Assembly: GCF_024707525.1 (NCBI RefSeq)
Contig: NZ_CP062231.1
Location: 558,001-622,000 of the forward strand
Origin: Rhizobium sp. TH2
GTDB taxonomy: Bacteria; Pseudomonadota; Alphaproteobacteria; Rhizobiales; Rhizobiaceae
Length of the DNA: 64,000 bases
Direction: 5' to 3'
The notes under the pieces were generated by a model. That model saw nothing but the letters and a program-made list of their open reading frames with translations, was not told where the DNA came from and did no database searches. The position numbers and the translations under genes were made by a program. Every line of letters starts with the position of its first letter. Positions within the stretch are counted from its first letter, which is position 1. Shown one piece after another: positions 1 to 64,000 of this stretch.

Positions 1-61
1 ACGTCGGGTCTCTACGCACATAGCGGCCCGGCAAGGCGTAGACACTTCATCTGCGACAGCT

Positions 62-331
62 TTAGCTGTCGATCGACCGCGCGGGAACGCCCCGGATCTC
101 GTTGGAATTGGCGGGATGAATATCATGAGACACATGCTCCGCAAGATAAAGGCAATAGTCATCGAGCGCATCGGCGAGCGCAAGTGCCGCCTCCGTCTCA
201 CGCCAGCCGGCGCGGATCATCTGGAGCACGATCTGCCGTGCAACTGCCGCCGCTTCCCTGCGGCTCTCCAGCGAGCGCCTTCGGTCGCTTGGGCCGGTTG
301 TTGGTCCTCGAACCTCAATTGTGTCCAGCAT
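62..331 (-). CDS. Hypothetical small protein (89 aa)
   Basis: A complete small reading frame, with an ATG at 331 preceded by a good Shine-Dalgarno sequence (AAGGGG about 7 nt upstream). The protein is charged and mostly helical, with a central run of arginine and alanine residues and no signal peptide or membrane segment. I do not recognise a family. It lies outside the left boundary of the island described below, next to the scar of another integrative element, so it may itself belong to an older accessory segment. A near-perfect palindrome at 369-386 sits in its promoter region and may be its operator. Confidence 0.5.
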   Translation of the reverse strand: MLDTIEVRGPTTGPSDRRRSLESRREAAAVARQIVLQMIRAGWRETEAALALADALDDYCLYLAEHVSHDIHPANSNEIRGVPARSIDS

Positions 332-368
332 GATAGACCCCTTGAGTGTGTGGTGTGCAGATACAATA

Positions 369-386
369 CCCCTTAATTTTAAGGGG
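369..386. promoter_or_regulatory. Palindrome upstream of the 89-aa gene
   Basis: The arms CCCCTTAA and TTAAGGGG are separated by two bases. The element lies about 40 bp upstream of the start at 331, a usual place for an operator. The regulator is unknown. The rest of 387-567 holds no gene that I can support. Confidence 0.35.
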
Positions 387-567
387 TCTACTCCAATATA
401 TTATGATTGAAAGATGTAAGTGACCGAGCCGGCAAGCCATTTTGGGGAATGACAGGGGTACGATGCCGTCCGGTCAATTCAGATATGCGCTGATTTGATC
501 GGCTGATCAATACGCAAAATTAGCAGGTTCGCAGATAGGTTGGTCGCCAGAATATGAAGCCAGCCGC

Positions 568-726
568 CATTGTTGGTATCGGGCGAAGCTCCGATAAAGC
601 TACCAACAAGAACACCCGATGCAGCAGAGCGGCAAAAAGCAAAAAGCCCGGAAAACCGGGCTTTTGGGAGTATTTTTTCGGACCATCACGGACGGTCTGA
701 AAAAGGGAATGGTGCCAGAAGAGGAC
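568..726. repeat. Left island boundary: imperfect copy of tRNA-Leu 3' end plus integrase upstream region
   Basis: This stretch matches 23871-24064 imperfectly over its whole length. Both copies begin with the complement of an ATG followed by TGTTGGTATC. Both contain TACCAACAA, then an AAAAAGCCCGG-AAAA-CCGGG hairpin (here 645-662), then TTTTCGGACCAT. Both end in the tRNA 3' end, TGGTGCCAGAAGAGGAC at 710-726 here, one C shorter than in the tRNA. It is best read as the distal attachment site of the island. After its ATG at 570 the downstream frame keeps only Met-Ala and then diverges, so a former integrase gene has been deleted here. Confidence 0.75.
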
Positions 727-889
727 CATGGAAAAGACGCTAAATCGTTGTTCATAAAGTGAAATTTATGATGTGATTTTGTCGCATACCAACAAAAATA
801 CCAACATTTCCAAATTCGTCTTGGATTCTGCGGTTAGCTGAAACGCTTCTACGTGCTCCAAATCAGCAATGCGGTTATTAACAGAAATA

Positions 890-1290
890 TCACAATCCCG
901 CGTTTACCGAAGCATCAATGCGGCCGAATTCCGTCTTTTCGATCATCACGAAAATGCAATGACCATTTGAACGATCGGCCCAAAGCTCGCCGACAAGCCT
1001 TTTTCCTTGGCATCATCAGCGGTGGCGATGTGCCCGCCCTTGTACTCCACGACCGAAATCCGGCCATCCTTCAGCAATGCGACAAAGTCGGGATGGAACT
1101 TATCCGTTGCAGTCTGGAGCCAGAATGAGTTCGGTTGTTGCGATGTGTTGCGTAGCCAAGCCTTCACATCGCCCATACGCTGCAGATAGACCGCACAATC
1201 ATGCTTTTCCCCGGTAGGTTCTAGATCGCCGATCACACGGAACAAATGGTTCTTGAAGTCCGTCCGGCCCTTGTACGCGTGTAATGTCCG
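890..1290 (-). pseudogene. Frameshifted C-terminal fragment of a type III restriction (Res)/DEAD helicase-like protein
   Basis: Reading the minus strand gives YKGRTDFKNHLFRVIGDL, then SFWLQTATDKFHPDFVALL and DGRISVVEYKGGH, the nuclease-like C-terminal region of type III restriction subunits and related helicases (D...E-x-K core). In this frame the protein would end at 946. A one-base shift in the A-run near 1002-1006 restores the expected continuation KRLVGELWADRSNGHCIFVM, which ends at a TGA at 890-892. The N-terminal helicase part is absent: the fragment begins just beside the 3' end of the recombinase at 1303. It is a dead remnant of a lost restriction gene. Confidence 0.75.
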
Positions 1291-1302
1291 TCACCGTCGC
1301 TG

Positions 1303-2403
1303 TCACGCCTTCATGCGCAGGCTTTCCACAAGGGCGGCGATCTGTTCGATCGTGCTGCCGTCGGACATCCCGTCTGATGGCAATTCCTTCAAGCCGTTGA
1401 TGATTTCCGCCTGCCGGTCAGCCGCCACGTTGCCGTAGCTAACAAATGTCGTCAGCACCTGTTCATGCCCAAGGTTCTGGCTCCAGGCTTTGTAATCTTC
1501 CGGCGATCGGCAAAGCTTTTGACCAAGCGCGGCAAGGGTGCTTCGCAGGCTATGCGGATTGGCATAGGGCAATCCGGCAGCCTCGAATGCTGTCTTGAAA
1601 ATGCGCCGGATGGCAGCGGCGTTCGACCAATGGTCACGGCATAGACCGGCGGCGCCAAAGTATCCTTCATTGCCGCGAGCCATGCGGGTTTTGGGAAAGA
1701 CCGGATCATCCGGCCCAAACAACAGCGTGGCCGTCAGGTAGTCGATCCAAGCGGTAACGATCGCCTCCACATCATCGCCCACGGGGAAAAATGTTGTGTC
1801 GATACTCTTGCGGTTCTTGGTCCGGACGTCGCGTGCGTCCTGAAACACGCGACGCTCCGGAAGCCGGAGGTGCCTCATCTTCAAGGAGGCGGTCGCATCG
1901 TCGCGCGCGCCGGTCAGAAGCGTGAAGGCGATGATGGCACGGTCGCGCTTTTCCACATCGCTGCCGGTAGGCATCTCAGAAAGCACAAGCTTGGTCTGAT
2001 CGATTGTCGGAACCCGTTTGTCGCGGTGCGCTGTTGCGATCCGGCTGTCATTGGCGTTCGGATTGAAATATTCCGCGTCGCTGTAGGCAATTCGCGACCT
2101 GTAACCCTGTTGACCGGCAAGCCAGGAGAAGAAGTGCTTGAGCGCTATAAGCCGCGCATGGATGGTGGACTTAGCCAGCGGCTTGCCAGTCTGCTTATTG
2201 CGTTCATTGGCAAGATGCGTCTTGAAGCCGGTTGCCTGGGCTATGCGAAAGAGTTGAAAGTCGCGATATCGAGTCCACTGTTCGAAGCCCGCGATGGCGG
2301 CCGCGACCGCATCGATCGTGCTTATATCCATCCGCTTCGCTTCCTTAAGATAGATGAAATAGTCCCGCTTGATGCGCTCGTTTTTCGGGCAGTGCTTCTT
2401 CAT
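1303..2403 (-). CDS. Tyrosine recombinase / phage-type integrase (366 aa)
   Basis: This site-specific tyrosine recombinase has an N-terminal SAM-like core-binding half (residues about 1-125, with LIALKHFFSWLAGQ) and a C-terminal catalytic half. The catalytic residues are visible: Arg in LTGARDDATASL, the H-x-x-R motif in HSLRSTLAALGQ, His in LGHEQVLTTF, and the nucleophilic Tyr in FVSYGNV. The length is normal and the gene looks intact. It follows the helix-turn-helix gene by 30 bp, and the AlpA-like, HTH and recombinase genes appear to form one leftward operon. It differs from the island integrase at 22680 and probably belongs to a separate mini-element or a relic inside the island. Confidence 0.85.
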   Translation of the reverse strand: MKKHCPKNERIKRDYFIYLKEAKRMDISTIDAVAAAIAGFEQWTRYRDFQLFRIAQATGFKTHLANERNKQTGKPLAKSTIHARLIALKHFFSWLAGQQGYRSRIAYSDAEYFNPNANDSRIATAHRDKRVPTIDQTKLVLSEMPTGSDVEKRDRAIIAFTLLTGARDDATASLKMRHLRLPERRVFQDARDVRTKNRKSIDTTFFPVGDDVEAIVTAWIDYLTATLLFGPDDPVFPKTRMARGNEGYFGAAGLCRDHWSNAAAIRRIFKTAFEAAGLPYANPHSLRSTLAALGQKLCRSPEDYKAWSQNLGHEQVLTTFVSYGNVAADRQAEIINGLKELPSDGMSDGSTIEQIAALVESLRMKA

Positions 2404-2432
2404 GCCATTGGCTCCTGTTTCAAGTAATCATT

Positions 2433-2882
2433 TCAACGGGGATTGGTGATATCGGTTAAGCTTGGCTGACCCCGTGGAAATGACACCTCCGCAAGCCGCA
2501 TCAGCAGGGGCAGTCCGGCCGCGCTGACGTTCTTGTTCATGATTGTCTCACAAGCTTCGCAGATCGCTGAAATGTGCCCGCTCTTGGCCGCCTTGGGCAC
2601 ATAGTCGATCAGGCGGCCGGCAGCGGCTCGCGGCACCTTGCATCGGAAGCAGAAGAATTCCTGAAGCTGGCAGCGCTGCTTCGGCTTCCTGCGCGTTTCG
2701 AGATAATCCTTGAGATCGGGACCGAGTATCAGCAGCGGCTTCTTGTCCGTGATCGCAGGCAAGCCGCCCTTCAGCCAAAGCCGCACGGTGCCCTTGGCTA
2801 CACCCAATACGATGGCTGCCTCCTCAACCGTGTAGCTGCGATGAATCTTGATGGCGCGCCAGTTCGGCCGGTTGCGGGCCAT
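2433..2882 (-). CDS. Helix-turn-helix protein with C-terminal Cys-pair motif (149 aa)
   Basis: The N-terminal region (residues about 15-60, YTVEEAAIVLGVAKGTVRLWLKGG) is a MerR/excisionase-type helix-turn-helix. It is followed by a Cys-x-x-Cys pair (CFRC) and a second one (CEAC) that could form a zinc ribbon. The start at 2882 lies 3 nt after the stop of the AlpA-like gene, so translation is probably coupled. Position and domain suggest a DNA-binding partner of the recombinase, acting as directionality factor or repressor. That role is inferred from context. Confidence 0.7.
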   Translation of the reverse strand: MARNRPNWRAIKIHRSYTVEEAAIVLGVAKGTVRLWLKGGLPAITDKKPLLILGPDLKDYLETRRKPKQRCQLQEFFCFRCKVPRAAAGRLIDYVPKAAKSGHISAICEACETIMNKNVSAAGLPLLMRLAEVSFPRGQPSLTDITNPR

Positions 2883-2885
2883 TCA

Positions 2886-3089
2886 TCAGCCCTCGCCTTC
2901 GAATAGCGCCCGGACATCTTCCACGCGCCATACCGTGACGCGAGCGCCAAGTTTCATCGGCTTGGGAAAGCGGCCATCCTTTATACCGGCCCACCAGGTG
3001 GACTTGGAAACAGGGATGGGGCCACGCGGCGCGATGATTGCGGAAAGCCGGACGAAGCCGGTTGTGGGGAAAGCAGTGTAGTTCGGCAT
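2886..3089 (-). CDS. AlpA-like excisionase/transcriptional regulator (67 aa)
   Basis: A small DNA-binding protein of the AlpA type: VRLSAIIAPRGPIPVSKSTWWAGIKDG is the helix-turn-helix, followed by FPKPMKLGARVTVWRVEDVRAL, the characteristic FP-x-P-x-K-L-G...W wing. AlpA proteins regulate integrase genes of prophages and integrative elements. It is the first gene of the AlpA-HTH-recombinase string. Confidence 0.85.
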   Translation of the reverse strand: MPNYTAFPTTGFVRLSAIIAPRGPIPVSKSTWWAGIKDGRFPKPMKLGARVTVWRVEDVRALFEGEG

Positions 3090-3192
3090 GGTGCCACCTC
3101 GTTCTGTTGAATGCGAGGTGGTTTTAGATTGGCCGATAGGAGCGTTGGCCGAATTCGGGTTACGTCAAACCGATTTAGTACTCTGTCTCCCG

Positions 3193-4197
3193 TTATTCGG
3201 TTTGGTCCTCCAGTAAGACTTTGGCTTCGTTTAGAAATTTCCGAGCGGTGTCTTCGTCCAACCGCAAACCGATTTGAATTACAGCGCTAACGATGTTCGC
3301 GGTAGCCCCATTCTTGGCTTTGCTCGGATCAAATTGATACTTTTTCATAGCCATTGCGAGAATCATCTTGAGCATGCTCTTGCGTTCTCGCGGTTGGACA
3401 TCATTCAATCCGGCACGCTGTCGTTTGTCCAATTCCGCGAGGCGAGCTTCAAGCATCTGGTTTTGTTCGTGCAGCTCTATTGCCGTGTCAAAGATACTGT
3501 CAAGTTCTTCGCGCGATTGGGTAATCTCGGCATATGTTTGATCGCGTTCGGTTAGCAGACGTTCAAGAAACGCACTGAGCTTGTCGTATTCAGTCTTCCA
3601 ATCGGCAATTTGAAGGCCACGAGCTTTCACAGCATCAAACGCCATTGGATGCATTAAGAAGCCAGTCCGTTCTGCCCATCCCAGCAAATAGGGAGGCGTA
3701 TTTTTCTCATTCAACTGGCCGACTTCGACGGCACGCTTGATCAATTCAAGCTGCGCGTGGAAGCTCGCGACGAAAATGGAGTTTCCCTCATAGCGGCTGA
3801 TCTTCTCAAGCGTTACAGCACGTGGATCTTTTCCAAATGAAATGGCGACAGCTTCCTCCGCTGTCCAATAAGAAATTTTTGACCAATAATCCCAATCAGT
3901 GTTGGCGCGAACGTCATTGAAGAAACGATCCTTGTCGAGATTCAAGACGAGCTGCACGCGCTCGTCCATAGATTTTTGCTTCTCGGATTCGAGGATTTGG
4001 AAAAATTGGCCGGGCGGCATTGCGGCTATACTATCGATAAATCGATCGGCATCTGCCTTCGCTTTTTCAAATCGATTCTTGTGCTCGGGATATTGTTCCC
4101 AATATTCCTCACGAGCGAATACGTGGAGATCGGGAAATAGGCGGTCCACGACAAAGCCAACTGGATCGTCTTCCCAGTGTCGCACATTGGGATACAT
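3193..4197 (-). CDS. Hypothetical mobile-element protein with coiled coil (334 aa)
   Basis: No named family is certain. I chose the ATG at 4197 because GAGG lies 8 nt upstream; a TTG at 4215 is the alternative. Visible features are a Trp-rich segment (DWDYWSKISYWTAEEAVAISFG), a predicted coiled coil around residues 195-260 (many Glu, Leu, Gln and Arg), and a C-terminal basic-helical domain (KSMLKMILAMAMKKYQFDPS...) of the sort seen in phage and island proteins. It is transcribed in the same direction as the AlpA-HTH-recombinase genes, about 100 bp upstream of them. It is probably an accessory or regulatory gene of that mini-element. Confidence 0.6.
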   Translation of the reverse strand: MYPNVRHWEDDPVGFVVDRLFPDLHVFAREEYWEQYPEHKNRFEKAKADADRFIDSIAAMPPGQFFQILESEKQKSMDERVQLVLNLDKDRFFNDVRANTDWDYWSKISYWTAEEAVAISFGKDPRAVTLEKISRYEGNSIFVASFHAQLELIKRAVEVGQLNEKNTPPYLLGWAERTGFLMHPMAFDAVKARGLQIADWKTEYDKLSAFLERLLTERDQTYAEITQSREELDSIFDTAIELHEQNQMLEARLAELDKRQRAGLNDVQPRERKSMLKMILAMAMKKYQFDPSKAKNGATANIVSAVIQIGLRLDEDTARKFLNEAKVLLEDQTE

Positions 4198-4675
4198 CTT
4201 AATGCCTCGAATCAACCACGGCCATTATCCGCGACACAACGCAGAGTCGGAAAGGGAAAATCTCTTTACCGCTTCCTGCCCCTAAGATTCCGCACCAATT
4301 GAATTTCCAGCGGACCACCATCGGCTTTTCGCCCGGTTCTTCCCACTAGTAAGGCATCAATGATTACGCGACGGTCGCTTCTGACGCTTTGCTGCCGTTT
4401 GACGATCTCACCGTTTATGTCCGCTTAGCGCCCCAAAATCAGACATTGAATCCGTTTTGGCAATTGACCAGAAGCGGACATTCGAGCAGCTAGCCGAGTT
4501 GGCACCTCGACGCGAATCGCGGGACAATTTCAGGGAGATTAGTAACCGAACGGATGACCAGTTCGAAGTTCAGCGATGCTGAAAGGCCTTGAATCGCCGG
4601 CCCCGAGCAAGCAATTTGCAACTTATCATTGTCAAATACTTGTGAAACTGTAAAAGAAATCGAGCTGGGGGCGCG
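4198..4675. other. Intergenic stretch with a 10-bp inverted repeat
   Basis: I find no supported gene in this 478-bp stretch. It contains inverted arms ATGTCCGCTT (4417-4426) and AAGCGGACAT (4472-4481) separated by 45 bp. The arms could be an operator pair or the ends of a decayed insertion. The 3' part must hold the promoter of the histidine kinase gene at 4676. Confidence 0.4.
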
Positions 4676-6547
4676 ATGTGTAAGATTTATTACAAAATAC
4701 GTCTAAGACTTTCGGCGATTGCTTGTATGGCGATTGCATGTTTCGCTCTAATGGACGGAAGTGAAGCGGCGTCGCAGAACCGTGTTCCGCGCGTGTTGAT
4801 CCTCTATCCCTATGACGAAAGGATACCTGCGACGAGCATTGCAGGGCAGTCTGTCAGAACTCATCTTATGGATGCCACCGACGGAAAGATCGATCTTTTT
4901 ACGGAATTTCTCGATCTCGCACGATTTCCGCAAAGTGCTCACATCGATCGGATGTCGCGCTACCTGAGTGAAAAATACGTCGATCATCGTCCCGATGTCG
5001 TGATCACCCTGGGGGAAGAAGCCACCAGGTTCATGAATACGCATGGCCGCCGCATAGCTCCTGACGCACGCATCGTCTACGGCGGCTTCGACAGAGAGAC
5101 GGCTGCCGAACTTGACCTGCCGACGAGCGCTGTCGGAGCGGTCTCCGAATTTGATGTTGAAAAGACCGTTGCACTCGCGATGCGACTTCAACCAGACGCA
5201 AAAAGGCTGGTTGTCATGGTCGGCTCATCAAGCTTCGATCAGCGCTGGCTCCGTACCGCGAAAGTGGGGTTGGCCGATATCGAAAAAACCCTCGAAACAA
5301 CTTATGTCACAGGCTTTTCCATCGACGAGTTTGCCGAACAAGCCAGCCAGTTGCCCGACGACACCGTTCTGGTCGTCCTCACAATCATGCGAGATCGCAA
5401 TGGTCGTAATCTAGCACCTCGGACGGCGTTGGAACGAATTACCGCCGTCGCAAACGTTCCTGTCTATGGACCGTATTCAACCTATATCGGCTCTGGTGCG
5501 GTGGGGGCGAACTCTGTCACATTCGAGTCTGTTGGAGAGGCTATCGCAAAGTTGTCGCTTGAGATCATAGCGGGGCGGGATGTCGCGGACATTGACGTTC
5601 AGCCACGTTATCTCGTCGATGCCCGCCAGATGCAACGGTGGGGCTTTGCCGAGTCCAATTTGCCACCAAATACAATCGTATCCTTTTCAAAGCCGTCAGT
5701 CTTTGATGAGTTCTTCCCCCAAGTCATGACAGTACTTGCGTTCATCCTTGCCCAGAGCGTTGTCATCATTGCTCTTGTCTTTGAACGCCGTCGGCGCGGA
5801 AGGGCTGAAAGAGAGGCTCGCAATCGACTCCATGAACTGATTCACCTCAATCAGTCTGCGACTGCTGGGGCGTTATCTGCATCAATTGCTCATGAACTCA
5901 ATCAGCCGCTTGGAGCAATATTGATCAACGCTGAAACTGCAGAACAGCTGCTCCGTAACGAAACGCCAGATTTGTCCTTGATCCGCCAGATACTTATCGA
6001 CATCCAGGATGCTGACAGGCGAGCAGGCGACATGATCGGGCGCATGAAAGGCCTTCTCAAGAAGCGTAGCGAAATTGACTGGCAGGAATTTGACCTGAAC
6101 AACGTTGTCAAGAGCGCAGCTCAAATCTTACAGGCGGACATTGCCCGAAAAAAGGTCCGGTTGGAAATCGCCCATCACGACAGGGCATTGCTCGTACGCG
6201 CGGATCAAGTTCATATTCAGCAGGTGGTTTTGAACCTGGCGACCAACGCCATCGACGCAATGCAAGAGTTTCCTGTCGCGGACAAAAGATTGAAGTTTGA
6301 GACCTCTCTGGATGCCGTGTCGGGAAAAGTCGAATTTGCAATTTCGGACACGGGTGGAGGCATAGCGACAGAAAATCTGACTTCTGTTTTCGACGCGTTT
6401 TACACTACCAAAGCGAAAGGAACGGGGCTTGGCCTCTCGATTGCCCGTGCTATCATAGAAATCTATGGTGGAAGGATTTGGGCCGATAACCATCCACAAG
6501 GAGGTGCCATTTTCCGGTTTGCTCTCCCACATGCCGGCGGCGGCTAG
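4676..6547 (+). CDS. Membrane sensor histidine kinase with ABC-type substrate-binding sensor domain (623 aa)
   Basis: An N-terminal signal/anchor (residues about 8-32) is followed by a periplasmic domain resembling the ABC_sub_bind family (VLILYPYDERIPATS..., DVVITLGEEATRFM). A transmembrane helix follows (about 350-368, VMTVLAFILAQSVVIIALVF). The cytoplasmic part has the phospho-acceptor H-box (ASIAHELNQPLGAIL), an N-box (NLATNAIDAM), and G-boxes (DTGGGI, GTGLGLSIA). It should autophosphorylate on His and pass phosphate to the FixJ-like regulator 3 bp downstream. The sensed ligand is unknown; the neighbouring sulfatase genes suggest a sulfate ester or its product. It ends in the ATPase domain, without a fused receiver. 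Confidence 0.85.
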   Translation: MCKIYYKIRLRLSAIACMAIACFALMDGSEAASQNRVPRVLILYPYDERIPATSIAGQSVRTHLMDATDGKIDLFTEFLDLARFPQSAHIDRMSRYLSEKYVDHRPDVVITLGEEATRFMNTHGRRIAPDARIVYGGFDRETAAELDLPTSAVGAVSEFDVEKTVALAMRLQPDAKRLVVMVGSSSFDQRWLRTAKVGLADIEKTLETTYVTGFSIDEFAEQASQLPDDTVLVVLTIMRDRNGRNLAPRTALERITAVANVPVYGPYSTYIGSGAVGANSVTFESVGEAIAKLSLEIIAGRDVADIDVQPRYLVDARQMQRWGFAESNLPPNTIVSFSKPSVFDEFFPQVMTVLAFILAQSVVIIALVFERRRRGRAEREARNRLHELIHLNQSATAGALSASIAHELNQPLGAILINAETAEQLLRNETPDLSLIRQILIDIQDADRRAGDMIGRMKGLLKKRSEIDWQEFDLNNVVKSAAQILQADIARKKVRLEIAHHDRALLVRADQVHIQQVVLNLATNAIDAMQEFPVADKRLKFETSLDAVSGKVEFAISDTGGGIATENLTSVFDAFYTTKAKGTGLGLSIARAIIEIYGGRIWADNHPQGGAIFRFALPHAGGG

Positions 6548-6550
6548 CAC

Positions 6551-7168
6551 ATGGTCACAGCAACTGTTCACATCGTTGACGATGACACGTCGTTCCGCAC
6601 CGCAGTTGCGCGGTTGCTAAAAGCATCAGGTTTTGATGTTGAGAGCTATAGTGGCAGCCAAGAACTATTGGATCGCGTACCCGACGGTCCAGGCTGTATC
6701 CTGCTCGATCAGAACATGCCGGGGCTTTCCGGTCTGGAACTGCAGGACAGGCTTTTGCAGCTTGCTCCGCTCATGCCAATTATTTTCCTTAGTGGCGCGG
6801 GAAGTGTCTCAACGAGCGTTCGAGCGATGAAAGCGGGCGCGGATGACTTTTTGGAAAAACCTGCCTCAAGCGCGGATTTGCTCGCTGCGGTTCGCCGAGC
6901 CGTGGCACGAGGAGAAGCTCAGCGCCTTGAGCAGGATAAGCTGAATTTGCTGCAGGCAGTATTCAAAAGTCTGACCCCCAGAGAAGTGCAGGTGTTCAAG
7001 CAGATGGTGCGCGGGCGATTGAACAAACAGATTGCCTTCGATCTCGCTACCTCGGAACGCACCATCAAGGCCCACCGACACAAGGTTATGGAGAAGTTGC
7101 ACGCCAGATCTTTGGCAGAAGCGATCTCTATCGCTGACAAATTGGGTCTACTCGGCCCGCCCGATTGA
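6551..7168 (+). CDS. FixJ/NarL-type response regulator (205 aa)
   Basis: An N-terminal receiver (residues about 5-120) has the acidic pocket HIVDDDTSFR, the phospho-acceptor Asp in CILLDQNMPGLSG, the switch Ser in IIFLSGAG and Lys in FLEKPAS. A C-terminal LuxR-type helix-turn-helix follows (SLTPREVQVFKQMVRGRLNKQIA...SERTIKAHRHKVMEKL). It starts 3 bp after the kinase stop, so the two are cotranscribed and almost certainly cognate. It is the best candidate activator for the shared motif at 7679-7703 and 14188-14212; that link is inference. Confidence 0.88.
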   Translation: MVTATVHIVDDDTSFRTAVARLLKASGFDVESYSGSQELLDRVPDGPGCILLDQNMPGLSGLELQDRLLQLAPLMPIIFLSGAGSVSTSVRAMKAGADDFLEKPASSADLLAAVRRAVARGEAQRLEQDKLNLLQAVFKSLTPREVQVFKQMVRGRLNKQIAFDLATSERTIKAHRHKVMEKLHARSLAEAISIADKLGLLGPPD

Positions 7169-7218
7169 CAGAACAGCCCTGAAATCTGCACTAAAGGTCA
7201 ATATCGCCACCTCCAAAA

Positions 7219-7638
7219 ATGGATACAATACGTGAAGTCGATGGATTTGATTGTGTCGGCCGTGGGGGACGAGCGCTGGAAAATCTTAAAGGGAAAATCG
7301 CTGTTATAGATGACGATCTCGGCATCCGCACGAGTGTGGAGCGCCTCTTGAAGTTAAATGGCTTTGAAGTTGATGCATATGCATCGCCGGAGCTTTTTCT
7401 TTGTCAGGATTATACGGATGTATACGCATGCCTGGTTCTTGATGTTCATTTCGACGGAATGTCCGGGCTGGATCTTAGAAAATTCTTGCTCAAGTCAAAA
7501 CCGAATATTCCGATCGTATTCATCAGCGCGGAAGATGCTGACCAGATTCCGGAATTGCCCGCCGATCATGCATTTCTGCACAAACCATTTTCCGGGTCAT
7601 TGTTGATCAAAACTATACGCAGCGTAGTGGCATCATAA
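7219..7638 (+). CDS. Single-domain response regulator, receiver only (139 aa)
   Basis: A receiver domain with all key residues (IAVIDDDLGIR; phospho-acceptor Asp in CLVLDVHFDGMSG; IVFISAED; Lys in HKPFSG) but no output domain. It lies 50 bp downstream of the FixJ-like regulator in the same direction. Such lone receivers usually act as phosphate sinks or connectors in a phosphorelay. The first 30 or so residues before the receiver are unlike the family, and translation may begin further in. Confidence 0.8.
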   Translation: MDTIREVDGFDCVGRGGRALENLKGKIAVIDDDLGIRTSVERLLKLNGFEVDAYASPELFLCQDYTDVYACLVLDVHFDGMSGLDLRKFLLKSKPNIPIVFISAEDADQIPELPADHAFLHKPFSGSLLIKTIRSVVAS

Positions 7639-7678
7639 ATGTCTGGTTTGCAACGCCCCCGATGTTCATGCGAGCGCG

Positions 7679-7703
7679 CGCAAGACTCCCTTTAGTACAA
7701 TAG
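7679..7703 (+). promoter_or_regulatory. Shared promoter/operator motif, copy 1
   Basis: CGCAAGACTCCCT, two variable bases, then AGTACAATAG. The same 25-bp string with only the two central bases different occurs at 14188-14212 before the arylsulfatase. TACAAT resembles a sigma-70 -10 box, but no good -35 box lies 17 bp upstream in either copy, which fits an activator-dependent promoter. Copy 1 stands upstream of the HAD-FGE-porin operon. Confidence 0.6.
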
Positions 7704-7809
7704 AACTTTTGCATACTGCCCTCTACGTTGGGCGCAGCCGTATCGATCGCCGGGTAAGTCGGCGTACCCGCGCGACACCAAAACCTTACGGCAGTCAGGG
7801 AGCACGAAG

Positions 7810-8055
7810 ATGAGTAGCAGAGACACCGCCGAACGTGACGGTATCAGCCGCCGCAAAGTCTTGTTGGCCGGCGGTTTCGTCGCCAGGCACCTGCGACCTA
7901 TGTCAAATATCCGCCGCGCCAGGCACCCGGTAGATTTTCGCTGGATCACCTCATCGAGAAAATCCAACGTGGCGCGCAATAACTTTCATAAGCCGATTCA
8001 ATCTGGTTCGCTCGTCATGGCTGGCGCACCAATGCCTCAAATCGTGAAGGAGTGA
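7810..8055 (+). pseudogene. Remnant of a Tat-signal protein gene (81-codon frame)
   Basis: The frame starts MSSRDTAERDGISRRKVLLAGGF, a clear twin-arginine signal peptide, but breaks off after about 25 residues into Arg-rich sequence without domain character (RHLRPMSNIRRARHPVDF...). The likely explanation is a large internal deletion of an exported protein gene that once headed this operon. The frame ends just before the HAD gene start at 8059. It could be translated as a short peptide, but I doubt that it is functional. Confidence 0.5.
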
Positions 8056-8058
8056 GAA

Positions 8059-9048
8059 ATGCACGCCTGGATCAAGCGCCTTCTTTTACCGCTCTGCATG
8101 TTAATGGCGGTTTCGTCGCAAGCCTGGAGTGCCGATGATCTGAAGTCATGGAACGATGGGCCGAACAAGAAGTCCATTACCGATTTTGTTGAACGCGTCA
8201 CCAAAGACGGCTCGGCGGATTTCATCCCTGTCCCCGAACGCGTCGCCGTCTTTGACAATGACGGCACCCTCTGGGCGGAACAGCCGCTTTACTTTCAGCT
8301 TTTCTTCGCGCTCGATCGCGTCAAGGTGATGGCACCCGATCATCCTGAATGGAAAACGCAGGAGCCCTTCGCCTCGCTTCTGAAGGGCGACGTCAAAGGC
8401 GCGCTGTCAGGCGGCGAGAAGGCGATCATGGAAATCGTCATGGCCACTCACTCTGGCATGTCGAGCGATGAATTCGATGCGATCGTTCGCGATTGGGTAA
8501 AGACCGCCAAGCATCCGAAATCCGGCAAACACTATACCGAGATGGTCTATCAGCCGATGGTGGAGCTCTTGGGATATCTCCGGGCCAACGGCTTCAAGAC
8601 CTATATCGTCTCCGGTGGCGGCATCGATTTCATGCGGCCGTGGACAGAAGAAATTTATGGGGTCCCACCCGAACAGGTCGTCGGCAGCAGCGGCAAGATC
8701 GCGTTTGAAATGCTGGACGGGAAGGGTGTGATCATGCGCATTCCCGAGATCAATTTCATCGACGACAAGGCGGGCAAGCCCGTCGGCATCCACCAGCACA
8801 TCGGCCGCCGGCCCGTGATGGCGTTCGGCAATTCGGACGGCGACCTGCAGATGCTGCAATGGACCTGCACGCGGCAGGGCCCCAGCTTTTGTGCCTATGT
8901 TCACCATACCGATGCGAAGCGCGAATGGGCTTATGATCGGAACTCCTCCATCGGACGGCTGGCAAAGGGTCTGGACGAAGCCAAGGCCAGAAGCTGGACC
9001 CTTATCGACATGAAAGAAGATTGGAGTAAGGTGTTTGCATATGAGTGA
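8059..9048 (+). CDS. Exported HAD-superfamily hydrolase/phosphatase (329 aa)
   Basis: A Sec signal peptide (residues about 1-25, ending SSQAWSA) precedes a haloacid dehalogenase domain. Motif I is VAVFDNDGTLW (nucleophilic Asp), motif II is the Ser in TYIVSGGG, and motif IV is MAFGNSDGDLQML. The product is predicted to be a periplasmic phosphatase or phosphotransferase; the substrate is unknown. The ATG at 8059 has GGAG 9 nt upstream. It is the first intact gene of an operon with the formylglycine-generating enzyme and two outer-membrane proteins. Confidence 0.85.
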   Translation: MHAWIKRLLLPLCMLMAVSSQAWSADDLKSWNDGPNKKSITDFVERVTKDGSADFIPVPERVAVFDNDGTLWAEQPLYFQLFFALDRVKVMAPDHPEWKTQEPFASLLKGDVKGALSGGEKAIMEIVMATHSGMSSDEFDAIVRDWVKTAKHPKSGKHYTEMVYQPMVELLGYLRANGFKTYIVSGGGIDFMRPWTEEIYGVPPEQVVGSSGKIAFEMLDGKGVIMRIPEINFIDDKAGKPVGIHQHIGRRPVMAFGNSDGDLQMLQWTCTRQGPSFCAYVHHTDAKREWAYDRNSSIGRLAKGLDEAKARSWTLIDMKEDWSKVFAYE

Positions 9049-9078
9049 TTCATCTGGAGGTAGAAGGTAGGATCATCC

Positions 9079-10059
9079 ATGATGGAAAAACAGGCCACGC
9101 ACGTACTCGCCAGCAATCGAATGACGTGGATTCCAGGCGGGACCTTTCTGATGGGATCGGACAGCCACTATCCCGAGGAAGCACCTGCGCATAAGGTGCG
9201 TGTCGATGGGTTCTGGATCGATGTGTGCGCCGTCACGAACCGGGAATTCGCCACCTTTGTCGATGCGACGGGCTATGTCACGGTAGCGGAGCGTCCGGTC
9301 AATCCCGCGGACTATCCTGGCGCCATTCCCGGAATGCTCGGTCCTTCATCGGTTGTGTTCATCAAGCCGAAGCCGCCGGTTGACCTCTCCAATCGCTATA
9401 ACTGGTGGAAATATGTCAGCGGGGCAAACTGGCGGCATCCCAGAGGGCCGGCAAGCTCGATCAAGGGCCTCATGGACCATCCCGTGGTCCATGTCGCTTT
9501 CGCCGACGCCGAAGCTTACGCCGCATGGGCCGACAAGGAATTGCCGACCGAAGCGGAGTGGGAATTCGCCGCCCGGGGCGGGCTGGAGGCCTCGGAATAT
9601 GTCTGGGGCGACGAGATGACACCCGGCGGGCACCACATGGCAAATACGTGGCAGGGGCAGTTTCCCATACAAAATAGCCGGGACGATGGCTTCGAGGGCA
9701 CCGCTCCTGTTGGGTCATTTCCCGCCAACGGCTATGGCCTGTTTGATATGGCCGGCAATGTCTGGGAATGGACGACCGACTGGTATCAGGAGCATGGCAA
9801 GATCGAAAGTCCTTGCTGCACGATTTCAAATCCGAGGGGCGCCAACCAGGCAGACAGCCTGGACCCCAGTCTGCCGGAAATTGCTATACCGCGAAAGGTG
9901 ATGAAGGGCGGTTCGCATCTTTGCGCGCCGAACTATTGCCGCCGCTACCGGCCCGCCGCCAGGATGGCACATCCTGCCGATACCGCGACCTGCCATCTGG
10001 GATTTCGCTGCATCGTTCGCGGGCAACAGCGACCACCAGTATCCAATCGGAAAATTTGA
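9079..10059 (+). CDS. Formylglycine-generating enzyme (SUMF1/FGE family, 326 aa)
   Basis: The family hallmarks run through the protein: WIPGGTFLMGSD at the N-terminus, TNREFATFVDATGY, LPTEAEWEFAARGG, GLFDMAGNVWEWTTDWY, and a C-terminal KGGSHLCAPNYCRRYRPAAR...LGFRC. The two cysteines of HLC-APNY-C correspond to the redox-active pair of true FGEs, so the protein should be catalytic and not merely an FGE-like lectin fold. FGE oxidises the sulfatase active-site Cys to formylglycine. There is no signal peptide, so maturation would be cytoplasmic, which suits the Tat-exported (folded) arylsulfatase encoded at 14350. Confidence 0.9.
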   Translation: MMEKQATHVLASNRMTWIPGGTFLMGSDSHYPEEAPAHKVRVDGFWIDVCAVTNREFATFVDATGYVTVAERPVNPADYPGAIPGMLGPSSVVFIKPKPPVDLSNRYNWWKYVSGANWRHPRGPASSIKGLMDHPVVHVAFADAEAYAAWADKELPTEAEWEFAARGGLEASEYVWGDEMTPGGHHMANTWQGQFPIQNSRDDGFEGTAPVGSFPANGYGLFDMAGNVWEWTTDWYQEHGKIESPCCTISNPRGANQADSLDPSLPEIAIPRKVMKGGSHLCAPNYCRRYRPAARMAHPADTATCHLGFRCIVRGQQRPPVSNRKI

Positions 10060-10060
10060 A

Positions 10061-10870
10061 ATGATGCGTCTCAAGAACGTATCGGCGGCCACGTTCATCG
10101 CGGCACTCTGCGTCATGACAGGCGCGGCGATAGCGCAAGAGGGCGACAACGAACTGGCCAAGAAGCTGAGCAACCCGATCGCATCACTGATCAGCGTGCC
10201 GCTACAGTTCAACTACGACCAGGGCTATGGTCCGAATGATGGGTTTCGTGCTTACCTCAACATACAGCCGGTAATCCCGATCTCGCTCAATGACGAGTGG
10301 AATGTCATTTCGCGTACCATTATTCCCGTGATCCAACAGAACGACATCGTTGGCCCATCGGGCACCCAGTTCGGCATGGGCGACATCACCCAAAGCTTCT
10401 TCTTCTCGCCGGCCCATCCCGGCCCGAGCGGCATCATCTGGGGCGTTGGCCCAGTCTTCCTGCTGCCCACTGCCACCGACGACATGCTGGGTTCGGAAAA
10501 GTTAGGCATCGGTCCGACAGCCGTTGTGCTCAAGCAGATGGGCGGCTGGACAGTCGGTGGTCTCGGAAACCACATCTGGTCGGTGGCGGGCGACGACTCG
10601 CGGCCGGACATCAGCTCGACCTTCCTGCAACCCTTCGTTTCCTACACGACCCCGACGGCATGGACGTTCTCGCTCAACACCGAAAGCACCTACAACTGGA
10701 AAAGCGATCAATGGTCCGTGCCGGTTAATCTCGTTGTCTCAAAGCTGGTCAAATTCGGCCACCAACCCGTCAGTCTGTTCGCTGGTGCTCGCTACTGGGC
10801 GGAAACGCCAGAAGGCGGACCGGAGGGCTTCGGCTTACGGGCCGGACTCACATTCCTGTTTCCCAAATAA
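10061..10870 (+). CDS. Outer-membrane channel-like protein (269 aa)
   Basis: A signal peptide (residues about 1-26, ending AAIAQ) is followed by an amphipathic beta-strand pattern typical of a small beta-barrel. It ends in a C-terminal aromatic strand (GLRAGLTFLFPK). Similar proteins are annotated as neutral-substrate or aromatic 'transporters' (Phenol_MetA_deg-like). The start lies 1 nt after the FGE stop. It probably carries sulfated substrate or product across the outer membrane; this is inferred from its position. Confidence 0.7.
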   Translation: MMRLKNVSAATFIAALCVMTGAAIAQEGDNELAKKLSNPIASLISVPLQFNYDQGYGPNDGFRAYLNIQPVIPISLNDEWNVISRTIIPVIQQNDIVGPSGTQFGMGDITQSFFFSPAHPGPSGIIWGVGPVFLLPTATDDMLGSEKLGIGPTAVVLKQMGGWTVGGLGNHIWSVAGDDSRPDISSTFLQPFVSYTTPTAWTFSLNTESTYNWKSDQWSVPVNLVVSKLVKFGHQPVSLFAGARYWAETPEGGPEGFGLRAGLTFLFPK

Positions 10871-10925
10871 GCCAAGGTCGTCACCGGCAGGGACGGCAGG
10901 CGCCTAAACCAAGAAGGACTGCGCA

Positions 10926-11717
10926 ATGACTAAATATCACAAACTGGGTCTGGCGGTGGCGATTACACTCCTCCTCGGCTCGTCAGCGCTTGCCGCCGAT
11001 GTCTCGCCGCTTGTCACGCCGCAACCGGCGCCTGAGGAAAGCCCGGACTGGTCATTCGCAGCGTCGCCGTATTTCTGGGGCGCGAGCATCTCTGGCAAGA
11101 CCTCGCAGTTCGGCGTACCGAAGACGATCAAGATCGATTCGAGCTTCGGGGACATTCTCGAAAACCTCGACTTCGCTTTCATGGCGGCGGCCGAGTTCCG
11201 CTATGAGCGCTTCAGCGTCATCGGCGATTTCATGTACACCAAGGTGTCGGACAATGCCGATACGCCCTTCGGAGTACTGGCGAAGCAAGTTGACGTCCAG
11301 TTCGAATCCGTCGCCGGATTGCTCGGCGTGGGCTACGCGGTCATCGACGGCCCGCAAGGACATCTCGATGTCGTCGGCGGTATCCGGGTGTGGTCGGTCG
11401 ATACGACGATATCCTTCAATGGCGGCTTCCTCGATGGGCGCGAAGTCGATGATGGCGCCACTTGGGTGGACGGCATGGCCGGTCTGCGCGGCAAATATAT
11501 GATCACGCCCGAGTGGTTCGTATCTGGCTGGGGCTTCGTCGGCACCGGCGGCGCCAAGATCGACTGGGATGTAGCCGCCAACATCGGTTACCAGTTCAAC
11601 GACACCTTCTCGGCGATCGCGGGTTATCGCGCGCTTGGCGTCAACTATCGTCACGATGGCTTCATCTTCGACACAGTGCAGCAAGGGCCGATCCTGGGCG
11701 TTACCGTGAAGTTTTGA
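10926..11717 (+). CDS. Outer-membrane beta-barrel protein (263 aa)
   Basis: A signal peptide (residues about 1-23, ending SSALA) precedes alternating strands with many Gly, Tyr and Trp residues (SPYFWGASISGKTSQFGV, FNDTFSAIAGYRALGVNY), ending in the typical C-terminal Phe (LGVTVKF). It resembles OmpW/porin-like barrels of rhizobia. It is the last gene of the HAD-FGE operon, 55 bp after the other barrel gene, with AAGAAGGA before its ATG. Confidence 0.75.
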   Translation: MTKYHKLGLAVAITLLLGSSALAADVSPLVTPQPAPEESPDWSFAASPYFWGASISGKTSQFGVPKTIKIDSSFGDILENLDFAFMAAAEFRYERFSVIGDFMYTKVSDNADTPFGVLAKQVDVQFESVAGLLGVGYAVIDGPQGHLDVVGGIRVWSVDTTISFNGGFLDGREVDDGATWVDGMAGLRGKYMITPEWFVSGWGFVGTGGAKIDWDVAANIGYQFNDTFSAIAGYRALGVNYRHDGFIFDTVQQGPILGVTVKF

Positions 11718-12060
11718 CCGGTCGTTTTCGCTACCGGCCCTCATGACGGACTGAGGACCAACAGTCTTGCTGACTTCTTGTGGCTTGCAATCAGTTTTCA
11801 CAGGCTGTTTGCCTGCCAGTGAACTCACGTGATGGGCATAGCTGTCCGCCAGATCTTGACGGCCACTGGAGCAGACGGGATCAGGCCTGTGGTTGTTCCG
11901 GCGGTACCGCTCCCGTAGTATGCGCTGTGATATGGCCCCCAAGCCGATCCTGCCGTCGGTCAGTCGCGAGCCCTCGCCCAAGGTGAATAGCGCAACGTGA
12001 CAGGGATGATCTGTAATTGTACTACGCGAATGCCTTTGGGCCGATTGGCACCATCGTTCT
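11718..12060. other. Convergent intergenic stretch without recognisable gene
   Basis: This 343-bp stretch lies between the stops of two convergent genes. I see no supported coding region. A TAGTACAAT string occurs on the minus strand near 12017-12025, but without the CTCCCT part of the shared motif, so I do not call it a promoter. Confidence 0.4.
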
Positions 12061-12858
12061 TCATGGTGCGGGCGCATCTTTCATCCAGCGTACTCCGTTG
12101 GAAAAATAGAGCCCACGCTCTGCACCGACGGCCATGTAGACTTTGTCTCGTCCTTCGAAGAACGCGGCAAATCCTCCGTTCAATCTTGTCAGGCAGCCGA
12201 GCGGCTTTCTCTTTCCGCCCGCCATTTTGTAGATGATAGCGACGTCAGACGTAACGGCCTGGATGATCTTTTCAGAGCGATCATAGGCGCCACAGGCTCC
12301 CGCCAAGCTTGGTTCGTCGAAAGCGGAAAAGAGGCTGGCGGCGGCCTTGGCGTCCGGCCACAGCGAAAGCGTGCCGACGAACCGGTGATCGAGCTTTGGA
12401 TCGCACAGGGCGGCAGTCTCCTCGATCTCATCGAGCGATCGACTTAGGAAGGTGATGGAGTAGTTTCGCGCGCCGAATTTTTCGAGCTCGTCCGTCAGTT
12501 CCTCGTATGTGCTGCGGCCGAGCCCGAAGGTCCGATCGAAATCGGCGTCATCAACTGCAAAAGCCCGCAGACCATGGTCGGCGTTGGAAAGAACAAACGT
12601 CTTCCGGACCTTCGACCGCACGACTTTGGCAAACCTCCGCCAGCAGGCCGCATGGCCCGTCCCGTCGTCGCATCTGCCAGGTCGATGCGACTGGCTGAGA
12701 GAACTTCCATCGCTCTGAAGCGCATTGATAAGGTCGGCTCGCGTAATCACCTCTTTGTCGAACGGCATGGCGGCCAAGTTGGCGCCGAGCTGTTCGATGA
12801 CCAGTCGAGTCTGGTTCGAAAAGCCCAACGAGATCAGCACAGATATGTCTTTGCCCAC
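12061..12858 (-). CDS. Hypothetical protein (265 aa)
   Basis: I do not recognise a family. The protein has no signal peptide or membrane segment. The C-terminal two thirds (FVLSNADHGLRAFAVDDADF..., FVGTLSLWPDAKAAASLFSAF, GLYFSNGVRWM) look like a normal soluble fold. A stretch near residues 50-75 (SHRPGRCDDGTGHAACWRRF) is Arg/Cys-rich and reads like an out-of-frame insert. An alternative frame over 12640-12720 reads EVLSASRIDLADATTG, so two compensating frameshifts are possible. It is transcribed leftward from the OmpA/Cys-rich pair. Confidence 0.5.
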   Translation of the reverse strand: MGKDISVLISLGFSNQTRLVIEQLGANLAAMPFDKEVITRADLINALQSDGSSLSQSHRPGRCDDGTGHAACWRRFAKVVRSKVRKTFVLSNADHGLRAFAVDDADFDRTFGLGRSTYEELTDELEKFGARNYSITFLSRSLDEIEETAALCDPKLDHRFVGTLSLWPDAKAAASLFSAFDEPSLAGACGAYDRSEKIIQAVTSDVAIIYKMAGGKRKPLGCLTRLNGGFAAFFEGRDKVYMAVGAERGLYFSNGVRWMKDAPAP

Positions 12859-13044
12859 TCTTCACCGTCCCTCGAAATGACATACGACACACTCATGCTG
12901 ACACTTCGACTGCATCCGCCGCACTCCGAAAGTTCCCCTGAACGCGTCCTTCCCATGCCTCCAGACTTTCATGCTTTACAGATAAGAAGCCATATCCGCG
13001 CTCGGCGCTGATCACGCCATAACTTCCACCGGTTAGGAAACAGC

Positions 13045-13638
13045 CTATTTCACAAGGCCAAGATTTATCAGTTGAACGCGTCTGTTAACGGCGTTCGCGG
13101 GATTGGCGGAGTCTATGGGCCATTCCTGCCCGACACCGATTGAATAGAGGCGATCCGGCGAGACTGCAAATGTGGTCGCCAGAACTTCCCGGATTGCGTC
13201 AGCGCGCTGTTGGCTGAGCTCGAGATTGTGCTTGGGATTGCCGGTAGAGCTTGTATGGCCAACCACAAGGAATTTGTATCGGAACAGATCGGGGTGATGC
13301 AGCGCATCCGCAATGAGCCCCAGCGCACGGTACGAATCTGGCTCTATCGCGATCGAATTGTTCTCGAAATTGATCTCCACCACCAATTGGGAGAGCTTCG
13401 CCAGCCTGCTCCAATCCGGTAGCTGAGTCACGCCATTCCCGACGTTTGCGTTTGCTTGCTCCATGAGCAACGCAATATCAACCTCGGGCGCGGCTGCATC
13501 CAGTCTACCAAGCGATGTTATCATTTGCTTGTGCGTGAGTTGTTGAGCTCCGACGTCGCCTACGTTGGCAAGAACGCCGAATCCGATCGTCGAAGCTAGC
13601 GCAAGCAAGAGATTGTTGGTTCTCGACCTGGTAGCCAT
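13045..13638 (-). CDS. OmpA-family peptidoglycan-associated protein (197 aa)
   Basis: A signal peptide (MATRSRTNNLLLALAS...VGA) and a helical linker are followed by an OmpA-like domain: VVEINFENNSIAIEPDSY, FLVVGHTSSTGNPKHNLELSQQRADAIREVL, and GVGQEWPIDSANPANAVNRRVQL with the peptidoglycan-contacting NRRV. I chose the ATG at 13638, one base after the upstream stop; an ATG at 13656 would overlap that gene. It should be periplasmic or outer-membrane bound and attach to the cell wall. Confidence 0.8.
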   Translation of the reverse strand: MATRSRTNNLLLALASTIGFGVLANVGDVGAQQLTHKQMITSLGRLDAAAPEVDIALLMEQANANVGNGVTQLPDWSRLAKLSQLVVEINFENNSIAIEPDSYRALGLIADALHHPDLFRYKFLVVGHTSSTGNPKHNLELSQQRADAIREVLATTFAVSPDRLYSIGVGQEWPIDSANPANAVNRRVQLINLGLVK

Positions 13639-13639
13639 C

Positions 13640-14065
13640 TTAGCGCCATCCCGCATCTGTGATCGCCTGATTGCATTCGTCGCTGATATGTTTGGTGCTC
13701 TTGATCAGGCACCTGAGAATGTTGCCGTCGCCGCGCATGCCCTTGCAGCGTTGTGCCATGGCGTGTCGGCATACCTTCGAATAGCCTTGCTGTGCCGCCT
13801 GCCGCTGCTCGATGGAAGCGATGACCGTTTCCAAGGTGGCGGTGCATGTCGCCGATACCTTCGAAGCCTTGGCTTCGAGACAGCCTTGGATGGCCCCATT
13901 GCCGAGGTTCAACCCTTTGCAGTGACGCTTGATATCGGCCCCGCATTCCTTGGCGAGCACAGTAATCGCGTCAGCGTAACTCAACGTTTCGGCTCGAGCT
14001 GAGCCGGCCAGACAGAGACAACCGATGAAGGTCATCAATAAGCAAAGGCTAGATCTGGTGCGCAT
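13640..14065 (-). CDS. Secreted cysteine-rich repeat protein (141 aa)
   Basis: Signal peptide MRTRSSLCLLMTFIGCLCLAG (cleavage near SARA), then two cysteine-rich repeats with regularly spaced Cys (CGADIKRHCKGL...CLEAKASKVSATC, and CRHAMAQRCKGMRGDGNILRCLIKSTKHISDEC). This spacing is typical of the GLG1/Cys_rich_FGFR repeat. The ATG at 14065 begins a normal signal peptide; the longer frame to 14098 adds 11 unlikely residues. It is translationally adjacent to the OmpA gene and divergent from the arylsulfatase. The function is unknown; disulfides would form in the periplasm. Confidence 0.75.
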   Translation of the reverse strand: MRTRSSLCLLMTFIGCLCLAGSARAETLSYADAITVLAKECGADIKRHCKGLNLGNGAIQGCLEAKASKVSATCTATLETVIASIEQRQAAQQGYSKVCRHAMAQRCKGMRGDGNILRCLIKSTKHISDECNQAITDAGWR

Positions 14066-14187
14066 ACTGAATCCCTTCTGAACGTCCGGCCCAGCCACTT
14101 GGCAAGTTGCCTATCAACGACGGTCTGAAGCATTTTTTTCCGATGACACGGCGCTTCCGGTTGATTTGCTATCAAGGATCTCCGCTC

Positions 14188-14212
14188 CGCAAGACTCCCT
14201 AAAGTACAATAG
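14188..14212 (+). promoter_or_regulatory. Shared promoter/operator motif, copy 2
   Basis: CGCAAGACTCCCT, AA, then AGTACAATAG, identical to copy 1 (7679-7703) except for the two central bases. It lies about 140 bp upstream of the arylsulfatase ATG and in the divergent region facing the Cys-rich/OmpA pair. It probably coordinates the sulfatase with its maturation enzyme. Confidence 0.6.
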
Positions 14213-14349
14213 CGCCGCAATAACACGAGCCTATATTGGTCCGGCAGACTCTTGATTGAAGCGCTCAACTTGCGACCCGCCAGATTGCGGCCGATCGCAC
14301 TTCATTTGTTCATTCAGATTGACCATTCAAGAAACGGGAAGGGACTGAA

Positions 14350-16062
14350 ATGTTGAAGGACACCGATCGACAAGATCCACCACGCAAAATCTCGAAAGTG
14401 GGGATTACCAGACGAAGCCTGCTTGCCTCCAGCGCGGCATTGTTGGCATCCGCCTCCCTGATGACGGGGTCAGCGGCAGCCCAGGCGTCATCCAAGCCCA
14501 ATATTCTCCTGATCGTCTCGGATGACACGGGCTATGGCGATCTCGGACCCTACGGCGGCGGAGTGGGGCGAGGAATGCCCACGCCCAATATCGACAAGAT
14601 GGCCGATGAGGGCATGACCTTCCATTCCTTTTATGCCCAGCCAAGCTGCACCCCCGGTCGTGCGGCGATGATCACTGGACGAATTCCCAATCGTAGCGGC
14701 ATGACCACCGTGGCGATGCAGGGCCAGGGTGGTGGCTTGCCGGCGGCCGAGTGGACGCTGGCGTCCGTTCTCAAGCGCGGTGGATACCAGACCTACTTCA
14801 CCGGAAAATGGCATCTCGGCGAGGCTGACTATGCGCTGCCGAATGCGCATGGCTTCGATGAAATGAAGTATGTCGGGCTCTATCACCTCAACGCCTATAC
14901 CTATGCCGACCCGACCTGGTTCCCGGACATGGACCCCAAAATGCGGGAGATGTTCCAGCGGGTGACGAAGGGTGCGCTGTCGGGGAAGGCCGGTGAAAAG
15001 GCCATCGAGGAATTCAAGATCAATGGCCAGTATGTGGATACGCCGGTCATCGACGGAAAGCCGGGTGTGGTCGGTATTCCGTTCTTCGACAATTACGTAG
15101 AGAAGGCGGCCATCGACTTCCTCGAGCAGGCGTCGAAGTCCGACAAGCCCTTCTTTATCGACGTCAACTTCATGAAGGTCCATCAGCCCAACATGCCGGC
15201 GCCTGAATTCGAGCACAAGTCGATGTCGAAGTCGAAATATGCCGACAGCGTCGTTGAACTCGATACCCGCATCGGCCGCATCCTCGATAAACTCCGCGAG
15301 ACCGGCCTCGATAAGAATACGCTGATCTTCTACACGACCGACAACGGCGCCTGGCAGGATGTCTATCCGGATGCCGGCTACACGCCGTTCCGGGGAACCA
15401 AGGGCACCGTGCGCGAAGGCGGCAACCGTGTGCCGGCAATCGCGATCTGGCCGGGCAAGATCAAGCCCGATACGAAGAACCATGATATCGTCGGCGGTCT
15501 CGACCTGATGGCCACCTTTGCCTCGGTTGCGGGCGTTCCGCTTCCGACCGAAGACCTTGAAGGCCAGCCGACCATGTTCGACAGCTACGACATGTCGCCG
15601 ATCCTGCTCGGTACCGGCAAGTCGGAGCGGACGTCGTGGTTCTATTTCACGGAGAATGAACTTTCGCCAGGTGCCGCACGTGTCGGCAACTACAAGGCCG
15701 TGTTCAACCTGCGTGGAGACGATGGTGCCAATACCGGAGGGCTTGCTGTCGATTCCAATCTCGGTTGGAAGGGACCCGCCAGTTATGTCGCCACCATACC
15801 GCAGGTCTTCGATCTCTGGCAGGATCCCCAGGAGCGGTATGACCTCTTCATGAACAACTTTACGGAGCGTACTTGGACGATGGTCACGATCAGTGCGGCC
15901 ATCAAGGAACTGATGATGACCTATATCAAATATCCGCCTCGTAAGCTGCAGAGTGAGGGCTATACCGGTCCGATCGAGATTTCGAAGTATCAGCAGTTCC
16001 AGTGGATGCGGGAGCAACTTGAAAAGAATGGCTTCAACATGCCGATGCCCACTGGCAACTGA
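14350..16062 (+). CDS. Tat-exported arylsulfatase, Cys-type (570 aa)
   Basis: The twin-arginine signal (ITRRSLLASSAALLASA..., mature part from about residue 46) precedes a type I sulfatase. The metal ligands are in NILLIVSDDTGYGDLG and FYTTDNGAWQD. The active-site signature SCTPGRAAM gives C-x-P-x-R with Cys100 and Arg104, the Cys to be oxidised to formylglycine. Further conserved parts are FTGKWHLGE and KVHQPNMPAPEF. The length is normal. It hydrolyses sulfate esters in the periplasm to release sulfate. The FGE gene sits 4.3 kb upstream under the same promoter motif. Confidence 0.92.
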   Translation: MLKDTDRQDPPRKISKVGITRRSLLASSAALLASASLMTGSAAAQASSKPNILLIVSDDTGYGDLGPYGGGVGRGMPTPNIDKMADEGMTFHSFYAQPSCTPGRAAMITGRIPNRSGMTTVAMQGQGGGLPAAEWTLASVLKRGGYQTYFTGKWHLGEADYALPNAHGFDEMKYVGLYHLNAYTYADPTWFPDMDPKMREMFQRVTKGALSGKAGEKAIEEFKINGQYVDTPVIDGKPGVVGIPFFDNYVEKAAIDFLEQASKSDKPFFIDVNFMKVHQPNMPAPEFEHKSMSKSKYADSVVELDTRIGRILDKLRETGLDKNTLIFYTTDNGAWQDVYPDAGYTPFRGTKGTVREGGNRVPAIAIWPGKIKPDTKNHDIVGGLDLMATFASVAGVPLPTEDLEGQPTMFDSYDMSPILLGTGKSERTSWFYFTENELSPGAARVGNYKAVFNLRGDDGANTGGLAVDSNLGWKGPASYVATIPQVFDLWQDPQERYDLFMNNFTERTWTMVTISAAIKELMMTYIKYPPRKLQSEGYTGPIEISKYQQFQWMREQLEKNGFNMPMPTGN

Positions 16063-16189
16063 CCAGGAATGTGAGGGGGTGACGATATCGTCGCCGCTTC
16101 GAACACAGATGGGCGCTGCGGGCGCCCCGCGAATACGCGGGCACCGCCCGCATGGGCCACTTCTCGTCTGTTCAAAGGAAGGCTGCACT

Positions 16190-16669
16190 ATGAGACATTT
16201 TTTCTATGCCGTGACGCTGTTCGCAGCTTCTCTTTTCGCGAGCGCCGACGCCCTCGCCGCAAAATCCGTCAATCTCGGCATGCTCGTCTGTGACATGTCG
16301 AAGGGCATCGGGCTGATTATCATCGAGAAGCAGAAGATGACCTGCGAGTTCCGTCCGGTTAGTGGACCGACGGAAAAGTATACCGGCAAGATCACCGATA
16401 TCGGAATTGAACTGGGGGAGGTCAAACAGGGCCACCTCGTCTGGGGCGTATTCGCGGCCGCTCTTCTCGACATGCAGCCAGGCGCATTGGCCGGTCACTA
16501 TGCGGGAGTCGATGCGAGCGCGGCATTGGGCGTCGGCGTCGGCGCCAACGCGCTTATCGGCGGTACTGGCAAAGGCTTCATTCTCCAGCCGCTATCGGTC
16601 GAGGGTCAGGTCGGAATCAATGTCGCGGCCGGAGTGCGCACTGTAAGTCTCGCGTTCGAACTCGACTGA
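16190..16669 (+). CDS. DUF992 family secreted protein (159 aa)
   Basis: A signal peptide (MRHFFYAVTLFAASLFASADALA) is followed by the DUF992 fold: NLGMLVCDMSKGIGLIIIEKQKMTCEF, YTGKITDIGIELGEVKQGHLVWGVFA, then Gly/Ala-rich GALAGHYAGVDASAALGVGVGANALIGG. The ATG at 16190 follows AAGGAAGG. DUF992 proteins are common periplasmic proteins of Rhizobiales with no known biochemical role. It follows the arylsulfatase, with GC-rich hairpins in the 127-bp gap. Confidence 0.85.
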   Translation: MRHFFYAVTLFAASLFASADALAAKSVNLGMLVCDMSKGIGLIIIEKQKMTCEFRPVSGPTEKYTGKITDIGIELGEVKQGHLVWGVFAAALLDMQPGALAGHYAGVDASAALGVGVGANALIGGTGKGFILQPLSVEGQVGINVAAGVRTVSLAFELD

Positions 16670-16717
16670 TAATGTTGGCCACCGGCCATCGACAGCGACG
16701 TTTACTGGAGGCTACCC

Positions 16718-17020
16718 ATGAACCGGCTTTGCACCGCAATTCTTGCATTTGCACTGGCAACCCTAATCGGCTCATCCACTGCTGCGCTGGCGGAAAGTAC
16801 CAGGCCGTTCAAAGTGATCTATATCTCGGCTCTTTCCAACGATGGCGAAAAGGCCTTGATAAGAACGAGGGCGACAAAGTCTCGAGTCGAGGCGATACAG
16901 GCCGAAATCAATAGCGATCGGGCTCTCGTATCCCAACTGCGCGCCATGAACGTCCAGATCCGCAACATCATTGGTGCGGACAGGGCCATGAACGGCAGTG
17001 TGATCTACTATGTCCGATGA
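16718..17020 (+). CDS. Small secreted protein of unknown function (100 aa)
   Basis: Signal peptide MNRLCTAILAFALATLIGSS (cleavage near AALA), then about 75 residues that are basic and helical (TRATKSRVEAIQAEINSDRALVSQLRAMNVQIRNI) and end in a short hydrophobic strand, GSVIYYVR. No family is recognised. It lies between DUF992 and the alkylsulfatase in the same direction, with GGAGG before its ATG. Confidence 0.65.
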   Translation: MNRLCTAILAFALATLIGSSTAALAESTRPFKVIYISALSNDGEKALIRTRATKSRVEAIQAEINSDRALVSQLRAMNVQIRNIIGADRAMNGSVIYYVR

Positions 17021-17113
17021 GGTGCTTCGATATCAAAACCTGGCCAATCCGAGTGGCCTTATGCGCGTGTGCTGGCCACCAATTCAACCATTACTACCCA
17101 CAGGAGGGGTAAA

Positions 17114-19180
17114 ATGAGCCGTTCGTTACGCAATTCAATATTGGTGCTGGGTGCCGTGATTGCCGGGGGGTTGGCAGTCCCGGGTTCCGCGCAAGAAATC
17201 AAACATTACAGTCCGAAGGGAAAGATGCCCTCGGAATATACAATCCAGGCTCAAAAATTACAGCGAGCGCTTCTGCCATTTGCGGACAAGCAAGACTTTG
17301 AGGAAGCCAAGCGCGGTTTCATCGCCGCGCCACCCTACCGCAAGATCATGAATGACAAGGGCGATGTGGCCTGGAATATGGACAACTGGGACTTCCTCCT
17401 GCAGGGGAAGGACTTCGACAGCATCCATCCATCGCTACAGCGACAGGCCCTGCTCAACATGGAATATGGCCTGTTTGAGGTTGTCCCAGGAATCTACCAG
17501 GTGCGCGGTTTCGACCTCGCAAGCATCTCGTTCATCAAAGGTGATACTGGCTGGATCGTGATCGATCCCCTGACGGTGAAGGAGACAGCTCGCGCTGCAT
17601 TGAAATTCATCAATGAGAAACTTGGGGAACGCCCCGTTGTTGCGGTGATCATTTCCCATTCCCACGCCGACCACTTCGGCGGCATTCGTGGCGTCGTTGA
17701 CGACGCGGCGCTCGCAGCCGGCAAGGTGCAGATTATTGCCCCTATAGGATTCATGAACGAGGCGATCGCGGAAAACCTCTATGCCGGCAATGCCATGACA
17801 CGCCGCAAAACCTATACCTACGGCGACCTCATGCCCGTTAACCCGTTCGGCCAGGTCGATGCGTCGATCGGCAAGGGAGTTGCCAGCGGTGAAGTCGGTA
17901 TCCTACCACCGACGATTACCATCGATCAGCCGATTCAGGAACTGACCATCGATGGTGTGCGGATGGTCTTTCAAAACACACCGGGCACCGAAGCGCCGGC
18001 AGAGATGAATACCTGGTTTCCAGACTTGAAGGCATTTTGGGCGGCCGAGAACATCGTCGGCGGCCAGCACAATATACTCACGTTGCGAGGGGCTCCGGTT
18101 CGGGACGCACTTGCATGGTCGCAATATATCAATGTTGCACTGTACGAATTCGGTGACAAGGCGGATGTAATGTTTGCCTCCCACAGCTGGCCGCGTTGGG
18201 GAAAGGAGCGGATTGCCGAAGTGATGCGCGGACAACGTGACATGTATGCGAACTTAAACAATCAAGTGCTGCATCTCGCAAACACGGGCGTGACGATCAA
18301 CCAGATCCATAACGTCTACGACCCGCCCAAAAGCCTGCAAGACCAATGGTACACACGAGCCTATCACGGCTCCTACCTGCACAACAGCCGAGCGGTCATC
18401 CAGCGATATCTCGGGTTCTGGGATTTGAACCCGGCAACTTTGGTGCCCTTGTCGCCGGAAGATTCAGCGCCGCTTTACCTCGAAATGATGGGAGGCGCCA
18501 CTAAGGTAATAGCAAAAGGGCGTGAACTGTACGCTCAGGGCCAATATCGTCTTGCATCCGAAATTCTCAACAAGCTCGTCTACGCAGAACCACGAAACCA
18601 GGATGCAAAAGATCTCCTTGCCGACATATATGAGCAGATGGGCTATCAGTTTGAAAGTCCGAGTCTTCGCAATAGTTTCCTGGCCGGGGCCAAGGAGTTG
18701 CGCGACGGGGTCATAGCTGTGAAAGCTGCAAAGGCCGGCAGTCCCGATTTTGTGCGCGGCACCACCACCCAGCTATTCCTTAACTATCTCGGCATTCAGA
18801 TGGACAGCCGCAAAGCGGAGGGCATGAAATTCAAGATCAACCTGTCCACACCTGACAATGGCGAAAAGTTTGTCGTCGAGATGAGCAACGCCACGCTGAC
18901 AACCATTGCCGGATATCAAGCCTCAGACGCAGATCTAACGATCATTATCGATCGCCGAGAATTGGAGGACGTGATGATTGGCACGGCGACACTTTCCGAC
19001 AAGGTATCATCGGGCAAGGCAAAAATGGATGGCAATCCGCAAGTGTTGGCACAGCTTGGCTCGACGATGACAGCATTTGACAACTGGTTCGAGGTATTGC
19101 CGGGCACGAAGAAACTACCCGACGCATCGCCAAAGCATGAGGTGTTCAAGGACGACGCAACCTACTTCGAGGGACCGTAA
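17114..19180 (+). CDS. Secreted alkylsulfatase, SdsA type (688 aa)
   Basis: I chose the ATG at 17114, which has AGGAGG 7 nt upstream and starts a clean signal peptide (MSRSLRNSILVLGAVIAGGL...GSAQ); a GTG at 17069 is less likely. Three domains follow: a metallo-beta-lactamase fold with the zinc motif ISHSHADHFGG (about residues 180-190) and MFASHSWPRWG, an all-helical dimerisation domain (about 400-550, SPEDSAPLYLEMMGGATKVI), and a C-terminal SCP2-like domain (from about 560, FKINLSTPDNGEKFVVEMSN). SdsA-type enzymes hydrolyse linear alkyl sulfates such as SDS to alcohol and sulfate and need no formylglycine. It complements the arylsulfatase of the same island. Confidence 0.92.
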   Translation: MSRSLRNSILVLGAVIAGGLAVPGSAQEIKHYSPKGKMPSEYTIQAQKLQRALLPFADKQDFEEAKRGFIAAPPYRKIMNDKGDVAWNMDNWDFLLQGKDFDSIHPSLQRQALLNMEYGLFEVVPGIYQVRGFDLASISFIKGDTGWIVIDPLTVKETARAALKFINEKLGERPVVAVIISHSHADHFGGIRGVVDDAALAAGKVQIIAPIGFMNEAIAENLYAGNAMTRRKTYTYGDLMPVNPFGQVDASIGKGVASGEVGILPPTITIDQPIQELTIDGVRMVFQNTPGTEAPAEMNTWFPDLKAFWAAENIVGGQHNILTLRGAPVRDALAWSQYINVALYEFGDKADVMFASHSWPRWGKERIAEVMRGQRDMYANLNNQVLHLANTGVTINQIHNVYDPPKSLQDQWYTRAYHGSYLHNSRAVIQRYLGFWDLNPATLVPLSPEDSAPLYLEMMGGATKVIAKGRELYAQGQYRLASEILNKLVYAEPRNQDAKDLLADIYEQMGYQFESPSLRNSFLAGAKELRDGVIAVKAAKAGSPDFVRGTTTQLFLNYLGIQMDSRKAEGMKFKINLSTPDNGEKFVVEMSNATLTTIAGYQASDADLTIIIDRRELEDVMIGTATLSDKVSSGKAKMDGNPQVLAQLGSTMTAFDNWFEVLPGTKKLPDASPKHEVFKDDATYFEGP

Positions 19181-19234
19181 TGCGTCTCGATTGGGGGCAA
19201 TATCCTTGGCATGGGCTTTAGAAGCACTAACTGA

Positions 19235-19260
19235 CCAACCGTCGCAGTTGCGACGGTTGG
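19235..19260. terminator. Strong hairpin after the alkylsulfatase
   Basis: Arms CCAACCGTCGCA and TGCGACGGTTGG with a two-base centre, perfect over 12 bp, 55 bp after the stop. No T-run follows, so it may stop transcription by another mechanism, stabilise the mRNA 3' end, or be an operator. The remainder of 19181-19447 shows no gene. Confidence 0.45.
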
Positions 19261-19447
19261 ATGGGCTTAACCCTAGCGGGGTGACCTATCTCTCTGGTAT
19301 TTACAAGGCCTGAAAAAAGTACGGGCATATTGCAACGGTACAGGTCGAAATCCAATTCAGAGAACCTCTAACCGACTGCGCGCCATACGATATTGGGCCT
19401 TCGAACGCGATTTGCCAGGCGCGTCACGACCTCTCACAGGACGTAAT

Positions 19448-20182
19448 ATGTTCAGCTCAAGGCGTTCCATACGCAATCGCAGCGGCGTTAGAGTGGCCGC
19501 ATCCGTTATTGCTGTACTCCTGACCGTCTATCTCTTTCTCTGCTATTTCATCGTGCCCGAGCTCTGGCTGTTTCGTGACCGGACTCACGTGCTGGACTTG
19601 AGCAATATGGTGACGACGACCGAACAGGATATTCCGGGTGATCCTATCAACGTGGGCCTGATTGGTACAAGGGAGCAGGTTATCCGCGCGTTTGCAGCTG
19701 CGGGCTGGGATCCAGCAGACAAGATCACCCTGCGGTCCTCCATCGAAATCGGATTGAGCGTCGTCCTCGATCGTCCGGACCTCGATGCCCCGGTAAGTGC
19801 ACTACTGTTTGAGGGGCGCAAACAGGATCTGGCTTTTGAGAAACCTGTCGGGAAGAGTGCCGATGAACGGCATCACGTGCGTTTTTGGAAGACAACGACG
19901 TCGGGCTCTGACGGTCGACCTCTCTGGCTCGGTTCGGCAAGTTTTGATCGCGGTGTTGGCCTCAGCCACGACACTGGGCAAATCACGCACCATATAGGCC
20001 CTGACCTGGACGCGGAACGACAACTGGTCATCGACGATCTTCAAGAGGCTGGACAAATTTCGCGCACGTACGAGCAACCAGGTATTGGCGCGACCCAAGC
20101 TGGGCGCAACGGCGGCGGTGATCCCTATTTTACCGACGGAAGGGTACGTGTTGGGGTTTTGAGACCAGATACCGTGCGGTAG
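19448..20182 (+). CDS. LssY C-terminal-like membrane-anchored protein (244 aa)
   Basis: One N-terminal membrane helix (VAASVIAVLLTVYLFLCYFIV) is followed by a periplasmic domain resembling the LssY C-terminal family (DPINVGLIGTREQVIRAFAAAGWDPAD, HHVRFWKT, LWLGSASFDRGVGLS, ITHHIGPDLDAERQLVIDDL). The ATG at 19448 with AGGAC upstream is preferred; a TTG at 19412 would add 12 residues. The domain's function is unknown. It follows the alkylsulfatase and precedes a cation antiporter, and may belong to the envelope part of the sulfatase system. Confidence 0.75.
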   Translation: MFSSRRSIRNRSGVRVAASVIAVLLTVYLFLCYFIVPELWLFRDRTHVLDLSNMVTTTEQDIPGDPINVGLIGTREQVIRAFAAAGWDPADKITLRSSIEIGLSVVLDRPDLDAPVSALLFEGRKQDLAFEKPVGKSADERHHVRFWKTTTSGSDGRPLWLGSASFDRGVGLSHDTGQITHHIGPDLDAERQLVIDDLQEAGQISRTYEQPGIGATQAGRNGGGDPYFTDGRVRVGVLRPDTVR

Positions 20183-20263
20183 GGCTGCCCGCCGGCCGGG
20201 CGCCTGGACCTGTTAGTGGCTGCAACGATCGCCGAAGAGGCGCCTGAGTGAACCGAGAGTACA

Positions 20264-21427
20264 ATGAAAAGCGACAGCGACATGAATCAAGTCAACGACC
20301 GCGATATGTATGACAGCCATCATGCAGCCATTCCAACGTGGACGTGGGTGGCCCCGCTCCTTGCTTCACTTCTCTTGGTACTCAAGTTCTCGCACATTGT
20401 GCCGTCTGATGAGGTTGCGGTCCTTCTGCTGGCAGGTGTACTCCTTGGCGCGGCCGTGTTCAGTGCGGTTCATCATGCCGAAGTCTTGGCGCTGAAGCTC
20501 GGCGAGCCATTCGGGTCAATTCTATTGGCTGTGGCTGTAACTGTTATCGAGGTGGCGCTTATCGTCTCGCTCATGGTCTCAGGCGGAACGGGCAGCGACG
20601 AGGTGGCGCGCGACACGGTCTTTGCCGCCGTCATGATCGTGCTCAATGGCGTCGTTGGCTTCTGCCTCGTGATGGGTGGACGTCGGCATTTTGAGCAGAC
20701 CTTTCAGTTGCAGGGCGCTTCGTCGGCTTTGGCCGTGCTCGGCACGCTGGGCGCCCTGGCTCTAATCCTGCCAAACTATACGCTCTCAGCGCTCGGGCCG
20801 TCATATTCTCCAGTTCAGGTTGTATTCGTTGGGATCATGTCGCTGATCCTTTGGGGCGTGTTCGTGTTCGTCCAAACGATGAAGCACCGCGCCTATTTTC
20901 TTGATGCGCCAAGAATGGATGAAAATGCTCACACAATCATCGATGCTCAGTTCGGCGACACCAAGCCGTCCGACCGGGATGCCGGTATATGTCTCGGCCT
21001 CCTTCTCGTTTCGCTTGTAGCAGTCGTTTTGCTGGCCAAGACGCTCTCCCCATCCTTAGATAAGGGTATCGAAGTACTGGGTCTTCCCAGCGCCTTTGTT
21101 GGCGTGGTGATTGCCGCGGTTGTATTGCTTCCCGAAGGGATCGCGGCCGTCAGGTCCGCTCTCAGGAACCAGCTTCAAGACAGCATCAATCTCGCACTCG
21201 GCTCAGCGATAGCCAGTATTGGACTGACCATACCGACGGTTGCCATTGTTTCATTAGTGCTCGACCAGCAACTAACGCTCGGCATATCCGCTGCCAATAT
21301 GACACTGCTGGTGCTGACGTTGTTCGTAAGTACCCTGACATTGGGCACGGGTCGCACAACAGTTCTGCAAGGTGCCGTTCACTTGGTGATTTTCGCCGTT
21401 TTTCTCCTTGTCTCGGCGATCCCATAG
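20264..21427 (+). CDS. Ca2+(Na+)/H+ antiporter, ChaA-like CaCA family (387 aa)
   Basis: About 11 transmembrane segments are spread over the protein. The two inverted alpha-repeats of the CaCA superfamily are recognisable: LGEPFGSILLAVAVTVIEVALI (first half, acidic Glu) and LLPEGIAAVRSALRNQLQDS followed by INLALGSAIASIGLTIPTVA (second half). Both carry the Glu residues that bind the cation. It should export Ca2+ or Na+ in exchange for protons at the inner membrane. In this island it may balance the metal that sulfatases need or the cation released with sulfate; that is inference. Confidence 0.85.
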   Translation: MKSDSDMNQVNDRDMYDSHHAAIPTWTWVAPLLASLLLVLKFSHIVPSDEVAVLLLAGVLLGAAVFSAVHHAEVLALKLGEPFGSILLAVAVTVIEVALIVSLMVSGGTGSDEVARDTVFAAVMIVLNGVVGFCLVMGGRRHFEQTFQLQGASSALAVLGTLGALALILPNYTLSALGPSYSPVQVVFVGIMSLILWGVFVFVQTMKHRAYFLDAPRMDENAHTIIDAQFGDTKPSDRDAGICLGLLLVSLVAVVLLAKTLSPSLDKGIEVLGLPSAFVGVVIAAVVLLPEGIAAVRSALRNQLQDSINLALGSAIASIGLTIPTVAIVSLVLDQQLTLGISAANMTLLVLTLFVSTLTLGTGRTTVLQGAVHLVIFAVFLLVSAIP

Positions 21428-21536
21428 TCGCGGCATGGAATGAATGACTAAGCCGGATGTCGGTGCTGGCCGCGAAAATCGGCGATCTCCTACATAAGTC
21501 TTCTTAGCCTCCAGTAACTCGAACAGGTCTGTTACC

Positions 21537-22481
21537 ATGGTCGGCATTCAATTCCATCCGCAAAGAATTCTCCCAACGAAACTTCGACTTCACACTCTAA
21601 CAACGCTGGCTCTGCTGCTGACGTTGTTGACCGCCTGTGTTGGCGTTACCCCTAGCGCATTAAGTTCTTTGGTTACATCTGTTCCGGCCAAGAAGGTCGA
21701 TTTCGTTGAACTCTATGACTATGCCGAACGAGCCAACTTTGCATACGCAGACGAGCCTGCAATTCGCGCAAGATATCCAATGACTCTGGGAGTTCGCTCT
21801 CCAGGTAAGTTCGACATTCAGTATTTTGTTGAGCAAGACGACAAGCTGAAAACTCAGTTCATAACGATCCGTGGAACGGCAAATAGAGTGAACTTCCTTG
21901 AAGACATTGATATTAAGATCTTGTCCGATCTTGAGATTGATATTCCGGTAGATTCAGGGTTCGACCTCAGCACAAAAGCCATACTGTACGATGCAAAACC
22001 CTACCTTAAGCGCAACTACAAAACGTTCATCACAGGGCACTCTTTGGGAGGTGCTGTTGCTGCCTTGTTGTCCGTTTACTTGATCAGGGATGGTTATTAC
22101 GTGGAAAGGGTGGTGACCTTTGGGCAGCCAAAATTCACGACATCCGCTGGTGTAGAGCATATTGGCTCAGTTCCGCTCACGCGTGTAGTGGACGAGAATG
22201 ATCTAATCCCCATGCTGCCACCAGATTCTCTTTTTAAGAAGGACAAGTATGCCCATGTTGGTCCTGAAATTATTTTGCTCAAGGGAACTGACTTTGCTTA
22301 TTTATCGAGCCACGACGCGAAGCGCATTTCGGTAGATGAGTTTTGGAAATCTCTGGCGATCGCAAGCCTGAACGACCACCACATGGACAATTACCTGAAA
22401 CGAGTTGCTTCCAAGGCGAGCGGCGCGACCCAAGTCTCCTATGTAAACAGAGAAAAATATCTTGAGCAAATTTCTCGTTAG
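21537..22481 (+). CDS. Lipase class 3 family lipoprotein (314 aa)
   Basis: A signal peptide ends in a lipobox (LLTLLTAC, lipid-modified Cys about residue 33), so the product is probably a lipoprotein. The alpha/beta-hydrolase core has the nucleophile elbow TFITGHSLGGAVAAL (Ser near residue 168), the acid residue in RVVDENDLIPMLPP, and a C-terminal His, perhaps in SLNDHHMDNYLKR. The gene is clearly more AT-rich than its neighbours, which suggests a separate acquisition. The substrate could be a lipid or polyester. It is the last cargo gene before the integrase, which is transcribed towards it. Confidence 0.8.
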   Translation: MVGIQFHPQRILPTKLRLHTLTTLALLLTLLTACVGVTPSALSSLVTSVPAKKVDFVELYDYAERANFAYADEPAIRARYPMTLGVRSPGKFDIQYFVEQDDKLKTQFITIRGTANRVNFLEDIDIKILSDLEIDIPVDSGFDLSTKAILYDAKPYLKRNYKTFITGHSLGGAVAALLSVYLIRDGYYVERVVTFGQPKFTTSAGVEHIGSVPLTRVVDENDLIPMLPPDSLFKKDKYAHVGPEIILLKGTDFAYLSSHDAKRISVDEFWKSLAIASLNDHHMDNYLKRVASKASGATQVSYVNREKYLEQISR

Positions 22482-22679
22482 GGGACTGCTAAGTGCGGAC
22501 CTGGATGCGCCGCTGCTCGGTAAGGCGATTGGTCGGTGACGGCTCACAATCAGCAACAGCCTCGGAACCGGCCAGACCGCAGTCGTCAATTTTGCACCAA
22601 GAGCGGTCAGACCGCAGACGGCCCCGAGTAGGACATAAATCGTGCGTTTGCCGACGACCGCTCATTGCGCAAAGAGCCA

Positions 22680-23873
22680 TCATATCGAGGTTCGTTGTAG
22701 CTCCTGCAACTCGTTCGCCCACCATTCGGCCATTTTCACCCGTTCATCCCAATAGAGAGCCCGGTGATAGGCTTTCCGCACTTCGTCGGCGCCCATATGC
22801 GCCAGTTCAGCCTCGATCGCGTCCGGCGCCCATAATCCGCTTTCGTTCAACAATGAAGAGGCGCTCGCCCGAAAGCCGTGCGATGTGGCTTCGGCTTTTG
22901 AGAAACCCATTCGCCGAAGAGCGCTATTCATCGTGTTCTCGCTCATTGTACGTAGGCGCGTGTGAATGGCCGGAAAGGCGAAGCGGCAATCGCCTGTCAA
23001 TTTCTGTAGCTGACGAAGTAGCGCGACGGCTGGCAGGGGAAGCGGTTTTTTATGCTCACGGCGCATCTTCATGCGGATTGCGGGGATTGTCCACACACGC
23101 TTCGCCAGGTCGAATTCGCTCCACTCGGCTTGCCGCAGCTCGCCGGGTCGCGGATACAGTATAGCCATGAGCTGAAGCGCGATCCGCGTTTCGGGATTGC
23201 CTTCGTAGTACCATATAGAGCGCAGCAGTCCGCCGAATGCTTTGGCCGTCGTGATCGCGGCGCGGTGCGTGACTATTGGCGCCGTGAGCGCGCCCTTCAA
23301 TCCGAAGGTGGGATCATATTCGGTGCGAGCTGTCGCGATAGCGTAGCGGAAGACTTGGCCGATCGTGGATCGCACGCGCCGAGCAGTTTCATAATTGCCC
23401 TTGGCTTCAATCCGTCTTAGCGGAACAAGGATTTCGGTTGCCGAGATGTCCATTATCGGACGGTTGCCAATATCCGGTGCCGCCAAATCAAGAAGCCAGC
23501 GCTTCTTAACCAGAGTTGGTTCGGCTTTGCCTTCCTTGCGGCACTTGGCAAGAAACTCATCCGCGATCAGAGAGAAGGTCAGCGCATTGCTTGCTTGTCT
23601 GGCGATCTTCTCCATCTTGAGATTGTGGGCGGGATCGGTCCCCTTGGCTAGAAGCGCCTTAGCGTCGTCTCGCTTCCGCCGGGCTTCGGCCAACGAAACG
23701 GCTGGATAGGCACCGAATGCCAGCAACTTCTGCTTTCCGTCATGACGGTATGCGAGCCGCCAAAGTTTCGAGCCTGTCGGATTAACGAGAATATGCAGCC
23801 CTCCAGCGTCACTATGCTTGGTGGGCTTCGATGCGGCCTTAAGTCCCTTTATGCTGGTATCTGTGAGTGCCAT
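22680..23873 (-). CDS. Island integrase, tyrosine recombinase with DUF4102 arm domain (397 aa)
   Basis: The product starts MALTDTSIKGLKAASKPTK, the N-terminal arm-binding DUF4102 domain of P4/CP4-type integrases. The longer frame to 23972 is not supported because it runs through the repeated upstream region. The core-binding and catalytic domains follow, with Arg in YPRPGELRQAEW, H-x-x-R in SHGFRASASSLL, His in ELAHMG and Tyr in YHRALYWDERVKMAEWW. It is full length and apparently intact. It sits directly beside the tRNA-Leu 3' end, as expected for an enzyme that integrates there, and is the driver of the island. Confidence 0.92.
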   Translation of the reverse strand: MALTDTSIKGLKAASKPTKHSDAGGLHILVNPTGSKLWRLAYRHDGKQKLLAFGAYPAVSLAEARRKRDDAKALLAKGTDPAHNLKMEKIARQASNALTFSLIADEFLAKCRKEGKAEPTLVKKRWLLDLAAPDIGNRPIMDISATEILVPLRRIEAKGNYETARRVRSTIGQVFRYAIATARTEYDPTFGLKGALTAPIVTHRAAITTAKAFGGLLRSIWYYEGNPETRIALQLMAILYPRPGELRQAEWSEFDLAKRVWTIPAIRMKMRREHKKPLPLPAVALLRQLQKLTGDCRFAFPAIHTRLRTMSENTMNSALRRMGFSKAEATSHGFRASASSLLNESGLWAPDAIEAELAHMGADEVRKAYHRALYWDERVKMAEWWANELQELQRTSI

Positions 23874-24064
23874 TGTTGGTATCCAGTTTTCGCGCGACGT
23901 TGCTATTTGCTGATGTACCAACGATGCTACCAACAAAAATCTCGGATGCAACAGGACGGCACTGGACGCCAAAAAGCAAAAAAGCCCGGAAAACCGGGCT
24001 TCTTTGGGTATTTTCGGACCATGTAGGACGGTCTAAAAAGGGAATTTGGTGCCCAGAAGAGGAC
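23871..24064. repeat. Right copy of the boundary repeat (integrase upstream region + tRNA 3' end)
   Basis: This copy partners 568-726. It runs from the integrase ATG through TACCAAC repeats, the terminator hairpin and GGACCAT...GGACGGTCT to the tRNA 3' sequence TGGTGCCCAGAAGAGGAC at 24047-24064. The TACCAAC motifs occur more than once in both copies and might be integrase arm sites; that is inference. Confidence 0.7.
23976..24000 (-). terminator. Rho-independent terminator of tRNA-Leu
   Basis: On the minus strand the hairpin AGCCCGG-TTTT-CCGGGCT is followed by TTTTTGCTTTTTGG. It lies about 45 bp downstream of the tRNA 3' end and upstream of the integrase ATG. The second copy is at 635-662. 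Confidence 0.8.
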
Positions 24065-24131
24065 TCGAACCTCCACGCCTCGCGGCACAGGTACCTGAAA
24101 CCTGCGCGTCTACCAATTCCGCCATCTGGGC
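24047..24131 (-). tRNA. tRNA-Leu, anticodon CAG
   Basis: The minus strand gives an 85-nt cloverleaf starting GCCCAGATGGCGGAATTGG, with anticodon arm CAGGT-TTCAGGT-ACCTG (anticodon CAG), a long variable arm typical of Leu tRNAs (GTGCCGCGAGGCGT), T arm GGAGG-TTCGAGT-CCTCT and acceptor TCTGGGC-A. The terminal CCA is encoded. The 3' half is the integration target of the island and stays intact. Confidence 0.95.
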
Positions 24132-24561
24132 AGCGACCGTGCATGTAAGGGGGAGGCTCCCACCTGTCAACTGACTTTTTGAAAAAAGCTGTCAATGTCG
24201 TCACGGGCCCTCAAAACCTTGTGGATTGAATGGTTTGCGCTCGCGCCGCGTGCGGCAAAGCCGACGCGGGAACATCGCCTCGCTGGCCGGAACTATTTGC
24301 GAACGCTGGAGTTTAGGCAAAGTGCTGGCGATTGCCGGAAAGACTGTGTGAAGTGCAGTTTCGCATTTCAGCCTGTTTTGCGCCGTCTTCTCGCCCAATT
24401 GCTAATCGGCATCCGGGTTTGCAACTCTCCTCGTCCGATTTTCGAGTTGCAAACCGGCTCGAACCTGTGCTTATAAAAACGAATAATAAGGAACGGCAAA
24501 CCGTTTTGCGCAAGGGACACTAAGGGAGCTTGCAGGCTCTTGAAACAGCAGAGGATCAGAA
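24132..24561. other. Intergenic region between tRNA-Leu and BA14K gene
   Basis: I see no supported gene in these 430 bp. The left end must carry the tRNA-Leu promoter (minus strand) and the right end the promoter of the BA14K gene. Confidence 0.4.
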
Positions 24562-24957
24562 ATGTCCAAGATACGTAAGATCGTCATTGCCGGCGCTCTG
24601 GCGGTTGCCTCGATCATACCGCTTGCCGCGGCGGAGGCAATGCCCGTGACCAACGCTCCGGCCAATGCCGAAAAGTCGACCGGTGTGCAGCAGGCCCGCT
24701 GGTGCGGTCGTTGGCGTTGCGGCTATCGCCGTGGCTACAACCGTGGCCGTTACTGGGGTCCGCGTGTTCGCTATGGCTATCGCCCCTACTGGGGCCCACG
24801 CGTTGTCATCCGTCCGGCTCCGCGCGTCGTTGTGCGCACCGGCTACAGCCGCCACGTTCGTTGGTGCTTGAACAACTATCAGTCCTACGACGTCGATTCC
24901 AACACGTTCGTTACCTATGATGGTGACGTTCGTCGTTGCCGCTCGCCGTTCCGTTGA
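24562..24957 (+). CDS. BA14K family protein (131 aa)
   Basis: A signal peptide (residues about 1-27, ending AAEAM) is followed by an Arg/Tyr/Gly-rich central region (CGRWRCGYRRGYNRGRYWG). The C-terminal BA14K motif is HVRWCLNNYQSYDVDSNTF followed by VTYDGDVRRCRSPF. BA14K proteins are small cell-surface proteins of Rhizobiales, first described as an immunoreactive, lectin-like Brucella protein. It is monocistronic and followed by a clear terminator. Confidence 0.9.
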   Translation: MSKIRKIVIAGALAVASIIPLAAAEAMPVTNAPANAEKSTGVQQARWCGRWRCGYRRGYNRGRYWGPRVRYGYRPYWGPRVVIRPAPRVVVRTGYSRHVRWCLNNYQSYDVDSNTFVTYDGDVRRCRSPFR

Positions 24958-24986
24958 TCGGCTGAGCCACGGAATGAGATGGAAAA

Positions 24987-25005
24987 GGCAGGGTTCGTCC
25001 CTGCC
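24987..25005. terminator. Rho-independent terminator, bidirectional
   Basis: GGCAGGG-TTCGT-CCCTGCC with AAAA before and TTTTTT after. It serves the BA14K gene and, read the other way, the convergent SelT/W-like gene. Confidence 0.85.
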
Positions 25006-25016
25006 TTTTTTGTTGC

Positions 25017-25322
25017 CTAGCTTTCGGAATTGTCCTTGGCGGAATGCTTGTCGATATGGCCCAGATCGCGATCCGGTTCGATGACGTCGCGCACCCTTTG
25101 CTTGAGTTCCTTGGGGCCGGGAAAGCCGCCATCGCGCTTGCGCTCCCAGATCAGGTCGCCATTACAGCGGATCTCGAAATTGCCGCCTGAGCCGGGGATC
25201 AACGCGACCTCGCCGAGCGAATCGCCGAAGGTCGAGAGCAGTTCCTGCGCCATCCAGCCGGCGCGCAGCAGCCAGTTGCACTGGGTGCAGTAGAGGATCG
25301 AGATCTTCGGTTTGTCTGTCAT
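25017..25322 (-). CDS. SelT/SelW/SelH-family Rdx protein (101 aa)
   Basis: The sequence ISILYCTQCNWLLRAGWMAQELL holds the redox C-x-x-C of the selenoprotein W-like (Rdx) family at the N-terminus, with Cys in place of selenocysteine. The GSGGNFEIRCNGDLIWERK segment and the FPGPKELKQRVRDVI helix complete the thioredoxin-like fold. It is probably a thiol-redox protein; the partner is unknown. Confidence 0.88.
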   Translation of the reverse strand: MTDKPKISILYCTQCNWLLRAGWMAQELLSTFGDSLGEVALIPGSGGNFEIRCNGDLIWERKRDGGFPGPKELKQRVRDVIEPDRDLGHIDKHSAKDNSES

Positions 25323-25405
25323 CCCTTGCTGTTAGCACCACAGGGCAGGGCTTGCAAAGCGGCGACGGTTCACCGACATAGTCCTTGCACAACAGGGACG
25401 AGCAT

Positions 25406-26131
25406 ATGATCTATTCCACCGCCATCCGCGCCTTTGGCGATCTTTTCTCGGCGCCCATACGCGGCGTGTTCTGGAAAGTGATCGGGCTTACGCTGCTTTT
25501 TCTCGTCGCGCTCTGGTTTTTGTTGCGGCTGCTGTTCCTTGACTTCGCCATGCCCTATATCGAGGCTTGGCTGCCCAGTCTCGGGGAATGGACGGGCTGG
25601 ATCAGCCTGTTCGCCGCGATCGTCTCGGCGATCGGGCTGGCGGCGGGCCTGGCCTTCCTGATCGCGCCGGTGAGCGCGGTGATCGCCGGGCTATTTCTCG
25701 ATGATGCCGCCGATACGATCGAGAAGGTGGACTATGCGTCGGATGCGCCGGGGCAGGCTTTGCCGCTCGCCCAATCGATTCTGTCGAGCCTGCGGTTCTT
25801 CCTCGTCGTGATCGCAGCCAATCTCGTAGCGCTGATCTTTCTGCTCGTTCCGGGCGTCAATCTGGTGATCTTCTTCGTGGTTAACGGCTATCTTCTCGGG
25901 CGCGAATATTTCGAATTCGCCGCCGCCCGCTATCTCGGGACGGAGCGGGCGCGCGCCTGGCGCAGCCGCAATCAGGGCCGGGTTTGGCTGGCAGGCCTCG
26001 CGATCGGGCTTTTCCTGCTGGTGCCGATCCTCAACATCCTCACGCCGCTGTTTGCCGCCATCTTCATGGTGCACTACGTCAAGGCGTTGATGAGACGGGA
26101 AGCGGGTGTAGCGTCTCCTCAGATGACCTGA
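25406..26131 (+). CDS. EI24/CysZ-like membrane protein ('sulfate transporter family', 241 aa)
   Basis: The start MIYSTAIRAFGDLFSAPIRG at 25406 is preferred over an upstream ATG at 25385. Four or more membrane segments are seen (GLTLLFLVALWFLLRLLFL, ISLFAAIVSAIGLAAGLAFL, FLVVIAANLVALIFLLVP, LAIGLFLLVPILNILTPLF), with the EI24-family LVPGVNLVIFFVVNGYLLGREYFE. CysZ homologues import sulfate or act in sulfur assimilation, but sulfate transport is not certain for this branch. Its 3' end overlaps the convergent nth by 13 bp. Confidence 0.8.
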   Translation: MIYSTAIRAFGDLFSAPIRGVFWKVIGLTLLFLVALWFLLRLLFLDFAMPYIEAWLPSLGEWTGWISLFAAIVSAIGLAAGLAFLIAPVSAVIAGLFLDDAADTIEKVDYASDAPGQALPLAQSILSSLRFFLVVIAANLVALIFLLVPGVNLVIFFVVNGYLLGREYFEFAAARYLGTERARAWRSRNQGRVWLAGLAIGLFLLVPILNILTPLFAAIFMVHYVKALMRREAGVASPQMT

Positions 26132-26871
26132 ACCGGCAATTCCTTCAGCTCAGCAGGGATCGCGTTGGTCTTCTCCGCCGATTTGCAGACGTCGGCGATC
26201 ACGCAATGCTCGCATTCCGGCCGCCGCGCCTTGCACGTATAGCGCCCATGCAAGATCAGCCAGTGATGGGCGTGGTAGAGATACTTTTCTGGAATGATGC
26301 TGAGGAAATTGTCCTCGACCTCTTCAGGCGTCTTGCCCGGCGCGATGCCGAGCCGGTTGCCGATGCGGAAAATATGCGTATCGACCGCCAGAGCCGGAAT
26401 GCCGAAGGCCATGGAGAGCACCACATTGGCGGTCTTGCGGCCGACGCCGGGCAGCGTCACGAGTTCCTCCCGCGTGTGCGGCACCTCGCCGCCAAAATCG
26501 CGAATCAGCTTTTCCGACAGCAGGATCACGTTCTTCGCCTTGTTGCGATAGAGCCCGATCGTCCTGATATAGTCGCGAACCTTCTCCTCGCCGAGAGCAA
26601 GCATCTTTTCCGGCGAATCGGCCACGGCGAAGAGCGGCCGCGTCGCCTTGTTCACCCCGACATCCGTTGCCTGCGCCGAGAGCGCCACCGCAACGACCAG
26701 CGTAAAGGGATTGGTGTGGTGGAGCTCGCCCTTGGGCTCAGGGCGCTGAATGGAAAAGCGCCGGAAAATCTCGTCGATCTCGGCAGGCGAATAGGGACAT
26801 CGGAATTTCGCCTTGCGCACGGGCTTTTTCGCCGCGGCTGACGGGGCCAACTCATTCTTGCGCTTTAACAT
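26119..26871 (-). CDS. nth: Endonuclease III, DNA glycosylase/AP lyase (250 aa)
   Basis: A base-excision repair enzyme for oxidised pyrimidines. The helix-hairpin-helix LVTLPGVGRKTANVVLSMAFG contains the catalytic Lys, and the catalytic Asp follows in AVDTHIFRIGNRLG. The C-terminal [4Fe-4S] loop C-x6-C-x2-C-x5-C is present as CKARRPECEHCVIADVC. A basic N-terminal extension of about 25 residues precedes the core. It is divergent from the DUF2244 gene. Confidence 0.95.
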   Translation of the reverse strand: MLKRKNELAPSAAAKKPVRKAKFRCPYSPAEIDEIFRRFSIQRPEPKGELHHTNPFTLVVAVALSAQATDVGVNKATRPLFAVADSPEKMLALGEEKVRDYIRTIGLYRNKAKNVILLSEKLIRDFGGEVPHTREELVTLPGVGRKTANVVLSMAFGIPALAVDTHIFRIGNRLGIAPGKTPEEVEDNFLSIIPEKYLYHAHHWLILHGRYTCKARRPECEHCVIADVCKSAEKTNAIPAELKELPVQVI

Positions 26872-26913
26872 AGAAGTCCTGTAATCTTGGGCGTCGTTTT
26901 TGGGAAGAGTCGG

Positions 26914-27432
26914 ATGACGATAGTGGACGACCAGACCCCGTTCAACAGCGAGCCAAAGTTCAACAGCGAGCCTGTGTTCAAAGCCGTGCTGACGCCGTAT
27001 CGCTCGCTCGGCCGCAATGGCTTCAGGATCGTGATCGGCCTGACGCTCGCCTTCTGCCTGTTCAACATGGCGTTCTTCTTCATAACAGGCGCGCTGCCGG
27101 TGGCGATGTTCTTCGGCCTCGATTTCGCGCTACTCTACGGCGCTTTCTACCTCAATTACCGCGCGGCCCGCGCGCGGGAAGAAGTGTCGGTATCGCGCAC
27201 GGAGCTATCCATCCGCAAGGTCTCGCCCTCGGGGCGCGCCCGAGAGAGCCGCTACAATCCGTTCTGGGCGAAGTTCCAGGTCGATCGTCACCATGAATTC
27301 GGCATCACAGGCATGGCGGTAACGGGCGAGGGGCGCCGGACACCGGTCGGCAATTTTCTCAATCCCGATGACCGGGAGAGCTTTGCCCGCGCGTTCACAT
27401 CGGCACTGGCCAGCGTGAAACGCCGGATTTGA
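26914..27432 (+). CDS. DUF2244 family membrane protein (172 aa)
   Basis: The ATG at 26914 has GGAAGAG upstream; a TTG at 26887 is less likely. After a short N-terminal tandem repeat (FNSEP-K then FNSEP-V) come two adjacent membrane helices (IVIGLTLAFCLFNMAFFFI, LPVAMFFGLDFALLYGAFYL). A cytoplasmic DUF2244 part follows (VSRTELSIRKVSPSGR, NPFWAKFQVDRH, VGNFLNPDDRESFARAF). The function is unknown. It lies between two DNA-repair genes, but this may be coincidence. Confidence 0.85.
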   Translation: MTIVDDQTPFNSEPKFNSEPVFKAVLTPYRSLGRNGFRIVIGLTLAFCLFNMAFFFITGALPVAMFFGLDFALLYGAFYLNYRAARAREEVSVSRTELSIRKVSPSGRARESRYNPFWAKFQVDRHHEFGITGMAVTGEGRRTPVGNFLNPDDRESFARAFTSALASVKRRI

Positions 27433-27516
27433 CTTCGGCCGTTGATTTACCCAAGTTTCGGGTGGCGGCGGCCCCTTCCTCATGAGATTCTTCCTGCAAA
27501 TGGAAGGAATCGGACA

Positions 27517-28392
27517 ATGAATATGGAAATCAAGCATACCAAGGACATCACGCCTGTTGGTACGGACTACCGCATCGTTTCCGATGTGATCGCCATGCTG
27601 ACCGAGGATTACCAGGACCAGCCGTCGCTCGATGCGATCGCCAAGCGGATCGGCCATGACCCGATCGACCTGCAGAAGACCTTCACCCGCTGGGCAGGCC
27701 TCTCACCAAAGGCTTTCCTGCAGGCGGTCACCATCGATCATGCCAAGCGCCTGCTGCGCGACGAGAACCTGCCGTTGCTGGAAACGACATACGAACTCGG
27801 CCTCTCAAGCCCGGGCCGGCTGCATGATCTCTTCGTCACCCACGAAGCCATGTCGCCGGGCGAGTGGAAGGAACGCGGCAAGGGGTTGGAAATCCGCTAC
27901 GGCTTCCACGATTCGCCGTTCGGTCGGGCGCTGCTGATGATCACCGAGCGCGGGCTCTGCGGCCTGGGCTTTGCCGACCATGCCGGCTCCGAGGCGGAGG
28001 CTTTCCGCGACATGGCCGATCGCTGGCCGGAAGCCAGTTTCATCGAGGACCGGGAAGCGGTGTGGCCCTATGCCGAACGCATCTTCGACCCCGAGAAATG
28101 GGACCCGAAGCAGCCGCTCCGCGTCGTGCTGATCGGCACGGACTTTCAGATCCGGGTGTGGGAACAGTTGCTGGAAGTGCCGCTCGGCAAGCTCTGCACC
28201 TATTCGCATCTCGCCAACCGGATCGGTTCGCCCAAGGCATCACGCGCCGTCGGTGCAGCAGTGGGCCGCAACCCCGTCTCCTTCGTGGTGCCGTGCCATC
28301 GCGCGATCGGCAAATCGGGCGCGCTCACCGGCTATCACTGGGGCCTGACCCGCAAGCGGGCGATGCTCGGATGGGAAGCGGCGAGGGCGTAA
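27517..28392 (+). CDS. Bifunctional AraC-type regulator / O6-methylguanine-DNA methyltransferase (291 aa)
   Basis: An N-terminal AraC-type helix-turn-helix (DQPSLDAIAKRIGHDPIDL, VTIDHAKRLLRDENLPLLETTYELG) is joined to a methyltransferase domain with the methyl-accepting cysteine in VSFVVPCHRAIGKSG and the conserved QIRVWEQLLEVPLGKLCTYSHLANRIG...ASRAVGAAVGRNP. It is Ada-like but lacks the N-terminal zinc/phosphotriester domain of E. coli Ada. It removes alkyl groups from O6-guanine and may act as a regulator. The ATG at 27517 follows GGAAGGA. Confidence 0.9.
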   Translation: MNMEIKHTKDITPVGTDYRIVSDVIAMLTEDYQDQPSLDAIAKRIGHDPIDLQKTFTRWAGLSPKAFLQAVTIDHAKRLLRDENLPLLETTYELGLSSPGRLHDLFVTHEAMSPGEWKERGKGLEIRYGFHDSPFGRALLMITERGLCGLGFADHAGSEAEAFRDMADRWPEASFIEDREAVWPYAERIFDPEKWDPKQPLRVVLIGTDFQIRVWEQLLEVPLGKLCTYSHLANRIGSPKASRAVGAAVGRNPVSFVVPCHRAIGKSGALTGYHWGLTRKRAMLGWEAARA

Positions 28393-28398
28393 ACGCCC

Positions 28399-29268
28399 TC
28401 AGCCCACGACTTCAACGCTGAAGGCGAATTTTACCGACTTGCCCGGCGCCAGTTCCAGCGAGTAGGGCCGGTCGGCGATCTCCGCCGAAGCCCCGATCTC
28501 CGGCGCCGTGCCATGCCATGGCTCGACGCAGATGAACGGCGCACCAGGCTTGGTCCACAGCGCGAGGTTCGGCAGGTTCTCGAAGGTGAAGTGCAAGCTG
28601 GGACCGCCATCCGCGGCATAGGTCAGGCCGGCGCCGGCTCCCTCGGGGAAGATCATCGCATCTTCCTCGAAATAGCTGTGGTTCAGCACGAGTTGCCCTG
28701 CCTTGAAGGGTGAGGCAAGACTGCCGGGCTTTCTCAATCCGTTGTCGATCCGCACCAGCGGCGGCTCGGCCTTATTGTCCAGGACGACCGTGTGTTCGCG
28801 ACCCTCGGCGCCCGGCAGCGGCCAAGCAAACGCCGGATGGAAACCCAGACCGAAGGGCAGGGGAGACGACCCCGTATTGCTGACCTCTGCGGTCACCGTC
28901 AATTTCCGGCCTTCGATCGCATGCCGAAGCGTCAGCCGGAAATCGAAGGGATAGGCAGCCTTGCTGGCTTCCGTGGACACAAGCTCATGCAGGCAGAAAG
29001 TCTCGCCCGTCTCGGCAAGCTCCCATTCCTGCCGCCGCGCAAAGCCATGCTGCTGCATCTCGAACGGCTTGCCATCGACTAGAGCCGTATTGTCCGCAGC
29101 CTTGCCGACAATCGGAAACAGGATCGGCGAGCGCCCGTTCCAGAAGGCAGCATCACCGTGCCAGAGCCACGACCGGCCGTCCGAACTCTTGAGCGACTGT
29201 GTCTCCGCTCCGAGCGAGGAAACCTCGACGGCGAGGGCGTCGTTGGCAATGCGCGTGATCTCGGCCAT
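28399..29268 (-). CDS. Aldose 1-epimerase family protein (289 aa)
   Basis: A galactose-mutarotase-like beta-sandwich, recognisable from LGAETQSLKSSDGRSWLWHGD near the N-terminus, RSPILFPIVGKAAD, the His in QQHGFARRQEWE, LGFHPAFAWPL and the C-terminal FICVEPWHGTAPEIG. These are the positions of catalytic His and Glu in the family. The substrate may be a hexose or hexose phosphate. It is the last gene of the mgsA-glk-exporter-dapB-gpmA string, 28 bp after gpmA. Confidence 0.85.
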   Translation of the reverse strand: MAEITRIANDALAVEVSSLGAETQSLKSSDGRSWLWHGDAAFWNGRSPILFPIVGKAADNTALVDGKPFEMQQHGFARRQEWELAETGETFCLHELVSTEASKAAYPFDFRLTLRHAIEGRKLTVTAEVSNTGSSPLPFGLGFHPAFAWPLPGAEGREHTVVLDNKAEPPLVRIDNGLRKPGSLASPFKAGQLVLNHSYFEEDAMIFPEGAGAGLTYAADGGPSLHFTFENLPNLALWTKPGAPFICVEPWHGTAPEIGASAEIADRPYSLELAPGKSVKFAFSVEVVG

Positions 29269-29296
29269 GCTATCCCCCGAACCTGTGGTGAGCGCA

Positions 29297-29932
29297 TCAA
29301 TGCGCGCCGGACATGTCTCCCAGCACTTCCTTCGAAGCGACGGTGGAGTCGGCCTTGAGCTTGTAGACCATCGGCACGCCGGTCGCGAGGTTGAGCGCCA
29401 GGATCTGTTCCTTGCTCAGGCGGTCGAGCACCATGACCAGCGAGCGCAGTGAATTACCGTGGGCTGCGACCAGCACATTTTGGCCGGCCAGCACGCGCGG
29501 CAGGATTTCCATCATGTAATACGGCCAGACGCGGGCGCCGGTGTCGCGCAGGCTTTCGCCGCCGGGCGGTGGGATGTCGTAGGAACGGCGCCAGATGTGG
29601 ACCTGCTCCTCGCCCCATTTGGCACGGGCGTCATCCTTGTTGAGGCCGGAGAGATCGCCATAGTCGCGTTCGTTGAGCGCCTGATCTTCGATGGTTTCGA
29701 GGTCGCTCTGGCCGATGCAATCGAGCACGATCTTCAAGGTATCCTGCGCGCGCTTGAGCACCGAGGTGAAGGCGATATCGTACTTGATGCCGTAATCCTT
29801 CAGCGCCTGGCCGCCGGTATTGGCTTCCTGGATGCCGAGTTCGGTGAGGTCCGGGTCACGCCAGCCGGTGAAGAGGTTCTTCAGGTTCCATTCGCTCTGT
29901 CCGTGCCGAACCAGCACCAGTGTTCCGCTCAT
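29297..29932 (-). CDS. gpmA: 2,3-bisphosphoglycerate-dependent phosphoglycerate mutase (211 aa)
   Basis: The enzyme interconverts 3- and 2-phosphoglycerate. The phosphohistidine signature is [20 protein letters not shown] at the N-terminus; [23 protein letters not shown] and the second His in [19 protein letters not shown] follow. The protein is of the short alphaproteobacterial form. It starts 26 bp after dapB, in the same operon. Confidence 0.95.
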
Positions 29933-29958
29933 CGCGTCTTCTCCATTGTCTTGAAGGT

Positions 29959-30783
29959 TTATTTGCCGAACCCGAGCACGTCGAGCATGTCGTAGAAACC
30001 CGGCTTCTTGTCGATCGCCCAGCGCACGGCGGCAAGTGCGCCCTGTGCGAAGAGCGCGCGGTCGTTGGCCCGGTGCGACAGCGTCACCATTTCGGTTTCG
30101 CTGGCGAAAATCACCGAATGGTCGCCCACGACGCCGCCGCCGCGCAAGGTGGCAAAGCCGATCGTGCCTTGCTCGCGGGCGCCGGTATGGCCGTCACGCG
30201 TGCGGACGGCATGTTCGCCGAGCTTGATGTCGCGGCCCTTCGCCGCTTCCATGCCAAGAAGCAAAGCGGTGCCCGAGGGCGCATCGACCTTCTTGTTATG
30301 GTGCATTTCGAGCACCTCGATGTCCCAGCCCTGTGCCGACAGCGCCTGCGCGGCCTGGCGCACGAGCACGCCCAGCAGATTGACGCCGAGGCTCATATTG
30401 CCCGATTTGACGATGCGGGCGTGCCGCGCGGCGGCCTTGATCTTCTCGTCGTCCTCTGGCGAGCAGCCGGTGGTGCCGATCACATGGACGATGCGCGCCT
30501 GCGCCGCGAGACCGGCGAATTCCACGGTCGAGGCGGGTGATGTGAAATCGATTAGCGCGTCTGCCTTCAGAAGCGCCTGGAGCGGATCGGCGGTGATGGG
30601 AACGCCGATCGGACCTATCCCGCAGAGCTCGCCGGCATCCTTGCCCAATGCTGGCGAATCGGGTCGTTCGAGGGCTGCGTGGATCTTCATGCCGTCGCTC
30701 GCGTGGATCGAGCGCAGAAGGGTTTGCCCCATGCGTCCGGCGGCGCCCGCGACAACAACCATCCTCATGTTCGTCTCACTCAT
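29959..30783 (-). CDS. dapB: 4-hydroxy-tetrahydrodipicolinate reductase (274 aa)
   Basis: The lysine/diaminopimelate pathway reductase. The N-terminal NAD(P)-binding loop is [14 protein letters not shown], the DapB signature is [19 protein letters not shown] (catalytic His and Lys), and [15 protein letters not shown] and [19 protein letters not shown] follow. The ATG at 30783 (MSETNMRM) has GAGGGTGG upstream; the longer frame would overlap the ABC exporter gene. Confidence 0.95.
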
Positions 30784-30799
30784 GCGTCCACCCTCGGGC

Positions 30800-32575
30800 C
30801 TATTTTTCCCGTATTTGCAACCTGTTGAGGCGAGCGTAAAGACCCGCTTCCTCATGCGCAAGCCTTTCGTGCGAGCCTTCCTCGACGATCCGGCCGTCCT
30901 CCATGACGATGATCTTGTCGGCTTCCGAAATGGTCGAAAGCCGGTGCGCGATCACCACCACGGTACGGCCGTGCATCGCATGCTCGATCGCCTTCTGCAC
31001 CGCGGATTCGCTCTCGGAATCGAGCGCCGAGGTTGCCTCGTCGAGCAGCAGGATCGGCGCGTTGCGCACCAGTGCGCGGGCGATGGACAGCCGCTGCCGC
31101 TGGCCGCCGGAGAGGTTCAGGCCATTCTCGCCGACCGGCGTGTCATAGCCCTGGGGCAGCGCCAGGATGAAATCGTGAGCATATGCTTGCCGCGCCGCTT
31201 CCTCGATTTCGGCATCGGTTGCGCCGGGCCGTCCGTAGCGGATATTGTCGCGCACCGTGCCTTCGAACAGCAGCGGCGCCTGCGATACATAGGCGAGGTT
31301 TTCCCGCAGTGACCGCTTGGTAACCTGGCTGATATCCTGCCCGTCGATCAGGATTTGGCCCTCGCTTGGGTCGTAGAAACGCGGAATGAGGCTGATGATC
31401 GTCGACTTGCCGGCTCCAGACGGACCTGCAATCGCGGTGGACTTGCCACCCTCCGCGATGAAGCTGATGCCCTTGACGATCGGCTCGGACCGGTAGCCGA
31501 ATTGCACATTGCGAAACTCGATCCGGCCCTCTGTGACTTCGAGCGGCTTGGCATCAGGCGCCTCGCGCATCGGGATCGGCGTGTCGAGAATGTCGAAGAT
31601 CATCTTCGCATTCACATAGGCCTTTTCGAGTTGCACCTGCAGCTTGGCGAGCCGGCGCGCGGGGTCATAGGCCAGCAGCATCGCCGCGATGAAGGAGATG
31701 AACGCGCCGGGCAACTGGCCGGCATAGATGGACTGATAGGCCGCATAGCCGATAACAGCGGCGATCGCGGCACCGGCAAAGCTCTCGGTGATCGGCGAGG
31801 TCCGTTCGGAAAGCCGCACGATCTTGTTGGCGCGCTTTTCTGCAATGTCGACAAGACCGTCCATGCGGCCGCGCAACTGGTCTTCCATGGTGAAGGCCTT
31901 GACGATGGTCAGGCCCTGGATCGTCTCCTGCATCACGCCACTGACATGGGAATTGTATTCGACGGATTCGCGTGTCGCACTGCGCACCCGCTGCGCCAGA
32001 TAGCGGACGGCGAGCAGCATCGGCGGCGCGGTGATCGCGACCAGCAGCGTCAGCACCCAGTCCTTGGAGATCATCACGCCGACAAGCGCCACGAAGGTCA
32101 GTGCATCGCGGGCGACCGAGGTGACCGCAAGATTCAGCGTTTCGCGGATACCGTTGACGTTTTGCGTGGCGGTGGCAGCGATCTGAGCCGAGCGCGCATC
32201 GGCGAAATAGCCGAGGTTCAGCGCCATCAGGTGCGAATAGAGCCGCTTCTGGTATTTCGCGACGATCGCGTTGCCGATCTTGTTGAGCAGCACGGATTGG
32301 CCATAGGTGGCAAAGCCCTTGATCGCGAAGGTGACGAAAATCGCCATGCAAATCCAGATAACGAGGCCGACACGCTTGTTGCTGAACGCTTCATTGACGA
32401 CCGATTCCATCACCCAGGCGGTGAAGGCGGTGCAGAGCGCGACGGTAACGAGGCAGGCTATGGCGACGGCGTACGTGCCCACATGGTCTCGGGCGTTCTC
32501 CATGAACAGCCTGCGGATCACGGGCCACATCGCCGCCCGGTCTTCCTGCCAATTCTTGTTTTTGTCAGCGCTCAA
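30800..32575 (-). CDS. ABC exporter with fused membrane and ATPase domains, MsbA-like (591 aa)
   Basis: An N-terminal six-helix export domain (residues about 25-320) is followed by an ATPase domain. Walker A is [16 protein letters not shown], the signature is [15 protein letters not shown], Walker B is [12 protein letters not shown], and the switch His is in [10 protein letters not shown]. Such half-transporters homodimerise and flip lipids or other amphiphiles. I prefer the TTG at 32575 because AGGA lies 7 nt upstream; a GTG at 32581 and an ATG at 32530 are alternatives. It is in the glk-dapB operon with no obvious functional link. Confidence 0.88.
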
Positions 32576-32632
32576 GAGCACACGTCCTGTTCAACGGTGT
32601 GCGTCATAGCGATTGGCGGCCAGCTTGAACAG

Positions 32633-33652
32633 TCATTTCCGCCAGCGGCGGCCGTCTGTGGAAACGCCGAAGCTTCCGGGCATGCGGGCATAGGCCGAAA
32701 GCCCTGCCACCGCCGCAAGCGGATGGGTGACGATGAAGGTCGGGATATGCGACATCATCTCCCGGTGCGGCGCCTTGTCCTCGAAGGCTTCCCGGAACCC
32801 CGGCTTTTGCAGCGCCGGCAGGATTTTCTGTGGAATGCCGCCGGAGAGATAGACGCCGCCCTTCGCATTGAAGACCACCGCCATGTCCCCAGCCACGCGG
32901 CCGAGATAGACCGCGAAGAGCGAGATCGCCTCGGCCGCCTGACGATCTTCTCCGGAGAGGCCTTTGTTCGATACGTCGGCCGGAGTGCCGAGCGAGGGCG
33001 CCACGCCGTCCGCGGTACAGATCGCGGTGTAGAGCCCGAGAAGACCACGGCCGCAGAGAATCTGCTCGGCCGAGACCCGGCCCTCGATCCGCTCTATATG
33101 GGGAAAGATTTCAAAATCGCGCGCGCTGCGGGGACCGAGATCGACATGTCCGCCTTCGCCCGGCACCGGTATCCAGGCGTCGAGCGCGTGGACCAGGCCG
33201 GCGACCCCGAGGCCTGTACCAGGGCCTAGTACGACCTTGGAATGGTCGGGCTTGGCTTCTCCGCGCCCCACCTGCGCCTGGTTTTCGCCATCGAGCGTCG
33301 CGACGGCCAGCGCTTGCGCCTCGAAATCGTTGATGACCACGACGTCCTCGAAACCGAGATTGGCGATGAGATCGTTCGGGCGCACCACCCATGGGCAGTT
33401 GGTCAGTGGAATAACATCGCCATTGATCGGACCGGCCACGGCGAGGATGGTCGAACGCGGCTTGACTGGCGCCTTGGACAGCACCGCGTCTTCGATTGCC
33501 GCATCGATCGTCGGATAGCTGGCCGTCTGGACGATAGTCACGTCCTTGGTTTCGCTCGCTGCGTCGGAGAGCAGGGAGAAACGGGCATTGGTGCCGCCGA
33601 TGTCGCCGATCAGGATCGGGAACGGAAAATGTTCGTCTCTCGTCTTGGCCAT
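32633..33652 (-). CDS. glk: Glucokinase (339 aa)
   Basis: Phosphorylates glucose with ATP. The N-terminal phosphate-binding motif is [18 protein letters not shown]; further marks are [19 protein letters not shown] with the sugar-binding residues, [14 protein letters not shown] with the catalytic Asp, and [19 protein letters not shown]. The C-terminal [17 protein letters not shown] is typical of the bacterial Glk family. The ATG at 33652 is preferred over an upstream in-frame start. Confidence 0.95.
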
Positions 33653-33698
33653 CGGTATCCTGCTGCCTCGTATTTCTGTCCTGACTGCGCCTTCGAGC

Positions 33699-34079
33699 CT
33701 AGTTCTCGTCCGGCGCAATCAGCATTTCCGCCGTCGCCCGGTTGAGCGCCATCGGGATATCATAGACCGTGGCCAACCGCGTCAGCGCCTTCACATCGAC
33801 ATCGTGCGGCATCGCGGTCAGCGGGTCGGTGAAGAAGATCAGCATCGAAACCTTGCCCTCGGCGATCATCGCGCCGATCTGCTGGTCACCGCCGAGCGGA
33901 CCGCTCTTCAAACGGGTGACAGGCAAGCCGGGAACCGCATCCATGATCCTGCCGCCCGTCGTTCCGGTCGCCACGAGATCATAGGCTGATAGCGCCTGCT
34001 GGTGCTGGCGGGCGAACTCGGCCATGTCGTCTTTCTTCTGATCGTGCGCGATCAGTGCGATGGTCTCGCGAGCCGCCAA
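33699..34079 (-). CDS. mgsA: Methylglyoxal synthase (126 aa)
   Basis: Converts dihydroxyacetone phosphate to methylglyoxal as an overflow branch of glycolysis. The conserved parts are [29 protein letters not shown], the phosphate loop [16 protein letters not shown] and [21 protein letters not shown] [11 protein letters not shown] with the catalytic Asp. A TTG at 34079, preceded by GAGGGGCAGGA, gives the normal family length of about 126 residues. The ATG at 34175 would add a Cys-rich, family-unlike 32-residue leader. It heads the glk operon. Confidence 0.88.
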
Positions 34080-34269
34080 ATCCTGCCCCTCTTCTCCACC
34101 CGGTGCGACGGAGATTGCCGCAAAGATGATATGACAACAACGCGCTATAACGCATTTTGTCTTCGGTTCAATCATAATATGAACCAGTTTGGCTGGTGCT
34201 TTCGGCTGGCGGTCAAATCCGCTAAGGTCCGCCGCAAATCACGCCGCCAAATCCCCAAGGATGCTTCAG

Positions 34270-35655
34270 ATGACCGCTCTCGACACCGTGCTCACCCGCG
34301 CCGACCAGAACCTCGATTCGAGCCTCGAAAAAATGTTCGAGCTTTGCCGCATCAAGTCGATTTCGACCGATCCAGCCTACAAGGCCGATTGCCGTGCGGC
34401 CGCGCAGTGGCTGGTCGATGATCTCACGAAGCTCGGGTTCGAGGCTTCGGTGCGCGACACGGCAGGCCATCCCATGGTCGTCGGCCATCACCAGGGTGCC
34501 AGCGCCGATGCGCCGCATGTGCTCTTCTACGGCCACTACGATGTCCAGCCCGTCGATCCGCTCAACCTCTGGGATTTCGATCCCTTCGAGCCTGCCATCC
34601 GCGATGTCGGCGGCAAGAAGATCATCACCGGTCGCGGCACGTCGGACGACAAGGGCCAGCTTCTGACCTTCGTCGAGGCTTGCCGCGCCTATAAGGAAAT
34701 CCATGGCGAACTCCCGGTGCGCGTCACTCTGTTGTTCGAGGGCGAGGAAGAATCGGGGTCTCCTTCGCTGAAGCCATTTCTTGAAGCCAACGCCAAGGAA
34801 CTCACCGCCGACTTCGCACTGATCTGCGACACCAATATGTGGGACAGCGAAACGCCGGCGATCTCCGCTGGTTTGCGGGGACTTGTCGGCGAGGAGATCA
34901 AGATCACCGCCGCCGATCGCGACCTGCATTCGGGCTATTTCGGCGGTGTCGCCGCCAATCCGATCCACATCCTCAGCGATATCCTTGCGGGCCTGCACGA
35001 CGAAACCGGCCGGGTGACGCTCGAAGGGTTCTATGAAGGCGTCGAGGAAACGCCGAGCCAGATCAAGGCGTCCTGGGAAACGCTGGGCATGACCACGGAG
35101 AAATTCCTCGGCGAGATTGGTCTTTCGGTTCCATCAGGCGAAAAAGGCCGGAGTGTATTCGAACTCACCTGGGCCCGGCCGACCGCCGAGGTCAACGGCA
35201 TCTGGGGCGGCTATACGGGCGAGGGGTTCAAGACCGTGATCGCGGCGGAAGCCTCGGCCAAGGTTTCGTTCCGGCTGGTCGGCAAGCAGGACCCGGATAA
35301 GATTCGGGCCACGTTCCGCGCCTACGTGCAGTCCCGGCTGCCGGCCGATTGCAAGGTGGAGTTCCACAAGCATGGTGGTTCGCCGGCCATCCAGCTTCCC
35401 TATGATTCGCCGCTGCTCAATCGCGCGAAGAGCGCGCTTTCGGACGAATGGCCGAAGCCTGCGGTGATGATCGGCATGGGTGGCTCGATCCCGATCGCCG
35501 GAGATTTCAACAAAATGCTCGGCATGGAAACACTGCTCGTGGGTTTCGCGCTCTCGGACGACCGCATCCATTCGCCGAACGAGAAATACGACCTCAACTC
35601 GTTCCACAAGGGCATCAGGTCATGGATCCGGATCATCGATGCACTGAAGAAATAG
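34270..35655 (+). CDS. M20-family zinc dipeptidase (461 aa)
   Basis: A di-zinc peptidase of the M20/CPG2-like type. The first metal ligands lie in HVLFYGHYDVQPVDP (His, Asp), the bridging Asp in ITGRGTSDDKGQLLTFVEA, and Glu-Glu in VTLLFEGEEESGSPSL. The dimerisation domain starts near DRDLHSGYFGGVAANPIH, and the C-terminal His in DDRIHSPNEKYDLNSF closes the site. The ATG at 34270 has AAGGA 9 nt upstream; an ATG at 34261 is possible. It is divergent from mgsA. Confidence 0.9.
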   Translation: MTALDTVLTRADQNLDSSLEKMFELCRIKSISTDPAYKADCRAAAQWLVDDLTKLGFEASVRDTAGHPMVVGHHQGASADAPHVLFYGHYDVQPVDPLNLWDFDPFEPAIRDVGGKKIITGRGTSDDKGQLLTFVEACRAYKEIHGELPVRVTLLFEGEEESGSPSLKPFLEANAKELTADFALICDTNMWDSETPAISAGLRGLVGEEIKITAADRDLHSGYFGGVAANPIHILSDILAGLHDETGRVTLEGFYEGVEETPSQIKASWETLGMTTEKFLGEIGLSVPSGEKGRSVFELTWARPTAEVNGIWGGYTGEGFKTVIAAEASAKVSFRLVGKQDPDKIRATFRAYVQSRLPADCKVEFHKHGGSPAIQLPYDSPLLNRAKSALSDEWPKPAVMIGMGGSIPIAGDFNKMLGMETLLVGFALSDDRIHSPNEKYDLNSFHKGIRSWIRIIDALKK

Positions 35656-35765
35656 CCTTGGGGCTGAAAATAATCAGCCCCCGGAGCGTCATGCTGCGAG
35701 GGCTGGTCTGCACCGCGCCCACCGGAAGCGTCGTCATGACGCTTTGCCCGGCAGTGGCGAACGGA

Positions 35766-35882
35766 TTACTGCATCTCGGGATCGATGTAGACGCAGTTGC
35801 CATCACCCGAAGATTTCTTTGCCCATTCCGATGCAATCGGCGGAAGGTGCGGCAGAGTTAACGACCCTTTAAATGGCCACAT
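35766..35882 (-). CDS. Possible small protein (38 aa)
   Basis: An ATG at 35882 preceded by an in-frame stop opens a short frame reading MWPFKGSLTLPHLPPIASEW and then AKKSSGDGNCVYIDPEMQ to a stop at 35766. The C-terminal GDGNCVYIDPEMQ looks compositionally like real protein. Only a weak Shine-Dalgarno (GGGTGA) precedes it. The ATG lies inside a palindrome that separates it from the penicillin-binding protein gene. I give it as a candidate only. Apart from this frame, 35656-35940 holds no other gene. Confidence 0.4.
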   Translation of the reverse strand: MWPFKGSLTLPHLPPIASEWAKKSSGDGNCVYIDPEMQ

Positions 35883-35888
35883 TTAAAG
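35858..35888. promoter_or_regulatory. Palindrome and TTAA-N7-TTAA element upstream of the PBP gene
   Basis: TTAA at 35858-35861 and TTAA at 35869-35872 are separated by seven bases, the spacing of the CtrA box of alphaproteobacteria. Overlapping it, the arms CTTTAAATG (35867-35875) and CATTTAAAG (35880-35888) form a perfect 9-bp palindrome. It stands 53-83 bp before the PBP start, a good place for cell-cycle control of a cell-wall enzyme. Confidence 0.4.
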
Positions 35889-35940
35889 TTCACCCGGACA
35901 GACGCGTTTTGCGTCGGCGGCATATGGATATTTGAGGGGC

Positions 35941-38250
35941 ATGGCGGGTAAGTCACGATCGGGGAACAGGATCGAGCCTTCGTTCGAAGGGGGTGGCAAG
36001 CGGTCACGCGACAGCGACCTGCGTGCGGATCCGCGTGACCGTTCCGGCCGATCCTCCAAGTCTTCCAAATCCTCCAAATCTTCGCGCTCGTCATCGAGCC
36101 GCACGCGTTCGCGCCGTTCAGGTGGCGGCTTCTTCGGCTTCATCCGCACTGCCGTCTATTGGTCGCTGGTCCTCTGCCTCTGGGGCGGACTGGGCGTCGC
36201 GGGCCTCGTCGTCTATTACGGATCTCGCATGCCGAGCGCCGACAGCTGGGCGATGCCGGACCGGCCGCCGAACATCAAGATCGTCGATGTGAATGGCGTG
36301 CTGCTCGCCAATCGCGGCTCGACCGGCGGCGAAGCTGTGCCGCTCGACGCGATGTCGCCTTATATTCCGCAAGCGGTTATGGCGATCGAGGACCGGCGCT
36401 TCTATTCGCATTTCGGTTTCGATCCGATCGGCTTCACCCGCGCCATGGTGTCGAATGTCATGGCCGGGCGCATGGTGCAGGGGGGCTCGACGGTTACCCA
36501 GCAGCTCGCCAAGAACATGTTCCTGACGCCGGAGCGCACGCTCGAGCGCAAAGTCCAGGAAGTACTCCTCGCCGTCTGGCTGGAGAGCAAATATTCCAAG
36601 GACCAGATCCTTGCCATGTATCTCAACCGGGTCTTCTTCGGCTCGAACTCCTATGGCGTCGAGGCCGCATCCCGCCGCTATTTCAACAAGTCCGCGCGCG
36701 ACGTGAACCTCACCGAAGCGGCGATCCTCGCCGGCCTGCTCAAGGCGCCCTCGGCGCTCTCTCCGGCGAAGAACCCCGAAGGCGCCATGGCACGCGCCAA
36801 GCTCGTCCTCAATGCGATGCAGGAAGAGGGCTTCATCTCCCGCGAGGAACTGGTTGCCGCCGTCGACAACAAGCCGATGAAGGCCAAGAGCTACTGGACC
36901 GGCGCCGAACATTACGCCGCCGACATGGTGATGGACGAGCTTCCCGGCCTGATCGGCGACGTGAAGGAAGACATCATTGTCGATACGACGATCGACCGGG
37001 CGCTGGAAAAGGCGGCCGAAAAGGCGATCAAGGTCACCCTCGACAAGGAAGGCAAGAAGCTCAACGCCAGCCAGGCAGCCCTCGTCTCCATCGATGGCAC
37101 GGGCGCGATCCGCGCGGTCGTAGGCGGGCGGGATTATGCCGCGAGCCAGTTCAACCGCGCCTTCAAGGCCAAGCGCCAGCCGGGCTCGGCCTTCAAGCCA
37201 TTCGTCTATGCCGCCGCACTCGAACAGGGCCTGCTGCCCAATTCCGTGCGCAACGACGCGCCCGTGCGCATCGGCAAGTGGACACCCGACAATTACGACA
37301 ACAAATATCGCGGCCGTGTGACGCTGGCGAATGCGCTGGCCAATTCGCTGAACACGATCGCCGCCCAGCTTGTCATGGAGGCCGGCCCCGACAATGTCGC
37401 CAAGGTCGCCCATCGCATGGGCATCGAATCGGTGATGCAGGAGAACGCCTCGATCGCGCTCGGCACATCCGAAACGTCGCTCGTGGAACTGACCGCGGCC
37501 TATGCGCCCTTCATGAATGGTGGCTTCAAGGCCACGCCGCATGTCATCAAGCGTGTCACCACCGTCACCGGCAAGGTGCTCTACGAAAACACTTATGACG
37601 CGCCGCCGCGCGTGCTGTCGGAAAAGATCGCCGCCGAGATGAACTACATGATGAACGGCGTCATCACCCGGGGCACCGGCAAGAATGCCAAGCTGCCCGG
37701 CTGGCAGACGGCCGGCAAGACAGGCACGACGCAATCCTTCCGCGATGCGCTTTTCGTTGGCTACACCGCCAATCTCACGACCGGCGTCTGGTTCGGCAAC
37801 GATGACGGCACGTCGATGAAGAAGGTCACCGGCGGCGGCCTGCCGGCCAAGGCCTGGAGCCAGTTCATGATCGCGGCGCATGATGGCGTCTCGCCGGCGC
37901 CGCTCTTCGGCCTCGGTACCGATGTCGCGCCGCAGCCCGAGCTCGAGGTGAAATCCGAACCTGACAGCAATGCAAGCGACGATACGCTGTTTGAGATGAT
38001 CAGCCACGCACTCGGTGAGGATAAGCCTGCCAAGAGGGTGGAAAAGCAGCCTGTCGGGGTTGTTCCCGATGAACGGCCCGCCGACCAGGTGATGGTGCCG
38101 CCGAGCGATGTCGGCGATGTCATTCGCAGGCAGGACGAGACGGCAAATGACGGCCTTACGCCGCCCATGGATGTCGGCGAAACCACCGGCGCCACCCAGA
38201 ACAGGAAGAAGGCGAATTCCACCCTGCTCGATGTCCTGATGGCCGAATAG
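35941..38250 (+). CDS. Class A penicillin-binding protein, PBP1-type (769 aa)
   Basis: A bifunctional peptidoglycan synthase. An unusual Ser/Lys-rich cytoplasmic leader (residues about 35-58, repeated SSK units) precedes one membrane anchor (about 68-90). The glycosyltransferase domain (GT51) has AIEDRRFYSHFGFD and GGSTVTQQLAKNMFL. The transpeptidase domain has the nucleophile box GSAFKPFVYAAAL (S-x-x-K), SLN in ANSLNTIAAQL and the KTGT box in AGKTGTTQSFRDA. A proline/acid-rich tail of about 110 residues follows. The ATG at 35941 has GAGGGGC upstream. Confidence 0.93.
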   Translation: MAGKSRSGNRIEPSFEGGGKRSRDSDLRADPRDRSGRSSKSSKSSKSSRSSSSRTRSRRSGGGFFGFIRTAVYWSLVLCLWGGLGVAGLVVYYGSRMPSADSWAMPDRPPNIKIVDVNGVLLANRGSTGGEAVPLDAMSPYIPQAVMAIEDRRFYSHFGFDPIGFTRAMVSNVMAGRMVQGGSTVTQQLAKNMFLTPERTLERKVQEVLLAVWLESKYSKDQILAMYLNRVFFGSNSYGVEAASRRYFNKSARDVNLTEAAILAGLLKAPSALSPAKNPEGAMARAKLVLNAMQEEGFISREELVAAVDNKPMKAKSYWTGAEHYAADMVMDELPGLIGDVKEDIIVDTTIDRALEKAAEKAIKVTLDKEGKKLNASQAALVSIDGTGAIRAVVGGRDYAASQFNRAFKAKRQPGSAFKPFVYAAALEQGLLPNSVRNDAPVRIGKWTPDNYDNKYRGRVTLANALANSLNTIAAQLVMEAGPDNVAKVAHRMGIESVMQENASIALGTSETSLVELTAAYAPFMNGGFKATPHVIKRVTTVTGKVLYENTYDAPPRVLSEKIAAEMNYMMNGVITRGTGKNAKLPGWQTAGKTGTTQSFRDALFVGYTANLTTGVWFGNDDGTSMKKVTGGGLPAKAWSQFMIAAHDGVSPAPLFGLGTDVAPQPELEVKSEPDSNASDDTLFEMISHALGEDKPAKRVEKQPVGVVPDERPADQVMVPPSDVGDVIRRQDETANDGLTPPMDVGETTGATQNRKKANSTLLDVLMAE

Positions 38251-38356
38251 GTGGCCGATCGGGCGGTCTTGTCCGTCCGTTACCGCACAATTGGCAAATA
38301 GCCCCGTTTTTCTTCACGAAACGGTGAATTTTGCAGGGGCTAGCCTGCTCTTCTGC

Positions 38357-38385
38357 CTTGCAGAGAAAAAAAGGCCTCCTTATAT
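38357..38385 (+). promoter_or_regulatory. RpoH (sigma-32)-type heat-shock promoter of dnaK
   Basis: CTTG at 38357-38360, an 18-bp spacer, then CTTATAT at 38379-38385 match the alphaproteobacterial RpoH consensus (CTTG, 17-18 bp, CYTATNT). It lies about 120 bp upstream of the dnaK ATG. Confidence 0.7.
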
Positions 38386-38396
38386 ACCCCCCATCG

Positions 38397-38420
38397 GCTT
38401 GAGCAGCATGATGCTCAAGC
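38397..38420 (+). promoter_or_regulatory. Hairpin in the dnaK 5' leader
   Basis: Arms GCTTGAGCA and TGCTCAAGC, perfect over 9 bp with a 6-base loop, begin about 12 bp after the predicted -10 box, so they would form at the very 5' end of the transcript. The likely roles are mRNA stabilisation or heat-dependent control. This is not the CIRCE element, whose sequence differs. Confidence 0.5.
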
Positions 38421-38506
38421 ATTTGTAATGAAACCATCCATACGGGGGTTGCTGGGGAACGCCGAAAATCCGGGTCCCTGCAGCCTGCTAAGAGGAGAGA
38501 AGTAGA

Positions 38507-40420
38507 ATGGCTAAAGTAATTGGTATCGACCTCGGAACCACCAACTCCTGCGTTGCAGTGATGGATGGCAAGGACGCCAAGGTTATAGAAAATTCCGAAG
38601 GCGCGCGCACCACCCCGTCCATGGTGGCCTTCACCGAAGATGGCGAGCGTCTCGTCGGCCAGCCGGCCAAGCGCCAGGCGGTCACCAACCCGGAAAATAC
38701 GGTCTTCGCCGTCAAGCGCCTTATCGGCCGCCGCTATGAAGATCCGACCGTGGAAAAGGACAAGGGCCTCGTCCCCTACAAGATCATCAAGGCCGGCAAT
38801 GGTGACGCCTGGGTCGAATCCCGCGGCACCGGGTATTCGCCTTCGCAGATCTCCGCGATGATCCTTCAGAAGATGAAGGAAACCGCCGAAGCCTATCTCG
38901 GCGAAAAGGTCGAAAAGGCCGTCATCACGGTTCCCGCCTATTTCAACGACGCCCAGCGTCAGGCCACCAAGGATGCCGGCAAGATCGCCGGTCTTGAAGT
39001 GCTGCGCATCATCAACGAGCCGACGGCTGCTGCCCTTGCCTATGGCATGGACAAGCGCGAAGGCAAGACGATCGCGGTGTACGACCTTGGCGGCGGCACC
39101 TTCGATATCTCGGTCCTCGAGATCGGCGACGGCGTCTTCGAAGTGAAATCCACCAACGGCGACACCTTCCTCGGCGGTGAAGACTTCGACATGCGCCTGG
39201 TCGAGTACCTCGCAGCCGAGTTCAAGAAGGAACAGGGCATCGAACTGAAGAACGACAAGCTCGCTCTGCAGCGCCTCAAGGAAGCCGCCGAAAAGGCCAA
39301 GATCGAGCTCTCGTCCTCGCAGCAGACCGAAATCAACCTGCCGTTCATCACGGCGGACGCGACCGGTCCGAAGCATCTGACGATGAAGCTGACCCGCGCC
39401 AAGTTCGAAAGCCTGGTCGATGACCTCGTGCAGCGCACCGTGGCACCCTGCAAGGCAGCGCTCAAGGATGCCGGCATCTCGGCTGGCGAGATCGATGAAG
39501 TCGTGCTCGTCGGCGGCATGAGCCGCATGCCGAAGGTGCAGGAAGTCGTCAAGCAGCTGTTCGGCAAGGAGCCGCACAAGGGCGTGAACCCGGATGAAGT
39601 CGTCGCCATGGGCGCCGCGATCCAGGCCGGCGTTCTGCAGGGCGATGTCAAGGACGTTCTGCTCCTCGACGTGACCCCGCTGTCGCTCGGCATCGAAACG
39701 CTGGGTGGCGTGTTCACCCGCCTGATCGACCGCAACACGACGATCCCGACCAAGAAAAGCCAGGTCTTCTCGACCGCCGAAGACGCCCAGCAGGCCGTCA
39801 CCATCCGCGTCGCCCAGGGCGAGCGCGAAATGGCCTCGGACAACAAGCTGCTCGGCCAGTTCGACCTCGTCGGCATTCCGCCCGCACCGCGTGGCGTGCC
39901 GCAGATCGAAGTGACCTTCGACATCGACGCCAACGGTATCGTCAACGTCTCGGCCAAGGACAAGGGCACCGGCAAGGAGCACCAGATCCGCATCCAGGCA
40001 TCCGGCGGTCTCTCCGACGCCGACATCGAAAAGATGGTCAAGGACGCCGAAGCCAATGCCGAATCCGACAAGAAGCGCCGTGAAGGCGTCGAAGCCAAGA
40101 ACCAGGCCGAAAGCCTGGTCCACTCGACCGAGAAGTCCCTCAAGGACTACGGCGACAAGGTCACCCAGGCCGACCGCGACGCGATCACCGCCGCCATCGA
40201 AGCCCTCAAGGCCGCGACCGAAGGCGCCGAGATCGACGCGGACGATGTCAAGGCAAAGACCCAGACGCTCATGGAAGCATCCATGAAGCTCGGCCAGGCG
40301 ATGTACGAGGCGCAAGCTGCCGAAGGCGGTGCCGAGGGCGCGGGTGCGGATGATGACGACAATGTCGTCGATGCCGACTTCGAGGATGTCAGCGGCGACG
40401 ACAAGAAAAAGTCGGCCTAA
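38507..40420 (+). CDS. dnaK: Hsp70 chaperone DnaK (637 aa)
   Basis: The ATPase domain starts [19 protein letters not shown], with [52 protein letters not shown] and [13 protein letters not shown]. The linker is [15 protein letters not shown], followed by the substrate-binding domain and a helical lid, ending in the acidic tail [19 protein letters not shown]. It refolds proteins with DnaJ and GrpE in the cytoplasm. The gene is preceded by AGAGGAGAGAAG and followed by a terminator before dnaJ. Confidence 0.98.
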
Positions 40421-40437
40421 GCGCTGCAGTCGAAATG

Positions 40438-40460
40438 GGCCTGCAAGTCTCTTGCAGGCC
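40438..40460 (+). terminator. Hairpin terminator between dnaK and dnaJ
   Basis: GGCCTGCAAG-TCT-CTTGCAGGCC, a perfect 10-bp stem followed by TTCTC. The short T-tract suggests partial termination that would lower dnaJ expression relative to dnaK. Confidence 0.75.
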
Positions 40461-40574
40461 TTCTCAATTCCTCCCATCCATGCGTTGTCTCCCGCGTAGC
40501 CTGCCTTGCCACGGGAAAGAGCATGGAGCGCAGAATTCAAGGTCCACGCGTATCTCGCGTCCGGTAAAGGAAAA

Positions 40575-41717
40575 ATGGCAAAAGCTGATTTTTACGAAAC
40601 GCTCGGTGTGAGCAAGACGGCGGACGAAAAGGATCTGAAAAGCGCCTTCCGCAAGCTCGCCATGAAATGGCATCCGGACAAGAATCCGGGCGATGCCGCT
40701 GCCGAGAAGAAGTTCAAGGAAATCAACGAGGCCTATGAATTTCTCAAGGACCCGCAGAAGCGCGCGGCCTATGACCGGTTCGGCCATGCAGCCTTCGAAG
40801 GCGGCGGTCCCGGTGGCGGCGCGGGCGGCTTCCAGGGCGCCGGCGGTTTCTCGGATATTTTCGAGGATATTTTCGGCGAGATGATGGGCGGCCGCCGTCG
40901 TGGCGGTGGTGGCCAGTCGCAGGGCCGCGAGCGCGGCGAAGACCTGCGTTACAATATGGAAATCTCGCTCGAGGAAGCCTATTCGGGCAAGGTCGCGCAG
41001 ATCCGCGTGCCGTCCTCGATCACCTGCGACGTCTGTCATGGCAATGGCGCCAAGCCGGGCACCAAGCCCACCACTTGCGCGACCTGCCACGGTTCGGGCC
41101 GCGTGCGTGCGACGCAGGGCTTCTTTTCGATCGAACGTACCTGCCCGACCTGCCAGGGTCGTGGCCAGACGATCTCCGATCCCTGCACCAAATGTCACGG
41201 CCAGGGCCGCGTCACCGAAGAGCGTTCGCTGCAGGTCAACATTCCCGCCGGCATCGAGGACGGCACCCGCATTCGCCTTCAGGGCGAGGGCGAAGCCGGC
41301 TTGCGCGGTGGTCCGTCGGGCGACCTTTACATCTTCATGTCGGTCAAGCCGCATTCCTTCTACAAGCGGGATGGCGCGGATCTCTATTGCATGGTCACCA
41401 TCCCGATGGTGACGGCGGCCCTCGGCGGCAAGTTCGAGATTTCGACGCTCGACGGCACCAAGTCGCGCGTGACCGTGCCTGAAGGCACGCCGACCGCCAA
41501 GCAATTCCGCCTCAAGGGCAAGGGCATGCCGGTGCTTCGATCGCACCAGCAGGGTGATCTCTACGTGCAGATCGTGGTGGAAACGCCGCAGAAACTCACC
41601 AAGCGCCAGCGTGAACTGCTCGAAGAGTTCCAGACGCTGTCGTCCAAGGAAAACAATCCCGAATCGACCGGCTTCTTCGCCAAGATGAAGGATTTCTTCG
41701 ACACGCTCAGCGATTGA
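40575..41717 (+). CDS. dnaJ: Hsp40 co-chaperone DnaJ (380 aa)
   Basis: The J domain ([23 protein letters not shown] in [11 protein letters not shown]) is followed by a Gly-rich linker with the [10 protein letters not shown] repeats and by four zinc-binding C-x-x-C-x-G-x-G repeats ([40 protein letters not shown]). The C-terminal peptide-binding domains end the protein. The ATG at 40575 has AAAGGAAAA upstream; the longer frame is untranslated leader. It stimulates the DnaK ATPase and delivers substrates. Confidence 0.97.
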
Positions 41718-41736
41718 GCGTGTCCGCTCAGGCTGC

Positions 41737-44700
41737 TCAAGCGGCCTTGGCCAACCTCAGTATCTCATCGAACACCACCCGGCGGGAAACCGCCGGCGTC
41801 AGGTTATGGTCGGTGTCCGGCAGCATGGTCAGCTTCACATTGCCATAGCCGCTGAGGCCGGAACCCTGCTCGCCGAAATGCAGGTGCAGGTCGTCCAGTC
41901 CCACATCGCCTTCGCTATAGATCAGGCTGACCGGGATCTGCCGCTCCTGGAAGGTCCGGAAGCAGTCTTTCACCTCGCGGTGGATATGGCGGTTGCCCGG
42001 CAGTTGGCGCACCAGCGGCGTCGCCTTCCGCGCCAACCGCTTGGCGATGGCGATGGCGATGTTCCGGCCCGCTGCCGGTATATCGATCTCTCCCGTGAAC
42101 AGGCGCTTCAGCGTTTCGACGCGTGCAAAACGCTGGCCGTAGTCGTCCAGGCTGCGCGGCACGAATTGCAGCCCGGCATCGACCGGACGCTCCGGATCCC
42201 AATAAAGCACGAATGGATTGACCGAGACGACGCCGGTGAGGCGCTGGTCGCGCACGGCGTTGCGCAGGGCCAGATAGCCGCCGCTGCAACGGCCCGATAC
42301 CAGCACCTTGCCGCCAAGCTCTTGCTCCATCAGGTCGAGTGCCGCATCGACATCGCGGTTCTGGGTTGTCGAATAGAGAATCTGCCGTGGTGCCTCGGGC
42401 AATGGCACGCTGTCGCCGACATTGGCGGTGTCGTAGCGGAAGGATGCGATGCCGTGGCGGGCGAGTTCACGCGCGGTGTTGACGCCCGAGCGGCCCCAGC
42501 CGGCGCTGCGGTCATAGGCGGTGGTCAGGATCAATACCGATGCCGCGTCCTGCCGGACCTCGGGCATGCAGAACACCCCATAGAGATGGTCATTGTCGCC
42601 GAACCGCATGAAGCGCTCGCGATAACCATCGCCGGCGAGTTCCGCGGGTAGCAACGCGACATTGGGTGTCCGTATGCCGGTAGCGACAGGATTGACTTGT
42701 CCTAGCCAGCCGATCAGCTTGGCGATCGTCTCCATCGGCATTTTCTGGATCGTCGGATTGGCAACGAGGTCGTCGTAGCCCTCGAACACGTCGAAGACGA
42801 CATGGGCGCCAAGTTCGCGCAAGCCATCGGCAAAGCCGGTGTCCGACATCCGCACCGGACGCTCGAGAACGAGAACCTGGCCGGCCACGGTAGCTTGTGG
42901 CGCCGTGAGGTTGGTCTTGCGGATCGCATCGGCAATCCCGGCGGGCAGCTTGAGGCTGGCGATTGAAACGCCATCATTGTCGCGCTGGTCTTCCCTCAGC
43001 CCCAGTCCCTGATCGACCACTTTCGACCACAGCGATACTTCGCGAAGATAGGCGCGGCCATTGAGAGCCGGTGCCAGCAGGGCGATCGCATCGACGCCGG
43101 AGATTTCTCCGCCGAGACGCTGGGCGAGCATCCCGCCGATGCCCTGGCCGACAAGGATAACCCGCTCGCGGCCGGAGAGACTCTTCAGCCGCTCGGCGGC
43201 TGCGAGCACGGCGGTTTCCCAGGCGCCGATATCGAGATCGCTTTCCGGTCCGCCCGGCGCGTCGCCGGTGCCGGGATAGTCGAAGCGCAGGCTCGGAATG
43301 CCGTTTGCCGCTAAGTGCTCGGAGAGGATGCGGAAGAATTTCCGCGTGCACATTTCCTCGAAGCCCCAGGGCGGCAGCAGAAGAACGGCGGCTTGCCGCG
43401 CTTCGGTATTGTCGTCCTCGGGCGTGAACAGGCCGATAGTGCCGTCGAAAGCGACCGGCATGGCTGCGGTGCGACCCGCGCCCTCGGCCGGATCGCCTGT
43501 CGTCTGCAAGGATTGATCTGCCCCCAAGCCGCTCATTCCAACGTCTGTTCCCGCCCCCGGTGTAACGAAGAGAATAGAACGTTTGAAGAGTGGTTGTAAG
43601 CGCCCCGGCAAAGAACCGGAAATATTGATTAATACACGCCCGTCTTCCACCGGAACTGCGCGGAGTATCCGCAATGCCAACGGATAGACCAGGAATCCCG
43701 CGCCGATTGCGAAAATTATACCGACAGGTCCGGGGATCAGATATTCGGCAAGCATCGCCGCGCCCGCCACCATGAGCGACGCACCGGACACCTTTGCCAG
43801 CGTAACGTAGAGCCCGCTCAGGCTGCGGCCGAAACCGGTGGCGCGGATCATGATCAGGCACATGACGGTAAAGCCGGCGAGCCGCGCGAACGCAGCACCT
43901 TCGCCGCCGAACCAGGGAACAGCCAACAGGCAGCCGATGACGATGATGCCGCCTCCAGCGATGCCCGCGTAGAGGCGCGTTCTGGTCCGGTCCATCGAGA
44001 ACAGATACTGCGTCAGGATCTGCATCAGCACGAAGGCGGGCGCGGAGAGCGCCAGCAATGCCACGATATTGCCGGCCGGCCGGAAGGCTTCGCCGAACAC
44101 GGCCGAGACCAGGCCCGTCGAAATCGCGGCAAGCCCGAAGCTCATCGGCAGCGTGATGTAGGACAGCGCGCGGATGACGCCGGCGAACACTTCCGGCGAC
44201 ACCGTGGCATCGTCGGTGCTGTGCCTACGCTGTGAATAGTATGGCAGCAGGCTGCCCGTCAGTTGCACGGGCAATTGCAGTGCCAGGTTGGCCAGAGACA
44301 GGCTGACGGCATAGAAGCCCACCACTTGCACCGACCAGAACTGCTGCAGGAAGAGGATCTCGATGCGGTTGAGGAGGATGGAATCCACGAGATACTGCGC
44401 CGAGAGCACGGTCGAAGACGACACAAGGAAGGCGGTCGGCACGTCGCAGCGGTCGCGCCGCTGGAAGATGATCGTCAGCGTATAGGCAAACAGCACCACC
44501 TGGCCGATGGCATAGCCGACCAACGCACCCTCGACGCCATAGATCACCGCGCCGGCCAGCACCGAGACGAGTTGCAGCACGGATGCGACGGTGGTGAGCT
44601 TCAGGAACGTGTCGAGCCGCTGTTCGCCGATCAGGTAATTCTTGGTGAAGGCGCCGACCGACTGGATGATGAAGAGAATTCCCGTCACCAGCGCGATGGA

Positions 44701-45060
44701 AGGCGCAGTCTCCGCCCAGTGCAGTTCCTCCGATGCGACGAAGACCAGCCAGTAGAGGACGGCAAGGATGACGGTCGAAATCAGCGTCGGCGTAACCAGG
44801 AAAGCCGCAAAGCCCCGCCTGCGGGCCGCATCATAACCCTGCGCGCGCAGCTGCGGCAGCATCCGGAGCAGGATGACGCCGGTGCCGAGTTCGGCGACCA
44901 GCGCGCCAGTCGTGGCAAGCCAGAGCGAGAAAGCGATGATGCCGTTCGCCTCGGGTCCGAGCAGGCGCGCGGCGATGATCGAGCAGGCGAAGCCTGTCAG
45001 CAGCAACAGCATGCCCGCCGCAGCATTGAGAGCCGAATTTGCAACGATTCCCTTGGCCAT
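41737..45060 (-). CDS. Fusion of Wzx-type polysaccharide flippase with two alpha/beta-hydrolase domains (1107 aa)
   Basis: Residues about 1-450 are a polytopic oligosaccharide flippase (LLLLTGFACSIIAARLLGPE; about 12-14 helices; YLFSMDRTRTRLYAG). Two cytoplasmic alpha/beta-hydrolase domains follow. The first (about 545-800, VLLLPPWGFEEMCTRKFFR, FDYPGTGDA) has GQGIGG near residue 638 where the nucleophile Ser should be, so it looks inactive. The second (about 825-1107, FRYDTANVGDS) has SGRCSGGYLA near 922 with Cys as nucleophile, an acid in SEGDVGL and His in DTDHNLT. The usual flippase is about 450 residues, so this is a real fusion in one continuous frame. It may modify or monitor the lipid-linked glycan during transport. 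Confidence 0.85.
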   Translation of the reverse strand: MAKGIVANSALNAAAGMLLLLTGFACSIIAARLLGPEANGIIAFSLWLATTGALVAELGTGVILLRMLPQLRAQGYDAARRRGFAAFLVTPTLISTVILAVLYWLVFVASEELHWAETAPSIALVTGILFIIQSVGAFTKNYLIGEQRLDTFLKLTTVASVLQLVSVLAGAVIYGVEGALVGYAIGQVVLFAYTLTIIFQRRDRCDVPTAFLVSSSTVLSAQYLVDSILLNRIEILFLQQFWSVQVVGFYAVSLSLANLALQLPVQLTGSLLPYYSQRRHSTDDATVSPEVFAGVIRALSYITLPMSFGLAAISTGLVSAVFGEAFRPAGNIVALLALSAPAFVLMQILTQYLFSMDRTRTRLYAGIAGGGIIVIGCLLAVPWFGGEGAAFARLAGFTVMCLIMIRATGFGRSLSGLYVTLAKVSGASLMVAGAAMLAEYLIPGPVGIIFAIGAGFLVYPLALRILRAVPVEDGRVLINISGSLPGRLQPLFKRSILFVTPGAGTDVGMSGLGADQSLQTTGDPAEGAGRTAAMPVAFDGTIGLFTPEDDNTEARQAAVLLLPPWGFEEMCTRKFFRILSEHLAANGIPSLRFDYPGTGDAPGGPESDLDIGAWETAVLAAAERLKSLSGRERVILVGQGIGGMLAQRLGGEISGVDAIALLAPALNGRAYLREVSLWSKVVDQGLGLREDQRDNDGVSIASLKLPAGIADAIRKTNLTAPQATVAGQVLVLERPVRMSDTGFADGLRELGAHVVFDVFEGYDDLVANPTIQKMPMETIAKLIGWLGQVNPVATGIRTPNVALLPAELAGDGYRERFMRFGDNDHLYGVFCMPEVRQDAASVLILTTAYDRSAGWGRSGVNTARELARHGIASFRYDTANVGDSVPLPEAPRQILYSTTQNRDVDAALDLMEQELGGKVLVSGRCSGGYLALRNAVRDQRLTGVVSVNPFVLYWDPERPVDAGLQFVPRSLDDYGQRFARVETLKRLFTGEIDIPAAGRNIAIAIAKRLARKATPLVRQLPGNRHIHREVKDCFRTFQERQIPVSLIYSEGDVGLDDLHLHFGEQGSGLSGYGNVKLTMLPDTDHNLTPAVSRRVVFDEILRLAKAA

Positions 45061-45075
45061 ATCCGGCGGTCGCTC

Positions 45076-46221
45076 CTATGCGCTCAGCCGTGTGGCATGC
45101 GGGGATGATGGCGTTGCGCTGTCGAGATCGAACAGGCGGGCGGTCTTCTCCTCCCAGCTCAACACACTCGACGTATCGATCGCCGAGCGGTCGAATTCAG
45201 CGGCGGCCTTGAACGCGGCGTGGATGCTGCTGGCATCGCCAGGTTCGTATGCCAGCACATGCGCCCGGCCGGCGGCAGCGAAGCGCGGTGCGACAATCGG
45301 CAGGCGGCAATAGCTGTACTGGATCATCTTGAGACTCGACTGGCTAAGATAGTCGGCATCCTCTTTCGGCCGATAGGGCGCGATGCCGATATCGGCGAAC
45401 TTGATATAGGCCGCCACTTCATCGAATGGCCGTTCGCCATGGGCGATGACATTCGGCAGGGTGTCCTCGAGTCGCGCCAGTCGCCCGAACAGATGGAAGG
45501 TCCAATCGGGATAGCTTGTAGCCAGCGTGCGGATCACATCGGCATCAAACAGCATGTCGCCGACGCTGACGGCATTCTTCCCACGGACGTAGGGACTTCC
45601 AGTGATCTGGTCGAAGATAGCGCGTGAAATTCCATGCGGCAGATGGATCGTCGGCGCGCCCTCTGGGATGTCGCCACGAATGGCATCGGCCATGACATGC
45701 ACGAGATCCACCGCGCCGATGCTCTCCCTCAACACCGCATGCGCGGCCGGATGCGCCCCGATCGTCGAGAGCCGGTCGGCGGCGTGGTAGATGATCCTTG
45801 CCTTCGGCGCGAGACGGCGAATCTCGGGAATGGTCAGGATAGAGATGCCGCTTTCCACCAGGATATGCGTGTATTCCGACAGTTCCGCCTTCACGGCGCG
45901 GGGAATGTGGCGGCCATAGACCTTGGCGAGCGGCGTCGAGACCATGTCGAGCAACGGCTTGCCAAGGCTGATCGGATGCACCGTACTGACCCAGATGAAC
46001 TCTCCGAACAGCGGCGTGATTTCGGTCCATTGGTTGAGTGCGCGGGTCTTGGCGAAAGCCCAACGCTCGTCCGACATCAGCCGGCTGACCAGGCTTAGCC
46101 GCATGCTGAGGAAATCGACCCGGATGCCACGTGCATTCAGCGCCTCGGCCATGAAATGCAGATCGACCTTGCGCGGCTGGGTGGCGAAATGCTGGCCGGT
46201 GACGATAAGAACGCGCGTCAT
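45076..46221 (-). CDS. GumK-like glycosyltransferase (381 aa)
   Basis: A GT-B fold enzyme: VLIVTGQHFATQPRKVDLHFMAEAL at the N-terminus, HVMADAIRGDIPEGAPTIHLPHG in the middle and the C-terminal DADYLSQSSLKMIQYSYCRLPIVAP donor-binding region, typical of GumK-type glucuronosyltransferases of xanthan-like polymers (GT70). The ATG at 46221 overlaps the preceding stop (ATGA), indicating coupled translation; a longer frame to 46284 is unlikely. It probably adds glucuronate or a related sugar to the lipid-linked repeat unit. Confidence 0.8.
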   Translation of the reverse strand: MTRVLIVTGQHFATQPRKVDLHFMAEALNARGIRVDFLSMRLSLVSRLMSDERWAFAKTRALNQWTEITPLFGEFIWVSTVHPISLGKPLLDMVSTPLAKVYGRHIPRAVKAELSEYTHILVESGISILTIPEIRRLAPKARIIYHAADRLSTIGAHPAAHAVLRESIGAVDLVHVMADAIRGDIPEGAPTIHLPHGISRAIFDQITGSPYVRGKNAVSVGDMLFDADVIRTLATSYPDWTFHLFGRLARLEDTLPNVIAHGERPFDEVAAYIKFADIGIAPYRPKEDADYLSQSSLKMIQYSYCRLPIVAPRFAAAGRAHVLAYEPGDASSIHAAFKAAAEFDRSAIDTSSVLSWEEKTARLFDLDSATPSSPHATRLSA

Positions 46222-47390
46222 CGCCGCGCTCCCTGAAGTATAGCGTCGTAGAGGGCGAAATAGGAAGCTGCAGCACCGGACCAAGAATAGGCATCGGTTG
46301 CCGCCATCAATCGGTCACGCAGCGTGGGATCGTCCAACAACGACTGATAGGCCTCCCTGATCGTGTCCGCGGCACTCTTGGCATCGGTGAAGCCGCAAAG
46401 ACGGATGTCGGAATGGCGCGCGGCAAGTGTGGCATAGGCGGTATTGGCTTCCAATACCGGAACAAGGCCGGCGCTCATCGTCTCGATTGCCACGAGGCCG
46501 AAGCCTTCATATTCGGATGCCGAGGCGAAGAACGAGCTTTTCGACATGGCGGAGCGGATGCCCGCATTGTCCAACCCGGCGCGCACGAACACATTGCCGG
46601 ACAGGCCGTGGTCCGCAATGATCATTTCGAGATCAAATACCGAGAGGTCGGATGGCACGCCGAGAATATCGAGATGCCAGTTGGGATCGGCTGCGCAGAG
46701 CATGGCCATGGTCGCAATCAGCCGTTCCAGCCGCTTGTTGACCGAGAAACGGCCGAGCGTGACTATCCGCTTGCGCGGCGATGTCGAGGACGCATTGGCG
46801 AATTTGGATGTGTCGGTGCCGTTCTCGATCAGTTGCGTCCGGGAAGGCGCAATCTTCTTGAACGTGTCCTGGTCCGACCGGCTGCAGCCGACGACATCCA
46901 CATACTGGCTGGCGGAAAAGCGCGTGAGCGTCTGGAACCAGACGTTCTTGATGCCTGCGAACTTCCTCGTATGAAAGAAGCCGCCATGCGTGGTGATGAT
47001 CATCGGCTTGCGGTGGATCAGGCGGGTGAGCGCCAGGAAGTCGTAGAAGAAATCGATCGCATGGACATGCACGATATCGGCATCGCCGATATGGGCCAGG
47101 ACCGATGGTGCCACCGGATAGCGGCTCGAACCACGCCACGGAATGCGGACCACCTCGATGCCGTCGATGATCTCGCGATCGGCGAGCGGCAGGCTCGGAT
47201 CGGAGAACAGCGAATTGAGCGTGACGACCCGGACACGGAAGCCATGGCCGATCGATTGCATGCAAAGATTGAAGACCACATCTTCCAATCCGCCGCGATT
47301 GGGCAGGAATTGGCGCACGACATGCACGATCAGCGGTCGCGCAACCGCTTCCGCCCCCGTTTTGAGGCTCTCGTGATCGATAGGCTTCAT
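46218..47390 (-). CDS. GT4-family glycosyltransferase (390 aa)
   Basis: A retaining GT-B glycosyltransferase: the acceptor half has VRQFLPNRGGLEDVVFNL and VHVHAIDFFYDFLALTRL, and the donor half has IVTLGRFSVNKRLERLI and the EX7E motif in ASEYEGFGLVAIETMSAGLVPV. The ATG at 47390 is likely (a GTG at 47396 is possible). It is the first gene of the leftward glycosyltransferase-flippase operon and is divergent from the wzc-like gene. Confidence 0.88.
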   Translation of the reverse strand: MKPIDHESLKTGAEAVARPLIVHVVRQFLPNRGGLEDVVFNLCMQSIGHGFRVRVVTLNSLFSDPSLPLADREIIDGIEVVRIPWRGSSRYPVAPSVLAHIGDADIVHVHAIDFFYDFLALTRLIHRKPMIITTHGGFFHTRKFAGIKNVWFQTLTRFSASQYVDVVGCSRSDQDTFKKIAPSRTQLIENGTDTSKFANASSTSPRKRIVTLGRFSVNKRLERLIATMAMLCAADPNWHLDILGVPSDLSVFDLEMIIADHGLSGNVFVRAGLDNAGIRSAMSKSSFFASASEYEGFGLVAIETMSAGLVPVLEANTAYATLAARHSDIRLCGFTDAKSAADTIREAYQSLLDDPTLRDRLMAATDAYSWSGAAASYFALYDAILQGARR

Positions 47391-47654
47391 GTCCACGGCA
47401 TCCGTCGCGTTTTGAACCAGTTGGCCCCTGATTTAGTGCCTGAACCCTGCTTCAACGGTTAACAAAGGGCTGAAACGGGGGCTTTTTTGCCGCCAATGGT
47501 AAACACGGATGAAACCCGATGCTTCGAAATCCCGCCATTCTGGTTACCCCCCGTTAACCATATTTTGCGAGATTGAACCTCGTCATCTTCGCGCCGCAAC
47601 AGGCGTGGCAATTTTGCTGATCGACGACACGGCTTGCGCGCCCCGAAGGCATCA
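47391..47654. promoter_or_regulatory. Divergent promoter region of the polysaccharide locus
   Basis: These 264 bp separate the leftward glycosyltransferase operon from the rightward wzc/wzy operon and must contain both promoters. A TTAACCAT at 47554-47561 resembles a CtrA half-site. No convincing sigma-70 pair was identified by eye. Short antisense frames here lack protein character. Confidence 0.4.
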
Positions 47655-49658
47655 ATGGGTATCGACATTTTTCAATTGCCGGGCATTCTCTTGAGGCGCT
47701 GGCTCTATGTCGTGGTGACGGCCGTTATCTGTGCCGGACTCGCCGCTGCCTATGTCACCGTGCGCAAGCCGGTCTATCTCGCAACGACCGATATCCTCAT
47801 CGATCCGCAAGGCCTTGCGGCGAGCCCCGCTGACCCCAACCAGAACAATGTCGCCGCGTCGCAGGACACGGGAATCCTCGAAAGCCAGCTCTTCGTCGTG
47901 CAATCGCATGAAGTGCTGAACCAGGTCGTCGACAAGCTCAAGCTTCGCGACGATCGCTTCCTCAATCCCGCCGGCATAGCCGACAAGGAAGTGGCAATGA
48001 ACGCCACGGTCGGCGCATTGCAGAAGAACATGACCGTCGAGCGCGAAGGCCAGTCCTTCGTCATGACGCTTACGGTGAAGCACCGCGATATGGCCAAAGC
48101 GGCGGAGATCGCCAACGCGATCGCCTCGATCTATCTCAAGCGGCTGCATGAAGCCCGTTCGGATGCCTCCACGCGTGCCAGCGGCGCCTTCGAGCTTCAG
48201 GCAAAGGACCTGGCCGAAAAGCTCCGCAAGGCTGAGGAAGAACTCGAAACCTTCAAGGGCAAGAACAATCTGATCTCCACCGGCCAGCAGGGCCTGGTCA
48301 TCGACCAGCAGGTCGAAGGCGTCAACAAGCAGCTTATCGCCGCGCGCGCCGATCTCGAACTCAAGCGCGCCAACTACAATCAGGTCAAGACGCTGACGAT
48401 CGGCTCGATCGAGTCCGGCGGCATTCCCGAAGCGCTGGCCTCGACCTCGCTCAGCGGCATGCGCGGCCAGTATGCCCAGCTTGCCGCCCGCGCCGACCAG
48501 CTTTCGACCACGCTCGGCACCAATCATCCGCAAATGAAGGCCGTGCGGTCGCAGGTCGAGGGCATGCGCGATGTGATGGAACAGGAACTTGCTCGCATCC
48601 GCGGCTCGATGAAGGGCGCGCTCGAACGCGCCGAGGCCAATACCGCGGCGCTCCAGCGCCGTCTCGATACACTGACCACGTCGAGCCTCGATACATCCGA
48701 AGCCGGCATCAAGGCGCGTGCACTGCAGTCCGAGGTCGATGCTTTGCGGGCGCTCTACAAGACATTCCTCACGCGGGCGAGCGAACTCGGCCAGCGTGAC
48801 ACGGTCAACATCAACAATTCGCGCGTCATCTCCAAGGCGGTCGCGTCAGGCGGTTCCTCGCTGGTGACCAAGATCATCATCGTGATTGCCGGCGGGCTCT
48901 TCGGCATAGCGCTCGGCAGCGGCCTTGCCGTGGGCGTGGAAATCCTGTCACGGATGTTCGGCGGCCGTGAGGATATCTACGAGGACGAAGAGGAATTCGC
49001 CGAGCCATCAGCGCCCACGCGCGCGGCGCCCGCGAAGCTTCCCGTCATCGCCTATATTCCGGCCATCCGACAGAAACCGCGCGCCTTTCAACTCTCTGGA
49101 CGGAAGTTCATCGAGAGTGATGAGCGCGAATGGGAGCGCAAGGCCCAGATCGGCGTCTCGCGCACCGTCGATAGCCTGCTTCAGCTTTCGCGCCCCGGGC
49201 AACCCTCGACCGTGCTTTTCCTGTCGCCGGACAATGACAATCCCGGCAGCCGCATCGTGACCGATGTCGCCGGTGCGCTCCATCGTCTCGACAAGGAAGT
49301 GCTCTATTCCGATGGCGACGGCCGCGATGGCAGCGCCCATGTCAGTGCCAGCGAGGCGCCGCTCGCGGACCTGCTCAAGTTCACCCGGCTGGCCTTGGAA
49401 AGTGCCCGGCGCCCGAAGGCGACCACGCCGACCTTCTCCAATTTTGCTGGCCACAAGCGCAAGGCCGATTTCGTCATCATCGACGCCAGTGGCGAGGAAG
49501 CCCGCCATCACCTGGCCGAACTGCTCGAAAAGGCCAATGCCATCCTGCTCGTCGGCGATGAGAACGACAACGGCCGCCGCATGGAAGAACTGGTGAATTC
49601 GCTCGCGCCCTGGCGCGATCGCATGCTGGGAACCGTCATGTTCGGCCGGGTGGCGTAA
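47655..49658 (+). CDS. Polysaccharide chain-length/export protein, Wzc/GumC-like without P-loop (667 aa)
   Basis: The first membrane helix (RRWLYVVVTAVICAGLAAAYV) is followed by a Wzz domain (about 30-120), a long coiled coil (about 160-400) and a second membrane helix (about 415-440, IIIVIAGGLFGIALGSGLAV). The cytoplasmic tail (about 480-667) resembles a BY-kinase domain (STVLFLSPDNDNPGSRIVTD), but the Walker A GxxxxGK(S/T) is not present and no Tyr-rich tail is seen. It should set chain length and export with a Wza-type pore, but not act as a kinase. The ATG at 47655 follows GAAGG. Confidence 0.85.
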   Translation: MGIDIFQLPGILLRRWLYVVVTAVICAGLAAAYVTVRKPVYLATTDILIDPQGLAASPADPNQNNVAASQDTGILESQLFVVQSHEVLNQVVDKLKLRDDRFLNPAGIADKEVAMNATVGALQKNMTVEREGQSFVMTLTVKHRDMAKAAEIANAIASIYLKRLHEARSDASTRASGAFELQAKDLAEKLRKAEEELETFKGKNNLISTGQQGLVIDQQVEGVNKQLIAARADLELKRANYNQVKTLTIGSIESGGIPEALASTSLSGMRGQYAQLAARADQLSTTLGTNHPQMKAVRSQVEGMRDVMEQELARIRGSMKGALERAEANTAALQRRLDTLTTSSLDTSEAGIKARALQSEVDALRALYKTFLTRASELGQRDTVNINNSRVISKAVASGGSSLVTKIIIVIAGGLFGIALGSGLAVGVEILSRMFGGREDIYEDEEEFAEPSAPTRAAPAKLPVIAYIPAIRQKPRAFQLSGRKFIESDEREWERKAQIGVSRTVDSLLQLSRPGQPSTVLFLSPDNDNPGSRIVTDVAGALHRLDKEVLYSDGDGRDGSAHVSASEAPLADLLKFTRLALESARRPKATTPTFSNFAGHKRKADFVIIDASGEEARHHLAELLEKANAILLVGDENDNGRRMEELVNSLAPWRDRMLGTVMFGRVA

Positions 49659-49673
49659 GGCTGGAGGTCACCG

Positions 49674-50990
49674 ATGGCGGCCGCCGCAACTGCAAACATT
49701 CTGCCACCGCTCGACGAAGCAAGCCCGCTCGCGGGCTTGCTGCGGTTCGGCGCCATCGCCTCCGTCATGGGCGGTCTGGCCTTCAATCTGTTCCTCTGCT
49801 TCGTCAACACCCGCATCATGCCGATGCGCGACAGCCATGTCATGCTGATGGAGATGGCGATCATCGGCACGGCGCTACTGGTCGCGATGGATCGCAGGGC
49901 AGGGCTCTATCTCTTCCTCGGCATCTTCGTCAGCTACATGCTGATGCTTTTCACGCTGCGCGGCGCCAGCGACCTCAAGGCCGTGCGCGACATCCTCGTT
50001 CCGGTGATCTTCTACGCCATGGGCTCGCGCCTGCGCGACCTGAAGCTGGCGGACAGCCTCGCGGTCTGGTCGGCGATCATGGTGTTGTTCTTCGCCTTCT
50101 TCGAATATTTCCTGCTCGACCTCTACCTCGAATGGTTCAACGTGCTCGGCTATTACATCTCCAAGGGCACGGTGACGCTGACCGAGAGCTACGGCGCGAC
50201 CAAGGGCCTGTTCATCTCGGGCAGCCGGCCGGAACCACGCACCATCCTGTCCTTCCTGGGCCAGCACCGCGTGTCGTCGGTCTTCCTCGAGCCGGTGTCG
50301 ATGGGCAATTTCGGCGTGATCATCTTCTCATGGGCGATGTTCCGGCGCGGCTGGAGTGGGCGATGGTTCCTGTTCGCCGCGGCGTTGACCATGGTCGTGC
50401 TGGCGGATGCCCGCTTCGGCCTGTTCACCTGCATCCTGATCGTTCTGCTCGCGCCATTCTTCAGGGTGATCCCCCGCACATTCTGGCTGGTCACGCCCTT
50501 CCTGCTGCTGGCGCTGATCGCCGCCTATGGCTTTGCCTCGGGCACCAGTGGTGGACCCAATGACCTCTCCGGCCGCATTGCCGTCACCGCCCATATCCTG
50601 ACAGAGCTTTCGCTTCCGGTGGTGCTGGGTGTCGAGGCAACGGCACAGTTCACGGCCGATTCCGGGCTCGCCTACACGCTGACGAAATTCGGGCTGTTCG
50701 GGTTCATTGCGCTCTGGGCAGCACTCGTCTTCATGCCCTTCCGTAATGCGCGGGCATGGGACTTCCATTCCATGATGATCGTCTATCTGCTGCTCATCAT
50801 GGTGATCTCGAACTCGTTCTTCTCGATCAAGACGGGCGCGTTGATGTGGTTCATGGTCGGCACCGTGTCAGCCGTCGACATCCCCGCGATCAAATCGATC
50901 TGGTCGAAGCTATTGGAGCGGGCTCAATCGAGGGCAGGGCAGGCGGTGCCCTCCGCCGAGAGATCGCGTAACGCGGGCAGTAGGGCCTGA
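49674..50990 (+). CDS. Wzy-like polysaccharide polymerase, O-antigen ligase family topology (438 aa)
   Basis: About 10-12 membrane helices with one large periplasmic loop (VTLTESYGATKGLFISGSR, then PEPRTILSFLGQHRVSSVFL), as in Wzy polymerases and GumE-like proteins. It would join repeat units in the periplasm. It starts 15 bp after the wzc-like stop, in the same operon. Its 3' end overlaps the convergent GH5 gene by 67 bp, and the C-terminal 25 residues are charged and probably dispensable. Confidence 0.8.
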   Translation: MAAAATANILPPLDEASPLAGLLRFGAIASVMGGLAFNLFLCFVNTRIMPMRDSHVMLMEMAIIGTALLVAMDRRAGLYLFLGIFVSYMLMLFTLRGASDLKAVRDILVPVIFYAMGSRLRDLKLADSLAVWSAIMVLFFAFFEYFLLDLYLEWFNVLGYYISKGTVTLTESYGATKGLFISGSRPEPRTILSFLGQHRVSSVFLEPVSMGNFGVIIFSWAMFRRGWSGRWFLFAAALTMVVLADARFGLFTCILIVLLAPFFRVIPRTFWLVTPFLLLALIAAYGFASGTSGGPNDLSGRIAVTAHILTELSLPVVLGVEATAQFTADSGLAYTLTKFGLFGFIALWAALVFMPFRNARAWDFHSMMIVYLLLIMVISNSFFSIKTGALMWFMVGTVSAVDIPAIKSIWSKLLERAQSRAGQAVPSAERSRNAGSRA

Positions 50991-51970
50991 AGCTGTGGCC
51001 GGTCGCCCTTTGTGGTCGGCTGGATATTGAGCGGTTCCTCTTCGCTCCACCAGTCGCCCGCAACCCAATAGGTCCAGCCAGCCCAGACGTCTCTGTTTTC
51101 CTCCATGACGTCGACCATGGCCTTCAGGCCGGCGACGCAGGCCTTGTCGGTCGATGCGCCGAACTCTCCGAGCATGCCGCGAAAGCCATTCGATTTCATC
51201 CAGGCCGTCACGTTCCTGAGCGCCTGCTCGGCATCTCCAGCGCGTGAGCAATTGGGCTTGGTGCCCGAGAAATCACCGTCCAGATACTGATGGAATTCGA
51301 AGATGAAGTGGTTGGCTGGATCCGAGAACTTCGCCATCGCCACGCCATTCGGCTCGCCATCGATCGGAGCCATCCAGCTATGTGCGCCGCTCCAGGCCGT
51401 GCCCGGGACAAGGATGAGATTGTTGGCCTTGGCCTCCTCGCGGATGGCATGCGTGGCGGCGTTCGCGGCTTCCAGCCACTGGGCGATCGGCTGGCGGTTG
51501 GGCTCGTTCATCAGGCCGAATATGACATGGTCGTCATTGGCATAGTAACGCGCGAGCTTTGCCCAGAAGTCGGCGAAAGCGGCGATGGGAACGTCCTTCG
51601 ATCCGATGATCTTTTCATCATAGCGCCCGTAGTTGTGTGGATCGAGGATCGTCCTCATGCCGCGCGCACGGATCAGCTCGACCGATTCCATCAGGCGCTG
51701 CAACTCGGCTTCGTCGAGTTCGCCCATCAACTGGGGCTGCAGCCGTTCCCACTTGAAAGGCAGGCGTATGGTGTTGAAACCCTTGTCGGCGAAATAGGAC
51801 AGCGTGTCGGTCGATGGCCAGGTATAGTCTTTGTTGACCGTGCCGCCGCGCACGCCGAATTCGGCGCCCGAAATGTTGATGCCGCGAAAACAGGTCGCAG
51901 CCGATGCTTCCGCTGTTGCTGCAAGGCCTATCATGAGGGAGAGCAGGCCGCGTAATGCGATATGGGTCAA
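50924..51970 (-). CDS. Secreted GH5-family glycosidase (endoglucanase-like, 348 aa)
   Basis: The signal peptide MTHIALRGLLSLMIGLAATA (cleavage near ASA) precedes a GH5 barrel: FRGINISGAEFGV, GFNTIRLPFKWERLQP, ILDPHNYGRY, the acid/base Glu in VIFGLMNEPNRQP and the nucleophile Glu in GMLGEFGAST, plus WAGWTYWVAGDWW. The start is a TTG at 51970 with a strong GAGGAG that overlaps the preceding stop, so translation is coupled. It probably trims or cuts the polysaccharide made by the neighbouring genes. It is the last gene of the carrier-protein operon. Confidence 0.88.
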   Translation of the reverse strand: MTHIALRGLLSLMIGLAATAEASAATCFRGINISGAEFGVRGGTVNKDYTWPSTDTLSYFADKGFNTIRLPFKWERLQPQLMGELDEAELQRLMESVELIRARGMRTILDPHNYGRYDEKIIGSKDVPIAAFADFWAKLARYYANDDHVIFGLMNEPNRQPIAQWLEAANAATHAIREEAKANNLILVPGTAWSGAHSWMAPIDGEPNGVAMAKFSDPANHFIFEFHQYLDGDFSGTKPNCSRAGDAEQALRNVTAWMKSNGFRGMLGEFGASTDKACVAGLKAMVDVMEENRDVWAGWTYWVAGDWWSEEEPLNIQPTTKGDRPQLQALLPALRDLSAEGTACPALD

Positions 51971-51980
51971 CGCAGTCTCC

Positions 51981-54443
51981 TCACAGCCGGATCACATTGC
52001 TCGAACCAAGCTGGCGGATCTCGCCGGTCGGCCGTTCGTCACCCTCGCCGTGGCGCGCAAATCTCACCAGCTTGGGCTTGCCCGGCGCCAGGTGGAACCA
52101 GTTGTCGTCGGGAATGAAGCCCTCGAAACCGAGATTGACCGATTGCGCCAGCCGGTCGGTCGAGATCGCAACGAACGGACCGCTCGCATCGCTCCCCAGT
52201 TCGGTCGTGAGATTGGCCGCATGCATGGCCGCCATTCGGCCGCGCGGAAAATGAAACGCGCTGGCGATCTCGTCGTCGCCATCCATCAGCCGTGCGACCG
52301 TCACATCATGCGACGGCGGGCCGAAACGGAAGGCATAGGCGGTGTCGAAGAAGGCGCCGAACAGATCGGTGGCGGCGATACTTTGACCGCCCCGCGCTGA
52401 AACCAGGATGTCCCGCGTGCCGGACACGGCCGGCTGTATCCCGTCACGTAAGGCCGAGACCTCCAGCCGCAAGCTCAAGTCGCCGGCCGTCTCATTGATC
52501 ACATGCACATAAAGCCCGTTGGTGCCTTCATCGGAGAACACCACCTGCACCGGACGGAATGCCCGTCGCATGCCGTGCCACACCGGCTTCGGCAGTCCTG
52601 TCGAGTCGATCACGCCCCAGCCCGCACCGGGCAGCAGATCCTGCAAAGTCCAGACGAGCGCGCCGGCACAGGACGAGCCGGGCCGCCGCCATTCGGCATA
52701 GGTCGCTTCCGCCACTTCGGCGGTCACTGCGCGCGAGAAATCGAGATAACGTACCGGGTCCTCGCGGCGCAATCGGGCCGGATCGAGACCGTAGAGATCC
52801 TGCAGGTAATGGTCGCGGATGTCCTCGAAATCCCAGGATGCGCCACGGTCGCGCGGCACGCGGGCCTTCCAGCGCGGATCATGCACCGCCGGCACCGGCA
52901 GATGCGCGTCGAGCGTGGCCTGTTCCGGCACATGGGCGAAGGCGAGGCTCTCGGCGGCGAAACGCACATTGGCGCGGCGTGCGTCATCGAGCGACCGGCA
53001 ATAGGCGCCGACGCCGTAGTAATGCGTGATGCCCTCGTTGGGCGAGAACGGCATGGCGCCGCCGAAGGGCGAGTTCGGCACGTAGATCACATCGGGCCGG
53101 TAGGCTTCGTACACGGCTGGCAGCAGTTCCTCGGTCAACGGCCCCGACCAGGATTTCTGCGGCATGCCCATCATCGCAGCCTGCTGGTAGATTTCCGAGC
53201 CGCCGCAGAGAACGGTCAGCGATGGCGAACCTTGCAGCGATTTCAGCAGATCCTCCGCCTCGCGCTTCACTAGGTCGGCGAATTCCGGGTCGGCGACCGG
53301 ATAGTCGAAATTGGCGAACATGAAGTCCTGCCACACCATGATCCCGAGTTCGTCGCAGACCTCAAAGAACTCACGGCTCTCGTAGGCCATAGTGCCGCCG
53401 ATGCGGATCATGTTCATGCCGGCCTCGCGGGCAAGCTTGAGCCACGGCTCATAATCGGAGCGCCCGCCGGGCAGACGGACGATATCCGCAGTGGTCCAGA
53501 CGGCGCCCCTAGAGAAAACCGGCATGGCATTGATCTCGATGCCAAAACCCTTGCCGTCCGCACCCTGGTCGAGCGAGACATTGCGGAACCCGACCTTGCC
53601 CAGCGGATGGGCGGCGCCATCTGCGATCAGCGAGACCGGATAGAGATGCGGTTCGCCATGCGTGTGCGGCCACCAAGGTTGGACGTCGGTCAGCGTGAGA
53701 TGGGCATGCAGTCCGCCCTCGGCGGAGATCATCACGGGTGCTTGTTGCGTTCCGCAGGCGATCCTGAGATCCGTCGCCCGCCCGGAAAAGCGGAACGACA
53801 GGTCCAGCACGCCGTGACCCTCGGCATTCAGCGATGCGCCCATCCTGAGCTCATCGACCTCGATGCCTCCCTGGCGAACGAGATGGATCGGCCGCCAAGG
53901 CCCGATGGCGTCAATCTCGGGGCACCAGCCCGGCATGTGGCCGAGCAGCGTGGCGCGTACCATTCGCATGCCGGGCGGCGTGATCATCTGCGGCCGCCAT
54001 TTGGCGCGCGGACCCGACGCCTTGAGATGCGGATTGAGCGCCCGGAAGGCGATGGCAAGATTGTCTTCGCCCCGGAGCGTCACTGGAATGTCGTTCGAAA
54101 CGAACTGGCTGCGGCTTTCGAGAATGCGCTCGCTATTGAGGAAGACCTCGGCGATCACGGCGAGGCCATCGAATACCAGCCGGTACGGACCGGGCGTCTC
54201 GCCGGTCAGGTCGAGGAAATACCAGAAGTCGCGATCGGCGAGCGGCAGGGGCTGTGTCGGGTCAAACCGTCCGGCTGTCTCCAGCGCCTCGGCCACGGTT
54301 CCGGGCACGGCCGCTGCGAGGCGTCTGCCAGTTGCGGGAATATCGGCCGGGGCAGCATATTGCCCGGCATCCGAGACCAGAAGCGACCAGCCCGCATCAA
54401 GCCTGCGCCTGGTCTTCGTCCTTGGCCCCGCCAACGATGTCAT
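51981..54443 (-). CDS. GH2-family beta-mannosidase-like glycosidase (820 aa)
   Basis: An N-terminal sugar-binding beta-sandwich (about 75-230) and immunoglobulin-like domain are followed by a TIM barrel with GMNMIRIGGTMAYESREFFEVCDELGIMVWQDFMFANFDYP, the acid/base region LTVLCGGSEIYQQ and the nucleophile region VRFAAESLAFAHVPE. These fit the mannosidase branch of GH2. The acid/base motif reads GSE, where many relatives have GNNE. No signal peptide is seen, so action is cytoplasmic. It starts 20 bp after the DUF1839 stop; the ATG at 54443 is preferred over a longer frame. Confidence 0.85.
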   Translation of the reverse strand: MTSLAGPRTKTRRRLDAGWSLLVSDAGQYAAPADIPATGRRLAAAVPGTVAEALETAGRFDPTQPLPLADRDFWYFLDLTGETPGPYRLVFDGLAVIAEVFLNSERILESRSQFVSNDIPVTLRGEDNLAIAFRALNPHLKASGPRAKWRPQMITPPGMRMVRATLLGHMPGWCPEIDAIGPWRPIHLVRQGGIEVDELRMGASLNAEGHGVLDLSFRFSGRATDLRIACGTQQAPVMISAEGGLHAHLTLTDVQPWWPHTHGEPHLYPVSLIADGAAHPLGKVGFRNVSLDQGADGKGFGIEINAMPVFSRGAVWTTADIVRLPGGRSDYEPWLKLAREAGMNMIRIGGTMAYESREFFEVCDELGIMVWQDFMFANFDYPVADPEFADLVKREAEDLLKSLQGSPSLTVLCGGSEIYQQAAMMGMPQKSWSGPLTEELLPAVYEAYRPDVIYVPNSPFGGAMPFSPNEGITHYYGVGAYCRSLDDARRANVRFAAESLAFAHVPEQATLDAHLPVPAVHDPRWKARVPRDRGASWDFEDIRDHYLQDLYGLDPARLRREDPVRYLDFSRAVTAEVAEATYAEWRRPGSSCAGALVWTLQDLLPGAGWGVIDSTGLPKPVWHGMRRAFRPVQVVFSDEGTNGLYVHVINETAGDLSLRLEVSALRDGIQPAVSGTRDILVSARGGQSIAATDLFGAFFDTAYAFRFGPPSHDVTVARLMDGDDEIASAFHFPRGRMAAMHAANLTTELGSDASGPFVAISTDRLAQSVNLGFEGFIPDDNWFHLAPGKPKLVRFARHGEGDERPTGEIRQLGSSNVIRL

Positions 54444-54463
54444 CGCACCCCATTCCCGGCAAA

Positions 54464-55432
54464 TCAGTCGATCTTGACCTTGACGGCCTCGGAGAGTTCG
54501 TCCCACGCTTCGATTGCGGGATCAAGGGCCGATACGAGAGCATCGAACTTTCTGCGGGTCACGGCGCGCGCAAGCTGGAACTGCACGCTCTTTGCCGCCT
54601 CGGCGATCTTCAGCGACGCTTCGATCGCATCACTGAATTCGCCGAAGTCCGACATCCATCTGAAATGCGTCGCCGCAAGCTCGAAATTGGCGCCGAGTTG
54701 CCGCAACGTGTTGAACGCATATTTATGAAAGAAGCCGAAGGGCCGGTCGGCGATCAGGCTGACCTGTTCGGGCAGAACACGCGAAAACTCCGCGATCGGG
54801 TTTCGCGACGGCATGCGCAGAATATGCCGCGTCAGCAATTCACGCGCCCGCTGCCGGATCAGCATGTCGCTCGGCAGATGATCGGGAAACTTGACGAACT
54901 CCGTATAGGGCAGAAAGGGCTGCGAACCCTCGGGATAGAGCCGGCCGAACAGACCGTCGTAATCCTCGCCGGACAGCCGCCAGAAGCCGCCATTGTGGAA
55001 ATAGTCGATTTCCTTGTCCTTCTCCGACAGGCGGTTGATCGCCACCGTCGTCTTGCCGTGCTCGGTGCGGTAGGCCACGCCTTGCGTATCCGGCATGAAA
55101 TAGGAATCCATCTCCAGCAGGCACAACCGGCCGCGCGCGATCTGCTGAGCGACGTGGTCCTCGACCTTGTCGAACACCGCAAGCTCAGTCACGCGGATAC
55201 CGTAGAGCGTTTCGAGATCCTCGAGCGGCACCTTGAAGAAGGTGAACTGGTCGCCTTCGAAATCCTGCGTCAGCGTGAAGCCGAGCATCGCCTCGGGCGG
55301 CAGCCGGATCGTGTTGAGAATCTCGATCCAGAGATCGACATAGCAATTGGTCTCCGGCCAGATCCGGTCAAGGCTGTGCAACTCGTGCGGCTCGTAGCGG
55401 CCGGGATCGAGGAACGGAAAGACGGCGGTCAT
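54464..55432 (-). CDS. DUF1839 family protein (322 aa)
   Basis: The protein has TAVFPFLDPGRYEPHELHSL, then WPETNCYVDLWIEILN, QDFEGDQFTFFKVPLEDLETLYGI, LCLLEMDSYFMPDTQGVAYR, YFHNGGFWRLSGEDYDGLF and a helical C-terminal part. This family occurs next to amino acid:[carrier protein] ligases. A conserved Cys in ETNCYVDL and the DxxYxPD motif resemble a substrate-binding pocket. It may transfer or release the carrier-bound aminoacyl group; no activity is known to me. The ATG at 55432 lies 7 nt after the ligase stop. Confidence 0.8.
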   Translation of the reverse strand: MTAVFPFLDPGRYEPHELHSLDRIWPETNCYVDLWIEILNTIRLPPEAMLGFTLTQDFEGDQFTFFKVPLEDLETLYGIRVTELAVFDKVEDHVAQQIARGRLCLLEMDSYFMPDTQGVAYRTEHGKTTVAINRLSEKDKEIDYFHNGGFWRLSGEDYDGLFGRLYPEGSQPFLPYTEFVKFPDHLPSDMLIRQRARELLTRHILRMPSRNPIAEFSRVLPEQVSLIADRPFGFFHKYAFNTLRQLGANFELAATHFRWMSDFGEFSDAIEASLKIAEAAKSVQFQLARAVTRRKFDALVSALDPAIEAWDELSEAVKVKID

Positions 55433-55439
55433 AACAGGC

Positions 55440-56348
55440 TTACCCCCAGAGAGCGGTCCGGACAGCGTCTGGCCACACCTTAACATCAAGCCCGTGATGC
55501 GCAAAGAGCGCCAGCGCGATGCGTTCCAGGCCGAAGCCGACGCAGGCGGTATGGGCGACGCTGCCATCCTCGAGGTTGAGGCCCCATTTTGTACCGAAGG
55601 CATCCTGGTGGTAGTTGAAGCTCATGCAGGCGGTCGGGTTGGCATTGGAATTGACCGGGATCAGCAGTTCGAACTTCAGGTTCTGGTCGCGTTGGTTGTT
55701 GGCAAGCAGCCGGCCGGCGCGGCCGAAGAACGGATCGTTGGCGATATCGATCTCGACCTTGAGGCCAAGTTCTTCCATCATCTGCACGCCGCGATCCATC
55801 CACTTCTGGCGGAACTCGGTGACATGGTGCTCGGTGCCCATGCAGACATATTCGCGCATGCGGAACATCTGCTGGCGGGTCGGCTCGCGCGACGGCTCGT
55901 GGCGGAAGCAATAGGATTGCAGGTCGTAGAGACCGCCGGTCATCGCGATCGGGCCGCGCTTGGCGACTGTCGGATAGAGTGGATAGCAGGCGGCGGGCGT
56001 CAGCGCGATGTTGGTCGCTTTCTGCTCCTTGGTCCAGTCCTTGCCTTCTTCCATGCAGGAGAGCAGGCCCATATGGTCGTGGTCGTTGCCACAGAACGAA
56101 TGCACGGTGCCCGCCAGTTGCGGGAAGCTCTTCATGTAGCCGCTCTTTTCGAAGTAGCTCATCGCCATGCCGGGCGGAAAGCGGATGGCTTCCGCGCCAT
56201 CGGCGCCGCCGAACCTGTCGATCATGCGCTCGAAAGCCGCGATGACATCCTCGAACTGGCCAGAGCGGCCATAGAGGCCATCGACACCCGTTTCGATGAG
56301 AAGACCGGAGTCGAAAAGCCGGTCGAGGAGAGAAACCTGCATATCCAT
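55440..56348 (-). CDS. Amino acid:[carrier protein] ligase, seryl-tRNA-synthetase-like (302 aa)
   Basis: This is a truncated class II synthetase core without a tRNA-binding domain, of the type described for Bradyrhizobium Bll0957. Those enzymes activate a small amino acid (Gly or Ala) and load it on the phosphopantetheine of a carrier protein. Motif 2 is recognisable in [23 protein letters not shown] and motif 3 in [17 protein letters not shown]. Candidate zinc ligands are Cys in [10 protein letters not shown], Glu in [12 protein letters not shown] and Cys in HTACVGFG. The carrier protein is encoded two genes upstream. Confidence 0.9.
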
Positions 56349-56353
56349 AATCT

Positions 56354-57535
56354 TTACCCCAGAAGGCTGGTGTCCTGTTTGTGGATCAGGAGCATGGTGG
56401 ACGTGTTGCCGAGAATTCGGTCGTTGGAAATCATCAGCTGTGCGGAATGCGCGTCACGCAGGTGCCGGCCCAGGCTGAACGGCGTGCCGTTCTTGTAGCC
56501 CATGATGCCGCAGATCAGCATGGCGTGGTTGATGATGATAAGGATCGTCTCCGAGGAAGCGATCTTCACATTGTTCATGGCGACCGCGAAGGCGACGGAC
56601 GACAGTTTTTCCTCGTCTTCCCTGGCGATCTCATAAGACTTGATCGCAGCCACGACGTTGGACTTCATCATCTGCAAGAGGTTGGAGACCTCCGCGAGAC
56701 GAAGCGCGCCTGGAGGCACGACGCCAGGCGATTTCTTGGCCGCACCGCGCACGAAGCTCTGCGCACGGCCGACGGCGTCAACCGCGATGCCGTACCAGAC
56801 GCCGCTCCACAGGATGTGGCTGTTGGCGAGCATCGATTGCGCCGCGATTTCGGCGAAGGGCTTGGAGAAGATCTGTTCGGCCGGCGCTTCTCCGGTGAAC
56901 ATGAAGCCCTCGGAGCAGGTGCCGCGCATGCCCAGCGTATCCCAGTCCTGCGTCTTGACGAGCCGGTACTGGTCCCTGGTGAACACGGTCATCACCTGGT
57001 CGGTGGAGACGGCGTCCTTGTGGGCGCGGGACGTAATCAGGATCGTATCGGCATACTGGCCGTAGGAGATGACGGTCGCATCCTTGGTCAGGCGGCAAAT
57101 GCCGTCCTCGACCTCGATGGCGCAGATCGAATTGCGCAGGTTGCCGCCGATGCCGCCTTCGGTGGTCGCGGACGCGATCAGCAGCTGTTCGGAGACGATG
57201 CGTCGCATGAAGCCGCGATGCCATTCGGTGTGGATCCCGTGCTCCACCAGGCTCGAAAGCTTGATGTGATGCATGGCGAACACCATGGCCGACGAGGCGC
57301 AAGCCTGCGCGATGATCGAGCAGAGTTCGGCGATCTCGCCGGTGCGCGCACCTTCGCCGCCGAGCTCGGCGGGGATCTGGATCGAGAGAAGGCGCTCGGC
57401 CTTCATCGCATCGACCGCTTCAGCGGGGAAGCGGCTCTTCTGGTCGACCTGATCGGCATAGGCGCGGGCGACGGCCGCCACCCGGGCGGCCCGTTCCGTC
57501 AGGCTGCCAATGGCGAGATTGACGGGGATGTTCAT
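56354..57535 (-). CDS. Acyl-CoA dehydrogenase-like flavoprotein (393 aa)
   Basis: An acyl-CoA dehydrogenase fold: N-terminal helical part ([23 protein letters not shown]), middle beta domain ([40 protein letters not shown]) and C-terminal helical part. The GMRGT/CS segment is the usual FAD-contacting site. A catalytic Glu is not obvious to me. In this operon the substrate is probably an acyl or aminoacyl group on the carrier protein rather than CoA. The ATG at 57535 overlaps the carrier stop by one base (TGATG), so translation is coupled. Confidence 0.85.
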
Positions 57536-57786
57536 CACGCGACCTTTCTGTCGTCCACGATGGAAGCGACGGTGCGGACGATGGCTTCGATGCTCTGGAA
57601 CGACTTGCGGTTCAACAGGCTGTCGGGAAATTCGATGTCGAAATTCTCTTCGAGCGCCAGCATCAGCTGTACGGAAGCGAAGGACGAGAGGCCAGCGGCA
57701 TAAAGGTCGGCGCCATCGGCGAGATCGGCGACATCGACCGGCAGACCGGCATGCTTCTTGAGCAGTTCACGAATGGTGTTGTTCAT
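57535..57786 (-). CDS. Aminoacyl carrier protein (83 aa)
   Basis: A small acyl-carrier-type protein. The phosphopantetheine site is the Ser in DLYAAGLSSFASVQLMLALE, and helices flank it (MNNTIRELLKKHAGLP, FDIEFPDSLLNRKSFQSIEAIV). The ATG at 57786 gives a normal carrier length; the longer frame is unlikely. It is the first gene of the six-gene operon and the expected acceptor for the ligase. Confidence 0.9.
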   Translation of the reverse strand: MNNTIRELLKKHAGLPVDVADLADGADLYAAGLSSFASVQLMLALEENFDIEFPDSLLNRKSFQSIEAIVRTVASIVDDRKVA

Positions 57787-57931
57787 CCCCGTTTCCCTTC
57801 CGTTAAGGCTTAGTTCCAGGCGTTCATGCCGGATTGGCACAAAACATAACCGCAACTGCATAAGGATTAACTAAACGGGGTGGTTAAGATTGGATGTTTT
57901 TGATTGCTCAAATTTAAGTAAATACAGTGTG

Positions 57932-59314
57932 TTACTTGCCGGTGAAGGCGATAGTCTTCTGAGCGGGAAAGCTCTTGCGACCGAAATCCGCTGGAATGAC
58001 CGGGAAGGGCGCCGATTTCCGGATTACCTCCAGGGCCCCTTTGTCGATAGCCGGTTTGCCCGAGCTTTTCTTGATCCGGAGATTGCTGACGCTGCCATTG
58101 GCGTTGATCGTGAATGTGACGACGGCCTGACCCCTCGCGCCCACCTTGACGCGTCGCTTGGCGCGGTCGATCTTATCCTCAACTAGGCCCTTGTAGTTGG
58201 TGAGCGCCGCATTGCCTTTCAGCTTCTTCTTTGAATTGCCTTGCGATGCGTCCTGGCTGGCGCCATCCTTGGTCTTCGCGGTGTCGCGGCCTTTGGTGGA
58301 GTTGTCGTCGGCGTTGCCGTCCCGCTGCACGATCTTCTTATTCTTGACCGGCTTCTTTTCAGGCGTTTCCACGACCGGCTTCTTGAGCTTCGGCTCAGGC
58401 TTCTTCAGCTCTTCCTTCTTTGGCTCGGGCTTCTTCTCGACCGGTTTCTCAACCGGTTTGACCTCCGCCACCTTCTGGACAACGAGCGGCTTGGAAACCG
58501 GGTGATCGAGCGGCTGGGCAAGCTTCGGCGCGGGCCTTTTCTCCTCGACAGGCACCGGGGTAATCAGCACATCCGGCAGGGCATCCTGCAGCGGCTTGAT
58601 CTCGGATGTCTCGAGAATCTGTTTCGCCGCCTGTTCCACGGCAAAGGTTGACGGCTCCTCGCTTGCCAGCACTTCAGGTTGGTCGGTGGTAATGATGGGC
58701 TCTTCGACCTTCTCCGGCTCATTCACCGGTTCCGGCAGCCTGGCCTGTTCGATCGGCTTTTCCACAACCGGCTTTTCGACTTTCTCGGGTTGCTTGACGG
58801 GCTCCGGCTTGGCCTCTGCTTTCTCGACAACCGGTTCCTCGGTTTCCTCGCCCTCCCGCTCCGTCTGTTGCTTGACCGCGGCGACCTCCGAATTCGTCTC
58901 GCTGTAGATCTCCACGGCGAGCACGGTCTCGCCCTCGTTGAGCACGCTCTCATCCGGCAGGCTGATGGTCAGGTATGTGACCGCCAGAGCCGCAACCGCA
59001 TGAAGAAAGACGGAAAGCCCGAAGCCATCCCGAAGCAGCTTGTATACCAATGAGTGGCCCGCTTCCGTCGGCTCTTGCCTGACGGGAGGGATATCCATAT
59101 CGAGCAATGCGGCCTGTTTTCCCGGCGCATCCGGAAAGCCTGATATCCCCGAGTCGGAGCCCATATAGGGCGAGATGCCGTCGTCCCTGCCGAAGGCGCA
59201 GGGCGGCACGTCCTTGAAATCATGTTCCAGACCCGCGCGCGCGCGATCGTTGGAATTGGCGGGCTTGAACCGCAACTCCCTGATCTCAACCACTTTCGGA
59301 TCTGTTATCGCCAT
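57932..59314 (-). CDS. tonB: TonB-type energy transducer (460 aa)
   Basis: A cytoplasmic leader of about 90 residues precedes a membrane anchor (LSVFLHAVAALAVTYLTISL). A very long Pro/Lys/Glu-rich periplasmic rod follows (many KPxPKK/EKPV units, about 140-350), then the C-terminal TonB domain (YKGLVEDKIDRAKRRVKVGARGQAVVTFTINANGS...). It couples the proton motive force to outer-membrane receptors, here most likely a heme receptor. It is divergent from hemP-hmuSTUV across the iron box. The long leader is unusual compared with E. coli TonB (239 aa). Confidence 0.85.
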   Translation of the reverse strand: MAITDPKVVEIRELRFKPANSNDRARAGLEHDFKDVPPCAFGRDDGISPYMGSDSGISGFPDAPGKQAALLDMDIPPVRQEPTEAGHSLVYKLLRDGFGLSVFLHAVAALAVTYLTISLPDESVLNEGETVLAVEIYSETNSEVAAVKQQTEREGEETEEPVVEKAEAKPEPVKQPEKVEKPVVEKPIEQARLPEPVNEPEKVEEPIITTDQPEVLASEEPSTFAVEQAAKQILETSEIKPLQDALPDVLITPVPVEEKRPAPKLAQPLDHPVSKPLVVQKVAEVKPVEKPVEKKPEPKKEELKKPEPKLKKPVVETPEKKPVKNKKIVQRDGNADDNSTKGRDTAKTKDGASQDASQGNSKKKLKGNAALTNYKGLVEDKIDRAKRRVKVGARGQAVVTFTINANGSVSNLRIKKSSGKPAIDKGALEVIRKSAPFPVIPADFGRKSFPAQKTIAFTGK

Positions 59315-59399
59315 TTTCAGTCGGTATCGTCCGGCCGCGCACCGGCCCGCATGGTCGGCTTCATCATGTGCGGCTCCTTGGGGTCGGGAGAAAATAACC

Positions 59400-59414
59400 T
59401 GACAACGATTGTCA
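59400..59414. promoter_or_regulatory. Iron-responsive box (RirA IRO-like) between tonB and hemP
   Basis: TGACAACGATTGTCA fits TGA-N9-TCA, the IRO motif of the iron-sulfur repressor RirA of rhizobia, and is itself a perfect 6-bp inverted repeat (TGACAA/TTGTCA). It stands 85 bp from the tonB start and 115 bp from the hemP start, so it could repress both in iron-replete cells. Confidence 0.65.
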
Positions 59415-59529
59415 GCTATTGCGTCATTATTGAAATATGAGTATCGAAGTCAACAATGAATTGACCTTGATTGGCAGCGCGTGGGACCAGCGTGATTGGT
59501 CCCGGGGACGCGGGGCACGGAGAGACGTG

Positions 59530-59715
59530 ATGATGGTGGAACTCGAGAAGAAGGATGCCGGCAAGGGGCAGGCGTCGCTTCCGGCCGAGGGCATGCTCCC
59601 CGAATACGATACCCAGACGCTGTTTGCCGGGCGCCGGGAGATCGTGATCCGCCATGCCGGGGCCGATTACCGGATGAAGATCACCAGGCAAGGCAAGCTC
59701 ATTCTCAACAAATGA
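59530..59715 (+). CDS. hemP: Hemin uptake protein HemP (61 aa)
   Basis: The characteristic C-terminal HemP core is LFAGRREIVIRHAGADYRMKITRQGKLILNK (shown here only by its ends: LFAGRREIVIRH and YRMKITRQGKLILNK). A start at 59530 with GGAG 6-9 nt upstream gives a typical HemP length; a start at 59437 would add 31 residues across the promoter. Some HemP/HmuP proteins act as transcriptional activators of heme uptake genes. Confidence 0.85.
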   Translation: MMVELEKKDAGKGQASLPAEGMLPEYDTQTLFAGRREIVIRHAGADYRMKITRQGKLILNK

Positions 59716-59759
59716 AGTATGAAGACCCAGGCACATACCCAGGGAAGGGACAAAAAGAC

Positions 59760-60815
59760 ATGACCGAAACAAAGGCTCCGACGCCATCCGAAATTCGCGC
59801 CTACCGCGCCGAGAATCCCAAACTCCGCGAGCGTGACATCGCCGCCAATCTCGGCATTTCCGAAGCCGCCCTCGTCGCAGCCGAAGTCGGCCTGACCGCC
59901 ATCCGCATCGATGCCAGCCCCAACAAGCTGCTGGAGCGCGCGCCGGAACTGGGCGTGGTCATGGCGCTCAGCCGCAATGAAAGCGCCGTGCACGAGAAGA
60001 TCGGCGTCTACGAGAATATCGAGATCGGCGAGAAGACCTCGCTGACGCTTGGCGCCAATATCGACCTGCGCATCTTCAACTGGGTCTGGGCGCACGCCTT
60101 CGCGGTCACCAAGACCGATGGTGAGGCCGTCCGCCGCTCACTGCAATATTTCGACAAGTCGGGCGAAGCCATCCACAAAGTGCATCTGCGCCCCGAATCC
60201 AATCTCGAAGCCTATGAGAAGATCGTCGCCGATTTCCGCATCGAGGACCAGAGCCAGGATTTCGTCGCCCAGCCCTTCACCAAGATGGCCGCCGGCCGCA
60301 CCGAGGGCTTCGATGTCGCGGAACTCCGCGACCATTGGTCGAAGATGACCGACACGCACGAATTCTTCATGATGCTGAAGAAGCTCGACATCGATCGCCG
60401 TGCCGCCGTCCAGAGCGTCGGCCCCGATTACGCCTGGAAGCTTGCCGACGGCGTCGCCGCGGAGTTCTTCGCCAGGGCCGTCGAGAGCCAGGTCAACCTG
60501 ATGTGCTTCGTCGCCAATCGCGGCATCGTGCAGATCCACACCGGCCCGGTCTCGAATGTTGCGCCGATGGGGCCGTGGCTCAACGTCATGGACCCCACCT
60601 TCCACCTGCACCTGCGGGCCGACCACATCACTGAAGCCTGGGCTGTGCGCAAGCCGACCAAGGACGGCCATGTCACCTCGCTCGAAGCCTATGACAAGAA
60701 TGGTGAGATGATCATCCAGTTCTTCGGCAAGCGCAAGGAAGGCAATGTCGAGATGGCCGAATGGCGGGCGCTCGTCGAGAGCCTCTCGACCACCGATGCC
60801 GCCGCGGCCGCATAA
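59760..60815 (+). CDS. hmuS: Hemin-degrading/transport factor HmuS (351 aa)
   Basis: Two tandem HemS/ChuX-like halves are seen. The first has EIRAYRAENPKLRERDIAAN, MALSRNESAVHEKIGVYENI and LGANIDLRIFNWVWAHAFAV; the second has EFFARAVESQVNLMCFVANRG, the heme-contacting IVQIHTGPVSNVAPMGPWLNV, and FHLHLRADHITEAW. Such proteins bind heme in the cytoplasm and pass it on or degrade it. The ATG at 59760 follows GGGAAGGGAC and begins right after hemP. Confidence 0.93.
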   Translation: MTETKAPTPSEIRAYRAENPKLRERDIAANLGISEAALVAAEVGLTAIRIDASPNKLLERAPELGVVMALSRNESAVHEKIGVYENIEIGEKTSLTLGANIDLRIFNWVWAHAFAVTKTDGEAVRRSLQYFDKSGEAIHKVHLRPESNLEAYEKIVADFRIEDQSQDFVAQPFTKMAAGRTEGFDVAELRDHWSKMTDTHEFFMMLKKLDIDRRAAVQSVGPDYAWKLADGVAAEFFARAVESQVNLMCFVANRGIVQIHTGPVSNVAPMGPWLNVMDPTFHLHLRADHITEAWAVRKPTKDGHVTSLEAYDKNGEMIIQFFGKRKEGNVEMAEWRALVESLSTTDAAAAA

Positions 60816-60828
60816 GGAAAGAAAGATC

Positions 60829-61701
60829 ATGCTTGCAATGACCCTGCGCCGCCGCGCCCTGCTTGCTTTCGCGGCTCTGTCCCTCGTCGCCGGCCCATTG
60901 GCCGCGCAGGAGATCAAGCCGGTGGACACATCGCGCCTCGTCACTGTCGGCGGCGCCGTGACCGAGATCGTCTTCGCGCTCGGCTATGGCGATAAGGTCA
61001 TCGCACGCGATATCACCAGCTTCTATCCGGATGAGGTCAACAGACTGCCAAGCGTCGGCTATATGCGGGCGCTGTCGCCGGAGGGGGTGCTTTCGGTCAA
61101 TCCCTCGGCCATTCTTCTGATACAGGGTAGTGGCCCCAAAGAGACGATTGACGTCCTGAGCAAGGCATCCGTGCCGCTGGCCTTCATACCAGAAGGCTAT
61201 GATCGCAACGCGCTCGTCGCCAAGATCAAGGCCGTCGGCAAGGCGCTCGGCGCCGATGCCAAGGCCGATGAACTGGCGGCCAACGTTGCAGCCGATGTCG
61301 ATTCCGCCGTCACCGATGCGGGCAAGATCGACATGGCAAAGCGCAAGCGGGTGCTGTTCGTGATGACCGTGCAGAACGGCAAGATCATGGCTGCCGGCGA
61401 GCACACGGCAGCCCACGGCATCATCGCGCTGGCCGGGGGCATCAATGCGACGTCGGATTTCCACGGCTACAAGCCGCTCAATGACGAAGCCGTGATCAAT
61501 GCCAAGCCGGATGTCATTCTGCTTATGGATACCGGCGGCCAGAGCGTGTCCGAGGCGGACATTCTTGCCAATCCCGCGGTGGCCTTGACGCCTGCCGGCC
61601 AGGCCAAGAGGGTCATCCGTCTGGGCGGTAGCGCGCTACTCTTCGGACCGCGCACCGGCGATGCAATCCGCAAGGTTTACGCGACGCTCTACGGCGGCTG
61701 A
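60829..61701 (+). CDS. hmuT: Periplasmic heme-binding protein HmuT (290 aa)
   Basis: A signal peptide (RRRALLAFAALSLVAGPLAAQ) precedes a class III binding protein (VDTSRLVTVGGAVTEIVFALG, SVGYMRALSPEGVLSVNP, AAHGIIALAGGINATSDFHGYKPL). It captures heme from the outer-membrane receptor and docks on HmuUV. The ATG at 60829 follows AAGGAAAGAAAG; an ATG at 60838 is also possible. Confidence 0.93.
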   Translation: MLAMTLRRRALLAFAALSLVAGPLAAQEIKPVDTSRLVTVGGAVTEIVFALGYGDKVIARDITSFYPDEVNRLPSVGYMRALSPEGVLSVNPSAILLIQGSGPKETIDVLSKASVPLAFIPEGYDRNALVAKIKAVGKALGADAKADELAANVAADVDSAVTDAGKIDMAKRKRVLFVMTVQNGKIMAAGEHTAAHGIIALAGGINATSDFHGYKPLNDEAVINAKPDVILLMDTGGQSVSEADILANPAVALTPAGQAKRVIRLGGSALLFGPRTGDAIRKVYATLYGG

Positions 61702-61704
61702 GAA

Positions 61705-62814
61705 ATGGCACTTGATATGGAAGCCGGCCGCGACCAGATTGCGTCGAGTGGACCGCGCGCCGGCCACGATCGCGGCGCCCGGGCGCTCGCCTATGGCTTG
61801 CCGGCGCTGGGCATCCTCGCCGTCGCCATGTTGCTCATATCTGTTATGACCGGCGCCAGCACCGCCTCGGTGACCGGGCTCATCAGGAACCTTCTCCTGG
61901 GAGGATCCGACAATGCTCTCGATGTCCTGCGCGACCGCATCGTCATAACAGAGGTTCGCATGCCGCGTGCGGCCGTCGGCTTCCTTGTGGGGGCGGCACT
62001 GGCAGCGTCGGGCGCGACGATGCAGGGCCTGTTCCGCAATCCCCTGGCCGATCCCGGTGTCCTCGGCGTGACCTCGGGTGCCAGCCTGGGCGCGGTGTCC
62101 TCGATCGTTCTTGGCGGAACGGTGCTTGCCCCGATCACCGCGATCCTAGGCATCTTCACGCTTCCGGTCATGGCGTTCATCGGCGCGCTGATCGTCACAT
62201 TCATTCTCTACCGCCTCGGTCGCCGTGACGGCGAGACACAGATCGCCACCATGCTGATCGCGGGCATCGCCATCTCAGCGCTCGGCATGGCCTTGACGGG
62301 CCTGTTGATCTACGTGGCCGACGATAACCAGATCCGCGATATTACATTCTGGAGCCTCGGTTCACTTGCCGGCTCGACCTGGCAGAAAGCGGCGATCGCG
62401 GCCGCCGTCATCCTGCCGGCGCTGCTCACGCTGCCATTCCTGGCCCGCGGACTGAACGCATTCACGCTCGGCGAGGCGGCAGCCTTCCACATGGGCGTGC
62501 CGGTAGAGCGCTTCAAGCGGGTGGCGATCGTCATGGTCGCGGCGGCGACTGGCGTGTCAGTGGCGCTGTCCGGCGGCATCGTCTTCATCGGCATGATCGT
62601 GCCGCATCTCATCCGTATCTGGGTCGGACCGGATCACCGGTTCCTGCTGCCGGCGTCGGCATTGCTGGGCGGAAGCCTGCTGCTGGTTGCCGATATGATC
62701 ACCCGCGTCATCGTGGCGCCCGCCGAACTGCCGATCGGCATTCTCACCGCCCTCATCGGCGCGCCGTTCTTCCTCTGGATCCTGCTCAAGGATCGTTCCG
62801 GACGGGTGATGTGA
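61705..62814 (+). CDS. hmuU: Heme ABC transporter permease HmuU (369 aa)
   Basis: A FecCD-family permease with about ten helices: RMPRAAVGFLVGAALAASGATMQGLFRNPLADPGVLG is the family signature (seen as RMPRAAVGFLVGAALAASG and NPLADPGVLGVTSGASLG), with the cytoplasmic coupling loop GEAAAFHMGVPVERFK. It starts 3 bp after hmuT and overlaps hmuV by one base. Confidence 0.95.
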   Translation: MALDMEAGRDQIASSGPRAGHDRGARALAYGLPALGILAVAMLLISVMTGASTASVTGLIRNLLLGGSDNALDVLRDRIVITEVRMPRAAVGFLVGAALAASGATMQGLFRNPLADPGVLGVTSGASLGAVSSIVLGGTVLAPITAILGIFTLPVMAFIGALIVTFILYRLGRRDGETQIATMLIAGIAISALGMALTGLLIYVADDNQIRDITFWSLGSLAGSTWQKAAIAAAVILPALLTLPFLARGLNAFTLGEAAAFHMGVPVERFKRVAIVMVAAATGVSVALSGGIVFIGMIVPHLIRIWVGPDHRFLLPASALLGGSLLLVADMITRVIVAPAELPIGILTALIGAPFFLWILLKDRSGRVM

Positions 62815-63602
62815 TGATCGAGATCGACAACATATCCATCACGCTCTCTGGCAGGCAGGTCGTCAAGGATTTGAGCTTCAGGGCCATGCCCGGCAAGCTC
62901 ACCGCGATCATCGGTCCCAACGGCTCCGGCAAGACCACGACCATGAAGGCGATCTCCGGCGAACGAAAATTCGATGGCAGGGTCCACTTCAACGGCCGCG
63001 ACCTGAAGTCCATGAGCCCGAAGGCGCTTGCGCTCTCACGCGCCGTGCTCGCCCAGTCGATCAGCCTCGGCTTTCCCTTCCTCGTGCGCGAAGTGCTTGA
63101 AATGGGCGTGGTCGCCGGCGACACGCACGATGCTGCGGAGGCGGAAAAAGTGATGGTCCGTGCGCTGGAGGCCGTCGATCTCAAGGGCTTCGAGCGTCGC
63201 GTCGCGACCGCGCTTTCCGGCGGCGAGCAATCCCGCATGCATATGGCCCGGGTCCTTTGCCAGATCCCCGACGCTGTACGGGATGGCAAGCCCCACTGGC
63301 TGTTCCTGGATGAGCCCGTTGCCAGCCTCGATATCCGGCATCAGATCGCCATCATGAAGCTTGCCAAGGCGTTTGCCGCACGCGGCGGCGGTGTGATCGC
63401 CGTCATGCACGATCTCAATCTCACTGCGATGTTCGCGGACCATATCGTCATGCTGAAGGACGGTCGCCTGCATATGGCGGGTACGCCGGCGGAAGTCTTG
63501 AACGAGGAGGCGCTGGAAACCGTCTATGGCTGCCGCTTGTCGGTCACCCGAGAGCCCGAGACCGACCTGATCCGCGTGCTGACGCCGCTCGCCGCAGCCT
63601 GA
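62814..63602 (+). CDS. hmuV: Heme ABC transporter ATPase HmuV (262 aa)
   Basis: Walker A is AIIGPNGSGKTTTMKAI, the Q-loop is VLAQSISLGF, the signature is LSGGEQSRMHMARVL, Walker B is HWLFLDEPVASLD and the switch His is in VIAVMHDLNLT. It powers heme import through HmuU. I chose the ATG at 62814, which shares its A with the hmuU stop (TGATG). Confidence 0.95.
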   Translation: MIEIDNISITLSGRQVVKDLSFRAMPGKLTAIIGPNGSGKTTTMKAISGERKFDGRVHFNGRDLKSMSPKALALSRAVLAQSISLGFPFLVREVLEMGVVAGDTHDAAEAEKVMVRALEAVDLKGFERRVATALSGGEQSRMHMARVLCQIPDAVRDGKPHWLFLDEPVASLDIRHQIAIMKLAKAFAARGGGVIAVMHDLNLTAMFADHIVMLKDGRLHMAGTPAEVLNEEALETVYGCRLSVTREPETDLIRVLTPLAAA

Positions 63603-63622
63603 CATCAGCCTCGCTATGCACG

Positions 63623-63659
63623 AAAAAGCCCCGCCGGTTCGCACCGGCGGAGCTTTTTC
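63623..63659. terminator. Bidirectional rho-independent terminator after hmuV
   Basis: AAAAAGCCCCGCCGGT, a short loop, ACCGGCGGAGCTTTTT: a GC-rich stem with an A-run before and a T-run after it. It ends the heme operon and the convergent RTX gene. Confidence 0.88.
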
Positions 63660-63676
63660 AGTTCTGATCCGTAAAA

Positions 63677-64000
63677 TCAGATCGGGAACACAAAGTCGGC
63701 TTCCTGTAGGTCTCCGATCTTCACGCCCATGAGCAGCACGCTGCCGCCGTCATACGCGATCGTCACGCCCGCATTGCTCGAAGTAGCCGCGTCGACGACG
63801 GCATCGAAGTTGTCGAACATGCCGCTGAAATCGATCTTGTCGGCGCCCTTGCCGAAATCCGTGATCCTGTCCTTGCCGTCGCCGGCCTCGAACACGAATG
63901 TATCGACGCCAAAGCTGCCTGTCAGCTTGTCATTGCCTTCGTCGCCATGGATCGTGTCACTGCCCTTGCCGCCGTTGAGAATGTCTCCGCCGCCTTCGCC
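63677..64000 (-). CDS. RTX calcium-binding protein, C-terminal part only (runs off the window)
   Basis: The frame is open to the window edge, so the N-terminus is missing. The last two nonapeptide-type repeats are visible (GGDILNGGKGSDTIHGDEGNDKLTG), followed by the typical RTX tail FVFEAGDGKDRITDFGKGAD and a C-terminal part ending FVFPI. RTX proteins fold on binding Ca2+ outside the cell and are usually exported by a type I system. The function of the N-terminal part cannot be judged from here. Confidence 0.88.
   Translation of the reverse strand, partial: GEGGGDILNGGKGSDTIHGDEGNDKLTGSFGVDTFVFEAGDGKDRITDFGKGADKIDFSGMFDNFDAVVDAATSSNAGVTIAYDGGSVLLMGVKIGDLQEADFVFPI

Follow-up and report, generated by a model that had tools for sequence, protein, structure and literature searches.

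We analysed a 64,000-nucleotide stretch of DNA from Rhizobium sp. TH2 (the window). Six open reading frames at positions 50924-57786 all lie in the same direction on the minus strand, and EPS-type genes face them on the plus strand, as an earlier note on this DNA had described. The features are as follows.

57535..57786, minus strand: carrier protein (CP), 83 aa, PP-binding (PF00550; NF005480, 122 bits)
56354..57535, minus strand: ACAD-fold flavoprotein, probably monooxygenase-like (PF02771, PF00441), with its start overlapping the CP stop
55440..56348, minus strand: amino acid:[carrier protein] ligase (NF005479, 506.8 bits)
54464..55432, minus strand: DUF1839, predicted carrier-protein-dependent amide synthase with a CcbD/CtaG/AziU3-like fold (PF08893, 426 bits)
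51981..54443, minus strand: GH2 beta-mannosidase-like enzyme (PF22666)
50924..51970, minus strand: GH5 Cel5A-like endoglucanase, the final gene (PF00150, 198 bits, 2.6e-58)
49674..50990, plus strand: 438-aa protein without a Pfam match, probable Wzy from its position adjoining Wzz
47634..49658, plus strand: Wzz/EPS chain-length protein (PF02706, PF13807; TIGR01005 below cut-off)
46218..47396, minus strand: GT4 glycosyltransferase (PF00534, PF13439)
45076..46284, minus strand: GumK-like glycosyltransferase (PF22059 GumK_N, 186 bits)
41737..45060, minus strand: Wzx-type flippase fused to tandem alpha/beta-hydrolases, 1107 aa (PF13440 with PF12146/PF12697)

The junctions read from the sequence were those given earlier: a 1-base stop-start overlap (TGATG), then gaps of 5, 7, 20, and 10 bases. 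A promoter scan found none, with 1.5 expected. The Wzx-hydrolase fusion at 41737-45060 had not been mentioned in the earlier note.

The order CP, flavoprotein, ligase, DUF1839, GH2 was kept in 47 out of the 48 other DUF1839 genomes of the order Rhizobiales, and the sole exception was a contig end. The five-gene block was also found on plasmids of Azospirillum and Mycetohabitans. These genes, including the ACAD-like flavoprotein, are one conserved unit. An accidental operon was ruled out by this conservation of order together with a GH2 subfamily that is bound to DUF1839. Upstream genes for EF-P, a lysyl-tRNA synthetase paralog, and an aminomutase were considered as partners and treated as Rhizobiaceae synteny (67-68 out of 134 loci; 4 out of 54 in the survey).

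The earlier note had asked for a survey of whether the glycosidases are conserved beside the ligase, and the answer was different for the two enzymes. GH2 is kept in the block, and its subfamily was found only beside DUF1839 (48 out of the 297 genomes of the order), with block members scoring more than 1100 bits and the next-best GH2 239 bits. The acid/base and nucleophile glutamates, E417 and E498, were invariant in 28 out of 28 sequences. Some of the copies on Rhizobium plasmids have a broken or truncated GH2 or have lost it, a point against the reading given below. The GH2 profile A2 matched the solved beta-mannosidases 5n6u (297.6 bits) and 2vjx (270.8 bits). Beta-mannosidases of GH2 carry an asparagine directly before the acid/base glutamate, and the motif is NNE in 2vjx. 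Among 127 GH2 sequences, it was GSE in 119 and GNE in one, and seven were not resolved by the pattern. Since this asparagine is missing from most of them, we filed the block enzyme as GH2-like and not as a mannosidase. On hydrophobicity, no signal peptide or export segment was seen in the window GH2.

GH5, on the other hand, did not hold up as a part of the module. It was within about 10 kb in only 9 out of 48 loci: in four of these it lay upstream, adjoining a glycosyltransferase, and in the remaining five on the opposite strand. As a core partner it was rejected for this reason and because it follows GH2 directly on the block strand only in L079 and L083 among 80 named loci. Thus, GH5 is lineage-specific and non-core. 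The window GH5 matched Cel5A (PDB 9p41) at 416.5 bits, and its N-terminal hydrophobic segment is a putative export segment, judged by hydrophobicity.

The ligase score lies above the curated equivalog cut-off of NF005479 (357 bits). Its dedicated carrier is the first gene of its own block, and S35, the presumed PPant site, was present in 49 out of 49 CPs. Loading of Gly/Ala by such ligases is listed in a table of a 2022 review, which in its passage on these ligases still calls the biological role of their aminoacyl carrier proteins unknown (PMC9437257). The earlier note likened the ligase to Bll0957 (PDB 3mey). This is right as to the ligase family, and relatives of Bll0957 also adjoin an ACAD-like protein, but the neighbourhood is different. 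We call the Bll0957-type ligase neighbourhoods, which lack DUF1839, type B loci, and the counterpart set type A loci (n = 134). No DUF1839 or GH2 was found in the roughly 10 kb fetched on each side of type B ligases, and their carrier, where found (14 out of 16 loci), is on the opposite strand. Neighbours scanned from 5 out of the 16 loci gave no common substitute transferase: the ligase adjoins Abhydrolase_3 in L176, Ldh_2 in L170, a Cys/Met-type PLP enzyme in L169, and a 291-aa protein without a Pfam match in L168, while the neighbour scanned in L175 is an AMP-ligase. Caution is therefore needed, since the structurally characterised Bll0957 stems from a different gene neighbourhood.

The flavoprotein was scored at what we take to be the MCAD-type and IVD-type catalytic glutamate positions. 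The first is Ile and the second Ser/Ala in 12 out of 12 aligned flavoproteins of types A and B, so by alignment it has neither classical acyl-CoA dehydrogenase base. Of 15 same-genome comparison rows, seven had the MCAD-type Glu, one Asp, and two the IVD-type Glu, and five had neither or aligned poorly. Ile-x-Asn-Asp-Arg is present in 142 out of 144 flavoproteins. In the fold ranking, monooxygenases (a class D flavin monooxygenase/nitrososynthase was compared) were tied with dehydrogenases. Both replaced bases and the Ile-x-Asn-Asp-Arg motif argue against a true alpha,beta-dehydrogenase, which would leave a dehydroaminoacyl-carrier, and we consider it rather unlikely. The flavoprotein is probably monooxygenase-like, with the tied ranking as a point against. 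Its action on the aminoacyl group, proposed in the earlier note, is plausible.

DUF1839 was modelled as a papain-like domain with a helical C-terminal domain. CcbD, CtaG, and AziU3 matched the model over its full length, including the helical C-terminal part, and in both fold lists they stood well above proteases. C30, T128, T129, and H146 were invariant in 28 out of 28 and in 55 out of 55 sequences, and C30 heads a core helix (residues 30-41) in the predicted model. By sequence, DUF1839 gave nothing meaningful against the PDB (only vinculin, E 0.067 or worse). We predict that DUF1839 is a CcbD-type carrier-protein-dependent amide synthase, and the predicted fold thus backs the transferase role suggested earlier. 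At 12-16% identity, the fold likeness to CcbD/LmbD is no proof of reaction.

On balance, we lean towards the five-gene block being a cytoplasmic module for aminoacylation of an amino sugar. What was counted or modelled in its support is block conservation, the near-obligate GH2, catalytic residues, the predicted fold, and polysaccharide-gene statistics; we infer the chemistry of each step, the acceptor, where in the cell the module works, and what GH2 does. The ligase would activate a small amino acid, by analogy Gly/Ala, and load it on the CP phosphopantetheine. The flavoprotein would then oxidise the carrier-bound aminoacyl group, with monooxygenation likelier than alpha,beta-dehydrogenation. 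The catalytic Cys of DUF1839 would take the acyl group and pass it to a sugar amino group, giving an amide, like CcbD in celesticetin synthesis. GH2, whose two catalytic glutamates are intact, is probably a beta-glycosidase of the cytosol and may trim or proofread the sugar partner. Here and in many other genomes, a sugar in the repeat unit of the adjoining Wzx/Wzy-type polysaccharide probably serves as acceptor and is modified before export.

Polysaccharide genes were found within 15 kb of the block in 26 out of 49 genomes, against at most 2.7 expected. In 27 out of 134 type A loci, the neighbouring alpha/beta-hydrolase and a Wzx flippase form a single fused protein; the window fusion is 55% identical to the one in L031. 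Relatives of the 438-aa probable Wzy adjoin Wzz in some other loci. A point against our reading is that type B loci, which lack DUF1839, also had Wzz nearby in 4 out of 15, with 0.9 expected. The EPS link drawn in the earlier note is statistically strong, but it depends on lineage: Wzz, Wzy_C, or Bac_transf was nearby in none of the genomes of families f27 (0/7), f42 (0/3), and f34 (0/2), and in one out of six in f1. Families f27 and f42 thus keep the block without these genes within 15 kb. In f27, the neighbours that were scanned encode a dehydratase of the ILVD/EDD type, a helicase-like protein, and a chemoreceptor, none of which is a polysaccharide gene product. The product of the block might instead be a small aminoacyl-amino-sugar metabolite of the lincosamide or mycothiol kind, either secreted or kept inside the cell, with GH2 releasing or processing a glycosidic intermediate and the polysaccharide genes merely frequent neighbours. 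Besides these families, the nearest DUF1839 folds, which are antibiotic biosynthesis enzymes, and the missing export segment of the window GH2 favour such a product. The 26 genomes and the 27 flippase fusions speak against it, and we regard it as a minority possibility.

CtaG-type enzymes couple acyl groups with amines, and DUF1839 might similarly use an amine other than a sugar (a diamine, lipid, or protein) as acceptor of the aminoacyl group while GH2 acts separately, but this is improbable given the near-obligate glycosidase and the glycosyltransferases frequently nearby. DUF1839 might also strip off acyl or aminoacyl groups as a hydrolase, be it a protease, a thioesterase, or a deacylase. 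This would suit its papain-like superfamily and its conserved residues Cys, Thr, and His (PMC10318531), but the full-length CcbD/CtaG/AziU3 match, clear of proteases, makes it very improbable.

Aminoacylation of a surface sugar is not an original hypothesis, since it was already printed in 2010. A note added in proof (Biol Direct 2010;5:48; PMC2922099) predicted a SerRS-paralog pathway from the same kinds of genes (ACP, redox enzyme, the conserved protein Atu2574, glycosidase, liposaccharide genes), with an amino acid ligated to an amino group on a sugar of the cell surface. Its passage on this pathway does not give counts, the fold of Atu2574, the split from Bll0957-type loci, or the flippase-hydrolase fusion. 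New here are the CcbD-type assignment, the near-obligate GH2, the fusion in the locus, and that split. The analysis names a likely transferase chemistry (CcbD-type), a key residue (C30), an acceptor class (amino sugar), and a near-obligate glycosidase partner, and it marks the genomes in which a polysaccharide is the probable acceptor. The structural match of DUF1839 to an antibiotic-making enzyme makes the aminoacyl-transfer idea directly testable.

Among known systems, CcbD/LmbD share with DUF1839 the predicted full-length fold, a carrier-bound amino acid, and the proposed amino-sugar acceptor. The lincosamide carrier is fed by a stand-alone A-domain and not by an aaRS-derived ligase as here, and the passages on that pathway do not name a GH2 (PMC12945683, PMC4351081). 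The CcbD triad is Cys-His-Glu, whereas that of DUF1839 has been published, in the passage on this family, as a permuted C-T/S-H (PMC10318531). BtrH of butirosin synthesis is likewise a papain-like ACP:aminoglycoside acyltransferase that transfers an acyl group from an ACP to an amino sugar (PMC10318531), but it belongs to another papain-like family. BtrH was absent from the DUF1839 fold matches, which does not prove a difference.

In DltA/DltC D-alanylation, a carrier-bound amino acid is used for an envelope polymer. Dlt has another ligase, an ester product, and a membrane acyltransferase, so the analogy with our block is only a logical one. The DltC model NF003464 gave a hit below its cut-off. 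Tentatively, the block may represent a widespread proteobacterial system in which Wzx/Wzy repeat units receive an amide-linked oxidised amino acid in the cytoplasm. Its enzymes would be a ligase derived from a tRNA synthetase, an oxygenase with the ACAD fold but without the catalytic base, and a CcbD-type amide synthase; a GH2 specific for amino sugars would proofread, and the hydrolase fused to the flippase would act in export or trimming. If so, rhizobia, Azospirillum, and Burkholderiaceae would have in common a polymer modification that is the amide-linked counterpart of Dlt alanylation, and symbiosis plasmids would carry copies of the system in their nif regions.

Six open reading frames (ORFs) in the window encode a carrier protein, an acyl-CoA dehydrogenase (ACAD)-like flavoprotein, an amino acid:[carrier protein] ligase (NF005479), DUF1839, GH2, and GH5. 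Their strand, order, and junctions were confirmed by ORF calls and sequence reading, and profile matches bore out the families assigned in the earlier note. The carrier protein stop and the flavoprotein start have one base in common (TGATG), and the remaining gaps are 5, 7, 20, and 10 bases. One further gene precedes the operon:

Window 57932-59314, minus strand: TonB-like gene in the same orientation as the operon, 145 bases from the carrier gene

A promoter scan of this 145-base gap found no sigma-70-like promoter. GH5 and a facing 438-aa ORF share 67 bases at their 3' ends (window 50924-50990).

The operon is real and conserved. A profile search found DUF1839 (PF08893) in 49 of 297 Rhizobiales genomes, and flanks of up to about 10 kb on either side of the gene were fetched from the 48 genomes other than that of the window. 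The five genes from carrier protein to GH2 lie in this order on one strand in 47 of these 48, while in the 48th (L078) the contig stops after DUF1839. Two genes separate DUF1839 and GH2 in L059 and 687 bases in L050, and DUF1839 was read as two pieces in genome G210. Across 46 loci, the five proteins average 50-66% pairwise identity (lowest pair 33%), and their distance matrices correlated at 0.71-0.89, computed without a neutral control gene. Ligase, DUF1839, and GH2 sequence was found in 80 of 80 named loci, which were chosen as the best 80 of 580 by closeness to the window ligase, come mostly from Rhizobiaceae, and are not independent evidence. Among them, GH2 is fragmented in L130 and L152 and truncated by a contig end in L109 and L117, and L154 begins after the carrier gene. 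The block is also complete in L182-L187, all six of the further DUF1839-containing genomes taken from the phylum sample, and on Azospirillum, Mycetohabitans, and Phyllobacterium plasmids.

In L185 (15262-16194, minus strand), a second DUF1839 gene in reverse orientation closely follows the block on its downstream side. In many Rhizobiaceae, EF-P, a lysyl-tRNA synthetase paralog, and a lysine-aminomutase-like radical SAM gene are just upstream (L128:6269-8367, L034:15361-15927). On two plasmids from nodule isolates, Rhizobium gallicum pRGM101a (L225) and R. acidisoli pRapFH23a (L227), the block directly follows nif genes, fdxB, and an exopolysaccharide production repressor gene.

The earlier note had described an operon joining glycosidases to the carrier, ligase, and DUF1839 genes, and for GH2 the survey of Rhizobiales showed a near-obligate pairing. 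A profile built from the block GH2 scored above 1100 bits in 47 genomes, and one more had the gene split over two contigs. All these 48 of 297 genomes fall within the 49 with DUF1839, GH2 adjoining DUF1839, and the best GH2 elsewhere in the order reached 239 bits. The plasmid search matched 61 records, of which 51 carry the block GH2 (43-60% identity), and the records listed after these fall to 25-30%. Since DUF1839 was found in 59 plasmid records, some of them lack GH2. Among the opened plasmid loci, GH2 is in pieces in L227, is a remnant in L228, and was not found in L229. Given its specificity to the block and these losses on plasmids, GH2 is the usual fifth member, which can be lost from mobile copies. 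Some Rhizobium copies with GH2 broken, truncated, or missing (L130, L152, L227, L228, L229) retain ligase and DUF1839; in L228, ACAD is broken as well.

GH2 is related to beta-mannosidase (5n6u, 297.6 bits) and retains both Glu residues. We did not file it as a mannosidase, because Ser precedes the acid/base residue in 119 of 127 sequences (Asn in 1, unresolved in 7). In related enzymes this position contacts the C2 substituent, which points to a 2-amino or N-acylated sugar as a possible substrate. The N-terminal hydrophobicity of the window GH2 was 0.78, with no hydrophobic N-terminus, compared with 2.09 for the window GH5. GH2 relatives reach values as high as 2.06, inside the range seen for GH5 (1.96-2.54), and so we infer, rather than assign, a cytosolic location for GH2.

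GH5, which resembles endoglucanase Cel5A (9p41, 416.5 bits), did not hold up as a partner of the module. The fetched range contains it in 9 of 48 loci: in four it lies upstream, next to a glycosyltransferase, and in five it is on the other strand. GH5 is incidental to the block.

The ligase occurs in two neighborhoods. Above the cut-off it was found in 64 of 297 Rhizobiales genomes, including all 49 with DUF1839 (type A). The remaining 15 and G641 (type B; L167-L181, L188) have ACAD and ligase but lack DUF1839 and GH2 within the fetched stretch, which spans about 10 kb to either side (less at contig ends). In 14 of these 16 a carrier protein is encoded on the opposite strand, and some have a second ACP, an AMP-ligase, and an SDR nearby. 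The type B ligase of L168 scored 651 bits against the structurally characterized Bll0957 and the window ligase 302; the ligase with solved structures is therefore of type B, unlike that of the window. Of the 398 genomes in the phylum sample, 28 exceeded the cut-off, and 16 of the 28 have DUF1839. Weaker ligase-like matches came from 22 genomes. The 14 fetched loci (L189-L202, 101-175 bits) belong to a divergent ligase-like family that falls short of the NF005479 cut-off, and none had an ACAD, DUF1839, or GH2 match nearby.

Recurrent neighbors of the block were GT4 and GT2 glycosyltransferases, Wzx, Wzy_C, initiating sugar transferases, WecG, polysaccharide deacetylase, and a tandem alpha/beta-hydrolase. 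Of 134 type A loci, 27 carry this hydrolase as a fusion with a Wzx flippase and 63 carry it alone, while none of the 16 type B loci has it; the stand-alone form is the commonest further neighbor. The window has the fusion, together with a GumK-like transferase, GT4, Wzz, and a probable Wzy:

Window 41737-45060, minus strand: Wzx flippase fused to two alpha/beta-hydrolase domains (also in L031:14318-17596)

Wzz, Wzy_C, or Bac_transf were within 15 kb in at least 26 of 49 type A genomes, versus at most 2.7 expected, and, among the matches listed, near 4 of 15 type B genomes, versus 0.9 expected; these expectations treat genomes as independent, though they are not. Among the matches listed, such type A genomes were frequent in families f16 (4/4), f20 (11/12), f41 (8/10), and f50 (1/1), low in f11 (1/4) and f1 (1/6), and absent from f27 (0/7), f34 (0/2), and f42 (0/3). 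Both f34 loci (L062, L066) do have Wzz-like and Wzy-like matches to window proteins. The exopolysaccharide link proposed in the earlier note is statistically strong in type A and varies with lineage. A polysaccharide is likely to be the final acceptor in several lineages.

The earlier note had DUF1839 passing the aminoacyl group to a sugar or surface glycan defined by GH2, GH5, and exopolysaccharide genes. A note added in proof in PMC2922099 links the ligase to an ACP, a redox enzyme, the conserved but uncharacterized protein Atu2574, a glycosidase, and liposaccharide genes. It predicts that Atu2574, which from its description there we read as DUF1839, joins the amino acid through an amide bond to an amino group on a cell-surface sugar, and that the redox enzyme modifies the aminoacyl group, probably by monooxygenation. 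Since the aminoacyl-to-sugar amide was already predicted there, the hypothesis of the earlier note is a rediscovery. A literature search, with the original ligase paper outside its reach, found no experimental test of the prediction, and a passage of a 2022 review (PMC9437257) calls the role of the aminoacyl carrier proteins from these ligases unknown. The block ranks among the better-posed orphan pathways: a ligase derived from tRNA synthetases is predicted to supply a CcbD-type amide synthase, and GH2 is a near-obligate partner.
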